A DNA stretch of 64,000 bases from Sinorhizobium terangae (GTDB lineage: Bacteria; Pseudomonadota; Alphaproteobacteria; Rhizobiales; Rhizobiaceae). The DNA lies in assembly GCF_009601505.1 (NCBI RefSeq), contig NZ_WITC01000036.1, positions 280,127 through 344,126 on the forward strand, in the 5' to 3' direction. Positions within the stretch are counted from its first letter, which is position 1; every line of letters starts with the position of its first letter. This document shows positions 1 to 64,000 of the stretch, one piece after another. Under the pieces are notes generated by a model. The model was not told where the DNA came from, made no database searches, and worked only from the letters and a program-made list of their open reading frames with translations. A program made the position numbers and the translations under genes.

Positions 1-336
1 CCGCCCGCCGATCTCGCCCTCCTCCTGCGCAAGCAGAATGGCAGCCCCTTTGGAGACAATCGGCTCGATGCCGATACGGTTGAGGCAGTGTACCGCCTCC
101 GTCAGTTGCGCGATCAGCCGGCGATTGCGCTCGGCGTTTCTTTCGTAGATCAAAGACAGGTATTCGCAAACGTCTTGTGGCAGGTTCTGCGCGGTTCTTG
201 TCGCCAGGGCGAGGGAAGAAACGGTTAGGCTTTCATTGGCCAGGGCTATGATGCCGTCCCAATCCGCGTTGCTCGGCGGATTGCCATTGAGGCACGACAC
301 AAGTGCAAGCAGGTTTCGGTAGCTAAGCCGCTTCAT
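1..336 (-). CDS. Nucleotidyltransferase-like protein, partial (C-terminus outside window)
   Basis: Reading the minus strand from an ATG at 336 gives an open frame to the window edge, starting MKRLSYRNLLALVSCLNG and containing RNRRLIAQLTEAVHCLNRIG followed by EPIVSKGAAILLAQEE. The last stretch resembles the (V/L)-KGAAL signature of the uncharacterised nucleotidyltransferase family (PF14907 type). The start overlaps the end of the upstream kinase gene by 14 bp, so the two are probably co-translated. In lasso-peptide and related peptide clusters, HprK-like kinases and nucleotidyltransferases of this kind often sit together. The catalytic Asp residues lie beyond the window, so activity cannot be judged. 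Confidence 0.6.
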   Translation of the reverse strand, partial: MKRLSYRNLLALVSCLNGNPPSNADWDGIIALANESLTVSSLALATRTAQNLPQDVCEYLSLIYERNAERNRRLIAQLTEAVHCLNRIGIEPIVSKGAAILLAQEEGEIGGR

Positions 337-1429
337 GATGCCGACTCAGCGCCTCCACGGCTTCGTCGAGCCGCGAGTAGGAAAGTTCGATCGCGCGAGC
401 GCGGCGCATGACGCCGAGCAGGGTTTCGAACTGCGACAGGTCGAGACGCCCCGCCGGCGTGAAGGCCCCGGAAAAGAGCTCGGACAGGACCCGTGCCGGC
501 TCCACGGCCGAAATCGTAACCGGACCCTTCCTGCGGCGGCGAAGAAGCACGATACTGCCAAGCGGAACCCCCTCATGCGGTGCGTAGGGGATCGATGCGA
601 GATAGCGAACGCGCTTCTTGTCGAGGCGGCGGTGGATCGGGGCAGCGGCGATCGCATCGCGGACGACGCCGTCGATCAGGCCCCATGAGCCGCGCTTCAG
701 TGCCGGCGCAAAAGGCACCCCCTGCACCAGGCCATCGGCACCCACAACCGCGATATCATCCCCAGCACAGGCAAAACCAGCTTGGAGAAGGGCTAGCGCG
801 AGCGTCGTCTTGCCGGCACCCGGCGCGCCACAAATGAGCAGGCCCTGTCGGTTCTTTACGAGAAGCGCGGCATGGAGCGCGACATTCCTCCCGAGGCATG
901 CGAGCACATCGTCCGTCAGCATGGTCTTCAGCGCAGGCGCCGCCTCTTCGGCCGCAATGATGGTTCCACGAGAGTGGTTGCGGCTGATGCAAGCTCCGTT
1001 GCCGAAGGCCGCCACCTCGTAGACGAGCGAAGACTTTCGCTCCGGCGTCTCCAGATGCTCGAAAACGGGCAGCACGAGCTCGGCGAGAGGACTATCGTAA
1101 CAGACTATCGAGACAGCAGTTCCTGCCAGATCAAGCACCTGGCTGCGCAGTGGCGGGCCCTCCTCCTCATCAAGGAGGATGTCCAGCAGGCCCTGACGGG
1201 ACCAATGCGCAAGGTATTTCCGCACGGAGGCGCGTGCCGTCGCCCGGCTGGCACCGCGCGCCACGAGGCCCGACACCAATTGCTGGAGCGACGCCGGCTC
1301 GGTGAGAGCGCATGTGAAATAGGCCGTGAGGTCATCGACCTCAAAAATCTGCTGCGACGATTCTACGAAAATCGTCTTGCGTTGGCCCAGCAGAAAAAAA
1401 CGTGCCCCCGCGGAGATGCTGAACTTCAT
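323..1429 (-). CDS. HprK-like kinase with possible PqqD-like N-terminal region
   Basis: The 368-aa product (start at the ATG at 1429; an alternative ATG at 1474 adds 15 residues) has two parts. Residues about 20-85 (VDDLTAYFTCAL...VRKYLAHWSRQGLL) look like the small helical fold of PqqD-type peptide-binding domains; this is a weak visual match. Residues about 180-340 resemble the C-terminal catalytic domain of HPr kinase: His186, a P-loop GAPGAGKT at 201-208, and paired acidic residues DD at 224-225. It lacks the usual HPr-kinase N-terminal domain, so its substrate is probably not HPr. HprK-like enzymes in lasso clusters phosphorylate peptides. It overlaps the nucleotidyltransferase-like gene downstream and is divergent from the small Tat-type peptide gene at 1945, which is a candidate substrate (inference). 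Confidence 0.65.
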   Translation of the reverse strand: MKFSISAGARFFLLGQRKTIFVESSQQIFEVDDLTAYFTCALTEPASLQQLVSGLVARGASRATARASVRKYLAHWSRQGLLDILLDEEEGPPLRSQVLDLAGTAVSIVCYDSPLAELVLPVFEHLETPERKSSLVYEVAAFGNGACISRNHSRGTIIAAEEAAPALKTMLTDDVLACLGRNVALHAALLVKNRQGLLICGAPGAGKTTLALALLQAGFACAGDDIAVVGADGLVQGVPFAPALKRGSWGLIDGVVRDAIAAAPIHRRLDKKRVRYLASIPYAPHEGVPLGSIVLLRRRRKGPVTISAVEPARVLSELFSGAFTPAGRLDLSQFETLLGVMRRARAIELSYSRLDEAVEALSRHHEAA

Positions 1430-1944
1430 TCCAATCGCCCACACCTGCCGTCGCCCAAGGGCGACCCCGCACATGCCTCAAGCATGCGTGCCTATTTGTG
1501 ATGGAAAATCCGAGTTCCCGCCAGCCCAGACTGCCTTGAACACACGAGAATCAAACACGTAAGGCGGTGTTTCGGCGTCTTGTCACGCAAAAGCGGGCCC
1601 GCGCCTGACGCATGGGCCCAGTCCGCTAATCCGCCTGAAAACATCGGTTATTGTAGCTAATAAGCAGGAAGCTTAGGATTCCCGGCTGCTCCGATCCATG
1701 GACTTAAGTCCCATGCGACAAGGGCAAAGGTCTTAGGACCATTGCATGCGGACTCTCGTGATACATACTGGCCTGTCGGCGGGCAGCTTTGTAAGCCGCT
1801 GAGGCGTTGGCAGGTCCCCGAGATAACCGCGATTTTCGGCAGCAAACCAGTCGCGGGACATGCGAGTGAGTTAACGCCAAAGAGTTATATCCCTTTTTAG
1901 CAATTGCTGTAATATAGACAGCGACGAAACCCGGAGGACGCAAG
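1430..1944. other. Divergent intergenic region between kinase and peptide gene
   Basis: About 500 bp separate the divergent kinase and peptide genes. I see no convincing gene in it; the short open frames lack ribosome binding sites. The last 100 bases before the peptide start are AT-richer and are the likely site of its promoter, but I cannot assign clear -35/-10 boxes. Confidence 0.4.
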
Positions 1945-2181
1945 ATGGAGAAGGCTCAAAGGGAACATTCTCCCGCCGAGGAAGATAGACGCGCGTTCCT
2001 GAAAGCTTGCGGCCGTTTTGCGGCCGTCACGCCACCTGCAGTGACGATGCTTTTGTCCACAAGCCTCACATCAAATGCAATCGCGAAATCAGGTAGCGGT
2101 GGCGGATCTGGCGGCGGAAAGGGCAAGGGTGCCGGCAAGGGTAATAAGGGCGGCAAGGGCAAAGGGAAATCCAAGCCCTAA
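1945..2181 (+). CDS. Tat-type exported Gly/Lys-rich small peptide precursor
   Basis: A 78-aa protein with a good ribosome binding site (GGAGG at 1933-1937). Residues 14-20 (DRRAFLK) fit the twin-arginine consensus and are followed by an uncharged segment (CGRFAAVTPPAVTMLLSTSL) and an AxA-type site (AIA, residues 45-47). Cleavage there would leave about 31 residues made almost only of Gly, Lys and Ser (KSGSGGGSGGGKGKG...KGKSKP). The tail is low-complexity and strongly basic. The RRAFLK..GRFA..TPPA..MLLST pattern reminds me of small rhizobial proteins encoded beside HprK-like kinases and nucleotidyltransferases, which is the context here. Role unknown: it could be a modified peptide, a secreted cationic peptide, or a carrier for a cofactor. 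Confidence 0.65.
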   Translation: MEKAQREHSPAEEDRRAFLKACGRFAAVTPPAVTMLLSTSLTSNAIAKSGSGGGSGGGKGKGAGKGNKGGKGKGKSKP

Positions 2182-2183
2182 AA

Positions 2184-2245
2184 ACATTTAGCAATTCAGA
2201 GTGCTACAGCGACCTTTGCGCGTCTGATAAGACGCGCGGCGGGGG
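2184..2245 (-). repeat. RIME1-like mosaic element, truncated copy
   Basis: On the minus strand this matches the first palindrome of the element seen complete at 7735, 12429 and 59271 (CGCGCGTCTTATCAGACGCG arms, then CGCTGTAGCAC and GAATTGC). It lacks the second palindrome and starts 3 bp after the stop codon of the peptide gene, so it may also act as a 3' structure for that transcript. Confidence 0.75.
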
Positions 2246-2650
2246 AGAGCCGATGCGTCGCTCTCGCGGAGCGCCTTCTGCGGCGTCCCCGCCTTTCCGA
2301 TAATGCAGGCGACCTCGTGTCCTGGGCGGAACTGCGACCACGGTCTCGGTCGTCGTCTTTGCTCGGCAAGCAGCATCTATCGCACCGATGTTTCCGCTTA
2401 CGCAGGAACCTCAAGCCAGTCACCTATCGATGTCCAATCCAACGCCGCCGTCCATGTCAGCCCCGAGCACATCGCGGAATTGACCGGAGCGGAGTGGTTT
2501 ACGGCAACGTGATCGTTCTGCCACGGAATAGCCACAGAGCTTAATTGAAACCTCGGACGCCGAGCGGACAGTGATTCGCGCGGTCGCCCGCGCGGTTTGG
2601 CGCTTACCTGAAAAAATGAGCAGCCACTCTTTCGGAGGAGAACACCGAGA
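2246..2650. other. Intergenic, no supported gene
   Basis: About 400 bp between the truncated mosaic element and the DUF930 gene. Short open frames on both strands lack ribosome binding sites and recognisable composition. The ribosome binding site of the next gene (GGAGGAG, about 2634-2640) is at its right end. Confidence 0.4.
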
Positions 2651-3040
2651 ATGAAAGCACTCGCCTGCGCGTTTGTCCTTGGCCTGTCGATCGCAAATCC
2701 GGTAGCTGCGATGGATCAGACTCTCGTGCGACAGTTCGAGAAGCTCGACCCGCAGACGCGCCTGGAACAGCGTTGCGATACCGAGGCGATGGAGCGGATC
2801 AGCGCGGACAAGACGTCATTCAAGCCGGACAAGGTGATCGCCTACACCTTCGCCGATCCAATCTTCAAGGGCGACAAGATGAAGGCGCCGGGTGCGGTGT
2901 TCCGAAGTGGGGGCGATTGGTACAAGCTTGCCTTCAAGTGCCGCACCAACTCAGAGCACCTCGACGTGTTGTCGTTTGAATACAAGATCGGGGAACTTGT
3001 GCCGCGGGAACGCTGGGACCAGCTTTATCTTTACCCCTGA
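2651..3040 (+). CDS. DUF930 family exported protein
   Basis: A 129-aa protein. Residues 1-20 form a Sec-type signal peptide ending ANPVAA. The rest (LDPQTRLEQRCDTEAM, KPDKVIAYTF, GAVFRSGGDWYKLAFKCRT, LSFEYKIG) has the pattern I associate with the DUF930 family of rhizobial periplasmic proteins, including two Cys residues that may form a disulfide. A strong Shine-Dalgarno (GGAGGAG) precedes the ATG. No biochemical role is known for the family and there is no operon partner. Confidence 0.75.
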   Translation: MKALACAFVLGLSIANPVAAMDQTLVRQFEKLDPQTRLEQRCDTEAMERISADKTSFKPDKVIAYTFADPIFKGDKMKAPGAVFRSGGDWYKLAFKCRTNSEHLDVLSFEYKIGELVPRERWDQLYLYP

Positions 3041-3147
3041 CACAGCACGCGGACCCGTAGTCCTGCCCATACTGCCCGCACGGCTAGGGAACGCTGCTTT
3101 CACATCTATATCAGTGAAAGCAGAAAAGACGCCCCAGGTTCGAAATC

Positions 3148-3234
3148 CTAGAGCACGGCAATAAGGAACATCAGCGAGCCGAGCGAAAGCGCGGCCATGA
3201 TGCTCATGAGCACTTTCATCATGTGTTCCGTCAT
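3148..3234 (-). CDS. 28-aa predicted small membrane protein
   Basis: A minus-strand frame MTEHMMKVLMSIMAALSLGS... ending LMFLIAVL codes for a single hydrophobic segment after a short polar N-terminus. A GAGG lies about 12 bp upstream of the ATG, which is a weak ribosome binding site. The hydrophobic pattern with a charged start is typical of one-pass small membrane proteins. There is no homology evidence. Confidence 0.35.
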   Translation of the reverse strand: MTEHMMKVLMSIMAALSLGSLMFLIAVL

Positions 3235-3270
3235 TTCGTACATCCCAGCCTCATTCCCCGACGAACGAAC

Positions 3271-3376
3271 CTAAAGCGCGCCGCATTCAATCGAACTCAT
3301 GCGCCGCGCTTTAGGTCATTGCTTTATGCACGTCGTTGTCCCAAAACCGCTGCACACTTTTGGGCGACATGCATTA
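3271..3376 (+). repeat. Rhizobial intergenic mosaic element (second type)
   Basis: The segment has long inverted arms (CTAAAGCGCG...CGCGCTTTAG around 3271-3315), followed by GTCATTGCTTTATGCA, GTCGTTGTCCCAAAACCGCT and TTTTGGGCGACATGCA with its own internal palindrome (CCCAAAA/TTTTGGG). I recognise this from many Sinorhizobium intergenic regions as a dispersed palindromic repeat related to the RIME group; the exact family name is uncertain. Confidence 0.65.
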
Positions 3377-3569
3377 ACCGCCAGACCGGCGAAACATGCG
3401 TCCGATGCGCCAGCCACGCGCCTGCCGGACAATGACAATTTTCTGACAAATCGGTTAATAAATCACCATATACATGGGGATTAGCCCGCTACGCGCAGAC
3501 CGGCATGGACGAAGGCATCCGGAACTGCACCTCAGTTCCGTCTACCTATAGCGCATCGCGCTTGGTATC

Positions 3570-4700
3570 ATGCATTCGCTCATGGGCACCGCTAAACGCC
3601 CAGCAGGAATGGATTGCATCGCATTGGAAACGACCCTGATAGGAAAAAAGGCGGCCACGAAGAGCCATCGCGCCGGCCAAGGGGTGCTACGCGTCGGTTT
3701 CATTCTCGCACGGAGCTTCACGCTCAGCGCCTTCTCGCTGTTTGCCGATGCCTTGAGGCTTGGCAGCGATATCGAGGACAAGTCGGGCCGGGTGAACTGC
3801 GACTGGGAGGTGCTTGGCAGCACGAGAAACTTCGTCATGTCCAGCTGCGGCATACAGGTGGCGCCCACGGCCTCGCTCCGCCCGCCGACCGAGTTCAGCT
3901 ACATCGCCGTCGTTGGCGGGCGGCTCAACGTCGAAGAGCCGATCGACCGGGAAACGATCAACTATCTTCACCGGGCGGTACGGGCGGGCGTGCCGATCAT
4001 CGGAGTGTGCACGGGAAGCTTCATCCTGGCCGAGGCGGGCGTGCTCGATGGGCATGCCGCCTGCGTCAGCTGGCTCCATCACAATGAGTTTCGATCACGC
4101 TTCCCCGCAATCGCGGTGACGTCAAAGCACATCTTTGTCGAGGACGGCAATGTCATCACCTGCGCCGGAGGCAGCAGCGTCGCTGACCTGGCCACCTATC
4201 TGATCCGCAAACATGTCGGCGAAGAAGCCGAGCGCAACGCGCTCGAAATCATGCAGATCACCCGCCGCAGAGATGCTACCGAAATGCAGACGCGAAATCC
4301 GCTCGGCACGGTCACCGTGCAGGACAAACGGATCAGTCTCGCCCTCATGGTGATGGAGCAGCATCTTGAGGACATCATCGGCATAGACGATGTGGCGAAC
4401 GCGCTCGGCATATCGCGCAGGCAGCTCGAACGCCTGTTCCAGAACGAGCTCGGCGCCACGCCGGTTTCGGTCTATCTGAAACTTCGCCTCGACGCGGCGA
4501 TGCGGCTGGTTGCATCCACCGAAAAGCCGTTGATCGACATTGCGCTCGAAACCGGCTTCGAGAACGTGTCTCACTTTATCCGGAAATTCAGGGAAGCGTT
4601 TTCGCTCACTCCCGGCGCGGCCCGCAAGCAGCTTGCGGCGGCAAAACGCCCGGCTTCTACAGCGCCCCGCGTTTTACCCAACGCGCAAAGCAGCCGTTAA
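3570..4700 (+). CDS. GlxA-type AraC family transcriptional regulator
   Basis: A 376-aa protein with an N-terminal DJ-1/PfpI (class I glutamine amidotransferase-like) ligand domain at about residues 30-220, including GVPIIGVCTGSFILAEAGVL with the nucleophile-elbow Cys, and a C-terminal AraC DNA-binding domain at about 250-355. The second helix-turn-helix region carries the family pattern PLIDIALETGFENVSHFIRK followed by FSLTPGAARKQ. GlxA-like members often control amine, amino-acid or betaine catabolism; the target here is unknown. The gene is monocistronic. The last 13 or so residues (STAPRVLPNAQSSR) are encoded by a mosaic-element-like palindrome. The ATG at 3609 is an alternative start. Confidence 0.85.
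   Translation: MHSLMGTAKRPAGMDCIALETTLIGKKAATKSHRAGQGVLRVGFILARSFTLSAFSLFADALRLGSDIEDKSGRVNCDWEVLGSTRNFVMSSCGIQVAPTASLRPPTEFSYIAVVGGRLNVEEPIDRETINYLHRAVRAGVPIIGVCTGSFILAEAGVLDGHAACVSWLHHNEFRSRFPAIAVTSKHIFVEDGNVITCAGGSSVADLATYLIRKHVGEEAERNALEIMQITRRRDATEMQTRNPLGTVTVQDKRISLALMVMEQHLEDIIGIDDVANALGISRRQLERLFQNELGATPVSVYLKLRLDAAMRLVASTEKPLIDIALETGFENVSHFIRKFREAFSLTPGAARKQLAAAKRPASTAPRVLPNAQSSR
4658..4699 (+). repeat. RIME1-like half element inside the regulator 3' end
   Basis: The run TACAGCGCC-CCGCG...CGCGCAAAG matches the first palindrome of the full RIME1-like copies, with the inverted arms CGCGTT (4668-4673) and AACGCG (4680-4685). It supplies the final codons and comes up to the TAA stop of the AraC-type gene. 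Confidence 0.5.
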
Positions 4701-4735
4701 CCCGTTCGCATTACGCGGTTCCCAGCGGAATTACG

Positions 4736-4978
4736 CTAACCGAAAAGCAATAAAACCGCGCCCACTGCCATCAGAGCCAACCCGGGCCAGTTCCGCGCGA
4801 GGCTGAGAAAGCCCAATCCCTGCCGCTTCGGCTCGAGCGTCGGTCCGGTTCCACCCTGGTCGATTCGGTCCTGCGATTGGGGCGACGGGTTGCTCAAATC
4901 TCGACGGACGAGCGCCTCCCGCGCCATGAAGAGCATGCCGCAGACGAAAAGAACCGCGCCGACCAGAATTGTCCACAC
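4736..4978 (-). CDS. Small two-segment membrane protein
   Basis: The GTG at 4978 is preceded by GGAGGAGG at 5-bp spacing, which decides this start over the longer upstream frame. The 80-aa product begins VWTILVGAVLFVCGMLFMAREALVRRD and ends LALMAVGAVLLLFG, so it has one transmembrane segment at each end joined by a polar linker (SNPSPQSQDRIDQGGTGPTLE). Function unknown; a truncated mosaic element lies just upstream. Confidence 0.6.
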   Translation of the reverse strand: MWTILVGAVLFVCGMLFMAREALVRRDLSNPSPQSQDRIDQGGTGPTLEPKRQGLGFLSLARNWPGLALMAVGAVLLLFG

Positions 4979-4996
4979 ACGCGCCTCCTCCGGCGT

Positions 4997-5040
4997 TCCT
5001 ACAGCGCCGCGCGTCCGATCAGACGCGCAAGGTCGCTGTC
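4997..5040 (+). repeat. RIME1-like mosaic element, truncated copy
   Basis: The first palindrome only (TACAGCGCCGCGCGTCCGAT...ACGCGCAAGGTCGCTGT). The second palindrome is missing. It lies between two small minus-strand genes. Confidence 0.7.
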
Positions 5041-5061
5041 TTTGTGCCTCAGACTTACCGG

Positions 5062-5250
5062 TCAGCGGATGCGGCTTTGAGGCCGGACGATGTTCATCTG
5101 CAACTCGTGACTCGATGCGTACCTGCCGAGTACTTTGATCAGGCGCTTTTCTTCGGCTTTGTGTATGCCGGCCCGCCTGCAATAGTCTGCCACGTCCCAA
5201 ACATGCCTGGCCCGAGACTTGTCGAGCGTTCTGATATCAGCATGTGTCAT
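5062..5250 (-). CDS. Conserved-looking 62-aa hypothetical protein
   Basis: The ATG at 5250 has a good Shine-Dalgarno (GGGAGG, 6-bp spacing). The product MTHADIRTLDKSRARHVWDV... is basic and helical, with no signal peptide or membrane segment. I do not recognise a named family. Composition and ribosome binding site support a real gene. Confidence 0.6.
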   Translation of the reverse strand: MTHADIRTLDKSRARHVWDVADYCRRAGIHKAEEKRLIKVLGRYASSHELQMNIVRPQSRIR

Positions 5251-5457
5251 GCTTCGCCTCCCGGATAGCCTTCAAAGAACGCCGGCAGCGGGGTTTGGTT
5301 CCGCGGGGGCGGGAACTTGACTCGATGTAGCAGCAGGCCACGTCGACAAGCAGGTAACCTCGGTTAGGCGCCGGGTGTCATAGGCATGTCATCTAACGGT
5401 GATGTTTATTCGATGCCTGAGTCCGTCGGAATGGCGCCGCGACTCGTCGCTGGGTAG

Positions 5458-6618
5458 ATGATGCTGAATTTGTTTGACGCCGCCGGTGCGTTCCTGGCCA
5501 TCAATGTGTTGAGCCTGATGATTGCGGGCTGGCGTATCTGGCCGCGTCTGGGCTCGCAGCCTGAGACGCTGCATCGACCTCCAGTTTCTGTCGTGATCCC
5601 GCTATGCGGCCTCGAGGTATTTTCGCGGGAAACGCTGGAGAGCGCGTTTCGCCTGGATTGGCCCGATTATGAAGTCATCTTCTGTGTCGCCGACGCGGGG
5701 GATGCCGTGATCCCATTGATCGAGGAAGTGCGCGAACGCCACCCAGCTATTCCCGCAACGGTTCTTGTCGGTGACGACCTGATCAGCGCCAATCCCAAGC
5801 TGAACAACTGCGTAAAAGGCTGGAATGCGGCATCGCATGAATGGGTGGTTCTCGCCGATTCGAACGTTCTCATGCCGGCCGATTATCTCATTCGCCTGAT
5901 GGCCGTGTGGCGGCAGGATACCGGATTGGTATGCTCGACCCCGCTTGGTTCCCGCCCGCATGGGTTCTGGGCGGAAGTTGAATGTGCGTTCCTCAACGCC
6001 CACCAGGCGCGCTGGCAATACGCCGGAGAAGCCCTTGGATTCGGCTTTGCCCAGGGCAAGAGCATGCTCTGGCGCAAAAGCATGCTGGATGCCCACGGCG
6101 GCATTCAGGCACTGGCGTCGCATATCGCCGAGGATGCGGCCGCAACGAAGCTGGTGAGAAGCCTCGGCTTGAAAGTGCACCTGGTCTCCTCGCCGTTCGA
6201 ACAGCCATTGGGTACCAGGACCTTTCGCGAGGTCTGGGCGCGGCAGTGCCGCTGGGCGAGATTGCGGCGTGTCACCTTTCCTCAATTCTACTCGCCGGAA
6301 ATCCTGCTCGGCGTGATGCCGCCACTTCTGTTGTCGCTGCTCGCCGCCTTCGTTGCAGGTCGCAGCCCGTTTGCGGTTACTGGTTTTGTCGTCGGTGCTG
6401 CCTATTTGCCGGAACTCGCCCTCACCTATCGGAAGAACTGGCACATGTCCCGATGGTCGCTCATCGCCATGTTCACGCGCGATGCTTTGCTTCCAATCAT
6501 ATGGGTTCGAGGCTGGCTGGCGGGCAGCGCCGATTGGCGAGGCAACAGGATGTCGATCGGCTCGCACGAGTCCCGGCTCGAAACGATTGCGCCCCGGCCG
6601 CTCGCAAGCACCTCGTAA
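5458..6618 (+). CDS. GT21/ceramide-glucosyltransferase-like family 2 glycosyltransferase
   Basis: A 386-aa membrane-bound glycosyltransferase. An N-terminal transmembrane segment (about residues 5-28) precedes a GT-A domain beginning RPPVSVVIPLCG. Visible features are the acidic DSN in LADSNVLMPADY, NPKLNNCVKGW, an EDAAATKLV segment supplying the catalytic Asp, and RQCRWARLRR, which fits the (Q/R)XXRW motif of processive and GT21 enzymes. C-terminal hydrophobic segments at about residues 280-345 anchor it. GT21 enzymes add sugar to ceramide or diacylglycerol, and rhizobia are known to carry such glycolipid synthases. HpnI-like hopanoid glycosyltransferases are an alternative. No partner genes adjoin it. 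Confidence 0.75.
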   Translation: MMLNLFDAAGAFLAINVLSLMIAGWRIWPRLGSQPETLHRPPVSVVIPLCGLEVFSRETLESAFRLDWPDYEVIFCVADAGDAVIPLIEEVRERHPAIPATVLVGDDLISANPKLNNCVKGWNAASHEWVVLADSNVLMPADYLIRLMAVWRQDTGLVCSTPLGSRPHGFWAEVECAFLNAHQARWQYAGEALGFGFAQGKSMLWRKSMLDAHGGIQALASHIAEDAAATKLVRSLGLKVHLVSSPFEQPLGTRTFREVWARQCRWARLRRVTFPQFYSPEILLGVMPPLLLSLLAAFVAGRSPFAVTGFVVGAAYLPELALTYRKNWHMSRWSLIAMFTRDALLPIIWVRGWLAGSADWRGNRMSIGSHESRLETIAPRPLASTS

Positions 6619-6770
6619 TCGCGCTGGTGAGGCAGATCAGCAACGGTGATCTGCGGCGTGATGACGGAAAGGACTCGCGTTTGCTGAAAATAGGCGTACC
6701 CTGCCTCCATCATCGGCTCGTTATACGGGCGCCGATGCCTGGAAGATCATAGCGCTTTCGCCCCAAGTTG

Positions 6771-6986
6771 ATGGAATCCGGCGCTATGCCTCGTCTCCAC
6801 CCTCCCCAATCCTTGCGCCGTGGCGAGATCGATCTGCTCGCCCTGTTGTTCGAGCAGCTGCTGGAGGAACGTCAACTACCAAACTGCGGCGAGGAGGCGG
6901 AAGCGCTCGCTGCTCGGTTGTTCTCGATTTTCCAATCCGGCGAGCGAAACGTCGAACGGCTGAGAATGCTGACCATGCATTCCTGA
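6771..6986 (+). CDS. Small helical hypothetical protein, related to the gene at 7408
   Basis: The frame MESGAMPRLHPPQSLRRGEIDL... (ATG 6771; alternative 6786) codes for about 71 aa. Its C-terminal part EAEALAARLFSIFQSGERNVERLR resembles ERAKNLASQIFYLYQSGTRSSHELR of the opposite-strand small gene at 7408-7623. The shared A..L(A)..(L/I)F...QSG.R....LR pattern supports both as real members of one small family. No clear ribosome binding site. Confidence 0.5.
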   Translation: MESGAMPRLHPPQSLRRGEIDLLALLFEQLLEERQLPNCGEEAEALAARLFSIFQSGERNVERLRMLTMHS

Positions 6987-7041
6987 AGGCCACCGGCAGC
7001 GGATCAGCCAGACGTAAGGCAGACCGCAGGAAGGAAAAATC

Positions 7042-7164
7042 ATGAGATCTTACGTTGGGAGCTTCGGGTATCGCTTCAGACCGGTCGAGTTTGCAATCAG
7101 GTCAACCCCCGCACTCTGCATTGGAATGATTGTTTTTATTACCCTGTACGGCGTTCTTTGGTGA
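7042..7164 (+). CDS. 40-aa predicted small membrane protein
   Basis: The ATG is preceded by AGGAAGG with about 7-bp spacing. The product begins MRSYVGSFGYRFRPVEFAIR and ends with one hydrophobic segment (ALCIGMIVFITLYGVLW). The positive N-terminal half and hydrophobic C-terminus suggest a one-pass inner-membrane peptide. No homology is known to me. Confidence 0.45.
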   Translation: MRSYVGSFGYRFRPVEFAIRSTPALCIGMIVFITLYGVLW

Positions 7165-7407
7165 CCGCATCTTGAAAACGGAGCCGGGCGGAGCAGGCCA
7201 TCCAAATCCTGGTGCGAAGCCGCTCCAATGCGCCTTGGCGACGAAGAGGCATGCTGTTGCAAGAGTTCCTGTGAAAAATGAAGAGATCCGCAGCCCGCTA
7301 TAGTGACGAATAAGCCCAGCTGCCTCGCTCCCCTTCCACGCCGCGCAATCTCCAACGTCGTGATGATGTCGGCCGGCGCAGCCTCGCGGGTCGCCGTCCG
7401 TCCTATG

Positions 7408-7623
7408 TCACGACTCGTACTCTGTGAGCCTCTTACGAAGCTCGTGCGAGGAACGCGTCCCGGATTGGTAGAGGTAAAAGATCTGGCTTGCGAGATTCTT
7501 CGCGCGCTCGCCTCGGCGCGACCACCCCCTTCGTACAAGTTCGTCGTCAAAGACCCTGCGCAGATGCACCAGTTGAGCAGGATACATGGGGGAGCGAGTA
7601 TGTGGGAATTGAAGATCAAGCAT
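7408..7623 (-). CDS. Small helical hypothetical protein
   Basis: A 71-aa frame beginning MLDLQFPHTRSPMYPAQLVH. AAGGGA lies upstream of the ATG at 7623; an internal ATG at 7587 is an alternative start. The C-terminal helix resembles that of the gene at 6771 (see there). It is charged, has no membrane segment and is of unknown function. Confidence 0.5.
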   Translation of the reverse strand: MLDLQFPHTRSPMYPAQLVHLRRVFDDELVRRGWSRRGERAKNLASQIFYLYQSGTRSSHELRKRLTEYES

Positions 7624-7734
7624 GGCGCTTTCCCTTACCGGGGCGAAAGCGTGACGAACTTCCGGCCATCGGCGCCCGTATCACTTGCCGATGATCAAAC
7701 CAGTCTACGCCTATCTGCCGGAAGCGCGAGTCAC

Positions 7735-7837
7735 TACAGCGCCGCGCGTCTTATCAGACGCGCAAAGGACGCTGTAGCACTTTGAATTGCTGCATGTTTT
7801 TGTCCTTATATCGGCTACGATTTAAGGAAACATGCAG
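7735..7837 (+). repeat. RIME1-like mosaic element, complete copy
   Basis: About 103 bp with two palindromes: CGCGCGTCTTATCAGACGCG in the left half and TTATATCGGCTACGATTTAA in the right half, linked by GACGCTGTAGCACTTTGAATTGCTGCATG. It ends CATGCAG. The same architecture recurs at 12429 and 59271. It matches the published description of RIME1 (about 108 bp, two palindromes) in Rhizobium and Sinorhizobium. Confidence 0.85.
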
Positions 7838-7930
7838 TAGGGAAATCCGTTGCAGGGTGCGCAACGTGAAATTGGCCCGAGAGACTCGCCCGGAAGGGCT
7901 TAACCGATGGAGATTGGTTCCTAAATGGAA

Positions 7931-8006
7931 TGGTGCCCGGAGGCGGATTCGAACCACCGACACGCGGATTTTCAATCCGCTGCTCTACCAACTGAGCTAT
8001 CCGGGC
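7931..8006 (-). tRNA. tRNA-Phe (GAA)
   Basis: On the minus strand the 76-nt cloverleaf begins GCCCGGATAGCTCAGTTGG and ends CCGGGCACCA with encoded CCA. The anticodon loop TTGAAAA gives anticodon GAA, and the T-loop GGTTCGAATCC is canonical. It lies beside yacG, as in related rhizobia. Confidence 0.97.
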
Positions 8007-8302
8007 ATCCTGCCTTTGACGGCAACGGCTCTCTTCAGAGCCATCGGGGCGGTGTGTTCGCCCCGGAAGCGAGCGGGGTTATAACATCTTGTTCGGCCGT
8101 GTCCAGCACCAAATGACTCTTTTTTGAAAGGAATTCGGCGCGCGGTGGAAAAGGCGAAAAAGATAAGGCTATTCAGCAGGATCGCGCCGGATCGCCAACG
8201 ATTTCGGAGCGTCTCACGCGGAAATCGAAGCAGGGCGACTGCCGCAGGGAACAGTTAAGATACGGCGGAAATCGAAGCACGGACCGGACGCATCAATAGG
8301 CG

Positions 8303-8512
8303 TCAGCGATCCTCGTCGTCCGCCTTCGACTCGTCATCGGCGACCGGAATCGCATAGGATCCGGAAAGCCAGCGATTGAGGTCGACGTTGCGGCAGCGCT
8401 CGGAACAGAACGGATAATGCTCGCGCGCGGACGGGCGGCCGCATTCCGGGCAGGGCCGCGTCGCGCGCAGGGGTTCGACGTTCGAACCGCTCTTCTTGCT
8501 TTCGCCGCTCAA
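8303..8512 (-). CDS. yacG: DNA gyrase inhibitor / zinc-binding protein YacG
   Basis: A 69-aa protein with the YacG zinc-ribbon pattern [36 protein letters not shown] (C-x2-C-x15-C-x3-C). YacG of E. coli binds GyrB and inhibits gyrase. The acidic tail ([11 protein letters not shown]) is typical of alphaproteobacterial members. It follows maf by 6 bp and is probably in the same transcript. Confidence 0.93.
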
Positions 8513-8518
8513 TTCTCT

Positions 8519-9139
8519 TCAGCCTTCCAGCCAGCGATTGTGCACGTCATATCCTTCACCGATGAGAAGATTGACGGTTTCGTAGAGTGGCAAGCCTACC
8601 ACATTGGTATAGGAACCGACGAGCTTGACGACAAAACTGCCGGCAATGCCCTGGATGGCATAGCCACCCGCCTTGCCGCGCCACTGGCCTGAGGCGAGGT
8701 AGCTTTCGATATCGTGGCCCGAAAGACGCTTGAAGCGCACCTTGGTGTCGATGACCTTCTGGCGGATGGTGCGATCCGGGGTGACGAGGCAGATGCCCGT
8801 ATAGACGCGATGGCTACGGCCGGAGAGAAGATGCAAGGCGCTCGACGCCTCGCTCACCAGCTCCGGCTTCGGCAGAATGCGGCGGCCAACGCAAACGACG
8901 GTGTCGGCAGCGAGAATGTAGCTGCCGTCCCAGCCCGGCTCCCCCTTGATCGCAGCAAGCGCCGCCTTCGCCTTCTCGGCCGACAGGCGCCGCGCCAGAG
9001 AGCGGGGATGCTCCGCACGCTTTGGTGTCTCATCAAGATCCATCGGCAGCAGGCGCGCAGGCTCGATGCCCGCCTGCGCCAGAAGCTCCACACGACGCGG
9101 CGACCCGGACGCCAGTATCAGTTTTTGGTTCACTGCCAT
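8519..9139 (-). CDS. maf: Maf family nucleotide pyrophosphatase
   Basis: A 206-aa protein with the Maf signatures: [13 protein letters not shown] near the N-terminus, [16 protein letters not shown] in the middle, and [10 protein letters not shown] towards the C-terminus. Maf proteins hydrolyse dTTP/UTP or modified nucleotides to monophosphates, removing non-canonical nucleotides. The first motif has SPRR, as in the YhdE/dTTPase branch, so dTTP/UTP is the likely substrate (inference). It lies between infA and yacG in a conserved rhizobial gene order. Confidence 0.93.
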
Positions 9140-9187
9140 CGAAGCGAGCCGTTGTTTCCCGGTTGGTAAGCGCTGTGTCGCCGGGAC

Positions 9188-9406
9188 CTACTTGAAGCGG
9201 TAGGTGATGCGGCCCTTCGTCAGATCGTAGGGGGTCATTTCGACGAGCACCTTGTCACCGGCGAGAACGCGGATGCGGTTCTTGCGCATACGGCCGGCCG
9301 TATGAGCGATAATCTCATGCTCGTTTTCAAGCTTCACGCGGAAGGTCGCGTTGGGAAGCAATTCGGTGACCACGCCCGGAAATTCTAGGACTTCTTCTTT
9401 CGCCAT
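9188..9406 (-). CDS. infA: Translation initiation factor IF-1
   Basis: The 72-aa product begins [20 protein letters not shown] and contains the S1/OB-fold pattern [20 protein letters not shown], ending GRITYRFK. Length and sequence are those of IF-1, which binds the A site of the 30S subunit during initiation. The frame is open further upstream, but the family start at 9406 is clear. Confidence 0.97.
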
Positions 9407-9595
9407 ACAGGATTGTTCTTTCTCGTTTTCATTCTGGGATGCGCCACGCATCCGCGAAAATTTGCCGGAAACTACACAATCGGGGAAGCTTTGTGAACCG
9501 CTTTGATCCGGCTTTTTCAGCAATTGTACGCCATGCTTCCTCAATCGGCATCAATGCCGTTTGCCCTTGGACGGAACGGCACTGATTTTTGACGG

Positions 9596-10066
9596 TCAGG
9601 CCTCCTCGCGGCGCGCGTGCTCGACAGCCAAGCGGCTGGCGATCAGCGTCGCCAGATGGTCACGAACTGAGCGATAGGCCGCAACGATCTGCTCGCGCGT
9701 CCCGGTCGCAACCGTTGGATCCGGTGTCGGCCAATAGACGACATCGACGGCCATGGACCGGGTCAGTTCAAGCGCCACGTGGTGGGCTTCCGGCGCGAGC
9801 GTCACGATGATGTCGAAGTAATCGTCCTCAAGCTCATCGAGCGTGCGCGGCTGATGGCGGTCGATCGTCAGGCCGACTTCGGCGAGGACCACATCGACGA
9901 AGGGATCTCGCTCCCCATGCCGCACGCCGGCTGATGCGACGTAAGTCCCCTTCGGCAGTGTTGCCTTGGCAAGAGCTTCGGCCATCGGCGAGCGGATGGC
10001 ATTCATTCCGCACATGAAGAGAACCGAGCGGGGCGATTTCGCTTGCGGCAAGGCGGTACCGGTCAT
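9596..10066 (-). CDS. Low-molecular-weight phosphatase / ArsC-like protein
   Basis: The ATG at 10066 follows the stop of the UPF0262 gene by 10 bp and has a GGGGG stretch as ribosome binding site. The 156-aa product has the LMW protein-tyrosine-phosphatase P-loop VLFMCGMNAIRSPMAEAL, a CX5R with Cys19 and Arg25, and a downstream DPT that supplies the general-acid Asp. Family members are protein-tyrosine phosphatases or thioredoxin-type arsenate reductases. The operon position after hisD and the UPF0262 gene is conserved in rhizobia and gives no arsenic context, so phosphatase is the better guess. Confidence 0.8.
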   Translation of the reverse strand: MTGTALPQAKSPRSVLFMCGMNAIRSPMAEALAKATLPKGTYVASAGVRHGERDPFVDVVLAEVGLTIDRHQPRTLDELEDDYFDIIVTLAPEAHHVALELTRSMAVDVVYWPTPDPTVATGTREQIVAAYRSVRDHLATLIASRLAVEHARREEA

Positions 10067-10076
10067 ATCGCCCCCG

Positions 10077-10556
10077 TCAACCACGCCAATAGAGCACACA
10101 GACCAGTGTGAAGAGCCGCCGCGCCGTATCGAAATCCAGCCTGATCTTGCCGGACAAGCGATCCATCAGCGTCTGCGAGCCCTCGTTGTGAATGCCGCGG
10201 CGGCCCATGTCGATCGCTTCGATCTGGCTCGGCGTCGCCGATCGGATCGCGGCGTAATAGCTTTCGCAGATCATGAAATAGTCCTTGACGATCCGCCGGA
10301 ATGGCGTCAGCGACAGGATATGCGTAGCGACATCCTCCCCGCCATCGGTCGAGATCGCGAAGACGAGCTTCGAGTCCACCAGCGACAGGTTCAGCCGATA
10401 AGGACCACCGGGATGCCCCACGGGCTCGAAGAGATTTTCCTCGAGCAGGTCGAAGATCGCAACCGCGCGCTCGTGCTCCACGTCGGGGGTCGAGCGGCCG
10501 ATCGTTGTTTCGTCCAGCACGACATCGCAGAGCCGCAGGTTGCGATCGGCCTTCAT
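10077..10556 (-). CDS. UPF0262 family protein
   Basis: A 159-aa protein beginning [20 protein letters not shown], with [17 protein letters not shown]-like and [20 protein letters not shown] segments that I recognise as the alphaproteobacterial UPF0262 family. The start ATG overlaps the end of hisD by 4 bp, so translation is coupled. Function unknown; the family regularly sits between hisD and a LMW phosphatase. Confidence 0.85.
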
Positions 10557-11857
10557 CCCTCGCCCCCGAGATTGAGGCGAATGGCGACCGAGCGGGCATG
10601 GGCCTCAAGACCTTCCGACCGCGCGAGCGCGATCGCAGCGGGACCGAGCGCGCGCAACTGATCCGCACCGAGCCTGAGGATCGATGTCCGCTTCATGTAG
10701 TCGAGCACGCCGAGGCCGGACGAGAAGCGCGCCGAGCGCGCCGTCGGCAGCACATGGTTCGAGCCGCCGACATAGTCGCCGATGACCTCCGGCGTATGGC
10801 GACCAACGAAGATGGCACCGGCATTGCGGATCTTCGGAACCATCTGATCCGCATCCGCCATAGCCAGTTCCAGGTGCTCGGCGGCGATCCGGTTGGCAAG
10901 GGGTACCGCCTTCTCGAGATCCGGCACCTCGATGATGGCGCCGAAATCGCGCCAGCTTGCAGCCGCGGTTTCGGCACGCGGCAGCGTCTTCAACTGCCGT
11001 TCGACCGCCGCCGCCACCGCATCCCCGAAGGCCGCATCATCGGTGATCAGGATCGCCTGGGCGCCGGCGTCGTGTTCGGCCTGCGCCAGAAGGTCGGCGG
11101 CGATCCAGTCCGGGTCGTTACCATTGTCGGCGATCACCAGCACTTCCGACGGACCGGCAATCATGTCGATGCCGACAGTGCCGAAAACCTGCCGCTTGGC
11201 GGCCGCGACATAGGCGTTGCCCGGACCGACGATCTTGGCCACCGGCGCGATCGTCTCGGTACCATAGGCAAGTGCGGCGACCGCCTGGGCGCCGCCGATA
11301 CGGTAGATTTCCTCGACGCCGGCGAGACGCGCGGCCGCGAGCACGGCCGGGTTGATCGCGCCGCCGCTTGCAGGCACGACCATGACGATGCGCGGCACGC
11401 CGGCAACCTTGGCAGGCAGTGCATTCATGAGAACCGAGCTCGGATAGCTCGCCGTGCCGCCCGGCACATAGAGCCCGACCGCGTCAATCGCCGTCCAGCG
11501 CGAGCCGAGCCCAACGCCCAGTCCATCTTCGTAGATATCGTCCTTCGGCAATTGCCGGCGGTGATGCGCCTCGATCCGGGTTGCGGCGACCTTCAAGGCG
11601 CCGAGAACCTCGGGCTCGACCGCATCGATCGCCGCGTCGATCTCAGCCGCGCCGACGGCCATCGCGGTTGTGGCGAAATCGATGCCGTCGAAGCGAGCGG
11701 AGTACTCCGCCAACGCCGCGTCGCCCCGGGCGCGAACATCGTCGATGATGGCGCGTACGGCGGCATTGACGTCTTCCGAAACTTCCCGCTTGGTTGTCAA
11801 AAACGCGGCAAACGCCTGTTCGAAGCCGCTGTCGAGATAGTTCAGCCTGGTTGCCAA
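10553..11857 (-). CDS. hisD: Histidinol dehydrogenase
   Basis: A 434-aa protein, the full family length. It catalyses the last two steps of histidine synthesis (L-histidinol to L-histidine with two NAD+). Family landmarks are [49 protein letters not shown], the zinc-site region AQAEHD, and [16 protein letters not shown]. It is the first gene of a coupled group with the UPF0262 and phosphatase genes and lies downstream of the DUF2948 gene, apart from other his genes, as in related rhizobia. Confidence 0.97.
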
Positions 11858-11893
11858 TGCGAGATATCCTTCTGGTGATGACCGGTCGGGTGC

Positions 11894-12334
11894 TCAGGCG
11901 CCTTCGGGATGCCGGGGTCTGAACGCGGTTTCCCACGCCCCGCCCGTGTCGGCAAGCTGTACCTCGATACATTCCACATCGAGCACGATCGATGCCTCTC
12001 CGGCGAGCACCAGTTCGATCGCACCTTCCGGCCCCTCGCCCTTCATGGAAAAACGCAGGGCCAGGAGGTCGAGAACCGCTTCTGCATCCCCCCGGTCGAA
12101 ACCGAGCGAGCGCACGGCGACCACGCGCTTGAACGAGAGCACGGCCCGGCGCCGCTCGAAACTGCGCCGCTTGCCGTCGGCGTTTTCCCAGACGAACCGG
12201 TTGATGACCAAGGAAAGCTGACCACGGCGGGCGTCATAGGAAATGCCCGCCACCTTGAAGACTGCGTCCTGCACATGCGCGGAAACGACGCCAAGGTCTT
12301 CCTCGTCGAGTGCCAGCAGCTTCAGAGCATCCAT
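11894..12334 (-). CDS. DUF2948 family protein
   Basis: The product MDALKLLALDEEDLGVVSAHVQDAVFKVAG..., about 146 aa, matches the alphaproteobacterial DUF2948 family as I remember it (D.L..LALD.EDL..VSAH.QD). The ATG at 12334 has AGGA about 9 bp upstream; ATGs at 12343 and 12361 are also in frame. It lies 36 bp upstream of hisD and is probably cotranscribed. Function unknown. Confidence 0.8.
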   Translation of the reverse strand: MDALKLLALDEEDLGVVSAHVQDAVFKVAGISYDARRGQLSLVINRFVWENADGKRRSFERRRAVLSFKRVVAVRSLGFDRGDAEAVLDLLALRFSMKGEGPEGAIELVLAGEASIVLDVECIEVQLADTGGAWETAFRPRHPEGA

Positions 12335-12428
12335 GCGATCCATCCTGTTTTCAGGCGCCATCTTTTTGCGCCACAATCGCAATGGACATAAGGCGTCGCG
12401 CCAGAAACCGCAACGGTTCCGGGCGCAT

Positions 12429-12530
12429 TACAGCGCCGCGCGTCCAATCGGACGCGCAAAGGTCGCTGTAGCACCTTAAATTGCCGCATCATTTTGTCCT
12501 TAAATCGATTCCGATTTAAGGAATCATGCA
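12429..12530 (+). repeat. RIME1-like mosaic element, complete copy
   Basis: Two palindromes, CGCGCGTCCAATCGGACGCG and TTAAATCGATTCCGATTTAA, with the linker GTCGCTGTAGCACCTTAAATTGC and end CATGCA. Its left arms differ from the copy at 7735 by paired changes (TCTTATCAGA versus TCCAATCGGA), so the stem is kept. Confidence 0.85.
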
Positions 12531-12638
12531 AGTTGAGCGGGACGAAATGGCGCGGGACGCGGTTTTACGCGCGATCCGCTCCCGCTTTTCCTGAAATCGA
12601 ACCATCCTGCAATCCTGGACAGGGCGACCCGCCGGGAA

Positions 12639-13931
12639 TTAGTCGCTGACGCGCTCCACGTGCGCGCCGCAGCGCGTAAGTTTCGCTTCCAGGCGCTCGA
12701 AGCCCCGATCGAGGTGGTAGACGCGCGAAACCATGGTTTCGCCCTCGGCCGCAAGCCCGGCAATGACGAGCGAGACAGAGGCACGCAGGTCGGTCGCCAT
12801 CACCGGCGCGCCCTTCAGCCGGCTCACCCCTTCGATCTTCGCCGTCTGGCCCGAAAGCGAGATCTTCGCGCCGAGCCGCGCCAGTTCCTGCACATGCATG
12901 AAACGGTTCTCGAAGATCGTTTCCGTGATGTGGGAAATACCGCTCGACTTGGTCATCAGCCCCATGAACTGGGCCTGCAGGTCGGTCGGGAAGCCAGGGA
13001 AGGGATCGGTGACAATATCGACGGGCTTGATGCCGGCGCCGTTGCGGACGACGCGGATGCCGCTGTTCGTCTGGCTGATCTCTGCGCCCGCCCGCCGGAT
13101 CGCTTCGAGCGCGGTGTCGAGGAGGGCGGCGTCGGTGTCTTCGAGAATGACGTCGCCGCCGGCCATGGCGACCGCCATGGCATAGGTGCCGGTCTCGATG
13201 CGGTCGGGCAGCACGCGATGGCGGGCGCCGGAAAGAGAGCGTACGCCCTCGATCGTGATCGTGCTCGTGCCCTGCCCGCTGATCTTCGCGCCCATGGCAT
13301 TGAGGCACTTGGCGAGATCGACGACCTCCGGCTCGCGGGCGGCATTGCCGAGCACCGTCGTGCCGTTGGCGAGCGTCGCGGCCATCATCAACACATGGGT
13401 GGCGCCGACGGAGACTTTCGGAAAGACGTAGCGCGCACCGATCAGCCCGCCTTCCGGCGCCTTCGCGTTGACGTAGCCGCCGTCGATCTCGATATCGGCG
13501 CCGAGCGCGGTCAGCCCCTCTATGAAGAGATCGACGGGCCTCGTGCCGATGGCGCAGCCGCCCGGCAGCGACACACGCGCCTTGCCTTCGCGGGCGAGCA
13601 GCGGCCCGATGACCCAGAAGCTCGCGCGCATCTTCGATACGAGTTCATAGGGCGCGGTGGTGTCGACGATGTTGCGGCTGGTAAAATGGATCGTGCGGGC
13701 GTAGCTCTCGCCCTGGCGCTCGCGCCGGCCGTTGACGGAAATATCGGCGCCATGATTACCGAGGATGCGGATCAGTTGCTCGACGTCGGCCAGATGCGGA
13801 ACGTTTTCCAGCGTCAGCGTATCGTCGGTGAGCAGCGACGCGATCATCAGCGGCAGGGCCGCATTCTTGGCGCCGGAAATGGGAATGACCCCGTGAAGTT
13901 GATTGCCGCCTACAATCCTGATGCGATCCAT
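12639..13931 (-). CDS. murA: UDP-N-acetylglucosamine 1-carboxyvinyltransferase
   Basis: A 430-aa protein. MurA transfers enolpyruvate from PEP to UDP-GlcNAc, the first committed step of peptidoglycan synthesis, in the cytosol. Key residues are present: Lys22 in SGAKNAALP, the catalytic Cys126 in [19 protein letters not shown] (so the natural fosfomycin target is kept), and the C-terminal [16 protein letters not shown]. It is followed by a RIME1-like element and then the DUF2948-hisD group. Confidence 0.97.
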
Positions 13932-14095
13932 GAGGCCTCTTGAACGGGCTCAAAGCCCGCCTTTCCGTAAATTCAGTGTTGTTTGAAGGCGTCTCTTATT
14001 GGAGATGCCGTGAAATTAGAAGTGCGTTGAAATGCGGGTGACGGGAGACCGCCGAGAATTTCCGAAGAATTCACGACAATCGTCGCCATCTCTGT

Positions 14096-14308
14096 CTAAT
14101 CGTCCGATTCGTCCGTTTTTGCGGCAGGCAATCCGGATGTCTCGTCGGCGGCGCCTGCGCGGCGCGCTCGCATCTGCTGCTTGCGGCGTTGGAGATTGTC
14201 GCGCAAGTTCTTTGCGAGCCGCAATCGCTTGGCGTCTGATTCCACGGTGCGGCCGCCCTTTGCTGCCTTCGGCGGGTGCTGCTTGTCGTCATCGTCCTGC
14301 ATGGCCAA
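14096..14308 (-). CDS. Small highly charged hypothetical protein
   Basis: A 70-aa frame, MAMQDDDDKQHPPKAAKGGR..., with a basic helix KRLRLAKNLRDNLQRRKQQMRARR and an acidic end. The core resembles small conserved alphaproteobacterial proteins encoded beside murA. No membrane segment or Cys. Likely soluble and possibly nucleic-acid binding, judging only from its charge. Confidence 0.7.
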   Translation of the reverse strand: MAMQDDDDKQHPPKAAKGGRTVESDAKRLRLAKNLRDNLQRRKQQMRARRAGAADETSGLPAAKTDESDD

Positions 14309-14459
14309 TGCATTAGCGCAAAATCGGGACCTTCGAAAGCATGAGGCCGATTTCTGATGGATCGGGCCAAAAACTTCGAATTGCGGCTTGCGCTCGCCCC
14401 AAAGCTATGGCAATAGGCGCCTCGCTTGATGCGGCTTGTCACAAACCGGCCGCCGGAAT

Positions 14460-14534
14460 GCTGCTATAGCTCAGGGGTAGAGCACTCCCTTGGTAAGGGA
14501 GAGGCCGAGAGTTCAAATCTCTCTAGCAGCACCA
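14460..14534 (+). tRNA. tRNA-Thr (GGT), island integration site
   Basis: A 75-nt cloverleaf with acceptor GCTGCTA/TAGCAGC, an encoded CCA end, and an anticodon stem CTCCC/GGGAG around TTGGTAA, giving anticodon GGT. The gene is intact. Its 3' end from 14512 is repeated exactly at 35044-35067. Confidence 0.97.
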
Positions 14535-14535
14535 G
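14512..14535 (+). repeat. attL: 24-bp core in the tRNA-Thr 3' end
   Basis: Starts in the T-arm (TTCAAATCTCTC) and runs through TAGCAGCACCAG. It is identical to 35044-35067 over 24 bases and diverges on both sides, which is the signature of tRNA-directed integration by a tyrosine recombinase. Confidence 0.9.
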
Positions 14536-14619
14536 TTTTCCCGAAATGAAATCAACATCTTGCCCATATATCAATGGGTTAGACTTCCGTTTGGTCCATC
14601 ATATTGGTACAGCGGAGCT

Positions 14620-16320
14620 ATGGACGACATGCCCCTTCCCCCTCGCTTGAAGCGCAACGGAAACGTCTACTGGTTTCGGTGCGCGATCCCTCGCGACATT
14701 TCGGCCACCTATCCGAAGACCGAGGAAAAGTTCTCGCTGAAGACGAGCGACTACCAAGAGGCCTTGAAGAAGCTACGGAAAGCCTCTGCCGAAGTCGACG
14801 AGCGGTTCGAAGAACACAGAAGGCGGCTTGCGAAGGAACGCGAGCCGGCCCTCCCTGAATTGACCGAACAGCAGATCAAATACGTCGGCCAAGTCTACTA
14901 CACGCATCTGCTTCAGGAGGACGAGGAGGTACGGGAGAGCGGCTTCGTTGATCGCGACTTTGATGAGGATGCAGAAACCACCGAGGCGCTAGAGGCTGTC
15001 GTTCGTCGCGATTACGCGCGCGGAATGGTCGATGAGTTCATGGTCGGGGAAGCGGAGGAGGTGCTGACCTGGGATGGAGTCGGCCTGAAACTACAGCCTA
15101 CCTCACCAAGTTGGCCGAAGCTGGCCCGCGAACTCCAAGCCGCATGGATAAAGGCTTCAGCAGCCAAACGGCAACGCAACGAGGGGACGCCGGTCGAGAC
15201 CCCTGCCATGCCCGACGCGAAGACGGCGAAGGCTGGCAAACTGTTGTCCGTGATCATTGATGAATGGGTCGCTGAGAAGGGCAGAGGCAACGGGGAGTGG
15301 GTGGCCTCAACCCTGGCCGCGAACAAGCTGTGGGCAGAACGCTTCGTTGAGATGGCCGGAGACAAGCCCATCAACGAATACGTCAAGGCGGATGCGCGGG
15401 AGTTCAAGGTGGCGCTGCTGAAGCTGCCCCCGAACTGGACGAAGAACAAGGAAATCGGTCAATTGCCGATGAAGGACGCGGCAGCTAAGGCTGCTGCCTT
15501 GGGCATTGACCCGATGTCGAGTAAGAACGTGAACAAGGTTCTCGGCTTCCTCCGGGCTCTGTGGAATTGGGCAGTCGCCAATCATGACGATGTGTCGGGC
15601 AACCCCTTCGATGGGCTGAACGTCAAGATCAGCGGCAAGGCGCGTGACGAGCGGCATCCATTTACGACCGAGGAACTCATGAAGCTGTTTCGCTCGCCGC
15701 TCTTCACCGGTTGCCGTAGTGAGCGATACCACAACACTGTCGGTTCCTTTGTGCCCAACGATCAGGGCATCTATTGGGTGCCTCTGCTGGGCCTCTTCAC
15801 GGGCTGCCGATCTGGCGAAATCATCCAGCTTCGTTTGGAAGACATCCGAGCCGATGCCGGGATCACCTATTTCCAAGTGACGGACGACGGGGAAGACCTG
15901 AACCTGAAGACAGCAGCATCTTTCCGCCGTATACCCGTCCACCAAACGCTAATCGATCTGGGTTTCCTGCAGTTCGTGGAGCAGCAGCGCAAGCGTAAAC
16001 ACAAGCGCCTATTTCCCGAAATGCCGAAGGCGGCGGATGGCTACTACTCAACCGCGTATTCGACCAAATTCAAGAACACGCTTAAGGCGATCGGCGTTAA
16101 GCACGAAAAGAACGCTTTCCATAGCTTCCGCCACAGCTTCGAGGACGGCTGCCGCAACAGTCGCATACCTGGGGACTTCATGAATGCGCTTCAGGGTCAC
16201 GCCGAAAAGGGTATGGTTGGGCGCTATGGCAACGGGACGTACGGGCTTCACTTGCTGAACGAGGAAATGCAGAAACTCAGATACGAGGGACTGGACCTGT
16301 CACACCTGAAACGCAATTGA
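14620..16320 (+). CDS. int: Tyrosine recombinase / island integrase
   Basis: About 566 aa from the ATG at 14620 (GGAG upstream; the frame is open from 14560). The N-terminus PLPPRLKRNGNVYWFRCAIP has the DUF6538-like pattern found in many tRNA-targeting integrases. A SAM-like core-binding domain precedes the catalytic domain, which shows the first Arg in GLFTGCRSGEIIQLRLEDI, the HxxR box in AFHSFRHSFEDGC, a GH in LQGHAEKGMVGRYG, and a nearby Tyr. It reads away from the tRNA, 85 bp inside attL, and is the obvious enzyme for integration and excision of the island. Confidence 0.92.
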   Translation: MDDMPLPPRLKRNGNVYWFRCAIPRDISATYPKTEEKFSLKTSDYQEALKKLRKASAEVDERFEEHRRRLAKEREPALPELTEQQIKYVGQVYYTHLLQEDEEVRESGFVDRDFDEDAETTEALEAVVRRDYARGMVDEFMVGEAEEVLTWDGVGLKLQPTSPSWPKLARELQAAWIKASAAKRQRNEGTPVETPAMPDAKTAKAGKLLSVIIDEWVAEKGRGNGEWVASTLAANKLWAERFVEMAGDKPINEYVKADAREFKVALLKLPPNWTKNKEIGQLPMKDAAAKAAALGIDPMSSKNVNKVLGFLRALWNWAVANHDDVSGNPFDGLNVKISGKARDERHPFTTEELMKLFRSPLFTGCRSERYHNTVGSFVPNDQGIYWVPLLGLFTGCRSGEIIQLRLEDIRADAGITYFQVTDDGEDLNLKTAASFRRIPVHQTLIDLGFLQFVEQQRKRKHKRLFPEMPKAADGYYSTAYSTKFKNTLKAIGVKHEKNAFHSFRHSFEDGCRNSRIPGDFMNALQGHAEKGMVGRYGNGTYGLHLLNEEMQKLRYEGLDLSHLKRN

Positions 16321-16349
16321 GATAAGTCATAACGTCCTCGCTAGTGGTA

Positions 16350-16994
16350 AAAATCTGACGCTTGGTGCCCGATGCGGATTACCTGTTCCGACCTCAGAGA
16401 GGCCATTACAGCGTTCGTGATCAATGCCTAGAAGCAGTCGTTTGATTATCCAAGCAGCGGTTCCCCCGCCCACAGGGCTCTTCGGCTCTGTTAGCTCGGG
16501 ATTGACCAGCACCAACAAAGCATGTGGGATGCCATCAAGTCAGCCAATCGCAACCAGCAGCCTTGCTACTACACGCACACCCCTCTGGAGAATGCCTGTG
16601 CCGAAGCCGAGCGGTTGCTCACTAAGGACCCATGGCAGGCCGTGATCTGGTTTGCCGAATACATGAGAGCCGAGAGCAAGCGCGCAGCCGAGCAAGCGCG
16701 ATGGCTCTGATCAGACGTAAGTTGATCTGAGATACGAAGACACCTACCCATTAAGGTTCGACGACGCTTAGCAGTTTCTTGGGACGATTTCCGTCAACCT
16801 GTTGAATTTCTTTCAAAAATCGAGCCTATTTGCCCGGTTTGATCTTGATCGGAAAAGCCCGGCCAGGAGGCCGCGTTACCGCCGAAGCTAATGGGCCAGA
16901 TGAGTGGCAGCTTTCCGGCGAAGCTGACCAGTACCTGCCAGTCCGTTTCCCACCCTAAGCGGGCCTACGGCTCCGGTACCAAGCGTCAGATTTT
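16350..16994. repeat. 17-bp perfect inverted repeat pair, 611 bp apart
   Basis: AAAATCTGACGCTTGGT at 16350-16366 is exactly inverted at 16978-16994, and the flanks CTAG-TGGT / CTAACTGGTGGT are also similar. The pair frames a segment with one weak small frame. It may be the ends of a degenerate small mobile element or recombinase sites. Confidence 0.6.
16522..16710 (+). CDS. Weakly supported 62-aa hypothetical protein
   Basis: MWDAIKSANRNQQPCYYTHT... ending KRAAEQARWL has protein-like amphipathic helices (ENACAEAERLL, QAVIWFAEYMRAES). There is no ribosome binding site, so it may be a fragment of a longer lost gene. It lies inside the 17-bp inverted repeat pair. Confidence 0.3.
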   Translation: MWDAIKSANRNQQPCYYTHTPLENACAEAERLLTKDPWQAVIWFAEYMRAESKRAAEQARWL

Positions 16995-17177
16995 GACCAC
17001 CAGTTAGCCGGGGTCGCACCTGAAGGTCAGTACTCTCGGAGTTGCACGGATCGGATCATAAACGACCCCGGTTATATATCGAGGGCGGACGCAGAATCAG
17101 ATGAGAGCCTGCGTCGAAGCGTTGAAATTGCCACCGATCGACCACGCTGGAGGAAGCCTCCGTGCTGTGATGAGTGT
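16711..17177. other. Intergenic region with inverted repeats
   Basis: No gene is supported. The right 17-bp inverted repeat (16978-16994) is followed by another perfect pair, CCGGGGTCG at 17008-17016 and CGACCCCGG at 17063-17071, about 100 bp beyond the 3' end of the AAA+ gene. Confidence 0.5.
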
Positions 17178-18383
17178 TCACACAGCCTCTGCGCGCTTTG
17201 CCTCGACTATTTGATGGAGGGCTTGAAGCAACTGCCCTTGATTGACCCTCTGGATCAAGCCGCCCGTTCCAATAGACCGCCCAGCGGCGGTGGCATAAGC
17301 TTGTTCGACATCCTCGTCCTTCAATATGGTAGGTGGATTTTTGACCCCGAGATTTGCTCGCTTTATCTCGTGTTTGATGTACACATCGGCCATAGCTCTG
17401 GCTTCTGATTCGCCTGACAACGGTGAGAGAACAGCTTGTGATCCCTCGTCAAATCCCAGGCGTTGGTAGAGAGGATAATTGTAGTTGCGAAGGTTTGCTG
17501 CTCCATTAGGGGTTGACGCAGATAGCATAAGTAGCGAGTAACCTTCGACGCCCCGAACTGCTTCGTCGAAGAAATATCGTAGATCTTGAAGAAACCCCTG
17601 TATTCTAGATGCGCTTACTCCAGATGAAAACAATGTTTCCACCTCATCTAAGCAGAGCATAATACCGTCAACTACATTCTGCTTTCGCGCGAGTGTCAGC
17701 AACTCACTCAGCAAGCGTGTCATCAGCGCCGCACTGCCAAGGCGGGAAAATACACCCAGGTATCGCTTTTCCGTATTGCTCAGCGCTGCACCCGCCAGCC
17801 ATTTTTTCGCGAGATCACGTAGGGGTTCAAACTGCATTCTTCCGTCCCTGTCCGGGGGAACAAAGCCTTTCTGCATCGCGCGGAAGAGCAACTGTAAGAC
17901 TGACCGGAGTTCCACCTGGCGAACGGTCTCAAATGCCGCCTCGTTTTCAACACTTCGGACCACGGCCGTTAGAAGATCGTACTCGCCTTTAATTTTCACA
18001 GCTTCATCCGCTTCGCGGTAGATTTCGCGAACAAGATGGATGGCCGAACTCGCGCCCGCTAACACTTCTACGACGATGAACGGCCGAGGAGCGCTCTCCC
18101 GAAAGTTTTTCATCAAGTATTCGCAATGCCGAAGGAAATGCGTTTTTCCTCCACCCGTGCCGCCCAAAACACCAATCGAACGCCTTTGCGGGTTCTCAAC
18201 AAGGACCTCACGCACGAGTGACACGAATTGGTCGCGCGCGCCGACTTGGTTATAAAGGACTTCTTCGATGATGGTTCGCGCAGCCGGAAAAGGATTCCGC
18301 TTGAAGCCGAACTTCGATAAGAACCGGTCCTCTTCACTAGATTGTTCTGGTACCCGACCCAGCAGCTCTGCGAGTGAGTTCAT
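17178..18383 (-). CDS. AAA+ family ATPase of the PIN/AAA+ operon
   Basis: A 401-aa P-loop ATPase. The N-terminal FGFKRNPFPAARTI resembles the start of ExeA/ORC-like AAA+ proteins. Walker A is GGTGGGKT (residues 74-81), Walker B is IMLCLDEVETLF (Asp246-Glu247), and a sensor-like LLMLSAS with TPNG follows at about 290. The C-terminal region has helical, lid-like sequence. Its ATG overlaps the stop of the PIN gene by 4 bp (ATGA), so the two proteins are probably made in a fixed ratio and form a complex. Such ATPases often regulate or load nucleases in defence systems. I cannot assign it to a named system. Confidence 0.8.
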   Translation of the reverse strand: MNSLAELLGRVPEQSSEEDRFLSKFGFKRNPFPAARTIIEEVLYNQVGARDQFVSLVREVLVENPQRRSIGVLGGTGGGKTHFLRHCEYLMKNFRESAPRPFIVVEVLAGASSAIHLVREIYREADEAVKIKGEYDLLTAVVRSVENEAAFETVRQVELRSVLQLLFRAMQKGFVPPDRDGRMQFEPLRDLAKKWLAGAALSNTEKRYLGVFSRLGSAALMTRLLSELLTLARKQNVVDGIMLCLDEVETLFSSGVSASRIQGFLQDLRYFFDEAVRGVEGYSLLMLSASTPNGAANLRNYNYPLYQRLGFDEGSQAVLSPLSGESEARAMADVYIKHEIKRANLGVKNPPTILKDEDVEQAYATAAGRSIGTGGLIQRVNQGQLLQALHQIVEAKRAEAV

Positions 18384-20389
18384 CGCTTTACCCTTCCGAG
18401 CGTCAGAACAGGCCGACCACCAATCTCTATTCTGTCTAGTGGCACGACTACTTCATCCAAATCTAAGAGCGATCCCGTCAAAATCTTATCGGCTCCCGTC
18501 GGCTTTCCGCCCGCAGCATATTGCAAAGAATACTCTGTCGACAACCGCTTGGCGTAGTCCTGAGCCGCCCGCGCGGCAGCCCATGGTGACATTCTCGTGG
18601 CGCGACAAAACCGTGGCAAAAAGTCCGCCACCTTGGCTATGTTGTCCACCGCCACTTCATCAAATGCGCGGTTGGCGGCTTCAAAATACTCGTCTTGCTC
18701 TGGCCTATTTGATCCATCCAACCATTTATCTCCGTCCGTCCAGGCTTGGCCCAGTAGCGTGTGATACCTTACGAGCCTGACGCTGGCGTCTTGTGCTGCT
18801 TCAGCATTCAATCCGGCTTCAAGAATCTTGTTCACATCTTTCCGGTCAAGACTGCCCTTTTCTTTCAATGCGCTTAGGATCAATTCGTAGGCGTCGTAGT
18901 TTTGAAATTGCTTACTAATTTCGTCGAGGTCGCCAGCCCTGAGGTTTGAATCCAGCGCGTCCAGCTCTTTGCGCGCGAGCAAGACTGCACCATCAAAATC
19001 AATCAGGTTGGCTCGTCTGAGTACTTCATAGGCTCTCGTAGCATTGCCCTTTGCGGGGCGACCCTGATCGGAAAGCCCCTCCAACAACTCATCAAGCGAG
19101 CCTTTCCCAGCGGCATACAGCACGCCCGCCAACTTCATCACGAGTGGCAGTGATGCTTGCGGTACTGCCGCTTTAGACAGCGTGGGCACTTGATCGTTAG
19201 CAACAATCATGGGAGCTTGAATCGGAGCTTCCGCTTGCTTTGCCTCTTCCGTTTGAGTTTCTTGATTCTCGTCGGCCGAAGCCGGTTTTTCTGCAACTTG
19301 TTCCTTGGGCCAAGTCACGTCGAGGAGTTCATCTCGCCAGTCATGCGGCAGCTTCCCCGGCCAATAGCATGCAAGACGAAAGTGCTCACGTTCGCCGCAC
19401 AGACGAACACTACCAAAAGAATGCGTCAGGTCCCACAGAAAACCTCTTAGGGTTGTCCCCACATAGGTTTGGCCCCATGCGTCATAGCGCACATTTGGGA
19501 CTTTCTCCGTGGCTAGTGTGGGCGTAGCAAGACAGAGATTCTCTATTCCTTCAGCGTTGAGAACTCGCGAAAGAAGGACGTCAGAGGTTACGACAACTTG
19601 CTTGGCCCGAGTGCGGGTAGATCGCAAGATCGAATGCACCCCTTCAATCAACAAACGATCCTCAAGGACTTCGCTGTCGTCGGAGTCAAAGCCGTTCCGA
19701 TCCGGCATTTTCATATATCGCAGCAGCGACGGATCAAGCTCGAGCACTTGATAGCGGTGATGATTTCGTTCGAGAAACCCGAGGCCAGCATTCACGAAAG
19801 CACGCGACCGCAGCGCTTGACTTAAATTTGTCTCCTTCTTGTTCCGTGACATAGCCTTGAGCGCGGCCTCGCGAGCCTGAATCTGGGTGATTGACATCAC
19901 AAACGGCAATACCCACAGCGTGCTTCCCCGTAGCACATTCATTAGCCAATGCAGAGTGCCATTGTAGAGGCTGTTGGTGTCTGGAAGGAGGACGATTCCC
20001 TTTGCTTTCTTGAGTTCCTGCAACTGTTCCGCAGTTTTGCCCGACACGATCGGCGCCAGCAATCCCAAACGGGTGGCGCACAAACTCACTGTGTCTGTAA
20101 GCACATGAATATTGCGCCTGTTGCTGAACTCAGCTTTGTTGCCATTCTCCCCTTTCTTCTTCCCCTCTCCTGTTGCCAAGAATTTCTTGTCGAGGGCGAG
20201 CTGAAACTTGAATGACCGTTCAGATTCGTTCTCCGTTGCCGCCACCCCAAGTTCTATGTCCGCGAGTTCGCGCCAATCGTCTGCCTCAAGGTGGGTGGAG
20301 TCAGTATAAGAAATCTTGTACGCGCCAGCGGAAAGCGACTGATAGCGCTCGTCGTCGCCAAACGCGGGTGAAGTAAGTAAATTTTTCAC
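18380..20389 (-). CDS. Large PIN-domain nuclease-like protein of the PIN/AAA+ operon
   Basis: I place the start at the GTG at 20389, which overlaps the TGA of the preceding gene (GTGA); the frame is open to 20452. This gives 669 aa. Residues about 130-285 form a PIN-like domain: Asp137 in IVLLPDTNSLYNG, Glu174 in SITQIQAREAALK, Asp244 in EDRLLIEGVHSIL and Asp270 in QVVVTSDVLLSRVL, the four-acid set of PIN nucleases. A Glu/Gln/Pro-rich linker (about 385-420) leads to a helical C-terminal half with a winged-helix-like segment (ATRAYEVLRRANLIDFDG). The family is unknown to me. Joined to an AAA+ ATPase in an island, it is a plausible RNA- or DNA-cutting effector. Confidence 0.75.
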   Translation of the reverse strand: MKNLLTSPAFGDDERYQSLSAGAYKISYTDSTHLEADDWRELADIELGVAATENESERSFKFQLALDKKFLATGEGKKKGENGNKAEFSNRRNIHVLTDTVSLCATRLGLLAPIVSGKTAEQLQELKKAKGIVLLPDTNSLYNGTLHWLMNVLRGSTLWVLPFVMSITQIQAREAALKAMSRNKKETNLSQALRSRAFVNAGLGFLERNHHRYQVLELDPSLLRYMKMPDRNGFDSDDSEVLEDRLLIEGVHSILRSTRTRAKQVVVTSDVLLSRVLNAEGIENLCLATPTLATEKVPNVRYDAWGQTYVGTTLRGFLWDLTHSFGSVRLCGEREHFRLACYWPGKLPHDWRDELLDVTWPKEQVAEKPASADENQETQTEEAKQAEAPIQAPMIVANDQVPTLSKAAVPQASLPLVMKLAGVLYAAGKGSLDELLEGLSDQGRPAKGNATRAYEVLRRANLIDFDGAVLLARKELDALDSNLRAGDLDEISKQFQNYDAYELILSALKEKGSLDRKDVNKILEAGLNAEAAQDASVRLVRYHTLLGQAWTDGDKWLDGSNRPEQDEYFEAANRAFDEVAVDNIAKVADFLPRFCRATRMSPWAAARAAQDYAKRLSTEYSLQYAAGGKPTGADKILTGSLLDLDEVVVPLDRIEIGGRPVLTLGRVKR

Positions 20390-20769
20390 TCGAAGCGAAT
20401 CCAAACATTGCGAGAGCTGAATGCAGAAAGATGCTCGACCGCAGATTGACAAAGAGTTTTTACGGCATCGGCTAATTTCACTTCGATGGTGACCACTGCA
20501 CTACCTTCCGCCGAGCTTTCAGTTATTTCCAAGGAGGTCCACTGAGCGTGTTCCTCTGGATGATCCCAGTCGACCGATGCCACATTGGCTGCAAATTCGG
20601 CTAACCGGTACCAAGTCCCGACGTCCATGTTTGGCACGAAACTGAGAATTGCTGCAGTGGTTAGCCCAACTCCATCATCTCCGTCCACGCCAAGTGCTCC
20701 CACCCAAATCTCTTCTGAATCAGGCTGCGGATGTGCGTCTGAGATAACTGCCCTAATTGCCACCAGCAT
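20386..20769 (-). CDS. Small first-gene protein of the PIN/AAA+ operon
   Basis: A 127-aa protein beginning MLVAIRAVISDAHPQPDSEE. The ATG at 20769 has a clear AGGGGGAAG ribosome binding site. It looks like a compact alpha/beta protein (IWVGALGVDGDD, GSAVVTIEVKLADAVKTL). Its TGA overlaps the GTG of the PIN gene by 4 bp, so all three genes form one coupled operon. It could be a sensor, inhibitor or adaptor. No family recognised. Confidence 0.7.
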   Translation of the reverse strand: MLVAIRAVISDAHPQPDSEEIWVGALGVDGDDGVGLTTAAILSFVPNMDVGTWYRLAEFAANVASVDWDHPEEHAQWTSLEITESSAEGSAVVTIEVKLADAVKTLCQSAVEHLSAFSSRNVWIRFE

Positions 20770-20823
20770 CTTCCCCCTAATGCAATACGATAACTTTGAA
20801 ACAAAAAATGAAAGTTAATGATA

Positions 20824-20845
20824 GGGGGTATTGCAGCACCCCTCG
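20824..20845. promoter_or_regulatory. Inverted repeat upstream of the PIN/AAA+ operon
   Basis: AGGGGGTATTGCAGCACCCCT gives a GGGGT/ACCCC stem about 55 bp upstream of the first gene of the operon. It could be an operator or a 5' hairpin of the transcript. Confidence 0.35.
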
Positions 20846-20931
20846 CATGTAACACAACTTTCTTGGAGGCCTTGCTTGAAATGCAACCCGTCTGTTCGAA
20901 AAAACAGGACGACGGTCACCACCCTGGAGGT

Positions 20932-21120
20932 TCAAAAGCCACGACCACACAGTCCAACACCCCTGGCCTTATCGGTGATCTCCCATAAAGTCGCCATCGA
21001 ACGGGCAAGGCGGTCCAGCTTTGTCACCACCAGCGCGTCGCCTATTGTTATCGTTCTTCCGCTTTGTTGTTCGTAGACCAGTGGGGCTCCAGGCGCCCCA
21101 GCCATCGCTTCAATGTCGAG
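20932..21120 (-). pseudogene. Serine recombinase (resolvase) fragment
   Basis: The minus-strand frame contains GDALVVTKLDRLARSMATLWEI, the typical helix of resolvase/invertase proteins (G-D-x-L-V-V-x-K-L-D-R-L-A-R-S), then stops at GVGLCGRGF. The catalytic Ser segment upstream and the C-terminal HTH are missing. It is a decayed remnant between the PIN/AAA+ and restriction operons. Confidence 0.65.
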
Positions 21121-21268
21121 CAATTTCAATGGCTTACTCGGATTTGGTTGCTGCCGGTAGTATACATCAGTAGTACACGCGCGGTGAACAACTGAGGCTT
21201 GCGCTTTATCCTTTACACCCGTCACGTTGGCATTCTATCGTCCGTCTCACTGATTTGGGGGCGCATAC

Positions 21269-22819
21269 GTGGCAAAAGAATTGAATGGTGACCTCAGCTT
21301 CACGGCTGAGCTTTTTAAGGCAGCGGACAAGCTTCGGGGTAATCTGGAGCCCTCGGAATACAAGCATGTCGCGCTCGGCCTCATTTTCCTGAAGTACATC
21401 TCGGATGCCTTCGACGGGCTACATGCCAAGCTCGAAGCGGATGAATACGCGGATGCCGAAGACCCGGAAGAGTATCTCGCCGAGAACGTCTTCTGGGTGC
21501 CGAAGGAGGCACGCTGGAGTTTTCTACAGGCGAACGCCAAGCGTCCGGAGATCGGCAAACTGATCGACGAGGCCATGGAGGCGATCGAAAAGGCGCCCTC
21601 AAACGAGGGGCTGAAGGGCGTGCTACCGAAAAACTACGCCCGCCCGACGCTGAACAAAACGATGCTCGGAGAGCTGATCGACCTTTTCTCCAACATCGGC
21701 ATGCATGACAGCAACGACAGGGCTAAAGACCTGTTGGGTCGCGTCTATGAATATTTCCTCTCGGGCTTTGCCAGTTCGGAAGGCAAACGCGGCGGCGAGT
21801 TCTTCACCCCTCGCTCGGTAGTGCGCACTCTTGTCGAGATACTAGAACCCTACAGGGGCCGCGTCTATGACCCTTGCTGCGGCTCGGGCGGCATGTTCGT
21901 GCAGTCGGAGAAGTTCATCGAGGAGCACGGTGGACGGCGTAACGACATCGCCATCTATGGCCAAGAAATCAACCATACCACATGGCGGCTCGCGAAGATG
22001 AACCTCGCGGTGCAGGGGATCGATGCCGACATCCGCTGGAACAACGAGGGCAGCTTCCACCGCGACGAGTTCCAGGACCTGAAGGCCGATTTCATCCTCG
22101 CCAATCCGCCCTTCAATATTTCCGACTGGGGCGGTGATCGGCTGGCAGACGATGCCCGCTGGAAGTTCGGCACACCTCCTAAGGGCAATGCCAATTTCGG
22201 CTGGCTGCAGCACATCATCCATCATCTTGCACCTCGCGGCACGGCCGGCGTAGTTCTCGCCAACGGCTCGATGTCCTCGCAGCAGTCGGGCGAGGGCGAT
22301 ATTCGCAAGGCGATGATCGAGGCCGATCAGGTTGACTGCATGGTGGCACTGCCGGGGCAGCTCTTCTTCTCGACGCAGATACCCGCCTGCTTGTGGATAC
22401 TGGCCCGCGATAAGAGCGCCAATGGCCATCGCGATCGGCGCGGCGAAATCCTGTTCATCGATGCCCGAAAGCTTGGTTTCATGGTTGACCGTGTGCGTCG
22501 TGAGTTCACGAATGAGGACATCGAGAAGATCGCGGGCGCCTATCACCGTTGGCGGGCCAAGCCCGAGACGCGGGCGCAGAACGGCTGGGCGGACTATCAA
22601 GACGAGCCGGGCTTCTGCAAGTCAGCGACATTGGAGGATGTGCGCTCGCATGGCCACGTTCTGACACCCGGGCGCTACGTCGGAGCGGCTGATGCTGAGG
22701 ACGATGGTGTGCCGTTTGCCGAGAAGTTTGAGGCGCTCAGGGATACGTTATTGGCGCAGTTTGCTGAGGGACGGGCTTTAGAAGAGCGGATTGAAGCTGC
22801 TCTCAGCGGGGTGCAATAA
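21269..22819 (+). CDS. hsdM: Type I restriction-modification methyltransferase subunit
   Basis: A 516-aa protein from a GTG start at 21269. HsdM methylates adenine in the HsdS-chosen target and is needed for the complex. It shows the N-terminal helical HsdM domain ([35 protein letters not shown]), the SAM-binding motif [13 protein letters not shown], and the catalytic NPPF in [15 protein letters not shown], which marks N6-adenine methylation. It overlaps hsdS by one base (TAATG). It is first of five overlapping genes. Confidence 0.96.
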
Positions 22820-24141
22820 TGACCGCAACGACTGGGACGCTTCGCGAACTTTGCGAGCTAATCGTTGATTGCCCCCATTTCACGCCTGAATGGACTGACA
22901 GCGGCTACATTGTCATTCGCAATCAAAACATTCGTGACGGCAAACTTGACCTTAGCCAGCCGAGTTACACGCATCGTGAGGATTTTGAGCGGCGCATCAG
23001 GAGAGCAAAACCCAGAGCCGGTGACATCATCTTCACACGCGAGGCGCCAATGGGTGAAGTCTGCATGGTGCCAGAGGGGCTTGAGTGCTGTGTCGGGCAA
23101 CGGCAAGTGCTGTTGCGCCCCAAGAGCAGCGTAGACGGGAGTTATCTATTTTACGCTCTTCGCTCGCCCTATGTGCGGCATCAAATCTTCTGGAACGAAG
23201 GAACAGGCTCCACCGTAAGCAACGTGCGAATTCCGGTTTTGGAGGCACTAAGAATTCCTCGGCTTGGAGTGGCCGAAAAGCCGATCGGCCAGATGCTCGG
23301 CTCTCTCGACGACAAGATCGAACTCAACCGGAAAATGAACGAAGCCCTGGAGGCGATGGCGCAGGCGATCTTCCGTGACTGGTTTGTGGACTTCGGCCCG
23401 ACGCGCCGCAAGATCGAGGGCGCATCCGATCCCGTTGAGATCATGGGCGGCCTCGTCGCCAATGTCGAGCGGGCGCGGCAACTCGCCGAACGCTTCCCGG
23501 CAAGGTTCGAGGGCAACGGGCTGCCAGAGGGATGGGGCCGGAAACCTCTGCTTGATGAGGCGCAACTCATCTCGGGCGGGACGCCGAAGACGGATCGGGA
23601 GGAGTATTGGGACGGCGGCGTTGCTTGGGCAAGCGCAAAGGATGTCAGTCAGTGCGGGGAAACCTACTTGCTGGCCACTGAGCGGACGATCTCGGAAGCG
23701 GGCCTCCAAAACAGCAGCACTAAGCTGGTACCGCAATTCTCTACCGTCGTGGTCGCCCGAGGAGCGACGACTGGTCGATTGTGCATGTTCGGCGAAACAA
23801 TGGCCATGAACCAGACCTGCTACGCATTGAGCAGTCGTAGCAAGCGCCCCTTTCTCCTCAACAACATGTTCAAAGCGCTGGTCGACAGCCTTGTTCAGGC
23901 CGCGCACGGGTCGGTGTTCGATACAATCACGACTAAGACCTTGGCCACAGCCGACGTTTTGGAGGCGGAACGAGTTGCAGCGGCCTTCGAGGAAATCGCC
24001 ACACCTTTGTATCGGACGATCGAGAACAATGCACGGCAGAGTGTAATCCTCGCCGCGACCCGCGATCTCCTTCTCCCTAAGCTCATGTCCGGCGAAATTC
24101 GTCTCCCAGAAGCTCAAGAGGTCTTGGAGGCGGCGCAGTGA
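22819..24141 (+). CDS. hsdS: Type I restriction specificity subunit
   Basis: A 440-aa protein with the two-TRD layout: TRD1 at about residues 1-150, a central conserved helix (PIGQMLGSLDDKIELNRKMN...QAIFRDWFVDF), TRD2 at about 235-375, and a C-terminal conserved helix ending LLLPKLMSGEIRLP. It sets the bipartite DNA target of the restriction complex. The target cannot be read from sequence. Start overlaps hsdM, and its end overlaps the next gene by 4 bp. Confidence 0.94.
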   Translation: MTATTGTLRELCELIVDCPHFTPEWTDSGYIVIRNQNIRDGKLDLSQPSYTHREDFERRIRRAKPRAGDIIFTREAPMGEVCMVPEGLECCVGQRQVLLRPKSSVDGSYLFYALRSPYVRHQIFWNEGTGSTVSNVRIPVLEALRIPRLGVAEKPIGQMLGSLDDKIELNRKMNEALEAMAQAIFRDWFVDFGPTRRKIEGASDPVEIMGGLVANVERARQLAERFPARFEGNGLPEGWGRKPLLDEAQLISGGTPKTDREEYWDGGVAWASAKDVSQCGETYLLATERTISEAGLQNSSTKLVPQFSTVVVARGATTGRLCMFGETMAMNQTCYALSSRSKRPFLLNNMFKALVDSLVQAAHGSVFDTITTKTLATADVLEAERVAAAFEEIATPLYRTIENNARQSVILAATRDLLLPKLMSGEIRLPEAQEVLEAAQ

Positions 24142-24530
24142 CCACACAGGCAGAATTAATCAAACGGCAGGCAACTGCGAGACTGGACAAGGAGGCTTCG
24201 GTCCATCGGTCCAATCATCAGAACGTCCACGCCCGCCGATATGTCATGCCCAATGCTGCGCTCGGTGGCATCGAGGTCGTGATCATCGTAAAGGGCAGCA
24301 ATCTGCAGCTCTGGTGCGAGGCGAGGGCGATCGATGGTTCCGTGGCGCGTGCGCTTGGCGGGGAGGAGCGGCCGGGCAATGAGACCTACAGTGAGCCAGG
24401 CAAGTATGGCCGCCACTCCGCGCTGAAAACAATGGATCGACTGCATCGCGGAGACGCGTGGCGTTTCGTGCCGAGGACAGTTGGAGACTTGGACCACATC
24501 CTTAACGCAGTGAAGGGCGAGGGGAGATGA
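24138..24530 (+). CDS. Hypothetical protein embedded in the restriction operon (first)
   Basis: A 130-aa protein from a GTG that overlaps the hsdS stop (GTGA), so translation is coupled. It begins MTTQAELIKRQATARLDKEA and has RRYVMPNAALGGIEVVIIVKGSNLQLW in the middle. Basic and soluble, with no recognised domain. Its tight coupling to hsdS suggests a role with the restriction complex, for example control or DNA-end handling (inference). Confidence 0.65.
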   Translation: MTTQAELIKRQATARLDKEASVHRSNHQNVHARRYVMPNAALGGIEVVIIVKGSNLQLWCEARAIDGSVARALGGEERPGNETYSEPGKYGRHSALKTMDRLHRGDAWRFVPRTVGDLDHILNAVKGEGR

Positions 24531-24955
24531 TGGATACCTCCAGCGCCCGCTACGATCTGGCCGATGCGGCTCGATCCGCCCTGTTTCGTCTTGCCGCGGA
24601 ATACAATCAGCGTGCGGCGGGCCGCATTATCCACGTCCTCCAGCGTCGACAAGCTTCCGGCGTCTTTGGTGGTGACTACGACCACAAGAGCCTTTGGGAC
24701 GAGCTTTGCCACGATGCGCAAAATGGTCCGCACTTTGATGACGATCCTTGGGGCGGCATGTTGGATGCCCTCCTCCAAAAAGAAGTCAAGCGACTGACTG
24801 CTGCAGAGTTCGATGCCCTTTGGCTGGCCGCACTCCCAGATGTGGGCGACTTGAGAACAGCTTCTCGCGATGTCGGTGTGATCAAGGAAGAGTTTCGAGC
24901 AGCGCTGCTGCAGCGAGCCGGTGAGCGCAACCTTGAACGATTCGAGGTCTGGTGA
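24527..24955 (+). CDS. Hypothetical protein embedded in the restriction operon (second)
   Basis: About 142 aa. The ATG at 24527 overlaps the previous stop (ATGA; a second ATG is at 24530) and GGGGAG is upstream. The product is acidic and helical ([39 protein letters not shown]). It ends one base into hsdR. No family recognised; an antirestriction or regulatory partner is one possibility. Confidence 0.65.
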
Positions 24956-27900
24956 TGAATGACATCCTCTACACGCAGCCAGTTTCTGAACACAGTACGA
25001 GTGGCTTCAACGAGGGCCTTGTCGAAGAGGCCGTGATTGGTACCTTCAGGGAACTGGGCTACAGCTACGAGCTCGCTGCAGTGATCTCTCCTGACGGCAG
25101 CGCACCCGCCCGAGAAGCCTACGGTGATGTGCTGCTGCTAGCGCGGCTAAGGGCTGCTGCCGAACGGCTGAACCCGATGATCCCGGCAGATGCCCGCGAG
25201 CAGGCCATCCATCAGTTGCTGGTGACTGAAACGCCGTCGCTGGTGGAGGAAAACAGGCGCATCCACAAGCTGATCACCGAGGGTGTCGATGTCGAGTTCG
25301 GCATCGGCGATGGCGAGGTGAAGGGCGACAAGGTTTGGCTGATCGACTTCGACAACCCGGAGAACAACGACTGGCTTGTGACCAACCAGTTCACTGTCGT
25401 CGAGGGCAAGTTTACCCGCCGTCCGGACGTGATGGTCTTCGTCAACGGCCTGCCACTCGGTATCATCGAACTGAAGAACGCAGGCAGCGAGGCGGCGACG
25501 ATCGACCATGCCTTCCAGCAGCTTCAGACCTATAAGGCTCAGGTGCCCTCGCTCTTCCGCACCAATGCCGTGCTTGTTGCCTCCGATGGTATGCTGGCCC
25601 GCATCGGTTCCCTGACGGCGGACGAGGAGCGCTTCATGCCTTGGCGCTCGGTGACGGGCGCGGCTGGCGACTTCACGCCGCACGGCCCTTACGAAATGGA
25701 TACGCTGCTGCGGGGCGTGTTCGACAAGGAACGGTTCCTCGCCCTCATTCGCGACTTCATCGTGTTCGGTGACCAGGGGGCGGGACCGTTCAAGATCATT
25801 GGGGGCTATCACCAGTTCCACGGTGCCCGGAAGGCGATTGCGAGCGCCATCGAGGCAGCGAAGCCGGATGGCAACCGCAAGATCGGCGTGATCTGGCATA
25901 CGCAGGGCTCCGGCAAGAGCTTTCTGATGGCGTTCCTCGGCGGGCTGATCGTTCGTTCTCGGGACCTGGAAAACCCGACGCTGATCGTGCTGACCGACCG
26001 CAACGACCTCGATGACCAGCTCTTCGGCACATTCAACCTTTGCCGCGATCTTATCCGTCAGACGCCCGAGCAGGCCAACAGCCGGGACGATCTGCGACGC
26101 CTGCTCAACCGGGCTTCGGGCGGGGTGATCTTCACCACCGTTCAGAAGTTCACACCCGAGGCGGGCGAGGAGCGGTTCCCGATGCTGACGGACCGGCGCA
26201 ACGTGATCGTCATGGCGGACGAGGCGCACCGAAGCCAGTACGGATTTGACGCCAAGTTGGACAAGGAAACCGGCAGGCGGCGCTATGGATACGCCCACTA
26301 CATCCGCGAGGCTCTGCCGAACGCTTCCTTCATCGGCTTCACCGGAACGCCGATCGAAGCGGAGGACGTCAACACGCCCGCGATCTTCGGCGAGTACATC
26401 GACATCTACGACATCAGCCGGGCGGTTGAGGATAAGGCGACCGTTCCGATCTACTACGAGAGCCGGCTGGCCCGCATCGAACTGAACGAGGACGAGAAGC
26501 CGAAGATCGATGCCGAGATCGAGGCCATGCTCGAAGACGAGACGTTGAGCGAGCAAGAAAAACAGAAGGCCAAGTGGACGACAGTCGAGCGTCTGGTTGG
26601 TTCAGAGAAGCGCCTGTCACAGATCGCAGCCGATCTTGTTGCGCACCTTGAGCATCGCATCGAGGGCATGGACGGCAAGGCGATGGCGGTCTGCATGAGC
26701 CGCCGCATCTGCGTCGACCTCTATAACGAGATCGTTGCACTTCGCCCCGAGTGGCATTCGGACGACGACGACAAGGGGGCGATCAAGATCGTGATGACTG
26801 GCTCGGCTTCCGACCCGCTTGAATGGCAGCCACACATCGGCATCAAGAAGCGGCGCGACGATCTCGCCAAGCGTGCACGCAAGCTCGACGATCCACTGAA
26901 ACTGGTGATCGTGCGCGACATGTGGCTAACCGGCTTCGATGCGCCCTGCATGCACACCATGTACGTCGACAAGCCCATGCACGGCCACGGCCTCATGCAG
27001 GCGATTGCCCGCGTCAACCGCGTCTTCAAGGATAAGCCGGGCGGGCTGATAGTCGACTACATCGGGATCGCCCAGAACCTGAAGAAGGCATTGGCGCAGT
27101 ACTCCCAGTCCGATCGCGACAAGACGGGGATCGATGAAGAGGCAGCGGTTGCCGTTCTTCTGGAGAAGTACGAGATCGTGCGTGCGATGTTCAACGGTCA
27201 CGACTACAGCCTCGGCATTGTGGGCGCCCCGCAACAGCGCTTGAAGGCGTTGGCTGATGGCATCGACTGGATACTGAAGTGGCAAGAGAAGGAGGCGGCC
27301 AAGGTCGAGGGTGTCGAAGCCAAGAAGAAGGCGCACCGCCGCTATCAGGACGCAGTGCTGGAACTGAGCAAGGCCTACGCCTTGGCTTCTGCAAGCGATG
27401 CCGCAGCGGAAATCCGCGATGAGGTCGGCTTCTTCCAGGCGGTGCGTGCCGCGCTCGTGAAGACGACCGCCACCGGCAAGATGTCGGACAAGGCCAAGTC
27501 GCTTGCCGTCGAGCAACTTCTCAATCAGGCTGTCGCCAATGCCGAGATCGTCGACATCCTCAAAGCTGCCGGGCTACAGTCGCCTGACATCTCTGTCCTA
27601 TCGGATGAGTTCCTCGCAGACGTCCAGCGCATGGAGAAGAAGAACCTCGCGCTGGAGGCGCTGAAGAAGCTGCTGAACGGCGAGATCAAGAGCCGCTCAA
27701 AATCCAATGTGGTCCAGTCCAAGGCATTCTCCGCGCGGCTGGAAGAGGCCGTGGCTCGCTACCATGCCAACGCGATCTCCACAGTCGAGATGATCCAGGA
27801 ACTGATCGCGCTGGCCAAGGAGATGCAAGCAGCGGCGGCGAGAGGTGAAGAACTTGGCCTCTCGGAGGAGGAGATCGCCTTCTATGACGCGCTTGCGGCC

Positions 27901-28146
27901 AATGATAGCGCCGTCCAGGCCATGGGGAGCGAACAACTCCGAGTGATCGCCCATGAACTTGTCGAGCAGATGCTCAGATCAGCGACCGTCGACTGGCAGC
28001 ACAAGGCGAGCGCTCGCGCCAAGATGCGTGTTCTCGTGAAGCGCATCCTGAAGAAGTTTGGCTATCCGCCCGATCTGGAGCAGGAGGCGGTTCAGACCGT
28101 GCTGGCTCAGGCGGAGGTGTTGTTGAAGGAGATTGCTTTCCAATGA
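24955..28146 (+). CDS. hsdR: Type I restriction endonuclease and translocase subunit
   Basis: About 1063 aa. An N-terminal PD-(D/E)xK nuclease ([21 protein letters not shown]) is followed by an SF2 translocase with motif [15 protein letters not shown], motif [13 protein letters not shown], motif III FTGTP, and a motif VI region [10 protein letters not shown]. The C-terminal third is helical and binds the MTase core. Start: the ATG at 24955 overlaps the previous stop (TGATG); the GTG at 24952 is also possible. All key residues are present, so the system looks functional. Confidence 0.95.
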
Positions 28147-28196
28147 GGTTCGCGCTTCGAACCGCCTTAACGGCGGGGCCAACCCCTGATGGGGTT
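28147..28196 (+). terminator. Run of hairpins just after hsdR
   Basis: Directly after the stop: GGTTCG/CGAACC (28147-28163), CCGCC/GGCGG (28162-28176, sharing bases with the first, so mutually exclusive), and AACCCC/GGGGTT (28181-28196). There is no T-run, so intrinsic termination is not certain, but the structures likely mark the 3' end of the restriction transcript. Confidence 0.45.
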
Positions 28197-28330
28197 CATG
28201 CCGACGAGGCAATTCTTCGTTCTGTAATTTCCCCGCCTTGACGTGGCTTATCGGTGACGGCTGGCTGCGCGGTGTTTCGCGAAGAGCACTGACTGGTCAA
28301 AGGAGAGGGGAGGTCTGGGAAATTTTCTAC

Positions 28331-28378
28331 ACCCGATCACCCGATCACCCGATCAGCCAGATTACGCGATCACGCGAT
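28331..28378 (+). repeat. Short tandem octamer repeat
   Basis: ACCCGATC occurs three times in tandem from 28331, followed by degenerate copies (ATTACGCGATCACGCGAT). It lies in the gene-free 28147-28764 region and could vary in copy number. Confidence 0.6.
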
Positions 28379-28589
28379 ACTGGAAATCGCCTCCTATCGG
28401 CTTGTTTTTCCTCTTTAAAAAAATCCTCGCCAATCCTACTCACACAAAGCTGTTGGCGTATATAAACCAACTCCGACCATAAGCTCCCGAGAGGGATTTC
28501 GCGGCTATACAATGGCCTTGTCTATCTAAACACTTGAATTTATTGTATTTTTCTACCATTTTACGGCTGTGTCGCTGATGTAGGCAACA

Positions 28590-28740
28590 CGGCGCGGATG
28601 CAAGCCCGCGTATCCAAAAGAAGGCGGAGAGGTCGAGGGTCCACACCTCAGCCAAGTACTCCGTCTTCTTAGGGCCAACGTGGATGCAAGCCCACGTCGA
28701 TCTCACTGCCAGGCCGGGGGTCCAAACTTCGGCCACTAAT
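28590..28740 (+). ncRNA. Tandemly duplicated two-hairpin structured RNA or leader
   Basis: Two units about 85 nt apart. Each has a first hairpin with an identical ATGCAAGC loop on a 6-bp stem (28592-28611 and 28678-28697); the third pair changes from C-G to T-A and the closing pair from G-T to A-T, so pairing is kept. Each then has a second hairpin whose loop holds GGGTCCA (GAGGT/ACCTC stem at 28629-28649; GGCCG/CGGCC stem at 28712-28734). In unit 1 an outer stem (28620-28628 with 28660-28668) encloses the second hairpin. The units end 25 bp before the ATG at 28765. It could be a cis-regulatory leader, a small RNA, or a type III-antitoxin-like repeat RNA. Confidence 0.6.
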
Positions 28741-28764
28741 CTTTCAAAGCAAAAGGGAAATGAA

Positions 28765-29319
28765 ATGGCGCCGATCAGAAAGAAATCTAAAGCCGGGAAA
28801 AAAACGGAGGAACTCCGCGACTCTTTGTGGCCCGACCTGGATAAGACCCTCTTGTGGGACTCCCACAGTGAAGAGGGGTACACCCCGGTTCCTCGAACTA
28901 TGCCGATCATCATCAAAATGATCGACGACCTCACGAAAGGAACACCCGCAGGCAACACCTATTTCGAGCTGTGGTGCCGCGCTCGGGCGGAAATGTATGT
29001 TTCCCTTGGCGCTGCAGGGTCACTTGCGACGCACTCCGGCTACTCTGGTCAGCGGGCCGTTCGCCAATGGCAAGATCGTATCGATCTTCTCGTTGAGCTT
29101 GGGTTCATTCGCATCAAAGGCGGTTCCGCTGGTAAGTATTCCCATGCAGTCGTCCTAAATCCCCACAAGACGATGAGACGTCTTCGCGAGGCGGGGCATC
29201 AAGGCATCTCTACCGAGAAGTACGATGCTCTGGTGGAACGGGCAAATGAGATAGGTTCGACTGATTTCAAGGTTCAACCGACCGCTCCATTAACTGCCAC
29301 CCCTGCAGCAACGACCTAA
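28765..29319 (+). CDS. 184-aa hypothetical protein downstream of structured RNA
   Basis: The ATG at 28765 has AAAGGGAAATGAA upstream, a fair ribosome binding site. The very basic N-terminus MAPIRKKSKAGKKTEELRD is followed by GYTPVPRTMPIIIKMIDDL, a helical core, and LVELGFIRIKGGSAGKYSHA, which looks like the wing of a winged-helix DNA-binding domain. It resembles replication-initiator or regulator domains in general shape only; I do not recognise a family. No gene overlaps it and its only close neighbour is the duplicated hairpin RNA just upstream. Confidence 0.65.
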   Translation: MAPIRKKSKAGKKTEELRDSLWPDLDKTLLWDSHSEEGYTPVPRTMPIIIKMIDDLTKGTPAGNTYFELWCRARAEMYVSLGAAGSLATHSGYSGQRAVRQWQDRIDLLVELGFIRIKGGSAGKYSHAVVLNPHKTMRRLREAGHQGISTEKYDALVERANEIGSTDFKVQPTAPLTATPAATT

Positions 29320-29559
29320 CGCCTGTTTCGTTCGTGTTCCTGGCAAGCCTCTGGGTTGTCCTTCAGGCGGGCCATCTTGCGATGATATGCAGCCCTCTTA
29401 GCCGCATTCTGGGGACAGTTGGGGTCTTTAGGTGCTCAGTCCTTGCGCTTGGGCTGCGGGGTAATGGTGGCGTTCACCAGGTTTCCTTTGAGGGGTGTGG
29501 TTGATTGTCCGTAGCCGAAAACAAACATAATCAGGGTAAGAGAAACGCACGCCCGAGAA

Positions 29560-30186
29560 TTAGGACGCGGTCTGACCCGAGACACGTTTCGCCAGTCGAG
29601 CTAAGGTAGACCGTGAGCAGCCCGTGGCAGCAACGATGGTGTTCCAGCTCAGGCCGCTCTCAAGCATCTTGACGATGCCAGCGTTGCGCTCCTCATCTTC
29701 AGGGCGGCCCTTATAAGCTCCTCGGGCCTTAGCCGTAACGATGCCCTGCGCCTGCCGCCTTCTGCGGTCCTCGTAGTCTTTGCGGGCAATGGCTGCCAGC
29801 ATGTCCAGCATCATCCCGTTGATGGCATCGAGCATGCGGCTCTGAATATCATCCTTGCCAGCCGTGGCCATCATCCAAGAGGTTGGCAGGTCGAGTGCAA
29901 CCACCTTCACCCTGCGGCTCTGTATCTCGGTCTTAAGGCGCTCCCAATCGTCAGCGTTCAAGCGGCTGAGGCGGTCTACCTGCTCAACGAGGAGGACATC
30001 GCCGGGGTGGCAGTCGTTCAGAAGACGGAACAGCTCGGGGCGCTTTAGAGAAGCCCCGCTTTCGTTCTCCACGTAGCTGGCAGCGATCTTCAGCCCACGC
30101 TCCTCAGCGAACCTGAATAGGTCGTCTCTGGCACGGTTGGCATCTTGGTCTTTTGTGCTGGCACGAAGGTAAGCGCGGACATGCAT
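29560..30186 (-). CDS. Serine recombinase (resolvase/invertase family)
   Basis: About 208 aa from the ATG at 30186 (AAGGTGG upstream; the frame opens at 30219). The N-terminal catalytic domain begins MHVRAYLRASTKDQDANRAR with the active-site Ser in RAST, then GDVLLVEQVDRLSRL, the conserved R-containing helix. The C-terminus SGLSWNTIVAATGCSRSTLARLAKR is the HTH. Length fits a small resolvase/invertase. Its start region holds six GGTTC/GAACC motifs, which may be its own binding sites. Confidence 0.9.
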   Translation of the reverse strand: MHVRAYLRASTKDQDANRARDDLFRFAEERGLKIAASYVENESGASLKRPELFRLLNDCHPGDVLLVEQVDRLSRLNADDWERLKTEIQSRRVKVVALDLPTSWMMATAGKDDIQSRMLDAINGMMLDMLAAIARKDYEDRRRRQAQGIVTAKARGAYKGRPEDEERNAGIVKMLESGLSWNTIVAATGCSRSTLARLAKRVSGQTAS

Positions 30187-30197
30187 TGAAGCCACCT

Positions 30198-30309
30198 TGG
30201 TTCGTTTAGGGTGGTTCACTTATCTTTGGTTCGTTTTAGATTGTCAATAGGCACTTATCGAACCAAGTCTCGAGTGGTTCCTCCGACGTGTACCGAAATC
30301 GAACCAGCC
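30198..30309. promoter_or_regulatory. Cluster of six GGTTC/GAACC motifs
   Basis: TTGGTTCGTTT (30198), GTGGTTCAC (30211), TTGGTTCGTTTT (30226), ATCGAACCAAG (30257), GTGGTTCCT (30274) and ATCGAACCAGC (30298) lie in about 110 bp across the serine recombinase start, in both orientations. This looks like an operator or recombination (res-like) site. Confidence 0.5.
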
Positions 30310-30370
30310 GCAGCTTGCATGGTTGACGTGATCTATGGGCTGTGATGTCCCTTAGGCTGCTTCATCAGAC

Positions 30371-30923
30371 GTGGCTCATCAAATGGACGCCAGCGCGTAT
30401 TTGGAAGGCTCGATAAAGGTAAGCTCGCCGGAGGATGTCGATCTCTTGCTTGCTCGTGTCACCGCGTCTGCAACGCAGGTTCGGCAGTGGATTAACGCCT
30501 TTACTGGTGAGCCGCTCGAATTCTTGCGACGCCTGAAGTTCGAGGCAGTTGGCTATCACCCGATCGGACACCACCCGCTCAATATCATCGAACAGGTCAA
30601 TCAGACGTGGACGTATGCAACCGCCCTGCTGGCCGCAAGGCAACTGTTTGCCCTGCACCCCGAAGCTGGCGGCTACCACCTCGCTCCCGGCGCGCATGCC
30701 TCACAGCCCTTGGACATCATGAGCGAGGTGGAAGGCTTGGTTGGCGCAGAAACGTTTGCTGCCGTGACACCACGTAACAACCATTGCCAGCGACTTATCG
30801 AAGTTGACGAACCGTCCCGAGGCCCATCGGTACGTGTTCTTTATGTCACCACGCTTTCCTGGCAACCTCCGCCTACCGCAGTTCGAGAGGGACGGAGTGC
30901 AAGTCTGGTCCGTCGACTTTTGA
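30371..30923 (+). pseudogene. Frameshifted conserved-looking hypothetical gene
   Basis: The first frame runs MAHQMDASAYLEGSIKVSSP...VTPRNN and then turns into unlikely sequence. Switching frame by one base near 30783 gives a smooth continuation, SDLSKLTNRPEAHRYVFF... ending GVQVWSVDF, with a stop at 30921-30923. One extra base (or a two-base loss) would explain it. The joined product of about 183 aa looks like a normal soluble protein, and the pattern is familiar to me from rhizobial hypothetical proteins. Whether this is a true mutation or a sequencing error cannot be told. Confidence 0.6.
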
Positions 30924-31090
30924 TCGCTGGCCTCCCATGCATGGCGTCCCCGGGGTACCGGGGGGGAACCCCGATCTCCGTATATCTGATCTGGGCTCAG
31001 AAATTTTTACAGCAAACATTCCGCCTATAGACCGTGGATGCGCGTTCACGGTCGGTCATTTTCCAGCGTGTTGTACGCTTGCGTATAGGC

Positions 31091-31702
31091 CTAGGCGACA
31101 TAAGTACAACATGACGCTTCAAACGCTGGACCATCAAGGGGGCTCCCCTTCAGGGCCTTGGCCCGCTTCAACTGCGCAGACCGAATGGAGAGGAACCGGC
31201 TGACCAACTGCTGGGAGACATCCAGAACTCCAGCCATCTGTTGTTGGGTGAGTTCGGGGAAGAAGTCCGCCAGCCAGCAGACCATCATCTGGACAGACAT
31301 TTCCTTGCGACCATGCGCAGCTTGGAAATAAGCGAGGGCAGACTTTGCATCGAGAACTGGTCCGGCGAAGGTCTCCCGTTCAATGGTGGCAACAGCATCC
31401 TTCCACCGTTCCTTGATCCATTGGACGGCACTAGGTCCGATCACGTCGAAGGGGAACTTGTCGGTCTTGCGATGAAGACGCTTGCCCCAGCCTCGCTGAA
31501 CGGCCCAATCGGCAATCCGGTGACGGCTGTTCCGGCCACCACCCTCGACTTGCAGGAAGTTCATCTGCCGAAGGACGGCGGTGGTCTGCCTCCGACCGAG
31601 GCCGAAGAGCGTCCCAAGTTCGGTGATTGTGATCCAATCGCCCTTGTCGACCGACACCAGTTCGCCGGTCTTCCGGTCCAGTATCTCCTCGACATAGATC
31701 AT
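31091..31702 (-). CDS. Phage-type regulator with two HTH-like segments
   Basis: A 203-aa protein, MIYVEEILDRKTGELVSVDK... An N-terminal segment (WITITELGTLFGLGRRQTTA) reads as a helix-turn-helix, followed by HRIADWAVQRGWGKR; a C-terminal segment (LTQQQMAGVLDVSQQLVSRF) is a second one. Its ATG overlaps the stop of the 124-aa gene by 4 bp, so they are coupled. Similar small DNA-binding proteins occur in rhizobial phages and islands. Target unknown. Confidence 0.65.
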   Translation of the reverse strand: MIYVEEILDRKTGELVSVDKGDWITITELGTLFGLGRRQTTAVLRQMNFLQVEGGGRNSRHRIADWAVQRGWGKRLHRKTDKFPFDVIGPSAVQWIKERWKDAVATIERETFAGPVLDAKSALAYFQAAHGRKEMSVQMMVCWLADFFPELTQQQMAGVLDVSQQLVSRFLSIRSAQLKRAKALKGSPLDGPAFEASCCTYVA

Positions 31703-32073
31703 GCTGCCACCGACTGCCGACCAGGTGTCGATGATCGCGTGTAGGTCGTTTTCAGCCGCTGCCGCCTTTCTTGATCCATTTCCTTGAAGCGGACGATACG
31801 GGGACCGTGATGCTCGTTCTCGGCAACCGTCAGACGGGCCGCTCGTTCGATGTCGGGGAAGGTCATTCGGGGATAAGCGCGCTCACGGTCCCACATCTCC
31901 ATTCGTCCCCGGTGCCCGAGAACAACCAGATGCCGGCAAGCGTCGGCAGCGGGATTGCGGGTGTTGGTGATGATGATCTCGCCATTGAAGGAGACCGAAT
32001 AGCCTTGGCCCTTGCTGGTCATCTTCACAGGCTCGATGAAAACCCGCAGGGGCGATTTATCTGTTGCGTGCAT
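31699..32073 (-). CDS. Small phage/island-type hypothetical protein
   Basis: A 124-aa basic protein, MHATDKSPLRVFIEPVKMTS..., with GYSVSFNGEIIITNTRNPAADA in the middle, a pattern I associate with short proteins of rhizobial prophages and islands. The ribosome binding site is weak. Coupled to the 203-aa gene. Function unknown. Confidence 0.6.
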   Translation of the reverse strand: MHATDKSPLRVFIEPVKMTSKGQGYSVSFNGEIIITNTRNPAADACRHLVVLGHRGRMEMWDRERAYPRMTFPDIERAARLTVAENEHHGPRIVRFKEMDQERRQRLKTTYTRSSTPGRQSVAA

Positions 32074-32670
32074 AGGTTACTCTCTGTCCGTCGTGCGGGC
32101 TTGGGTGTTGCGTTGCTTTGTCGTTGAGATGTCTCCTCGTTGCTGGTCGTGCTGACGAAATAACCCCACGACTCACCACTGGCACAAGCCAGCCGCGAGA
32201 CGCAGGGGGGGCCTGAACGACAAGAACGCAACGAAGAGAGTTTGCCGGTCCATGATGACCAGCATCCGCCCTCCCGAGATCGGGGTCGATGGAGCGACTA
32301 TGCGGGTGGAGACGAAGACCGGGGCATGGACAAGGACTGACGAGGGTGGTCCTCTCGTCGGTCTATCGGGTGTCGTTAAGGTGACCTGAGTGGGTCGTTA
32401 AGGAGATCTGTTGTTGAGACAGGATTTCCATCATCATCAATGACCTAATGAAACCAGAGATAAACCCTGATTTCATCAGTTCAACCTCTCTCCACCTTAA
32501 TCCACCTATCCATATGGAGGGGGTAATTAAAGGTTGCGGTTCTGCACGTCACAACCATACAGCTACTCTATGCCTTCCCGCTTGCTATCGGATGTTGCCT
32601 TGGCGGTCGATGTTCGGGACCGCCCCCGCAACATCTGTCACGGGAGCAGGAGGGTCATGGCAAGAGGTGG
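32074..32670. other. Intergenic region with several inverted repeats
   Basis: No gene is supported. It contains ATGAAACCAG/CTGATTTCAT (9 of 10 bases inverted, about 32448-32481), a first copy of the CATATG...GGGGTAAT motif (32511-32527), and the nested hairpin at 32591-32635 near the end of the next minus-strand gene. Confidence 0.5.
32591..32635 (-). terminator. Nested long hairpin after the 125-aa gene
   Basis: Outer stem GATGTTGC (32591-32598) / GCAACATC (32628-32635) encloses a perfect inner stem GGCGGTC (32602-32608) / GACCGCC (32618-32624). It lies 36 bp past the stop of the minus-strand gene ending at 32671. No T-run follows, so it may instead be a 3' stabilising element or a small RNA. 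Confidence 0.5.
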
Positions 32671-33048
32671 TTAGCGTTTGGAATTGGTCAGACGCTTCTT
32701 GGCGATTTCAAACGCCTTTTCGAGGAATGCGTCTCCCTCGTCCTCGTTGATGGCCTCTGTCTCATCAGCGGGAACACCGTTCTCGATGCCGTACGCTTTC
32801 TCGATCAAACCGACTAGCGCATATAGCTTGGCCTGTTCCGGGGTCATGGTGGGGTTCCAACCAAGAAGGTCATTGGTCATACCAGTGAAGTCATCCCACA
32901 GACTGGCAGCCTTTGGGTGACCGGGGGAAACGATGGTGTCGATGATCTCATCAGCGTTGACAAGAACAAGTTTGACGTCTTGCCCGCGCTGGTCAATTTC
33001 CGTGTAGACGGGGTTCAGAGAAAGGATGGTGGTCATGGTCGTTGTCAT
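32671..33048 (-). CDS. 125-aa hypothetical protein
   Basis: The ATG at 33048 has AAAGGGAC about 7 bp upstream, which decides it over the longer open frame. The product MTTTMTTILSLNPVYTEIDQ... is acidic and soluble (DETEAINEDEGDAFLEKAF), with a hydrophobic core QDVKLVLVNADEIIDTIV. No family recognised; typical of small island genes. Confidence 0.6.
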   Translation of the reverse strand: MTTTMTTILSLNPVYTEIDQRGQDVKLVLVNADEIIDTIVSPGHPKAASLWDDFTGMTNDLLGWNPTMTPEQAKLYALVGLIEKAYGIENGVPADETEAINEDEGDAFLEKAFEIAKKRLTNSKR

Positions 33049-33547
33049 GGCTAGTCCCTTTGGCCCGCGAAGGGGCGGTTGGTGCGATATGCATATGGTG
33101 GGGGTAATCACCCGAAACCTTGCGCGGCATCGTAGACGGGCGTTCGCCTCCAAATGGCCAATGATACCGGCCACCCCCCAAGTGCCTCTCCACGGTCGAT
33201 ACCCCGGAACGGGAAATGGCATTCCAACGACAAAGCCACCGAGGATCGCTCAACGGGGCCTGACGTGGTGCCAAAGCGATCTCCCCGAACCGAGAGGAAC
33301 GAGGAGACCGCAAGCAGGACCAAGGACCAGGGATGCGATGAATTGCTCATCAGCCGCACTCCCGACTGTCGGGTTGCCATGAAGCGGCGGTGCGGTGGGG
33401 CTGACCGAGGGTCAGCAAGAGGGCTGTCTCAGCGCCATCTATGCGTATGAACGGGGTAATCGAGCGCCCATTCTTATCCTTGTGCAGGTGGCAATCTCAA
33501 TTCTCTATCTCTATGCGTGGGGTAATTGTCGGCGATGGGGTTCGACT
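33049..33547. promoter_or_regulatory. Region with three GGGGTAAT motif copies
   Basis: No gene is supported. The motif TATG-(N2-5)-GGGGTAAT recurs at 33101, 33453 and 33519 (a fourth copy is at 32520). The copies flank the 125-aa gene and reach the XRE regulator. They may bind an island-encoded regulator. Confidence 0.4.
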
Positions 33548-34408
33548 TCAGGCATCGTCGTCGAGACACTGTAGATAGGCCTCAAGCGGAACTTCGATCA
33601 CAGCCACTTTGCTCAGATTGATAACTCGACAGTCGGGGCCATCTTCGTAAACGCGCAGAAATGCATTAGGTCCTATGCCGCCGAGATTTGAACTCAAGAT
33701 AAACAACTCGGAGGCAGTATCGTTTGAGAGGTAGTGGGTCGACGCTCGGCCGTCGGCATAGATGACCCGAACACAATTCATCTCTTCGATTATCTTCTCT
33801 TCGTCCTCGGAAGCTGACTCCGCGTCCGGTGCGCTTGCGGTGATGCGGCGGATTACTTCGATGCGTTCGGCTGCTGCTAGGTGGCCCAACTGGCTCACCG
33901 GGATGCTCTTGGTCAACGACTGATAGACTTCCGGCGAAGAGAAGAAGGGCATCACCTCTGTGTCGTCGGAGATCAACTCGAACTCGATGAGATGGCTTGG
34001 GTTAAGGAAGATAAGCCGGTTGTTCAGCGCGCCAATCTCAACCCATCCTGCCGGTGCCTCTAGATCGATCGTGGGGCGGAAGTGACGAAGCACCCTTTCT
34101 GCCTCCGGCTCGTCAATCGGGTATTCCAGATCGCCATGAGCGAACGTGATCTTAAAGGTGCCAAATGGCGTCCCCTGCTTATCGCGCGCGAAACCGGCCG
34201 CGTCTCGCTGCCGTGGATGAAGTTCCACTCCCAAGAGTTCGTCGACGCTGCACCCGAACATGATTGCAAGGTCCTTGAGCTGCGCGACCGGGATCGACGA
34301 CAGTCCGGTCTCCCACCTAGCCACCGTCTGCTGCGTGGTGTTCAGTCGCTCAGCGACATCCTTCTGCTTCAATCCGTATCGCGTGCGAAGTTCTTTGAGC
34401 TTATTCAT
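33548..34408 (-). CDS. XRE-family transcriptional regulator
   Basis: About 286 aa. The ATG at 34408 has GGGAG 8 bp upstream. Residues about 1-60 (MNKLKELRTRYGLKQKDVAE...TQQTVARWETG...LAIMFGCSVDELLG) are a Cro/CI-type helix-turn-helix. The long C-terminal part has no recognised domain and may bind a ligand or mediate oligomerisation. CCGTGTT-N4-AACACGG lies 12-30 bp upstream of the start, with further GAACAC/GTGTT half sites, so autoregulation is likely. It is probably an island control repressor. Confidence 0.85.
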   Translation of the reverse strand: MNKLKELRTRYGLKQKDVAERLNTTQQTVARWETGLSSIPVAQLKDLAIMFGCSVDELLGVELHPRQRDAAGFARDKQGTPFGTFKITFAHGDLEYPIDEPEAERVLRHFRPTIDLEAPAGWVEIGALNNRLIFLNPSHLIEFELISDDTEVMPFFSSPEVYQSLTKSIPVSQLGHLAAAERIEVIRRITASAPDAESASEDEEKIIEEMNCVRVIYADGRASTHYLSNDTASELFILSSNLGGIGPNAFLRVYEDGPDCRVINLSKVAVIEVPLEAYLQCLDDDA

Positions 34409-34419
34409 GGACACATCTC

Positions 34420-34437
34420 CCGTGTTCTGAAACACGG
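34420..34437. promoter_or_regulatory. Palindromic operator before the XRE gene
   Basis: CCGTGTT-CTGA-AACACGG is a perfect palindrome with 7-bp arms. Within the next 60 bp upstream are further GAACAC and GTGTT half sites (34455-34495), a layout typical of a repressor with cooperative binding. Confidence 0.6.
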
Positions 34438-34557
34438 CTTACATGTTTCCTTCGAACACGTCAATCGCGTTTTGAACACACAGAACGTGTTACCCCGGAG
34501 TTCTTGGAGGCGTTTTTACCACGGCTTTTTCCGAACGCTCGCTGTATGCTTCGGGAG

Positions 34558-34700
34558 CTACGAACCGCCATCACACAGTGCACCAAAGCGCGGTGTCGGA
34601 GGACAACTCGTCGTGCCACATACCAACGGCACTGCGAGACCCTCCGAGATCAGAATTTCCCCTAGGTCTCGTCCATCGGCTGTCAATTTGCCGCAACTCT
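34558..34700 (-). pseudogene. Nuclease-like (SNase-type) C-terminal fragment
   Basis: The minus-strand frame holds CGKLTADGRDLGEILISEGL followed by AVPLVCGTTSCPP, similar to the C-terminal end of small rhizobial thermonuclease-like proteins (D-G-R-D-x-G-x-x-L-I-x-E-G-L-A-V-P). The rest of the upstream frame does not look like the domain and no start is supported, so this is probably a remnant. Confidence 0.4.
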
Positions 34701-35043
34701 GCCCATGATTGCAGGCGACTGTGCCCTCGGTCCCCGCCGGACAAGAACACGCTACTTTCGATAGCTGGGGTTTGATGTCGACACGATCTCCTTCAGTCGA
34801 GCAGTCGACCGCTCCCCGAGTTCGCGTCGTGGTCATGTCTGCGGCTATGTTAGCCCATGACGGCAAAAGGAGTGTTTCTGCAGTACACGAGGCGACGCCG
34901 GAGGACGGTTGAAAACAGAAGCCTTAGGCACCTGCGCACGGCAGCCCCCCATTGAAACTGGTACAGCAAGATGGTACATTCCCCATGAGATCAATCGGCG
35001 TAACTGGCTGATTTCATAGTGAATAATGGTCGATCTGAGAAAC
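34701..35043. other. Right end of island, no supported gene
   Basis: About 340 bp between the nuclease-like remnant and attR. I see only short unsupported frames and no clear repeat. Confidence 0.4.
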
Positions 35044-35067
35044 TTCAAATCTCTCTAGCAGCACCAG
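35044..35067 (+). repeat. attR: 24-bp copy of the tRNA-Thr 3' end
   Basis: Identical to 14512-14535. The bases before it do not form a tRNA, so this is the displaced 3' end left by integration. Core sequence resumes with the ABC-F gene 157 bp further on. Confidence 0.9.
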
Positions 35068-35223
35068 CCTATCCCCTTGAAATCGCTGGATTCCTTGCAC
35101 TCAACAACGCAGGCGCTTCGCACCGACAAGTGCGGGTTTCTTCCGCTATAAACAATGGCGCCGCTCACGACGTTTACGCAGGCGTCCATCAGCCTCGGGT
35201 GCACATCGCGGAAGCGCCGCCCA

Positions 35224-36846
35224 TCACCCGCGCAGGCCCGGCGCTTCCTGTCCGGTGCGCTCCACGTATTCGATGTAACCACCGCCATATTGATGGATCC
35301 CGTCCGGCGTCAGCTCCAGCACCCGGTTGGAGAGTGCCGACAGGAAGCGGCGGTCGTGCGAGACGAACAGCATGGTGCCCTCATAAGCCGAGAGTGCCTT
35401 GATCAGCATCTCCTTCGTATCGAGATCGAGGTGGTTGGTCGGCTCGTCGAGGACGAGGAAGTTCGGCGGGTCGAACAGCATTGCGGCCATCACCAGCCGC
35501 GCCTTCTCGCCGCCGGAGAGCACCCGGCACCGCTTCTCGACGTCATCGCCGGAAAAGCCGAAACAGCCGGCCAGCGCCCGGAGCGGCGCCTGTCCGGCCT
35601 TGGGAAAGCGTTCCTCCAGCCATTGCAGAATGGTGCTGTCGCCGTCGAGCAGGTCCATGGAGTGCTGGGCGAAATAGCCGAGCTTGACGCTGGCGCCGAG
35701 CAACACGCTGCCCTTGTCCGGCGCGGTCGTGCCGGTGACGAGCTTCAGCAGCGTCGATTTTCCGGCGCCGTTGACACCCATGATGCACCAGCGTTCGCGC
35801 CGGCGCACCATGAAGTCGAGGCCGTCATAAATCGTCCGGCTGCCATAGGCCTTGTGGACATTCTTGAGGTTGACGACGTCTTCGCCGGAGCGCGGAGCTG
35901 GCAGGAATTCGAACGCGACCGTCTGGCGCCGGCGCGGAGGCTCGACGCGGTCGATTTTTTCAAGCTTCTTCACCCGGCTCTGAACCTGCGAAGCATGCGA
36001 GGCGCGGGCCTTGAAGCGTTCGATGAACTTGATTTCCTTGGCGAGCATGGCCTGCTGGCGTTCGAACTGGGCCTGCTGTTGCCGCTCGTTCAGCGCCCGC
36101 TGCTCCTCGTAGAAGCCATAATCGCCAGAATAGGTCGTCAGCGCACCCGCATCGATCTCGATGATCTTGGTGACGATCCGGTTCATGAACTCGCGATCGT
36201 GCGACGTCATCAGCAGGGCGCCGTCATAGCCTTTCAGGAAATCTTCCAGCCAGATCAGGCTTTCGAGATCGAGGTGGTTGCTCGGTTCGTCGAGCAACAT
36301 GATGTCCGGACGCATCAGCAGGATGCGGGCGAGCGCCACGCGCATCTTCCAGCCGCCCGAAAGCTTCGCGACATCGCCGTCCATCATCTCCTGGCTGAAG
36401 TTCAGTCCCGCCAGAACCTCGCGGGCACGCCCTTCCAGGGCGTAGCCATCGAGTTCCTCGTAGCGCGCCTGCACCTCGCCATAGCGTTCGATGATCGCAT
36501 CCATTTCATCCAGGCGGTCCGGATCCGACATCGCCGCCTCGAGCTCGCGCAGTTCCGCCGCCACGGCGCTGACCGGTCCTGCCCCTTCCATCACCTCGGC
36601 GACGGCCGACCGTCCGCCCATCTCGCCGACGTCCTGATCGAAATAGCCGATCGTCATGCCCTTCTCGACCGAGACCTGTCCCTCGTCGGGCAGTTCCTCG
36701 CCGGTGATCATCCGAAAGAGCGTCGTCTTTCCCGCCCCGTTCGGGCCGACGAGACCAATCTTCTCGCCACGGTTCAACGCCGCCGAGGCTTCGATATAGA
36801 GGATGCGGTGACTGTTGGACTTGCTGATATTATCGATACGGATCAT
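35224..36846 (-). CDS. ABC-F family ATPase (translation factor-like)
   Basis: 540 aa from the ATG at 36846 (MIRIDNISKSNSHRILYIEA). It has two ABC ATPase domains and no transmembrane segments: Walker A GPNGAGKTT and signature LSGGWKMR in the first, and GVNGAGKSTL and LSGGEKARL in the second, with DEPSNHLD and DEPTNHLD Walker B loops, plus the intervening charged linker that enters the ribosome in ABC-F proteins. These act in translation quality control or antibiotic resistance; the Uup/YheS-like group is the best guess. It is the first core gene past attR. Confidence 0.9.
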   Translation of the reverse strand: MIRIDNISKSNSHRILYIEASAALNRGEKIGLVGPNGAGKTTLFRMITGEELPDEGQVSVEKGMTIGYFDQDVGEMGGRSAVAEVMEGAGPVSAVAAELRELEAAMSDPDRLDEMDAIIERYGEVQARYEELDGYALEGRAREVLAGLNFSQEMMDGDVAKLSGGWKMRVALARILLMRPDIMLLDEPSNHLDLESLIWLEDFLKGYDGALLMTSHDREFMNRIVTKIIEIDAGALTTYSGDYGFYEEQRALNERQQQAQFERQQAMLAKEIKFIERFKARASHASQVQSRVKKLEKIDRVEPPRRRQTVAFEFLPAPRSGEDVVNLKNVHKAYGSRTIYDGLDFMVRRRERWCIMGVNGAGKSTLLKLVTGTTAPDKGSVLLGASVKLGYFAQHSMDLLDGDSTILQWLEERFPKAGQAPLRALAGCFGFSGDDVEKRCRVLSGGEKARLVMAAMLFDPPNFLVLDEPTNHLDLDTKEMLIKALSAYEGTMLFVSHDRRFLSALSNRVLELTPDGIHQYGGGYIEYVERTGQEAPGLRG

Positions 36847-37092
36847 GGGGAAAACGACCTGGGTGGGGTTGTGCGCCCCCCTATGCCACGGCGTGGTGCC
36901 GCTGTCACGCGAACCCGCATCCTTTGCCATCGACGCTGGCCGCCTCGGTCGAAGAGGCTGCCATCGTTCAGATGCGCATAGCGCTGTAAGTCTCGACCCG
37001 GTGGCCAAAGCGTCGAAGCTCTTCTGCGGCAATCGTGATTTGCGTGGTCGGGCCGTGTACAATGGCGGCCCCTTTCACGGGAGGGCTTCCCC

Positions 37093-37575
37093 ATGCGCAT
37101 TCGCACCTTGACTGTCCTCGCAGCGCTGCTTGCCGGCACCTGCCCATTTGCGCAGGCTCAGCAGACAAAGCCGGTGTCAATCGAGGTCTTTCCTTTCGAA
37201 TTGGAGGACAAGAGTGCTGGGGCAGGAATAATCTCGGCCGATGACTACGACAGGCGGTATCTGTCCGAGTCGGCGCAGGTCGCGAGGGATATGCTCTCAA
37301 AGTCCGGGCGTTTTTCGGTAATCGATGTGCCGGCGGGGGATGAACAGGCGGCTGCACCGCACGGACTGCGAAACTGTGGGGGCTGTGAGGCTTCTATTGC
37401 CAAAGCGCACGGGGCGTCCCTTGCCTTGCTGGGAGTCGTAACGCGCGTGAACCGAACAGAGCACACGATGTTCATTCGCATCCTTGACGCTGAAACCGGA
37501 AAGCCGGTTTCGACGGGGTGTACCAATCTTCGCATGGGCGCGAACCACGCTTGGCCCGCTCGGCGAAATGGCTGA
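37093..37575 (+). CDS. DUF2380-like exported protein, 3' end apparently frameshifted
   Basis: A 160-aa frame with a signal peptide (MRIRTLTVLAALLAGTCPFA-QA) and a domain with VARDMLSKSGRFSVID, NCGGCEASIAKAHGASLALLGVV and FIRILDAETGKPVSTG, which I associate with DUF2380-like periplasmic proteins. It ends abruptly in PARRNG. A one-base shift near 37553 gives the expected end ARSAKWLMTNRILQ with a stop at 37596-37598. A single lost base (TGGGCCC to TGGCCC) would explain this. Confidence 0.65.
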   Translation: MRIRTLTVLAALLAGTCPFAQAQQTKPVSIEVFPFELEDKSAGAGIISADDYDRRYLSESAQVARDMLSKSGRFSVIDVPAGDEQAAAPHGLRNCGGCEASIAKAHGASLALLGVVTRVNRTEHTMFIRILDAETGKPVSTGCTNLRMGANHAWPARRNG

Positions 37576-37770
37576 TGACAAACAGGATTTTGCAGTAGGC
37601 AACACAGTCCTGCCGAAGATGTCAGGCGGACTGCTTCTCCAGACGAGTAACAGGCAGCGGGCTCGGCAGCCGACCACATGGTCCAACCAGCCACGTCCTA
37701 CCCAGGCATGTGATCGTCCAACAGCAGAAATCGCTACCAAACGCTCCGCGCGTCGCTTAAGCTTCTGCTT

Positions 37771-37977
37771 ATGGAAGCGCAGAGATACGACCTGAAAGAG
37801 GAATCGGACGGCTCCTGGACGGTGATCGACAAGGAAACCGGGCAGGCCGCGGAGCTGAACGGCGAACCGCTGGCGCACCTCGATATTCATCTGGCGAACG
37901 AATATTTGCCACTGTTGAAACTGAGGGACACCGTTTCCGGCCTGATCAGGAAACCCGATGACGAGGGGCCGGCCTGA
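37771..37977 (+). CDS. Small hypothetical protein
   Basis: A 68-aa frame, MEAQRYDLKEESDGSWTVID..., with KETGQAAELNGEPLAHLDIHLANEYL, a well-formed soluble small protein. The ribosome binding site is weak. It converges with the next minus-strand gene and overlaps its 3' end by 32 bp. Confidence 0.6.
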   Translation: MEAQRYDLKEESDGSWTVIDKETGQAAELNGEPLAHLDIHLANEYLPLLKLRDTVSGLIRKPDDEGPA

Positions 37978-38194
37978 AATCGGCGAGCTGTGCCAGAAGC
38001 TGGTCGCAGGTGAATTTCTTCCTGCCCATCAGATCCAGGATGCGGCGGGCGGCCTCATTGGCTTCCACACCATCCCTTCCGACGTTGTGCAGAGCGCACC
38101 AGACATCCAGTGCGCCGCGCATGATATCGACATCATCCGGCGAATAGGCTTGACGCACGAACCCCTCCCAAGGTGTGTACCTCAATGCATTCAT
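37946..38194 (-). CDS. Small hypothetical protein
   Basis: About 82 aa from the ATG at 38194 (a second ATG is at 38206). The product MNALRYTPWEGFVRQAYSPD... continues GALDVWCALHNVGRDGVEANEAARRILDLM, a compact helical protein typical of conserved rhizobial small genes. No named family recognised. Confidence 0.6.
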   Translation of the reverse strand: MNALRYTPWEGFVRQAYSPDDVDIMRGALDVWCALHNVGRDGVEANEAARRILDLMGRKKFTCDQLLAQLADFRPAPRHRVS

Positions 38195-38305
38195 CAATGG
38201 CATCATGGGGCATTCTGGGGCAAATTCAAGAAAATATTGAGGTACCCCAATAAGTCATACCATTGGCATCCCTTTCAGCGCCGTTTCGTCCTTCGCACGT
38301 GCCGC

Positions 38306-38342
38306 GCGGCGCACCTTTGAAGATGTGAAAAGGGTGCGCCGC
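38306..38342. terminator. Stable hairpin between the small gene and mcp
   Basis: GCGGCGCACC (38306-38315) and GGTGCGCCGC (38333-38342) form a perfect 10-bp stem. No T-run on either side, so a terminator role is uncertain. Confidence 0.4.
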
Positions 38343-38488
38343 TATTGCTATTTGCGTCATGAACGACGCCCGTCATCAAACCTTAAAACAAATCCGTATA
38401 ACTCCGCGGGCGGAAACCCCGCCAGGCGCATGATGCGCCATGACCTGCCTCTCGGCATTTGATTTTTTTCCAAAATTTCGGTGTTGTC

Positions 38489-40780
38489 ATGCGTTTATCC
38501 GTGAAGCTCCCGCTCGCAGCGGCGGGTCTGGCCGTTCTTTCCATCGCCGCTACCAGCCTTGCCAGCCTCACCGTCAGCGGCAGAATGTCCTCTCAAGCGG
38601 TGGTCGAGAAACTCGAAGCCCTGGCGGATGCCCGACGCAACGAATTGCGCCATTACCTGACGACGATCGAAAATGACCTGCGCAATCTGCAGGAGCAAAA
38701 AACGGTCGCGAAGGCATTGAGCGACCTCAGCAGTGCGATGGCCGGGATCGGCAGCGATGCCGCAGGCGAACTTGCGCGGCGCTACGCGACGGAGAACCCC
38801 AATGCCGAGGACAAGCGGGCACTGCTCAGCTCTGCCGGAAAGGACAAGTATGACGACCTGCACGGCCGCTACCATCCGTTCTTCCGGCGGTTTGCCGAGG
38901 CGCACGGTTACAAGGATGTTCTGCTCGTCAATCTCAATGGCGACGTCGTCTACACGTTGAACAAGAAAGGCGATTTCGCCGTCAATCTGTTGCGGGCACC
39001 GTGGAAGGGCACTGGCCTTGGCCGCATCTTTGAGGCGACCGCCGAAGGTACCGACAAGAACAGCCTTGCCTTCGCCTCCTACGAGAGCTACGGCCCGCTT
39101 GGCGAAAGACCGTCGGCCTTCATTGCCATTCCGATCGCGTCGCTCGACGGCAAGATCGGTACGCTCGTGCTCGAAATGCCCGACGCAATGATCGGCCAAA
39201 TCGTCGGCAACACGACCGGACTCGGCGAAACGGGTGAGACGATCCTCATCGACCAGAACGGCTTCTTCCTGACGGACAGTGCCAGGACGAGCGAAAACGA
39301 CATGCTGCGTACGCGGGTGGACCGACCGGCAGCGGTCACCCAAAGCGAGGCGATCGCCAGCAGCGCGCTTCCGGATTTCCGCGGTGAAGAAGCGCAGATG
39401 GCGGCGACCACCCTCGATGCCTTCGGCACCCGCTGGACTGTCGCCGCCGTCATGACTTCGCGCGAGGCCTTCGCGGCTGTGACGGCGCTGCGCAACTGGA
39501 CATTGCTGTCGGCACTCATGGTCCTGATTGCCGCGATCGTCACTGCAATCTGGTACTCACGCCGCCTGACGGATCCGATATCGGCTCTGGTGAAGGATAT
39601 GGATCGGCTCGCCGGCGGCGATACGGCGATCGCCTGCGCGGGCCAGACGCGCAAGGACGAAATCGGCGACATGGCCCGCTCCGTCGTCGTCTTCCGCGAT
39701 GCGGCGATCGACCGGGTTCGCCTCGAGAAGGAGGCGGAAGACACGCGGGCATCGATCGAGGACGAGCGACGGGCACGCGACGTCGCGCGGATAGAGGAGG
39801 CCCGTCACATCGGCGAAGCGGTCGATGAACTGGCGACAGGGCTCGAACGACTTTCGCACGGCGACCTGACCACATGCATCGACCAACCGTTCGTCGAAGG
39901 ACTCGATCGCCTGCGCCTGGACTACAACATGTCTCTCGACCGGCTCGCGCTCACACTCCGCGATGTGAAGACGAGAATCGCCCACATTCACGGCGACGCC
40001 GGTGAAATGCGAGATGCAGTAGACCAGCTTGCAAAGCGCACGGAGCATCAGGCGCTGTCGCTGGAGCAAGCGGCGGCGGCGCTGGGCACCATCACGCTTA
40101 CCGTACGGCGCACCGCCGAACATGCCACCTCCGCCACTGAGATTGCAGCCGCTGCGAAAGAGAGTTCCGACAAGTCAAGCGATGTCGTCAGCGATGCGGT
40201 TGATGCCATGGGCAGGATCGAATCCGCCTCGCATTCGATTTCGCAGATCATCGGCACGATCAACGACATAGCCTTCCAGACCAATCTTTTGGCGCTGAAT
40301 GCCGGGGTCGAAGCCGCACGCGCCGGCGAGGCGGGCAAGGGGTTCGCGGTTGTCGCACACGAAGTGCGGGAGCTTGCCCAGAAATCCGCCGTCGCGGCGC
40401 GTGAAATCAAGACCATCATCACCGCGTCTGCAGACGAGGTGGCGAATGGCGTATCGCTCGTGAGGGCGGCAGGCGACGCACTCAGCCGGATCTCCGGACA
40501 AATCCACGCTATCAACGACCAGATCTCGGAGATCGCCGCCGATGCGCGCGCCCAGGTGAGCGGCCTCCAGCACGTCAACGAAACCGTGCGCGCGCTCGAC
40601 CGGATGACGCAGCAAAACAACGCGATGGTCGAAGAAAGCACGGCGATGACGCATCGTCTTTCGAACGAGGCGTCCGGCCTCTCGGAGCTCGTCTCGCAGT
40701 TCCGCATAGCCCTCGACCAGCCCGCCGAGATTGGCTACGTGACCGACACCGATGCCGAATTTGTGCGCCGGCGCGCGTGA
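38489..40780 (+). CDS. Methyl-accepting chemotaxis protein
   Basis: About 763 aa from the ATG at 38489. TM1 (about residues 5-28), a long periplasmic ligand domain of Cache type (to about 330), TM2 (about 335-353), HAMP, and the signalling domain. The conserved hairpin tip is [40 protein letters not shown], as in all MCPs. The ending [11 protein letters not shown] shows no clear CheR-tethering pentapeptide. Ligand unknown. A strong terminator follows at 40867. Confidence 0.93.
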
Positions 40781-40866
40781 TCGCCGGCCACGGCGACCTT
40801 AACGCAAGCTTAAGATTCTATTGCTAAATCTGATAATGCGATGATGGACAATCGCAATCCCTTCTT

Positions 40867-40894
40867 GAAACCGGCGCTTGCCGGTTTCTTTTTT
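40867..40894 (+). terminator. Rho-independent terminator
   Basis: GAAACCGGC-GCTT-GCCGGTTTC followed by TTTTTT: a 9-bp perfect stem, 4-nt loop and T-run. It ends plus-strand transcription coming from mcp, 87 bp past its stop. Confidence 0.9.
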
Positions 40895-40903
40895 GGGGAC
40901 CAA

Positions 40904-42208
40904 TTAGACCCTGACAGTCTGCTCGACGAAATCCTCGGTTCCGAAGAACTTCAGATAGCGCTGCACTTCCTTGGGGTCTCCTGTCGCCTTGCGCGGGTTG
41001 TCCGAAAGCTTGACCGCGGGCCGACCATTGGCTTCGCTCACCTTGCAGACGATCGATATCGGGTTGAGGCCGCTGATTTCGGTCGGCGCGCAGCCGGCGA
41101 AATCGTTGGTAAGGTTGGTTCCCCAGCCGAAACTCATGCGCACGCGGCCCTCGAAATGGCGATAGGTCTTGATGATCGTGTCGACGTCGAGCCCGTCGGA
41201 AAAGATCAGCAGCTTTTCTCGCGGGTCGCGACCCATCTTCTTCCACCAGGCGATGATCTTCTCGCCGCCTTCGATCGGCGGGGCGCTGTCCGGTCGAAAG
41301 CCGGTCCAGTCCGCCACCCAATCCGGTGCGTCGCGCAGGAAGGCTGCAGTCCCGAAGGAGTCGGGCAGGACGATCAGCAAATTGCCGCCATAGAGCTGGT
41401 TCCAGTCCTGCAGAACCTTGTAGGGCGCCGCGGCAAGCTCCTTGTCGTTGCGTGCGAGCGCCGCCGCCACCATCGGCAGTTCGTGCGCATTGGTGCCGAG
41501 CGCCTCGAGATCGGTGTCCATGGCAAGCAGCACGTTGCTGGAGCCGGAAAACGAGCCGCCGATCCCTTCCTTCAATGCCTCGACGCACCACCGCTGCCAA
41601 AGAAAGCTGTGCCGGCGGCGCGTGCCGAAATCGGAAATCCGCAGGTCGGGATATTGTCGCAGCTGCTCGACCTTCGACCACATCTTGGCCTTGGCGCGCG
41701 CATAGAGCACGTCAAGCGTGAAGGGCCCCAGGCCTTTCATCGCGGCGCGCGAGCGCAGCTCGTTGATGATCGCCAGCGCCGGGATCTCCCACATCGTCGT
41801 TTCGACCCAGCGGCCGCGAAAGATCAGTTCGAACTGGCCGTCGCGGCGCGACAACTCGTATTCGGGTAGCTGGAACTTGGCGAGCCAGGCGAGGAATTCC
41901 GGCGAGAAGATCTGCTTGCGGCCGTAAAACGTGTTACCGGCGAGCCAGATCATCTCCTTCTTGCTGAAACGCAGTGTCCGCGCGTGGTCGAGCTGGTCGC
42001 GCAGTTCCTGTTCGTCGATTTCCTCGGCGAGGCGCACGGTCTTGGTGCGGTTGATCAGTGAAAAGGTTGCTTCGACATCCGGATGGAGCTTCCAGATCAT
42101 CTGCAGCATCAGGAGCTTGTAGAAATCCGTATCCAAAAGACTGCGAATGATCGGATCGAGCTTCCAGGTATGGTTATAGACCCGCCGTGCGATATCGGTC
42201 TTTGGCAT
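40904..42208 (-). CDS. pncB: Nicotinate phosphoribosyltransferase
   Basis: A 434-aa protein that makes nicotinate mononucleotide from nicotinic acid and PRPP in the NAD salvage (Preiss-Handler) pathway. Landmarks are [18 protein letters not shown] near the N-terminus, [44 protein letters not shown]-like [13 protein letters not shown], and [12 protein letters not shown]. Full length. Nicotinamidase lies just downstream on the same strand (88 bp gap), so the pair probably forms a salvage operon. Confidence 0.95.
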
Positions 42209-42296
42209 CTGCGACTACGCTCCTTCTGGATCATCCTGGCACTCGGCCGAGCCTGATCGATTTCGTTCTTTCGAGCGGTCCCGCTCCAGTGTGCGG

Positions 42297-42896
42297 CTAG
42301 ACCAGCGTAACGCCCGCATCGCGCATGCGCTGCGTCATCGCCGCGAGAGATCCGTTCAGATCGATGCCACGGCAGGCGCCGAGCACAACGGAGGTGGAAA
42401 AGCCCTGGGCGACCGCATCGAGCGCCGAGAAGGCGACGCAGAAATCGGTCGCAAGACCGCAGAGCTTGACCTTGGAGATGCCACGCTCACGCAGGTAGCC
42501 GGCCAGGCCGGTGGGGGTCCGGTGGTCGTTCTCGAAAAAGGCGGAATAGCTGTCAATCTCAGTACGGAAGCCCTTGCGCACCACCAGTTCCGCCGTCGTC
42601 CATTCAAGACCGGGATGAAAATCGGCGCCCGGGCTGCCCTGAACACAGTGATCGGGCCAGAGCGTCTGCTCGCCATAAGGCATGGTGATCGTGGCAAAGG
42701 GCACCTCGCCGGGATGGGTCGATGCGAAGCTGGAATGGCCGGCCGGGTGCCAGTCCTGCGTGAGGATGACATGGGGCGACAGCTGGATGAGGCGATTGAC
42801 GACGGGCACGACTTCATCGCCGCCGGCAACGGCAAGGGCGCCGCCGGGGCAGAAATCGTTCTGTACATCGATGACGATCAAGGCTTCCTCAGCCAT
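42297..42896 (-). CDS. pncA: Nicotinamidase
   Basis: A 199-aa isochorismatase-fold amidohydrolase that converts nicotinamide to nicotinate. Key residues are visible: Asp in VIDVQNDFCPGGALAV, a metal-site DWHP in ILTQDWHPAGHSSFAS, and the catalytic Cys in GLATDFCVAFSALDAV. It feeds PncB, the upstream gene. Confidence 0.94.
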   Translation of the reverse strand: MAEEALIVIDVQNDFCPGGALAVAGGDEVVPVVNRLIQLSPHVILTQDWHPAGHSSFASTHPGEVPFATITMPYGEQTLWPDHCVQGSPGADFHPGLEWTTAELVVRKGFRTEIDSYSAFFENDHRTPTGLAGYLRERGISKVKLCGLATDFCVAFSALDAVAQGFSTSVVLGACRGIDLNGSLAAMTQRMRDAGVTLV

Positions 42897-43012
42897 GGGC
42901 CCACCTCGCGATCCGGCCGGACCGTGCCGGCCATCAACAAAATCGATTTAGCCCGAAGATCAATCACAGAATTTGCTTGGCAGCAAGCAGGTTCGCTGGC
43001 CGCCGAGCTCCA

Positions 43013-44200
43013 TTAGTTCTGCAGATTGTCCAGGTTGTCCGCGATGTTGACGCCCGTATTCGCAATACCGATCGGCCGCGCCACGAAGTCGAGGAATTTC
43101 GAAATGTCGACGGAAGGATGACGCGATGCATAGATCACGTCGCGATTCTTGATCGGGAAGGTCTGGCCGACGATCAGGCTATCCGGATTGGTCATGTTGA
43201 AGCGATAGACGATCGGATAGCGCCCGACGCTGTCGGGCTTCATGCCCTTGCTCAGCATCGTGTTGAACCGCTCCCGCCCGAGCAGGCTCATGACGATATC
43301 CGGCTCTTCGTAACGGAAGACGAAATAGCCCTTGGCATCGACCGTCCGGTCCGAGCCGCCGCCCGCGAGCGCCACGGCTTCGAGCAGGTTCAGGTCATTG
43401 GCGCCGAACTCGACGCGCTGGTTCGCCCTGACCTGGCCAAGAATCGTGAACGTGCGCGGATCGCGGGTCACGAAGACCTGGTCGCCCGGCTTGACGTGAA
43501 TATTTTCCGACGGGTTTTCGATGATCGATTTCAGCAGGACCGTGCCGGTCTTCTTGCCGCGCACGAGCGTGACGTAGGTCTCGTAAGGCTGCGCCGACGG
43601 ACCGCCGGCCTTGGCGATGACTTCGTTGATCGACTCGCTGACGAGGTTCAACGGCACGACCGACGGACGGCCGACGGCACCGGAGACCGTGACGATGCGC
43701 GATGCCGTGGACGTGCTCGTCACGATGACATCGGGCTCCACGGCCTTCTGCTTCAGCGCTTCGAGAATTGCCTGGCGCGCCTGTTCCAGCGTCAGGCCGG
43801 CAAAGCGGACCGAACCGACGTAGGGAATGGCCGCCTTACCATCGGGCTGGACGACCAGATCGATGTTGGTCTGTTTTGATTCCGTTGTGGAAAACAGACC
43901 GTCGCTGCCGGCCTCGAAGATCGAAATTTTCAGCTGGTCGCCAACGCCGATGACGACCTGACCGACGCCGCCGCCAATGCCGAAGCGCCGGCTGAGCGTC
44001 GTTGAAACATAGTCCGAAACCAACCGTGCCGATTGGCCATCGACGTCGACGATATCAAAGACGGTCGCATTCTTTCTGCCGATCTGCGCACCGGACTGGC
44101 CAGCGTCCGCGACGATATCGGTTGTGAGAGGGCCTTCTCCCGGCACGGCCTGACATCCCGCAAGCGCGGTGCAAAGCAGAAGGGCAGTCACTCTTTTCAC
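43013..44200 (-). CDS. rkpU: Capsular polysaccharide export lipoprotein
   Basis: A 395-aa lipoprotein with lipobox LAGC (Cys16) after a short hydrophobic signal. A polysaccharide export domain (VVIGVGDQLKISIFEAGSDG...DLVVQPDGKAAIPYVG) is followed by SLBB-like repeats (VTVSGAVGRPSVVPL, FTILGQVRANQRVEFG). These outer-membrane Wza/KpsD-type proteins export capsule. RkpU is known from the S. meliloti rkp-1 region; name by synteny and domain. It is divergent from rkpA across a 413-bp gap. Confidence 0.88.
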   Translation of the reverse strand: MKRVTALLLCTALAGCQAVPGEGPLTTDIVADAGQSGAQIGRKNATVFDIVDVDGQSARLVSDYVSTTLSRRFGIGGGVGQVVIGVGDQLKISIFEAGSDGLFSTTESKQTNIDLVVQPDGKAAIPYVGSVRFAGLTLEQARQAILEALKQKAVEPDVIVTSTSTASRIVTVSGAVGRPSVVPLNLVSESINEVIAKAGGPSAQPYETYVTLVRGKKTGTVLLKSIIENPSENIHVKPGDQVFVTRDPRTFTILGQVRANQRVEFGANDLNLLEAVALAGGGSDRTVDAKGYFVFRYEEPDIVMSLLGRERFNTMLSKGMKPDSVGRYPIVYRFNMTNPDSLIVGQTFPIKNRDVIYASRHPSVDISKFLDFVARPIGIANTGVNIADNLDNLQN

Positions 44201-44613
44201 TACGATACTCCGTCTTCGGCACAGCGATGACTCTGCTTACAGATCTGCGCCGTATGTTTCCCCGGCAGGGAATCCGCCGGTCACTGCAAAGCACAATCGC
44301 CGTTCCACAACAAGCCACCTCACCGCCGGGCAACCAAAATATTCGGAACTGCGCCTTTCCGGTCATACCTCCTCGACATTGTTTACGATCCGTCGCCGTA
44401 ATTGTCTGGATGGGGTCTTGCGACCTGTGTATCTAAGCCTTTGGGGTTGAAAGCTAGGTACTTTGAGTTAAAAGCTCACTAATACAGCGGGGACGGCTGG
44501 ACGAATAAAATCGGGGAAAATAACAAATCGGTAATCTCACCAATTGCAATTTACGTTTGGCACGGCGATTGGCTAGGACAATTTTAACGGCAGTTTAGAG
44601 CGTTCGATCATAC
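44201..44613. promoter_or_regulatory. Divergent rkpU/rkpA promoter region
   Basis: About 413 bp, AT-richer than the flanks, with no supported gene. It must hold the promoters for both rkpU and the rkpAGHIJ operon; I cannot fix specific boxes. Confidence 0.5.
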
Positions 44614-47600
44614 ATGACTGTTGAAATCATAGGGCGTGCATGCCTTGCCCCCGGAGCGAAATCGCCTGAGGCGCTGTTTAGGATTCTTCGCCAGGGCAAA
44701 TGCACCGTATCCAGCGTTCCCTCTGACCGCTGGGATTTGGCGCGCTTCTGGCATCCCGTCATGGGTGTGCAAGGAAAGACCTATTCTTTTGCGGCCGGCG
44801 TGCTCGATCAAGTCTACGATTTCGATCCGGCTGTCTTCGGCATGTCCCAGCGGGAAGCCATGTATATGGATCCGCAGCAGCGCGTGCTGCTGCAACTCGC
44901 CTGGCGCGCGCTTGAGGATGCCAATATTTCCATTGCGTCCCTCCATGGCGAGAATGTCGGCGTCTATGTCGGCGCGTCGAGCCTCGACCACGCAAACCTG
45001 ACCGTCGAAGATCCGGCCGCCGCCGGTCCCTATTTCATGACCGGTAACACGCTGTCGATCGTCTCAAACCGCATTTCCCACATCTTCGGGTTGAGCGGGC
45101 CGAGCATGACGGTGGATACCGCCTGTTCCTCTTCGCTCGTGGCTCTCGATCAGGCGATGCGGGCGCTCAACGCCGGCGAGATCGACACCGCGATCGTCGG
45201 CGGCGTCAATATTCTTGCCCATCCCCTTCCCTTCGTCGGCTTCGCCCAAGCGCGGATGCTGTCGCCGGAAGGCCTCTGCCGGGCCTATGACAACGACGGC
45301 GCCGGATATGTACGCGCCGAAGGCGGCGTCGTCTTCATCCTGCGCCGCTCGGACCGGGCGCGCCGCGAACGCGACCGCAGCTATGCCAGGATCGTGGCGA
45401 CCGGTGTCAACTCGGCCGGTCGGACCAACGGCATTTCACTGCCCTCACGCGAAGCACAGGCCAACTTGCTGAGAGCCATTTACGAAGGCAACGGCATCGA
45501 CGCGAACCAGGTCGCTTTCGTCGAGGGCCATGGTACCGGCACGAAAGTGGGCGATCCGGCGGAAGTATGGTCCATCGGCACCGTCATTGGCGCCAAACGC
45601 AGGGCGCCGGTGCCGATCGGCTCCATCAAGTCCAATATCGGTCACACCGAGCCGGCCTCCGGTCTGTTCGGCATGATGAAGGCCGTTCTGGCGCTTGAAC
45701 ATAACTACCTGCCGGCGTCGCTGCACTTCGATACGCCGAACGAACACATCGATTTCGATGGACTGAACGTTCGCGTTACCGCCAACCCGATCGAATTGCT
45801 GAAGGGCAAGCGTGCACGGCTTGCCGGCATCAACTCCTTCGGCTTCGGCGGCGCCAACGCGCATGTGGTCATCAGCGACCCGGAGACGGCACCGGAAGAG
45901 AAAGCCGCGCCTTCGTCGGCTGGTCACGTGTTCATGGCCAGCGCCCACACGGCGTCGAGTCTTGAGAACCTGCTGAAGGAGTACAAGGCGCGCTTTGCGA
46001 GTGCCTCAAAGGAAGAGACGCGCGCGATGATCGCCGCCTCCGGCGCCAACCGCACCCATATGCGCCATCGCTTCGCGGCGCGCAGCGATCACCCCGAAGA
46101 TATCGTGCGGGCGATCGCCAGCCATCTGGACAAGCCCGGTTCCGACATCGGCGAAGTGGGCGAAGCGCCGGTGAAGGATGCAAAAGTCGCGTTCGTCTTC
46201 TCGGGCAACGGTTCTCAATGGGCCGGCATGGGCGTCGAAGCCTTCCGCGAGAACCTGCACTTCCGCCAGTCCTTCACGTCCGTCAGCGCGCTCTTCAAGT
46301 TCCATTCCGACATCCTCCTGACCGATCTTCTGATGGATCCGGAACTCGACAAGAAGCTCTCGGATACGAAGATCGCGCAGCCGCTGCTTTTTGCTGTCCA
46401 GGCTGCTCTCTCCGACTCCCTGATCGCGATGGGCATCAAGCCTGCTGCGGTCTTCGGCCACTCGGTCGGCGAGATTGCCGCTGCCTATGCGGCCGGCGCC
46501 CTGTCGCTCGTCGATGCCGTGTCGATCGTGGCCAAGCGCTCGCTGCATCAGGACCTGCTAGCGGGCCAGGGAACGATGGCCGCGGTGATGCTCGGCGAGG
46601 CAGCCGCCCGGGCATTCGCGGAGGCGCGCGGTCTCAACGAACTCTGCGTCGCAGCCGTCAACGCGCATAATTCGGTCACCATGTCCGGTCCGGCCAACGA
46701 AATTTCCGCTTTCCGCGACGCTGCCCGCAAGGCCAAGATCCCGGTCCAGATTCTCGACATCAACTACCCGTTCCACCATCCGGTCATCGACCAGGCAAAG
46801 CAGGCCTTCCTTTCCGATATTCCGGATATTGCCCCAAGGCGGACAGAGCTGACTTTTCTCTCGACCGTGACCGGGGCCGCACTCGAGGGAACTGAGCTCG
46901 ATCCGGACTATTGGTGGAAAAACGTCCGGGAACCAGTCCGCTTCCAGGCGGCTGCGGAGGCCGCACTCGAACTCGGCTGCCGGCTCTTCATCGAAATTTC
47001 CCCGCGCCCGATCCTGGCATCCTATGTCAAGGAAACGATCAAGCAGGCGGCCTTCCCGGCGGCGGTCGTTCCGACATTGCTCCGCGACGTCGGCGAGAGC
47101 GGTCACGATCCGATTTCGGCATCGATGGCGCGCGCCGTCGCGCACGGCGCGGCGGTCGACCGGCCCCGCGTCTACGGCAAGCGCAACGCTTTCGTCGAAT
47201 TGCCGGCACTGCCCTTCGAACCGGTAGAATTGCGGCCTGCGGCCACGACCGATTCCACCGACCTCTTCGGCCGCTCCGGCCGGCCTTATCGCCTGACGGG
47301 CTGGCGCAGCGATCCGAACAGCGGAAGCTGGAAAAACCACATCGATGCGCATCTCTTCCCGGACCTTGCCGAGCATGTCGTCGACGGCAAGCCGATTCTG
47401 CCGGGCAGCGGCTTCATCGAAGTGGCGGTTTCCGCCGCGCAGCAATATTACGGTAGCGACGAGGTGGAGATCACCAATCTGGAAATCGTTCGCCCGCTGG
47501 AGCTCAACGACAGCCGCATCATGGAGCTCTCGACCATCCTGTCGCCCGAGACCGGTGACATCGAGATCCGCTCGCGCGAGCGCCTCTCGGAGGACGATTG

Positions 47601-50600
47601 GACGGTGCACGCCGTCGCGCGGAGCCGCAAGCCCGTGCCCGGAAAGAACAACGCCTCCCCGTCATTCGCCAAATTGGCGAAAACGGCGAGCGTCGATCCG
47701 TCGAAAGCCTACGAGACGGCGAAGCAATTCGGTCTCGACTACGGTCCGAGCTTCCAGCTGCTTTCAAGGGCGGTCGCATACGGCGACCGGATCATCGACG
47801 TCGAGCTGAAGGCGCCGAATGGGGCGGGGCACCCGCTCGTCAGCTATTCCCTTCATCCGATCTCCGTCGACGCCACATTCCACGGGCTCGTTGCGCTCTT
47901 CGACCGCTTTACGGGCGACAAGGGCGGCGCACCTTATATTCCGGTACGCTTCGGTTCCGTGCATGTCGTCAACGCTGGACGGCCAATCGCCCGTGCCACG
48001 ATCGAGATCGAGCGCGTCAGCGCCAATTCGATCAAGGCAAGGTTCCATTTCTTCGACAAGTCGGGCGAAGCGATTGCGCATTTCGACGATTGTCGTTTCC
48101 GCCGCACTTATTTGCGAAAGCACAAGACGCTGGATGGGCTTTCCTTCCATTACGAGACCGTGCTGTCCGAGACGACGCTTCCCGGTGCCAATCCGGCCGT
48201 AGCCATGCCGTCCTTGCTGGCGACGCCCGCCGATGGCGACGACAGCGTGGACAACGCGACCTTGCTGTTCAACGCGGCGATCTACCGTGCCTGCCAGGAA
48301 ATCGGGCTGAAGCTTGCAAGGGGAGCCGCCACGATCCGCGGCGATGCCCTGCCCGGCGACTTCGCCTTCCAGTGTTTCCTGACAAGCTGCCTCTACGTAT
48401 TGGAGGACGCCGGGCTCAGCGAACATCAAAACGGGGTCTGGACTGTTGCGCGGGAGTTCAGCCTTCCGACCGTGGCCGAAATCCTCGGCGAACTCTATGG
48501 CGAGCGCCCCGATCGCGCGGTCGAAGCCGTACTCATCAACAATGCCTACGCCGAGGCCTTGAGCCGGCTCGACGCACTTCTCGCTGCTGGACCAGAAGGC
48601 GACCACACGCACGCCTCGAGCGCGGGCTTCATCAGCGACGCAACGCTCGACCACCAGGCCGTGCATTCCGTTGCGAGCCGGCAGCGCATGGAACGGGTAT
48701 TCGGCGCGACGGAACGGGCACTGGCTGCGCAAACCGCCGGTATCCCCTTGCGCATTGTCGAATTCGGAAGCGTTTCGACGGGTTTCACGCGTCGGCTCGC
48801 CGACCTGGCGGCGCGTCATGGCGCGAGCCTGATCGTCGCCGAACCGCGTGACAACTTGCAACGCAACCTTGAGCTTGCATTCGAGAACGATGCGCATGTG
48901 CGTGTTCTGAAGAAAAGCGAATTCGCGACAATCGTCCCCTTCGATCTCGCCGTCAGCGCCTCGGACAATCTCTACCAGCTGATCGAGGATGAAACCGCGC
49001 TGCGCAGTGCATTGCGCTCGATGCTGCGTGAAGGCGGCGCGCTTGCCGCGGCCGTCAGCGCACCCTCGATCTTCGGCGACTTCGCTCTTGGCCTTTCCGA
49101 CGGCTGGTTTGCCCGCAGCCAGACGGCCGAGTTCCCGATCGGCAACCTTGCAGCTGTACCGCATTGGCAGAAATGCCTTGCGGATCTCGGGCTGCGCGAC
49201 ATCGACATCGCGGACCATGAGTGCGCACACGGCAACATCATTCTGATCGAGGCCCGCGGCGCGGCCGCGACGACAGCATCCGGCGAAGCGGTGCAGGCGA
49301 ACAAGACCGTTGCCGCCTCCTACCTGGTCATCCAGGTAGACGGTGCGTCGCCCGACGCGGCGTCGATGCCCAGCGATGCCGTGCCAGTTTCGCTCGTGGG
49401 CGACATGGCTGCGGACGTTGGCACGTTGCAGACCGCACTTGGCGCGTTGGGCGAGAATCCTGTTCGTGCAGTGCTTGTTTCGCCGGCGACACGTCACGCA
49501 AGCGACACCGATTCCGCCTCGTTGCAGGCTCACGTGCTTGCGCTCAGCGCCTTCGCCGAAGCGCTAAGGCAGCGTGTCGGAGATGCTGACCTATCCGGCG
49601 ACGACCGCCCTCGGTTGGTGATCGTCGCTCCGGGCGGCGCGCCGGTTGCTTCGCGGGCAGATGGCGTCGCGTCCAGTTCCGGTGTGAATTCCGGCCTCTG
49701 GGCCTTCGCTCGTGTTCTTCAGAACGAATACGAATTCCTCGACGTCCATTCGCTCGACCTGGACGGGCATGACGACGCACGCCAGGAGGATAGCATTGCT
49801 TCGGCGCTGTCGCTGTTGACGGTGTCCGGTTCAAATCGTGAGTGGCTGCTCAACAAGGCCACTGGATTGCTCTCGGAAATCCGCGCCGTTCCCGGCCCGG
49901 CTGTCAGAACGGAAGGCAAGACAAGCGCCTTCGCGGCGGCGACCATCCGCCAGCGCGTCAGCTCGCAGGTTGCGAGCATCGCCTGGGAGGAAGCGGATGT
50001 GCCGCAGGCCGGACTGGGCGAGATCGTCGTCGCGGTCGCTGCTACCGGCCTGAACTTCCGCGACGTGATGTGGGCGATGGGCCTTCTTCCCGAGGAAGCG
50101 CTCGAGGATGGCTTTGCCGGCGCGACGATCGGCATGGAGCTTTCCGGCCATGTGGTCGCGGTCGGCAAAGGGGTCGACGACCTTGCCGTCGGCGATGCTG
50201 TCATGGCGATCGCGTCTTCGGCATTCTCGACGCATGTGGTCGTTTCCCGCGCCGGCGTTGCAAAACTGCCGCAGACCATCAGCCCCGTAGCCGCTGCCAC
50301 CGTCCCGGTCGCCTTCCTTACCGCCTATTACGCGATGGTCGAGCTCGGCCGCATCCAGGCTGGCGAGACCATCCTCATCCATGGCGCTGCCGGCGGCGTC
50401 GGCCTCGCCGCGCTCCAGGTCGCCAAGCTCAAGGGCGCCAAGGTCATAGCGACGGCTGGAACGCGCGAAAAACGGCGCTTCCTGGCAATGCTCGGTGCCG
50501 ATCACGTCTTCGATTCGCGGTCGCTCGGCTTCGTCAACGACGTGCGCGCCGTCACCGGCGGAGAGGGTGTCGATCTGGTACTGAACTCGCTGTTCGCCGA

Positions 50601-52158
50601 GGCGATGGAACAAAGCCTCGCGCTGGTGAAGCCTTTTGGCCGGTTCCTGGAACTCGGCAAGCGCGACTACTACGCGGACAGCAAGATCGGATTGCGGCCG
50701 TTCCGGCGCAATGTCAGCTATTTCGGCATCGACGCGGACCAGCTTCTGGTCAATGCGCCTGCGCTCACCAAGCGCATCTTCATGGAAATCGGTGTGCTTT
50801 TCGAGGAAGGCAAGCTGACGCCGCTGCCCTACCGCGCCTTCGATTTCGATGAAATCGGTAATGCCTTCCGCCTCATGCAGAATGCCGGCCACATCGGCAA
50901 GATCGTCGTCCTGCCGCCGGTCGCCGGCAAACACGAGATCGCCGCGAAGCCGCATAAGGGCGTCAAAGTGGATCCGGACGGTGTGCATCTCGTCGTCGGC
51001 GGCATCGGCGGCTTCGGGCTGGCGGCCGCCAACTGGCTGGTCGAGAAGGGTGCGCGCAGGATCGCGCTGTGCTCTCGCCGCGGCCAGGCGGATGCCGAAA
51101 CGAGCGCGATGCTCGCACGCTGGAACAAGGCGGGCGTGTCCGCCTCGCTCCACGCCTGCGACATCACCGATGCGACCGCGGTCGACGGCCTCCTCGCGAC
51201 GCTTCGCGCCGAGGCGCCGCTGCGTTCCATCGTCCATGCGGCGATGGTGCTGGACGACGCCCTGATCAGCAATCTCAACCGCGAGCGCAACCGGCCGGTG
51301 ATTGACACGAAGGCCAAGGGCGCAGCGGTCCTCGACCAACTGACGCGTGGCGATGAGCTCGACAATTTCATCCTGTTTTCGTCGGCCACGACGCTCGTCG
51401 GCAATCCCGGACAGGCCAACTATGTCGCGGCCAACGGCTATCTCGAAGGCCTTGCCCGCGCCCGACGCGCGGAGGGTCTCGCAGGTCTCGCCGTCGGCTT
51501 TGGTGCGATAGCCGACGCCGGTTACCTCGTGCAGAACACCGATGTGAACGATCTTCTGGCCAAGCGCATCGGCAAGACCGCCTTGAAGGCCCAGGTGGCG
51601 CTGGACATGGTCGAAAGCCACATTGCCTCCGATCCCGGCACCGTCGATGTGGCGGTCGTGATGATCTCGGAGATCGACTGGACGGCGGCACGCAACCTGC
51701 CGGTTGCCCGTAACGCGCTCTTCGAAGTGATCCTGCGCAGCGCGGATCAGCACTCGTCCGGTGCCGAGGGAACGCAGATGGACCTCGTCGCGATGATCGA
51801 GGGGAAATCGCCGCAGGAAGCGGAAGACATCCTGTTCGATCTGGTGGCGGGCGAGATCGCCGCGATCCTTCGGGTGTCGAAGGATACGGTGACCCGCGGC
51901 AAGATCCTGAAGGAAATCGGCCTGGACAGCCTGATGGCAGTGGAACTCGGCATGAGCTTCCAGCAGAACACCGGCTTCGACATGCCCTTGAGCGGCGTCG
52001 CCGACAATACGACCGTGGGCGACGTTGCGCGCAAACTCTACGAGAAGGTGAGCAAGCGGGACCAGGGCGAAGATGGCGAGGCGGCCGATGACCGGCTGGT
52101 AACCGAACTTGCACAGCGCCACGCCGGGGCGGACAGGGAAAAAGCACTGAGCCAATGA
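44614..52158 (+). CDS. rkpA: Multi-domain fatty acid / polyketide synthase for capsule lipid
   Basis: A 2514-aa type I PKS/FAS-like protein with all domains in order: KS (Cys171 in DTACSSSL, His in VEGHGTGTK and KSNIGHTEP), AT (Ser617 in GHSVGEI), DH (His921 in HVVDGKPILPGSG), a methyltransferase-like region (about 1360-1560) without a clear SAM motif, ER (nucleotide loop HGAAGGVGLAAL from about 1923), KR (about 2129, Tyr2270 in NYVAANGYL) and ACP (Ser2439 in GLDSLMAVEL). No thioesterase. In S. meliloti rkpA is required for K-antigen production and is proposed to make a lipid carrier. It starts the rkpAGHIJ operon. Confidence 0.96.
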   Translation: MTVEIIGRACLAPGAKSPEALFRILRQGKCTVSSVPSDRWDLARFWHPVMGVQGKTYSFAAGVLDQVYDFDPAVFGMSQREAMYMDPQQRVLLQLAWRALEDANISIASLHGENVGVYVGASSLDHANLTVEDPAAAGPYFMTGNTLSIVSNRISHIFGLSGPSMTVDTACSSSLVALDQAMRALNAGEIDTAIVGGVNILAHPLPFVGFAQARMLSPEGLCRAYDNDGAGYVRAEGGVVFILRRSDRARRERDRSYARIVATGVNSAGRTNGISLPSREAQANLLRAIYEGNGIDANQVAFVEGHGTGTKVGDPAEVWSIGTVIGAKRRAPVPIGSIKSNIGHTEPASGLFGMMKAVLALEHNYLPASLHFDTPNEHIDFDGLNVRVTANPIELLKGKRARLAGINSFGFGGANAHVVISDPETAPEEKAAPSSAGHVFMASAHTASSLENLLKEYKARFASASKEETRAMIAASGANRTHMRHRFAARSDHPEDIVRAIASHLDKPGSDIGEVGEAPVKDAKVAFVFSGNGSQWAGMGVEAFRENLHFRQSFTSVSALFKFHSDILLTDLLMDPELDKKLSDTKIAQPLLFAVQAALSDSLIAMGIKPAAVFGHSVGEIAAAYAAGALSLVDAVSIVAKRSLHQDLLAGQGTMAAVMLGEAAARAFAEARGLNELCVAAVNAHNSVTMSGPANEISAFRDAARKAKIPVQILDINYPFHHPVIDQAKQAFLSDIPDIAPRRTELTFLSTVTGAALEGTELDPDYWWKNVREPVRFQAAAEAALELGCRLFIEISPRPILASYVKETIKQAAFPAAVVPTLLRDVGESGHDPISASMARAVAHGAAVDRPRVYGKRNAFVELPALPFEPVELRPAATTDSTDLFGRSGRPYRLTGWRSDPNSGSWKNHIDAHLFPDLAEHVVDGKPILPGSGFIEVAVSAAQQYYGSDEVEITNLEIVRPLELNDSRIMELSTILSPETGDIEIRSRERLSEDDWTVHAVARSRKPVPGKNNASPSFAKLAKTASVDPSKAYETAKQFGLDYGPSFQLLSRAVAYGDRIIDVELKAPNGAGHPLVSYSLHPISVDATFHGLVALFDRFTGDKGGAPYIPVRFGSVHVVNAGRPIARATIEIERVSANSIKARFHFFDKSGEAIAHFDDCRFRRTYLRKHKTLDGLSFHYETVLSETTLPGANPAVAMPSLLATPADGDDSVDNATLLFNAAIYRACQEIGLKLARGAATIRGDALPGDFAFQCFLTSCLYVLEDAGLSEHQNGVWTVAREFSLPTVAEILGELYGERPDRAVEAVLINNAYAEALSRLDALLAAGPEGDHTHASSAGFISDATLDHQAVHSVASRQRMERVFGATERALAAQTAGIPLRIVEFGSVSTGFTRRLADLAARHGASLIVAEPRDNLQRNLELAFENDAHVRVLKKSEFATIVPFDLAVSASDNLYQLIEDETALRSALRSMLREGGALAAAVSAPSIFGDFALGLSDGWFARSQTAEFPIGNLAAVPHWQKCLADLGLRDIDIADHECAHGNIILIEARGAAATTASGEAVQANKTVAASYLVIQVDGASPDAASMPSDAVPVSLVGDMAADVGTLQTALGALGENPVRAVLVSPATRHASDTDSASLQAHVLALSAFAEALRQRVGDADLSGDDRPRLVIVAPGGAPVASRADGVASSSGVNSGLWAFARVLQNEYEFLDVHSLDLDGHDDARQEDSIASALSLLTVSGSNREWLLNKATGLLSEIRAVPGPAVRTEGKTSAFAAATIRQRVSSQVASIAWEEADVPQAGLGEIVVAVAATGLNFRDVMWAMGLLPEEALEDGFAGATIGMELSGHVVAVGKGVDDLAVGDAVMAIASSAFSTHVVVSRAGVAKLPQTISPVAAATVPVAFLTAYYAMVELGRIQAGETILIHGAAGGVGLAALQVAKLKGAKVIATAGTREKRRFLAMLGADHVFDSRSLGFVNDVRAVTGGEGVDLVLNSLFAEAMEQSLALVKPFGRFLELGKRDYYADSKIGLRPFRRNVSYFGIDADQLLVNAPALTKRIFMEIGVLFEEGKLTPLPYRAFDFDEIGNAFRLMQNAGHIGKIVVLPPVAGKHEIAAKPHKGVKVDPDGVHLVVGGIGGFGLAAANWLVEKGARRIALCSRRGQADAETSAMLARWNKAGVSASLHACDITDATAVDGLLATLRAEAPLRSIVHAAMVLDDALISNLNRERNRPVIDTKAKGAAVLDQLTRGDELDNFILFSSATTLVGNPGQANYVAANGYLEGLARARRAEGLAGLAVGFGAIADAGYLVQNTDVNDLLAKRIGKTALKAQVALDMVESHIASDPGTVDVAVVMISEIDWTAARNLPVARNALFEVILRSADQHSSGAEGTQMDLVAMIEGKSPQEAEDILFDLVAGEIAAILRVSKDTVTRGKILKEIGLDSLMAVELGMSFQQNTGFDMPLSGVADNTTVGDVARKLYEKVSKRDQGEDGEAADDRLVTELAQRHAGADREKALSQ

Positions 52159-53570
52159 GCAACGACGGAAACGGCCAGACCTTCTCCAAGATGAACAGTA
52201 GCCTCAAGGAGAACCTGCTGGACAGGATGAGGAACACGCACCAATCGTCCGAGCGCAACCGGATGGCGCGCTCGGAACGGGAGTTGCCGCCGCCTCCCCG
52301 TCGCCGCCAGGCGCGTTTCGAGGACCTTCCGGAATATAAACAGGTGCTCACGCAAAAATTTGCGAGCGAGCAGCTGGGTATTGCCAACCCCTTCTATCGG
52401 GCACACCAGACGGCAGCCGGCGCGACGACCGTGATCGACGGCCGTACGATGATCAACTTCGCCTCCTACGATTACCTCGGGCTGAACCGCCACGCCCACG
52501 TACTCGACAGGGCACGCGACACGATCGGGAACTTCGGGATTTCCGCCTCCGCGAGCAGGCTCGTGGCCGGCGAGCGGCCCGTGCATGTCGAGCTCGAGGA
52601 AAAGATCGCGCGCTTCTACGGCGTCGAAGCGGCGGTTTGCTTCGTCAGCGGTTATCTCACCAACGTTGCCGCCATCAGCTGCCTGATGGGCCCCAAGGAT
52701 CTCGTCATCCATGACGAGTTCATCCACAACAGCGCGCTCGCCGGCATCAAGCTTTCCGGCGCCACGCGCCGCCTCTTCAAGCACAACGACACGGCCGACC
52801 TCGAGCATGTGCTGCGCACGGTCGCCGGAGAATACCGTCACATCATGGTCATTGTCGAAGGCATCTATTCGATGGACGGCGATGTCGCGAACCTTCCCGC
52901 GCTGCTGAAGCTCAAGGCCGAATATGGCTTCTGGCTGATGGTCGACGAGGCTCATTCGCTCGGCGTTCTCGGGCTGCACGGCAAGGGTCTCGCCGAACAT
53001 TTCGGCGTCGATCCCCACGAGGTCGATATCTGGATGGGAACGCTGTCGAAAACGACGTCGAGCTGCGGCGGCTATATTGCCGGGAGCGAGGCGTTGGCGG
53101 CGGTGCTCAAGGCATCGGCCGGTGGCTTCGTCTACAGCGTCGGCCTGGCACCGGTGCTCGGCGCTTCGGCGGTCGCCAGCCTCGATATCCTCGAACGCGA
53201 GCCGGAACGCACGGCGGCGCTCAGGCGCAACGGCGGTCTGTTCCTCAAGCTCGCCAAGGAGGCCGGCCTTGATACGGGTTTGAGCGGCGGCTTCTCGGTC
53301 GTTCCCGTCATCGTCGGCGATTCGTTGCGCGCCGTGCAGCTTTCCAACGATCTGCTCGCGGCGGGAGTGAATGTGCTGCCGATCATCCATCCTGCCGTGC
53401 CGGAAGGCTTGGCGCGGCTGCGCTTCTTCATTACCAGCGACCACACCGAGGAGCAGATCCGCCGTACCGTCGCGCTGACCGCCGAGCGCCTCAAGGATTT
53501 GACCGAACGGAATTTCGGGCTTGGCGGCGTCGATATCGAACAGATGTTGAAGGCGCTGTCGGCGCGCTAG
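52155..53570 (+). CDS. rkpG: Alpha-oxoamine synthase-like PLP enzyme
   Basis: A 471-aa protein of the KBL/AONS family, which condenses an acyl-thioester with an amino acid. A 60-residue Arg-rich extension precedes the domain. It shows FASYDYLGLNRH, FVSGYLTNVAAIS, VDEAHSLGVLG, and the PLP Lys299 in TLSKTTSSCGG. Its ATG overlaps the rkpA stop (ATGA), so translation is coupled. It probably takes the RkpA product from the ACP (inference). Name by rkp-1 synteny. Confidence 0.93.
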   Translation: MSNDGNGQTFSKMNSSLKENLLDRMRNTHQSSERNRMARSERELPPPPRRRQARFEDLPEYKQVLTQKFASEQLGIANPFYRAHQTAAGATTVIDGRTMINFASYDYLGLNRHAHVLDRARDTIGNFGISASASRLVAGERPVHVELEEKIARFYGVEAAVCFVSGYLTNVAAISCLMGPKDLVIHDEFIHNSALAGIKLSGATRRLFKHNDTADLEHVLRTVAGEYRHIMVIVEGIYSMDGDVANLPALLKLKAEYGFWLMVDEAHSLGVLGLHGKGLAEHFGVDPHEVDIWMGTLSKTTSSCGGYIAGSEALAAVLKASAGGFVYSVGLAPVLGASAVASLDILEREPERTAALRRNGGLFLKLAKEAGLDTGLSGGFSVVPVIVGDSLRAVQLSNDLLAAGVNVLPIIHPAVPEGLARLRFFITSDHTEEQIRRTVALTAERLKDLTERNFGLGGVDIEQMLKALSAR

Positions 53571-53630
53571 ATCATTTCGATGTTTCATTGAAACAACGAA
53601 GCCCCATTGAGCCGCAGGCGGAACCTCAGC

Positions 53631-54434
53631 ATGACCCATGTGATCATCACCGGTGGCTCGAGTGGCATTGGCCTGGCACTTGCTTCGATCTACGCCGCGC
53701 GCGGGGCCCGGCTCTCGCTGATCGCCCGCTCGCGAGAGCTTCTGGAGCAAGCGGCCCAAAAGCTCGTCACGGAATACGGCGCCGGGAGCGGCGACATTCG
53801 CATAGAGACGGCCGACGTTGCTGAAGAGCAAGAGATCCAATCGGCGATATCCCGCTGTATCGAAACCTTCGGCCCGTGTGACATTCTCGTGACCTCGGCC
53901 GGCATCGTCGAACCGGCGCCTTTCGAGGAGCAGCAAAGCACGACCTTTCGCCGCCAGATCGAAACGAACCTCTCCGGCACGGTGCATGCCGTACGCGCCG
54001 TCTATCCGGAAATGAAGCGCCGGCGCGCCGGCCACATCATGATGGTCTCCTCGGGCGCCGGCTTGATCGGCATTTACGGCTATACCGCCTATTGCGCATC
54101 GAAATTCGCGTTGCACGGATTTGCGCAGGCGCTCAGGAGCGAGGCGCGCCGCTACAATGTCGGAGTGTCGGTGAGCTTTCCTCCGGATACCAAGACACCG
54201 CAGTTCGAGCGCGAACTTGGCCTGCGGCCGCCGGAAGCAAGCGTGGTGATGGGAGCGGTGCGGCCCTGGACCGCCGAAGCGGTCGCAAGCAAGATCGCGA
54301 AGGGCATCGACCGGCGCCGGTCCGAAGTCTATTTCGGCCTCACGCTTTTCCTGCTCGGTCGCTTCGGGCCGGCGGTCAGACCGCTCCTCGACTGGTGGTT
54401 CGACAGGGCTATTGCCCGTAACAGTGGACGGTGA
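53631..54434 (+). CDS. rkpH: Short-chain dehydrogenase/reductase
   Basis: 267 aa from the ATG at 53631 (a GGCGGA upstream; a TTG at 53607 would extend it). Classical SDR: TGGSSGIGLALA for the cofactor, the TSAGIV region, catalytic Ser in MMVSSGAG and YTAYCASKFALHGF with Tyr-x3-Lys. It resembles 3-ketodihydrosphingosine reductases, which fits reduction of the oxoamine made by RkpG. Name by rkp-1 synteny. Confidence 0.92.
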   Translation: MTHVIITGGSSGIGLALASIYAARGARLSLIARSRELLEQAAQKLVTEYGAGSGDIRIETADVAEEQEIQSAISRCIETFGPCDILVTSAGIVEPAPFEEQQSTTFRRQIETNLSGTVHAVRAVYPEMKRRRAGHIMMVSSGAGLIGIYGYTAYCASKFALHGFAQALRSEARRYNVGVSVSFPPDTKTPQFERELGLRPPEASVVMGAVRPWTAEAVASKIAKGIDRRRSEVYFGLTLFLLGRFGPAVRPLLDWWFDRAIARNSGR

Positions 54435-54511
54435 CCGCCACGGGGCACAGCCGCGCTTGTGCCGGCCTACATTAGCATTTAAGTGTCGAACGACGGCCTG
54501 CTGCCGAGGCG

Positions 54512-56137
54512 GTGTCGGCGGTGAAATGGCTCAAAGGTATCGGCTTGGCGCTTCTTCCCTTCCAGCTGCATGACTACCCGGCGGCGCTGACCCTGTTTTG
54601 CTATCTCCTGTCCTGTGCCGTGATTTTCTTCACGGATCGTTTCGCCCTGCCGGCGCGCGAGCGCCGGAGGAACAGGCCTCCCTACGGACGCAATCAGGAC
54701 ATCATCGACGCTATCGCGCGCCTTCCGGTCATAGCGCTCGTCTTTGCCGGTTTTTTCGCGATTTCCTGGCGGCCCCTCTATGCCGCCGCCGGCGTCATGA
54801 GCTTCTTCATCATCTTCACCGGCATTTCCCGCGCGAAGTTCAAGTTCATCCGCGAGCCGCTGGTATTCTCGGATATTGCCCTCGTCGCGGACGTCTTCAA
54901 ATACAAGACGATCTTCTACGCGACTAAGCTCAATATCCTGTTTTGGATCGTCGCCTTTTGTTACGTGTTCGGCGTCTCCGCACTCTACATGTATTTCGAG
55001 CCGAACATCTTGCCCGCAAGAGGCAAGTTGTTCTGGATTCTCTTGATGGTCGTCGTTGCCAGCGCGCCCTGGGGCCTTTTGTTCTACGGGCCGGTGAACC
55101 GGCCGACAGCGGCCCTCGTGCAAGGGCTCGTCAAGGCCGTCAAAGTCAAGATGAATACGGTGCGCTTCGGGACGTTTGCCTCCGTCGTCTTCCATTTCAT
55201 CATATGGCTGGGCGTGAAACGCGAAAAAATCGTCGCCGAACTCTCCGAACGGCTTCGCGCCGCAGTGCTCGATCTTATCGGGCACGAAGAAGCCCCGCTG
55301 ATCGTCGTCTGGCAATCGGAATCCTTCATCGACATGCGCCATTTCGGCGTCAAGACAATCAAGCTGCCGACAATCGACCGGTTGCGCAAGCAGGCGATAC
55401 AGTGGGGCCGCCTCAGCAACGTATTCGAGGGCGGCTATACCTTGCGCACCGAATTCGCCGTACTGAGCGGGCTTGTGCCGGACGATATTCATGTCGATGC
55501 GAGCTATCCCTATCTGCGCGCCTCCCACTATGCCGACGTCGTCTGGCCGGGGAAATTGAAGCGCGCCGGCTGGCATACACACTTCATCCACCCCTATGAC
55601 CGCACCTTCTTTCTCCGGCACAAGGCGATGCCGCAGCTTGGCTTCGAAAAGCTCACCATGCTGGACGCCTTCGACCACAAGCCCGAGCGCGACGGGCTCT
55701 ATGTCTCCGACGCGACGCTGACGGAACGAGTGATCGCGGAAGCGGAGAAGCTGCCGGAAGATGAAAGCGGCTTCTTCTTCGTCGCGTCCATGGCCAATCA
55801 CGGCCCGTGGGAGCCCGGTCGCGTGGGCACACTCACAAATCCAGTCGATATCTATTTGGCAATCTTGCAGCAGTCGGATGCCGCCCTGAAGCAGTTGGTC
55901 AACAGTCTCAACAAGCTCGAGCGCCCCGTCTGGCTCGTCTTCTACGGCGACCACGCACCTCTCCTGAAATCCTTCGCCGACCCGTTCCCGGATCCCCGCA
56001 CGGATTATTTTATCGTGCCGCTCGCCAAGGCCCGCCCCGCCCAATCGGGTGCGAAAGCACCGAAGGACGAGCACCCGTGGAACCTGATACGGTCGCTGCT
56101 CAGACATGCGAACCTGCAAAAGGATGCGCTGCAATAG
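54512..56137 (+). CDS. rkpI: Membrane sulfatase-fold protein for capsule production
   Basis: 541 aa from a GTG start at 54512 (another GTG is at 54521). About five transmembrane segments in the first 240 residues are followed by a sulfatase/LTA-synthase-like domain: PLIVVWQSESFIDMRHFG, the GGYTLRTEFAVLSGL region that supplies the nucleophile Thr, MANHGPWEPG, and LVFYGDHAPLLKS. Such proteins transfer phosphoglycerol or phosphoethanolamine groups outside the membrane. RkpI is required for KPS in S. meliloti; its reaction is not known to me. Confidence 0.88.
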   Translation: MSAVKWLKGIGLALLPFQLHDYPAALTLFCYLLSCAVIFFTDRFALPARERRRNRPPYGRNQDIIDAIARLPVIALVFAGFFAISWRPLYAAAGVMSFFIIFTGISRAKFKFIREPLVFSDIALVADVFKYKTIFYATKLNILFWIVAFCYVFGVSALYMYFEPNILPARGKLFWILLMVVVASAPWGLLFYGPVNRPTAALVQGLVKAVKVKMNTVRFGTFASVVFHFIIWLGVKREKIVAELSERLRAAVLDLIGHEEAPLIVVWQSESFIDMRHFGVKTIKLPTIDRLRKQAIQWGRLSNVFEGGYTLRTEFAVLSGLVPDDIHVDASYPYLRASHYADVVWPGKLKRAGWHTHFIHPYDRTFFLRHKAMPQLGFEKLTMLDAFDHKPERDGLYVSDATLTERVIAEAEKLPEDESGFFFVASMANHGPWEPGRVGTLTNPVDIYLAILQQSDAALKQLVNSLNKLERPVWLVFYGDHAPLLKSFADPFPDPRTDYFIVPLAKARPAQSGAKAPKDEHPWNLIRSLLRHANLQKDALQ

Positions 56138-56152
56138 CGGCGGCGACTGACA

Positions 56153-57469
56153 ATGACAGGGGACACGACGATCAATCGCTCGACACTACGGACATTCCTG
56201 TTTCTGCAGGGGCCCTCGTCGTCGATCTTCGCCAAGATCGCAAACCGGCTCGAGGCATTGGGCCACACATGCCTTCGCATCAATCTCAATGTCGGCGACC
56301 AGATCTTCTGGCGACGCCGAGGCGCTTTCAACTATCGCGGCTCCATGTCGGGGTGGCCGGCCTTTGTTGAGGCCTTTATCCGTCGTCACGCCGTGAGCGA
56401 CCTGGTTCTGCTCGGCGAAGAGCGCCCCTATCACCAAGCCGCGATCGCCGCTGCCCGCCGGACAGGTGCCGCCGTCTTCATCGTGGAGATGGGCTATTTG
56501 CGCCCGGACTGGCTGACGCTGGAGCGTGGCGGCATGTCGTCCAACTCGCATTTTCCGGCTGAACCGGACCAGATCCTCAGCGCGGCAGCCGGCCTGCCGG
56601 AACCGGACTGGCGGCGGCGTTACGAGCAGTCCTTCCTCGCCGAAGCAAGCTGCGATCTGCTCTACAATCTTCCGAACGTCTTCCTTTGGTTTCTTTTTCC
56701 GGGCTATCGCCGGCACGGGATCTTTCATCCCTTGGCGGAATATGGCGGGTGGCTCTTGCGCCTCGCCACGCAGAGGCGGCAACAACGCGCAGCCGATGCC
56801 CTCATCCGCTCGCTGGCCTCGGCGGGAAGCGATTATTTCGTCTATCCACTGCAGCTGGAGACCGACTACCAACTGCGCGCGCACTCGCCGTTCAACAGCC
56901 AGAAGGAAGCGATCCGCGCGATCCTCGCCTCCTTTGCGTACCACGCCCCCGCGGGCAGCAAGCTTGCGATCAAGACCCACCCTCTCGACAATGGCCTCAT
57001 CCGCTGGCGCAAGATCGTTGCTGAAGCGGCGGGCAAGACCGGAATCGCAGACCGGGTCGCCTTTCTCGACGGCGGCAATCTGGACGCTTTGGTGCAGGGG
57101 AGCGCAGGCGTCGTCACGGTCAACTCGACGGCCGGCCTGCATGCATTGAAACAGGGTAAGCCTGTAAAGGTGCTCGGCAGTGCCGTATTCGATATTGCGG
57201 GGCTTACCGACCAGCAGCCGTTGGATACATTCTGGCAGGCGCCTCAGAGGCCGGATGCCGCCTTGAGTGCCGCCTTGTTCAGATTGATGGCCGCGGCGAT
57301 CCAGGTCCGTGGCAATTTCTATTCAAGCGCGGGCACGAGCGCCGGTGCAAACGCTATCGCTGAGCGTTTGCACCAGGGTACGGTCAACGAGCCTGGGGCT
57401 TTCGTAGACCCTCCGCCCCGGCGAAAGCCGGCGAAAAGTGCGCCGTCCGCCGCCTTTGGCATTCGTTAG
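56153..57469 (+). CDS. rkpJ: Capsule polysaccharide protein of the KpsS type
   Basis: A 438-aa protein, close behind rkpI (15 bp). It shows TFLFLQGPSSSIFAKIANRL, RINLNVGDQIFW, YFVYPLQLETDYQLRAHSPF, and KTHPLDNG with NSTAGLHAL, the signature of KpsS/KpsC-type capsule proteins. In E. coli group 2 capsules these act as Kdo transferases that build the lipid-linked Kdo primer. Last gene of the operon; it converges with kpsF. Confidence 0.9.
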   Translation: MTGDTTINRSTLRTFLFLQGPSSSIFAKIANRLEALGHTCLRINLNVGDQIFWRRRGAFNYRGSMSGWPAFVEAFIRRHAVSDLVLLGEERPYHQAAIAAARRTGAAVFIVEMGYLRPDWLTLERGGMSSNSHFPAEPDQILSAAAGLPEPDWRRRYEQSFLAEASCDLLYNLPNVFLWFLFPGYRRHGIFHPLAEYGGWLLRLATQRRQQRAADALIRSLASAGSDYFVYPLQLETDYQLRAHSPFNSQKEAIRAILASFAYHAPAGSKLAIKTHPLDNGLIRWRKIVAEAAGKTGIADRVAFLDGGNLDALVQGSAGVVTVNSTAGLHALKQGKPVKVLGSAVFDIAGLTDQQPLDTFWQAPQRPDAALSAALFRLMAAAIQVRGNFYSSAGTSAGANAIAERLHQGTVNEPGAFVDPPPRRKPAKSAPSAAFGIR

Positions 57470-57487
57470 ATCGCGATCGAAGATCCA

Positions 57488-58498
57488 TCAGGCCACGCCG
57501 GCGCGCAAGAGATCGTGGATGTGCAGGATGCCGGCCGGGAGCCCGGCTTCGTCGACCAGAAAAAGGACGGTCACCTTGTGCTCCTGCATGAACTCCATGG
57601 CGGCGCTGGCAAGCACGTCGCCTTTGATGACCCTCGGATTGCGCGACATCACGTCCTCGACCCGCTGAGCCAGCAGATCGCCCGCCATATGGCGGCGCAG
57701 GTCGCCGTCGGTAATTACGCCGATCAGCGAGCCTCCTTCGTCGACAATACCGACGACGCCAAATCCCTTCGACGACATCTCGATGACGGCTTCGCTCATC
57801 GGGCGGCCGACGACGAGCAGCGGCACCTGTTCCGCCACATGCGCCAGTTCATGCACCAGGCGCAGCTGTGCGCCGAGCTTACCGCCGGGGTGGAATGTCT
57901 TGAAGTCTTCAGCCGAGAAACCGCGACGCTCCAGAAGCGCGATCGCCAAAGCATCTCCGACCGCAAGCTGCAGCATCGCCGAGGTCGTAGGGGCGAGCCC
58001 GTGCGGGCAGGCTTCCGGCACCTTCGGCAGCACCAGGGCAACATCGGAGTTGCGAGCAAGGATGCTGTCGCGATTGGCGCAGATCGAGACAACCGACACC
58101 TTGAAGCGCTTGGCATAGGTGAGCATGTTGCCAAGCTCGGCCGTCTCTCCCGACCAGGAAAGCAGAATCAGTACGTCCTGCGACGTGACCATACCAAGGT
58201 CGCCATGGCTCGCCTCGGTCGGGTGGACGAAATAGGCGGACGTGCCGGTGGATGCCATGGTCGCTGCGATCTTGCGGCCGATGTGCCCACTCTTGCCGAC
58301 GCCCGACACGACGACCCGGCCCTCGCTGTCGCCGATCAATTCGACCGCGTCCACAAGGCTGCGCGCAAAGACTTCATCCGTCGTCAGGTGATCGGCAAGA
58401 GCCTTGATCCCATTGGTTGCAGTCGTCAGCGTCCTGCCGATCGAATCCAGTATCGCGGAACGGGATTGCCCATCCGCCTTTACTTCTCTCAAGCCCAT
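57488..58498 (-). CDS. kpsF: Arabinose-5-phosphate isomerase (SIS + CBS)
   Basis: A 336-aa protein with an N-terminal SIS domain (VVSGVGKSGHIGRKIAATMA, ILLSWSGETAEL, HPGGKLG at its end) and two CBS domains after about residue 210 (GVITDGDLRRHMA, VTVLFLVDEAGLPAGI). It interconverts ribulose-5-P and arabinose-5-P, the first step to CMP-Kdo, which the KpsS-like RkpJ needs. It is opposite in strand to rkpJ with a short gap. A general KdsD role is also possible. Confidence 0.92.
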   Translation of the reverse strand: MGLREVKADGQSRSAILDSIGRTLTTATNGIKALADHLTTDEVFARSLVDAVELIGDSEGRVVVSGVGKSGHIGRKIAATMASTGTSAYFVHPTEASHGDLGMVTSQDVLILLSWSGETAELGNMLTYAKRFKVSVVSICANRDSILARNSDVALVLPKVPEACPHGLAPTTSAMLQLAVGDALAIALLERRGFSAEDFKTFHPGGKLGAQLRLVHELAHVAEQVPLLVVGRPMSEAVIEMSSKGFGVVGIVDEGGSLIGVITDGDLRRHMAGDLLAQRVEDVMSRNPRVIKGDVLASAAMEFMQEHKVTVLFLVDEAGLPAGILHIHDLLRAGVA

Positions 58499-58645
58499 CG
58501 TTGACCCTGGTCCCCCGCGACGAATTTGTCCGTAAGCCCGCTATTTCATCGAGAATTGGAGCATATAGAAGGCAGATAAGCGCTTTTTCTTGGCAAACCA
58601 AGTCTATTTGCGACTGTTTGCACTGAAACTGATTGTGTTTGGCCG

Positions 58646-59101
58646 TCAGCCCGCGCGTTTTTCTTCGATAACCTCGAGCGGCAGTTCACCATCGCCCGCA
58701 AATTCCGCGAGCGTCATCGAATCGAGGATGGCGGCGATCGCGTCACGAACCGTCGTCATCGATATCCGTACACGACAGGTCTCGGGGTCGCTGCAATCTT
58801 CGCAGACCTCATAGGCCGTGCGGCTGGCGCAACGGATCGGTGCCAGGGGACCGTCAAGTGTCCGGATGACGTGGCCGATGCGAATCTCCGATGCCGGACG
58901 GGAAAGCGAATAGCCGCCACCCGGTCCTTTCTTGGAACGGAGCATGCCGGCGTTGCGCAATTCGAGCAGAATCGTGTCGAGGAATTTCTTCGGTATGTTG
59001 TTGCGCTGAGCGATTTCATTGATGAACGCCGTCTCGCCAGGTTCGAGGCGCGCCAGATCGACGAGGGCCTTGAGGCCGTATTTTCCCTTCTTCGTCAGCA
59101 T
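58646..59101 (-). CDS. Rrf2-family Fe-S type transcriptional regulator
   Basis: 151 aa from the ATG at 59101 (GGAGGAG 11 bp upstream). The N-terminal winged helix (MLTKKGKYGLKALVDLARLE, NIPKKFLDTILLELRNAGML, SKKGPGGGYSL) is typical of Rrf2. The Cys residues C91, C100, C103 and C109 are spaced to hold an Fe-S cluster. It is not the rhizobial iron regulator RirA as I know that sequence; cysteine or redox control is an alternative. Divergent from nothing nearby. Confidence 0.88.
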   Translation of the reverse strand: MLTKKGKYGLKALVDLARLEPGETAFINEIAQRNNIPKKFLDTILLELRNAGMLRSKKGPGGGYSLSRPASEIRIGHVIRTLDGPLAPIRCASRTAYEVCEDCSDPETCRVRISMTTVRDAIAAILDSMTLAEFAGDGELPLEVIEEKRAG

Positions 59102-59270
59102 TCCCAGAAATTCTCCTCCCGGTTCCCTGAAACGCCGGGACCGTTGGCAACAACACACTCCTGTTTTGGCATAGCACAAGAAGCGCGTCGCCAATACACA
59201 ATTTTGGTCGACAATTCGGGAGGATGAACTTCAAGTTTGATTGGATTTATTGCCTCATTGCGGCGGAGGC

Positions 59271-59372
59271 TGCAGCGCCGCGTGTCTCATCGGACGCGCA
59301 AGGGACGCTGTAGCACTTTGAGTTGCTGAATGTTTTCATCCTTAAATCGAGTACGATTTAAGGAACATGCAG
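59271..59372 (+). repeat. RIME1-like mosaic element, complete copy
   Basis: Both palindromes are present (GCGTGTCTCATCGGACGCG; TTAAATCGAGTACGATTTAA) with linker GGACGCTGTAGCAC, ending CATGCAG. It ends 5 bp from the stop of the next minus-strand gene. Confidence 0.85.
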
Positions 59373-59376
59373 TCGA

Positions 59377-59586
59377 TCACGCCGCCGCAATGCCAACCTG
59401 ATGGTTTCTGGCACCCTGGCCGGCGAGCAGGCGGCCGATCGCCGCTCGCGCTTCATCGGCCGAGCGGAAACGCTGCGCGTCCAAGTCCCAGACATGATAC
59501 TTCACGGCCAAGAACTTCAGCCGGTCCTCGTCAGGGACAACAACGCCGACGGCTTCGCCGCCATATTCGATAACTTGCTTGCTCAT
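59377..59586 (-). CDS. Small conserved-looking hypothetical protein
   Basis: 69 aa from the ATG at 59586 with GGAGGAG about 11 bp upstream. MSKQVIEYGGEAVGVVVPDE... then DRLKFLAVKYHVWDLDAQRF and a short helix; an alpha/beta small protein. Similar short proteins occur in rhizobia near mosaic elements. Function unknown. Confidence 0.65.
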   Translation of the reverse strand: MSKQVIEYGGEAVGVVVPDEDRLKFLAVKYHVWDLDAQRFRSADEARAAIGRLLAGQGARNHQVGIAAA

Positions 59587-60038
59587 GTAATAACGCTCCT
59601 CCACGCCTCGCGGCGCGGGTCATTCGATTCTCGGCAAAGATGAAATTTGGGAAGTTCAGACGGTCACATTCGGCGAAGTGCGCGAAGGTAACGTTTCACT
59701 GTTGCACGACAATAGGAACGCGAGCCGCAGAAAGCGGCGGTCGAGACGATTCCGGACATGTCACTCTCCTTTGGCTGGGGCCCGGCGCATCGCGCCGAGT
59801 CGGTTCATGAACAATGTGAGGCGGACTCCGCCCGCGTCACGGTTTCAAACTAGAATAATCTACCAAATTAGTCAATTTCAAAAACCGAGAGGAGAAAAAT
59901 AATTCTCTACGCTCCCGCTTTGAATCATCATGGCGACAATTCTATTTCAGTCGTCCCCGCTGAGGACTCTGACGCTATCTAGGTAGCGACGAATCGATCT
60001 GCAAGGGACGATTGGTATAAAGACAGCACTTTCGGACG
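59587..60038. other. Intergenic region, no supported gene
   Basis: About 450 bp. A 31-codon frame at 59758-59853 lacks a ribosome binding site. The segment 59850-59960 is AT-rich and might hold a promoter, but no boxes are clear. Confidence 0.4.
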
Positions 60039-60069
60039 AAAAAGGGGCAGCCGCGGCCGCCCCTTTTGC
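60039..60069 (-). terminator. Terminator after secDF
   Basis: On the minus strand GGGGCGGCCGCGGCTGCCCC is followed by TTTTT: a strong GC stem then T-run, 21 bp past the secDF stop. Confidence 0.8.
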
Positions 60070-60089
60070 TTTTGTCATTTGTGATCGGA

Positions 60090-62624
60090 TCAGGCCGTCG
60101 GCGTTCCCGGCTGTTGCGCCGCGGAGCGGCCCGCCTCGCGATCTTTCCACCAGCGGCTCAGGAACAGCAGTATCGGACCACCGATGTAGATCGAGGAGGT
60201 CGTGGCGACGAAAACGCCGAAGATCATCGGCCAAGCGAAGCTGCGCACCGTTTCGCCACCCCAGATCGCCATCGGCACCAGCGAAAGGGCCGTTGCCATC
60301 GACGTGAAGATGCATCGTGCAATCACCTGGTTGATGCTCATGTCGATGAGATCGGAGAAGGGCATCGACTTGTACTTGCGCAGGTTTTCACGCATGCGGT
60401 CGTAGACAACCACCTTGTCGTTCACCGAATAGCCGATCATCGTCAGCAGCGCGGCAATCGCCGTCAGGTTGAAATCCACGCCGGTCAGGGCAAAGAAGCC
60501 CACCGTCTTGGTGATGTCGAGCAAGAGCACCGCGATCGCGCCGACGGCAAAGTGCCATTCGAAGCGGAACCAGATGTAGAGCAGGATCGCCACCATCGCG
60601 AGGCCGACGGCGAGGAAGCCGGAGCGCTGCAGCTCGCCGCTGACGGTCGGGCCGACGACTTCGGTCCGCTCCAGGGCCGCCCCCGGAACGGCGGTCGTCA
60701 CGGCATCCTTGATGCGGTTCAGCGCAGCGGTCTGCTCCTGTTCGCCGCCCGGCTGGCGCTGGACGCGGATCAGCACCGATTGACCGTTGCCGAAGTCCTG
60801 CAACGCCACCTCGCCGAGATTGAGCGCTTCGAGCCCGTGACGCAGCGTGGCCAGATCGATCTTGTCCTTCGAGACCGCTTCTACCTGGATACCACCGACG
60901 AAATCGATGCCGTAGTTCAGGCCCGGCGTGAAGAACAGGACGACCGAGCTGATCGACAGGAAGGCGGAGAAGCCGATCGCCTGGAAGCGGCGCTTCATGA
61001 AGGAGATGGTCGGCAGGTGCGGAACCCCGCCGAAGAGCGACGGGATCTCCAGCTTCTTCATCTTGCGACGGATGACGACCTCGCGCATCAGCAGACGTAC
61101 CACGGTGACCGAAGTGAACATCGAGATGACGATGCCGAGCATCATGGTGACCGCAAAGCCGCGGACCGGACCGCTGCCGAGCCAGAACAGAAGCACCGTG
61201 CCGGAGAGCGTGGTGACGTTCGAGTCAAGGATCGTGGCATAGGCCTTGTTGAAGCCGACATCCAGCGCCTTCATCGCACCGGCGCCCCCTTCCGTCTCTT
61301 CCCGGATGCGCGCGTTGATAAGGATGTTGGCGTCGACGGCCATGCCGATGCCGAGGATGATGCCCGCGATGCCGGGCAAGGTGAGCGTCGAACCGATCAG
61401 GCCGAGAACACCGATCGTCATGATCGTGTGCAGCACCAGGCCGACATTGGCGATCATGCCCCAGGCGCCGTAGAGCACGACCATGAGCGTCACGACGAGA
61501 CCGAAGCCGGCAAGGCCGGTGTAGAGGCCCATGCGGATCGAATCGCTACCGAGGTTCGGGCCGACCGATCGCTCTTCGATGATCGTCAGCGGCGCCGGCA
61601 GAGCGCCAGAGCGCAGCAGCGCCGAAAGAACCGTCGCCGACTCGGCGGTGAAGTTGCCGCTGATCTGACCGCGGCCGCCGAGAATCGGCTCGTTGATGAC
61701 CGGGGCCGTCAGCACCTTGCCGTCGAGGACGATCGCAAAAGGCCGCCCGACGTTTTCGCGGGTGATCTCGGCGAACTGACGGGCGCCGAGCGAGTCGAAG
61801 CTGAAATCGACCACCGGCTGGTTGGTGCGCTGGTCGAAGCCGACCTTGGCATCGTCAAGGCGCTCCCCGGAGATGGCGACGCGGCTTTCGACCGGATATT
61901 TGTTGTTGTCATTGGCGCCGGGAAGGATGTCGACGCCGCGTGGCGGCGGCTGCGTGACATCCACGGCCTGGTCGAGCATGTGGAAGCTCATCTGCGCCGT
62001 GGAGCCGAGGAGTTCGCGCAGACGGGTCGGATCCTGCAGTCCGGGCAACTGCACGAGGATGCGGTTCGAACCGATGCGCTGGATCAGCGGTTCGGCAACG
62101 CCGACCTGGTCGACGCGGTTGCGGATGATCTCCAGGCTCTGCTCGACCGCCTTGGTCATGCGGTCGGCAAGCCCCGCCTCGGTGATCGCAAGCGTCACCA
62201 CGTCGGCGTTTGTCGTCACCTCGACCTCAGGAGTCGCGCCACCGAAGCCGATCGTGCTGACGGGGGTCGCCAGTTCCTGCAGCTTCGGCAGCACCTTTTC
62301 CCGATCGGCCGCGTCCGCGATGCTGACCGTCACGGCGTTGCCGCTGATGCGCGCCGACGAGGCGGAAACGCGTTCGCCGCGAAGAACCCGGCGGGTATCA
62401 TCAAGAAGCGTATTGAGCCGCGCCTTCTGCAGGCCGGCCCCGTCGACCTCGAGAACGAGGTGCGAGCCACCCCTCAAATCAAGGCCGAGAGTCACCGGCT
62501 TGAAGGGCAGGATCGATGTGAATTGCTCTCTCATGGCCTGCGGCAGAACGCTCGGCACCGCCGCGAGGCATCCGAATATTATGATCGCGACATAGGCGAG
62601 GACCGCCCATCTGGATGTACGCAT
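60090..62624 (-). CDS. secDF: Fused protein translocase subunits SecD-SecF
   Basis: About 844 aa from the ATG at 62624 (the frame opens at 62687). It is one polypeptide with both RND-type halves and 12 membrane segments: SecD part with LGLDLRGGSHLVLEVDGAGL and the D4-6 motif region GIAGIILGIGMAVDANILIN; SecF part with LNYGIDFVGGIQVE and GYSVNDKVVVYDRMRENLRK. It uses the proton gradient to help pull exported proteins across the inner membrane. Fused SecDF is usual in rhizobia. A small exported-protein gene lies upstream. Confidence 0.96.
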   Translation of the reverse strand: MRTSRWAVLAYVAIIIFGCLAAVPSVLPQAMREQFTSILPFKPVTLGLDLRGGSHLVLEVDGAGLQKARLNTLLDDTRRVLRGERVSASSARISGNAVTVSIADAADREKVLPKLQELATPVSTIGFGGATPEVEVTTNADVVTLAITEAGLADRMTKAVEQSLEIIRNRVDQVGVAEPLIQRIGSNRILVQLPGLQDPTRLRELLGSTAQMSFHMLDQAVDVTQPPPRGVDILPGANDNNKYPVESRVAISGERLDDAKVGFDQRTNQPVVDFSFDSLGARQFAEITRENVGRPFAIVLDGKVLTAPVINEPILGGRGQISGNFTAESATVLSALLRSGALPAPLTIIEERSVGPNLGSDSIRMGLYTGLAGFGLVVTLMVVLYGAWGMIANVGLVLHTIMTIGVLGLIGSTLTLPGIAGIILGIGMAVDANILINARIREETEGGAGAMKALDVGFNKAYATILDSNVTTLSGTVLLFWLGSGPVRGFAVTMMLGIVISMFTSVTVVRLLMREVVIRRKMKKLEIPSLFGGVPHLPTISFMKRRFQAIGFSAFLSISSVVLFFTPGLNYGIDFVGGIQVEAVSKDKIDLATLRHGLEALNLGEVALQDFGNGQSVLIRVQRQPGGEQEQTAALNRIKDAVTTAVPGAALERTEVVGPTVSGELQRSGFLAVGLAMVAILLYIWFRFEWHFAVGAIAVLLLDITKTVGFFALTGVDFNLTAIAALLTMIGYSVNDKVVVYDRMRENLRKYKSMPFSDLIDMSINQVIARCIFTSMATALSLVPMAIWGGETVRSFAWPMIFGVFVATTSSIYIGGPILLFLSRWWKDREAGRSAAQQPGTPTA

Positions 62625-62738
62625 GTGGAAATTCCATGAATGCCAGAACGCGCTCAACCAGCGGCGTCCGGGCCAGGTTTTCATCAAAACTCAAGCGAAG
62701 CTGGAGATTGCCGGCTCCGCCAGACACTGAAGGATACT

Positions 62739-63149
62739 TTATGCCTGCGGTGGAGCGCGAATGCGTTCGCCGAAAAGCGCCACTCCTGCCGTGACGTCCG
62801 CCCGCGCAGACGACGACGGTCGAGCGCTTTCGAGGGCAGGCAAGCTGGCGAGGGCAAGGGGAAGAACCGGCGGGAGATCGCCTCCGGCCGTCGATTTTCC
62901 ATCCGCCCGCTCGCCGACGAAACGGAGATCGGGCAAGGTAACGGCCCTGGAGCCCTGCCGCACTGTCGGGCGGTCGGAAGAACCGGTGTCCGGCCCAGCG
63001 ACGTTGCCGGTCGACGCGCCTGCGGCGCGGCTGGAAACACTCTGCCCGACGGCAATGACCTGCATGGCAAAGGAGGCACAGAACAACCACAGCACGGCGA
63101 AGAGCCGGCTGGCCTGCATGCTCTTGCTGCCACCACCCAACAGGTCCAT
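62739..63149 (-). CDS. Exported hypothetical protein
   Basis: About 136 aa from the ATG at 63149 (a GTG at 63158 is also in frame; AAAAGGGA is upstream). It has a signal-like segment RLFAVLWLFCASFAMQVIAV near the N-terminus followed by a Ser/Ala/Pro-rich region of low complexity. It lies 115 bp upstream of secDF on the same strand. No family recognised. Confidence 0.55.
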   Translation of the reverse strand: MDLLGGGSKSMQASRLFAVLWLFCASFAMQVIAVGQSVSSRAAGASTGNVAGPDTGSSDRPTVRQGSRAVTLPDLRFVGERADGKSTAGGDLPPVLPLALASLPALESARPSSSARADVTAGVALFGERIRAPPQA

Positions 63150-63307
63150 CGAGGACACTATCCCTTTTTCTCGACCGGGACACCGGCGAGACGAAATTCA
63201 GCCCGACTGCTTCAGCCTAGCGAAAGAACATGGCCGGATTCGAGCGTGCGCGCCCTTAACACCATTCCGGGGCGGAAAAGTCAAATCCGGCTCGGTTCGT
63301 CGCCTTG

Positions 63308-64000
63308 TCAGGCGGTGACGCCGACGGTCTTTGACTGGTGGATTTCAATCAGCGAAGGACCTGACCGCGCAGCGGCCTCAGAGAGCGCGCGCGGCAGATC
63401 GCGGACATCGGCCAGCCGCTCCGCCGGGACGCCATAGGCCCCGGCGGTCATGAGAAAGTCCGGAGCAGAGGGCTTCACGCCTTCCGGGGTGATACCGGAG
63501 CCGACCATGTAGGACTCGATTTCCTGATAGCCGTCATTGTTCCAGACGAGGAAGATCACCCTCGCCGCGGCATCGACCGCCGAGCCGATCTCGGCCAGCG
63601 AAAACTGGAAGCCGCCGTCGCCGACGAGGCAGACGACAGGCTTGCCGCGATCCGCCACGGCCGCGCCGACCGCCGCCGGTGGTGCATAACCCAGCGCCCC
63701 GTAACCGGTCGCCGAATTGAACCAACTCCGTTGCCGCGGCGCATCGCAATAGAGGTTGCCGGCGTAGACGGCCTGCGTGGAATCCCCGACGATCGTGCAA
63801 TCCGAAAGCACCCGATAGATCATGTCGATCACGGCCACTTCCGCACACATCTTGGCGGACAATTCCTTCAGCGCCGCCTTGCGAGCCATTTCCGCACGCT
63901 CCGCGCCGTCCTTTACACCCACATGGCCGGGCAGAAAGCCCAGGATGCCCGCCGTCGCCATCTTCGCGCCCGACAGAATGGAAAGTGCTGCCTGCGGCCC
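63308..64000 (-). CDS. ThDP-dependent enzyme, C-terminal part (gene runs off the window)
   Basis: The frame is open to the window edge. It has the ThDP-binding motif GDGGFQFSLAEIGSAVDAAARVIFLVWNN (GDG...NN), preceded by WFNSATGYGALGYAPPAAVG, as in acetolactate-synthase-like decarboxylases. The ending is HQSKTVGVTA. Candidates include 2-oxo-acid decarboxylases such as AruI-type 5-guanidino-2-oxopentanoate decarboxylase; the substrate cannot be fixed without the N-terminal half. Confidence 0.85.
   Translation of the reverse strand, partial: GPQAALSILSGAKMATAGILGFLPGHVGVKDGAERAEMARKAALKELSAKMCAEVAVIDMIYRVLSDCTIVGDSTQAVYAGNLYCDAPRQRSWFNSATGYGALGYAPPAAVGAAVADRGKPVVCLVGDGGFQFSLAEIGSAVDAAARVIFLVWNNDGYQEIESYMVGSGITPEGVKPSAPDFLMTAGAYGVPAERLADVRDLPRALSEAAARSGPSLIEIHQSKTVGVTA

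Follow-up and report, generated by a model that had tools for sequence, protein, structure and literature searches.

Do three tightly coupled genes of Sinorhizobium terangae, encoding a small acidic protein, a large PIN-like protein and an ATPase, form a defence system that has so far escaped description? The question arises from a 64,000-nucleotide stretch of DNA (the window), in which an earlier note, made from the letters alone, had described three minus-strand genes, each sharing 4 bp with the next and likely to be made together, the 669-aa product retaining four PIN-type acids and its 401-aa partner intact Walker A and B motifs. It had placed them in a tRNA island adjoining a complete type I restriction system, could match them to no named system, and had proposed searches of other genomes and of PADLOC models as checks. 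Judging from its genomic context, this cassette is probably a rare, undescribed anti-virus system.

Three overlapping genes in four loci

According to the open reading frame list, the three minus-strand frames encode 127, 669 and 401 aa, and the cassette spans 17178-20769:

20386..20769, minus strand: gene 1, small acidic protein without known family, 127 aa from ATG
20386..20389, minus strand: overlap of genes 1 and 2 (GTGA, 4 bp); 4-bp overlap also in 3/3 other loci
18380..20389, minus strand: gene 2, PIN-like motif layout (D137, E174, D244, D270), 669 aa
18380..18383, minus strand: overlap of genes 2 and 3 (ATGA, 4 bp); 4-bp overlap also in 3/3 other loci
17178..18383, minus strand: gene 3, AAA+ ATPase, 401 aa; PF10923 BrxC_BrxD above curated cut-off

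Gene 1 may start at GTG 20763 (125 aa) rather than at ATG 20769 (127 aa), because its relatives begin there. Both overlaps are seen in the sequence as the earlier note had described, and they recur with the same gene order in homologous cassettes at three other loci, namely in Ensifer canadensis pT173c, Neorhizobium huautlense and a further genome of the same family, G905. This conservation across four loci, all from one bacterial family, goes beyond chance and supports the view that the three genes form one unit. For the closest pair (L002 versus L003), NG86 dN/dS values for the three genes are 0.17/1.47, 0.13/2.11 and 0.08/2.36, and purifying selection acts on all three; the other 15 gene-by-pair comparisons add little because 13 are saturated (no dS) and two have a dS above 2.5.

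The proposed genome search thus did recover the three-gene set elsewhere, but defence-type genes adjoin it in only two of the four loci. The set is also rare: in overlapping collections of 100, 385 and 398 genomes, source genome included, the window's own copy was the sole match, a single-protein search of genome contigs returned no other relative, and searches of viral contigs and of phage records were equally negative. The ATPase also drew four weak matches, L008-L011, whose regions (L014-L017) resemble other systems: two of these, L015 and L017, have a Shango layout by reading, which PADLOC confirmed for L017.

A cassette on mobile DNA

In the window, the cassette is carried at a tRNA-Thr gene in a 20.5-kb element, which holds a complete type I restriction system as well. 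The island setting described earlier therefore holds, with the tRNA located and hsdM, hsdS and hsdR found by PADLOC:

14460..14534, plus strand: tRNA-Thr(ggt), integration site
14512..14535, plus strand: left attachment core, 24 bp, overlap of both flank matches in the empty site
14560..16320, plus strand: the element's tyrosine integrase (PF00589, 43.7 bits); real start possibly further in
21269..28146, plus strand: type I restriction system of the element (PADLOC)
21269-22819, plus strand: hsdM
22819-24141, plus strand: hsdS
24138-24955, plus strand: two small genes between hsdS and hsdR
24952-28146, plus strand: hsdR
35044..35067, plus strand: right attachment core, 24 bp

A genome of the same species holds the empty integration site, without the cassette, between flanks that are 99.98% identical, and the G+C content of the cassette is 52.7% versus 60.0% for the window. 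Among the part of the window's reading frames scanned with PADLOC and Pfam, the cassette has a resolvase and an integrase as neighbours besides the type I restriction genes. The Ensifer cassette adjoins a HmaA/HmaB-like helicase-methylase set, with AbiEi nearby, while that of Neorhizobium is flanked by relaxase and integrase genes. In G905, the cassette lies within an insertion between glyA and nrdR, a site occupied by metabolic genes in a congener and uninformative in G1119, where the contig ends within it. Known defence-type genes adjoin the cassette in two of the four loci; at L003 and L012, PADLOC found none adjoining among five neighbours and one neighbour, respectively, and a HipA-like gene of L003, about 3.7 kb off and past an integrase, is a weak candidate-family match. 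Taken together, the element boundaries, the empty site and the integrase and relaxase neighbours establish that the cassette is mobile and patchy. A transposon reading was dropped, as inverted repeats flanking the cassette are absent from the three loci searched (window, L003 and L012, that is, all but Ensifer).

Gene 3, a BrxD-like AAA+ ATPase

The Walker motifs ascribed to the 401-aa protein are intact in all four homologues: Walker A is GGTGGGKT (residues 74-81) and Walker B is LCLDE (residues 243-247), with K80, T81, D246 and E247 invariant and G75 replaced by Ser in one copy. In Pfam, all four ATPases match PF10923 (BrxC_BrxD) with E<=0.1; that of the window scores 24.6 bits versus a curated cut-off of 22.2, and AAA_22 and ORC-CDC6-like models match below cut-off. 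PADLOC gives a weak match to BrxD (19.5 bits, E 1e-4). Aligned with the ATPase of a Shango system confirmed by PADLOC, the window ATPase is 30% identical along 125 aa, with an E value of 3e-8 for this one comparison. These motifs and matches identify an AAA+ ATPase that is a distant relative of BrxD and of Shango SngB.

Gene 2, a candidate PIN nuclease

The PIN nuclease reading of the 669-aa protein is partly supported, by its motifs, and tests of fold did not confirm it. D137, E174, D244 and D270 lie where the earlier note had put them, are invariant in the alignment of all four homologues and fall inside the best-conserved stretch, residues 121-280. The D..E..D..D layout with its strand signatures is found in 4/4 cassette homologues and 27/29 PIN_4 proteins, as against 1/148 other long ORFs and 249/20,000 shuffles, for a pattern composed post hoc with the gene 2 sequence already known. 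The ORF controls took in regions L014-L017, and their lone chance match is a 466-aa ORF of L014. Beyond the N-terminal PIN-like region, the protein consists of a variable linker at about 360-400 and a C-terminal half that, judged by eye, reads like winged-helix modules.

Profile and structure comparisons gave no confirmation here. No PIN model of Pfam was matched by any of the four homologues at E<=5. When gene 2 was compared by hhalign with 29 PIN_4 proteins (29 of 31 rows, L057 and L065 being dropped; the 31 were the 30 best of a longer list plus L038), its score was equalled or exceeded by the reversed sequence and in 76 of 200 shuffles, the query alignment being very shallow (Neff 1.3). 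Against five single PIN_12/PIN_4 proteins (five of seven loci, L035 and L037 being left out), the probability was <=0.5% and each score fell below the best of 20 shuffles. Structure models built from two sequences only reached a mean pLDDT of 32.5 at full length and 40.3 for the PIN region; Foldseek, run on the latter model, whose confidence is too low for a meaningful outcome, had no match at E<=0.001, and the 50 matches listed include no PIN protein. Searches of PDB sequences with genes 2 and 3 yielded chance matches only. From motif layout and domain arrangement, we infer a PIN-like, metal-dependent nuclease with DNA-binding winged-helix modules.

Relation to described systems

The lack of a named match noted earlier was upheld by the PADLOC model search, which assigned no named system from PADLOC-DB 2023 to the three proteins, and the whole set was likewise unmatched in Pfam, NCBIfam and the literature searched. 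Family models (PADLOC, Pfam, NCBIfam and PHROGs) returned BrxC/BrxD and weaker general ATPase matches for gene 3, whereas genes 1 and 2 had no convincing match.

Several systems nonetheless share individual features with the cassette. Like Shango, it has a BrxD-like AAA+ ATPase within a three-gene operon, yet it lacks the TerB-type SngA and the SngC helicase, and PADLOC matched none of its proteins to SngA, SngB or SngC. In BREX type 2, the available part of one account describes BrxD as a stand-alone ORC/Cdc6-type ATPase that partners BrxHI (PMC12839542), a similar pairing of such an ATPase with a nucleic-acid enzyme; the partner here, however, is PIN-like rather than a BrxHI helicase, PglZ, PglX and BrxC were not recognised among the nearby ORFs read, and a weak BrxD match is all that PADLOC offers for BREX among the cassette proteins. 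The SspABCDE phosphorothioate system likewise sets an ORC/Cdc6 ATPase (SspC) alongside a winged-helix recognition protein (SspB), as stated in the accessible portion of PMC10853773, but none of the three proteins has an Ssp family match in PADLOC.

DS-3 and DS-5 are systems in which a PIN nuclease has been validated as the defence effector, according to the available part of PMC13092281, which provides a likeness to the putative effector here; DS-3 is a single protein and DS-5 combines PIN with a DUF5830/AcrIF4-like protein, and that part describes an AAA+ partner for neither. Two further candidates were rejected: (PIN)-GNAT-EVE operons, in which excerpts of PMC7641849 place PIN together with an AAA+ ATPase (AAA_17), as GNAT, EVE, ASCH and AAA_17 are all unmatched by Pfam in the cassette; and Menshen, whose composition, in the section available of PMC10952713, includes DUF262 and OLD-type proteins.

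Alternative explanations

The order of the genes invites comparison with toxin-antitoxin modules, in which the antitoxin gene usually precedes that of the toxin: gene 1, small and acidic (pI 4.33, and 4.16-4.39 across all four copies), lies just upstream of and overlaps the PIN-like gene, on a cassette that rides on integrative elements. Its product might then be an antitoxin to the PIN-like toxin, with the ATPase releasing or recycling the latter in an addiction module that retains the element. We consider this unlikely. VapC toxins are far smaller than 669 aa, and this protein has further conserved parts; gene 1 matched no antitoxin or other known family (PADLOC, Pfam, NCBIfam, PHROGs). With that length and that gene 1, the cassette falls outside VapBC-type modules, which are not known to contain a 401-aa AAA+ partner. 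A toxin-antitoxin reading would be compatible with defence, because such modules can also defend.

Less probable again is a part in element maintenance or transfer, be it replication initiation, target selection or partition, in which an ATPase resembling ORC/Cdc6/TniB would act together with a protein that nicks DNA. The sub-threshold AAA_22 and ORC-CDC6-like matches and the relaxase genes close to the cassette in two of the four loci point that way, but the cassette appears separable from transfer genes because a relaxase was not seen adjoining it in the ORF lists of the window or L012, inspected by eye, and it lacks bracketing inverted repeats at the three loci searched for them.

An accessory role, in which the cassette would back up a neighbouring type I or HmaB-like system, is, by a shade, the most improbable: modification-based systems neighbour the cassette in two of the four loci and BREX loci are reported to include PIN RNases as accessory effectors in the available part of PMC12839542, yet no such system was found adjoining it in the other two, and the window's restriction genes lie on the opposite strand, outside its operon.

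A proposed mechanism and its implications

The defence reading, in its specific form, is of a self-contained, mobile three-protein cassette in which the ATPase controls the nuclease and the acidic protein regulates, and we give it an even chance. Protein 3 would assemble on nucleic acid like other ORC/Cdc6-type ATPases and spend ATP on positioning or releasing protein 2, the nuclease, while the small and strongly acidic protein 1 would restrain the nuclease or sense a trigger. Upon detection of foreign DNA or its replication, the ATPase would license the nuclease, which might then cut the foreign DNA, or cut RNA and halt the cell. A more doubtful, tentative extension is that the cassette represents an undescribed kind of immune complex, in which an AAA+ assembly of the ORC/Cdc6 type, controlled by a dedicated acidic regulator, loads the large PIN-winged-helix nuclease onto the DNA of an invader or onto its transcripts. 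For an ATP-licensed PIN nuclease, no described system was found in the literature and databases searched.

Should the defence reading fail, the cassette would be an accessory module that is rarely carried by the mobile elements of rhizobia. If it is true, the pairing of a PIN-like nuclease with a BrxD/SngB-type ATPase would be a new effector combination among ORC/Cdc6 ATPase systems, and the cassette, compact enough for whole transfer to a laboratory host, would offer a three-gene case for studying the unexplained role of BrxD-like ATPases.

A mobile three-gene cassette in an integrative element at a tRNA gene

The cassette of S. terangae consists of three genes with a 4-bp overlap at each of the two junctions; the gene number, positions and overlaps claimed in the earlier note are borne out by the ORF coordinates:

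20769-20386, minus strand, gene 1, small acidic protein of 127 aa (ORF)
20389-18380, minus strand, gene 2, PIN-like protein of 669 aa with a GTG start (ORF)
18383-17178, minus strand, gene 3, AAA+ ATPase of 401 aa (ORF)
14512-35067, complete element integrated at tRNA-Thr and bounded by attachment cores of 24 bp; the corresponding site is precisely empty in a genome of the same species (L031)

Judging by the start position of its relatives, gene 1 may begin at GTG 20763 instead. The G+C content of the cassette is 52.7%, compared with 60.0% for the window.

The end of the tRNA-Thr gene (14510-14534) recurs with one mismatch at 35042-35066, a repeat that none of 100 shuffles produced, and in G1161, a genome labelled as the same species, the window flanks 10562-14535 and 35044-47094 are joined, overlapping by 24 bp and matching at 99.98% identity. 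Together, the repeat and the joined flanks define an element of ~20.5 kb; G1161 gave no match to the ATPase profile. The element carries the cassette along with hsdM, hsdS and hsdR (PADLOC), and a tyrosine integrase (PF00589) adjoins the tRNA. Between hsdS and hsdR lie two small genes (24138-24955) that overlap their neighbours by 4 bp and match no family in Pfam (E<=0.01) or PADLOC; they may be accessory to the type I system. The element also contains two resolvase-family features, a fragment immediately upstream of the cassette (20932-21225) and, at 29560-30219, a serine resolvase of full length (Pfam Resolvase). A 32-nt inverted repeat (88%; 16341-16372 and 16972-17003) flanks ~600 bp between integrase and cassette, possibly the remnant of a small insertion.

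Conservation and distribution

A genome search for the three-gene set, as proposed in the earlier note, recovered it in three further loci: on plasmid pT173c of Ensifer canadensis (L002), in Neorhizobium huautlense (L003), found by a scan of genome contigs, and in genome G905 of the same family (L012). The order small protein, PIN-like protein, ATPase is kept in all four loci, as is the 4-bp overlap at both junctions despite varying start codons. Identity to the window proteins (L002/L003/L012) is 54/51/44% for gene 1, 64/63/54% for gene 2 and 75/73/67% for gene 3. For the closest pair, L002 and L003, dN/dS (NG86) is 0.17/1.47, 0.13/2.11 and 0.08/2.36 for genes 1, 2 and 3; in the remaining 15 comparisons dS is absent (13) or >2.5 (2).

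The cassette is rare and patchily distributed, with four distinct loci found in total. Using tblastn, gene 2 matched one of 72,556 plasmid records (pT173c, 60% identity) and none of 50,697 phage records, the latter being true of gene 3 as well; three scans of viral contigs revealed no cassette relative. The ATPase profile matched 7/394 Rhizobiaceae genomes, three strongly (the window's own, G938, counted with the Neorhizobium locus, and the new G905) and four weakly (19.4-20.6 bits), the latter of Shango type in those examined (L015, L017). Among 397 genomes of the order, the gene 2 profile matched the window's genome and G938 only, and in sets of 100, 385 and 398 genomes, which overlap and include the window's genome, its own copy was the only one detected.

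In Neorhizobium, the cassette sits between a NikA-like protein and a MobA/VirD2 relaxase on one side and a tyrosine integrase on the other. Beyond this integrase lies a HipA-like gene (Pfam HipA_C and Couple_hipA; L003 16843-18204). The Ensifer cassette is preceded by a relaxase-domain gene, with AbiEi further upstream, and a set annotated SNF2/DUF1156/DUF499 follows directly downstream (L002 18459-28715); in PADLOC, its helicase matches BrxHI/BrxHII best and HmaA next, its methylase matches HmaB, and its DUF499 ATPase is weakly matched by HmaC. In G905, 5.4 kb separates the matches to glyA and nrdR (L012 7252-12688); the insertion comprises the cassette and ~1.4 kb more, including a 393-aa ORF with no Pfam or PADLOC match. 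This interval is variable within the genus: ~0.3 kb in G974, 0.13 kb in G1080 and ~6.7 kb in G1029 (L053 664-7336), where the contents look metabolic on reading.

Known defence-type genes stand beside the cassette in two of four loci (window and Ensifer), a total of four being too small for a statistic. PADLOC analysis of five L003 and one L012 neighbouring ORFs gave a single weak match (18.7 bits, candidate PDC-M03A), namely the HipA-like gene, ~3.7 kb from the cassette.

The three proteins

The window ATPase matches Pfam BrxC_BrxD at 24.6 bits (cut-off 22.2), a family matched by all four cassette ATPases at E<=0.1, and PADLOC's BrxD weakly (19.5 bits). The Walker A and B motifs, previously called intact, are so in all four homologues, with one Gly-to-Ser change within Walker A of L012. 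BrxD has been described as a stand-alone AAA+ ATPase of the ORC/Cdc6 type, linked to the BrxHI helicase and of uncharacterised role (PMC12839542). The window ATPase is 30% identical over 125 aa to a Shango ATPase (profile comparison probability 82%). Shango-type operons were seen at L017 6336-12830 (PADLOC: SngA, SngB, SngC) and, by reading, at L015 6188-12859; their SngA-like proteins (992-1045 aa) exceed the PADLOC model of 528 positions.

The claim that gene 2 encodes a PIN nuclease stands in part. D137, E174, D244 and D270 are invariant in all four proteins and fall within the best-conserved stretch (residues 121-280), and the arrangement of motifs (strand-DTN; strand then E; EDRLLI; VVVTSD) is PIN_4-like by eye. 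A pattern for this arrangement, composed after the sequence was seen, fits 4/4 cassette proteins, 27/29 PIN_4 proteins, 249/20,000 shuffles and 1/148 further long ORFs, taken from stop to stop on both strands of nine loci. The fold itself, however, gained no support: no cassette protein (0/4) has a Pfam PIN match, profile comparison gave no PIN signal (76/200 shuffles were equal or better, and a reversed control scored as high), nor did a further comparison with single PIN proteins, and predicted structure models were unusable. Because the alignments are too shallow, these tests do not exclude PIN. Judged by eye only, the C-terminal half resembles a series of winged-helix modules.

The gene 1 protein is strongly acidic in all four loci (pI 4.16-4.39) and has no convincing family match; our guess is a regulator or inhibitor.

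A candidate defence system

Neither the open-access papers searched nor PADLOC-DB 2023 yielded a described system with this gene set, in agreement with the earlier note. The kind, a nuclease with an ORC/Cdc6-family ATPase, is already known; this three-gene set was not found described. The cassette could also be read as a toxin-antitoxin system, which would differ from an ATPase-licensed nuclease mainly in the job of gene 1 and would be compatible with defence. That the three genes are conserved together, what the ATPase is, and that the cassette is mobile and patchy are all shown, and nuclease activity, DNA binding, regulation and defence are inferred. In the licensed-nuclease reading, which we favour, the ATPase would license a putative, DNA-binding nuclease and the small protein would regulate it; this mobile cassette may serve its hosts in defence.
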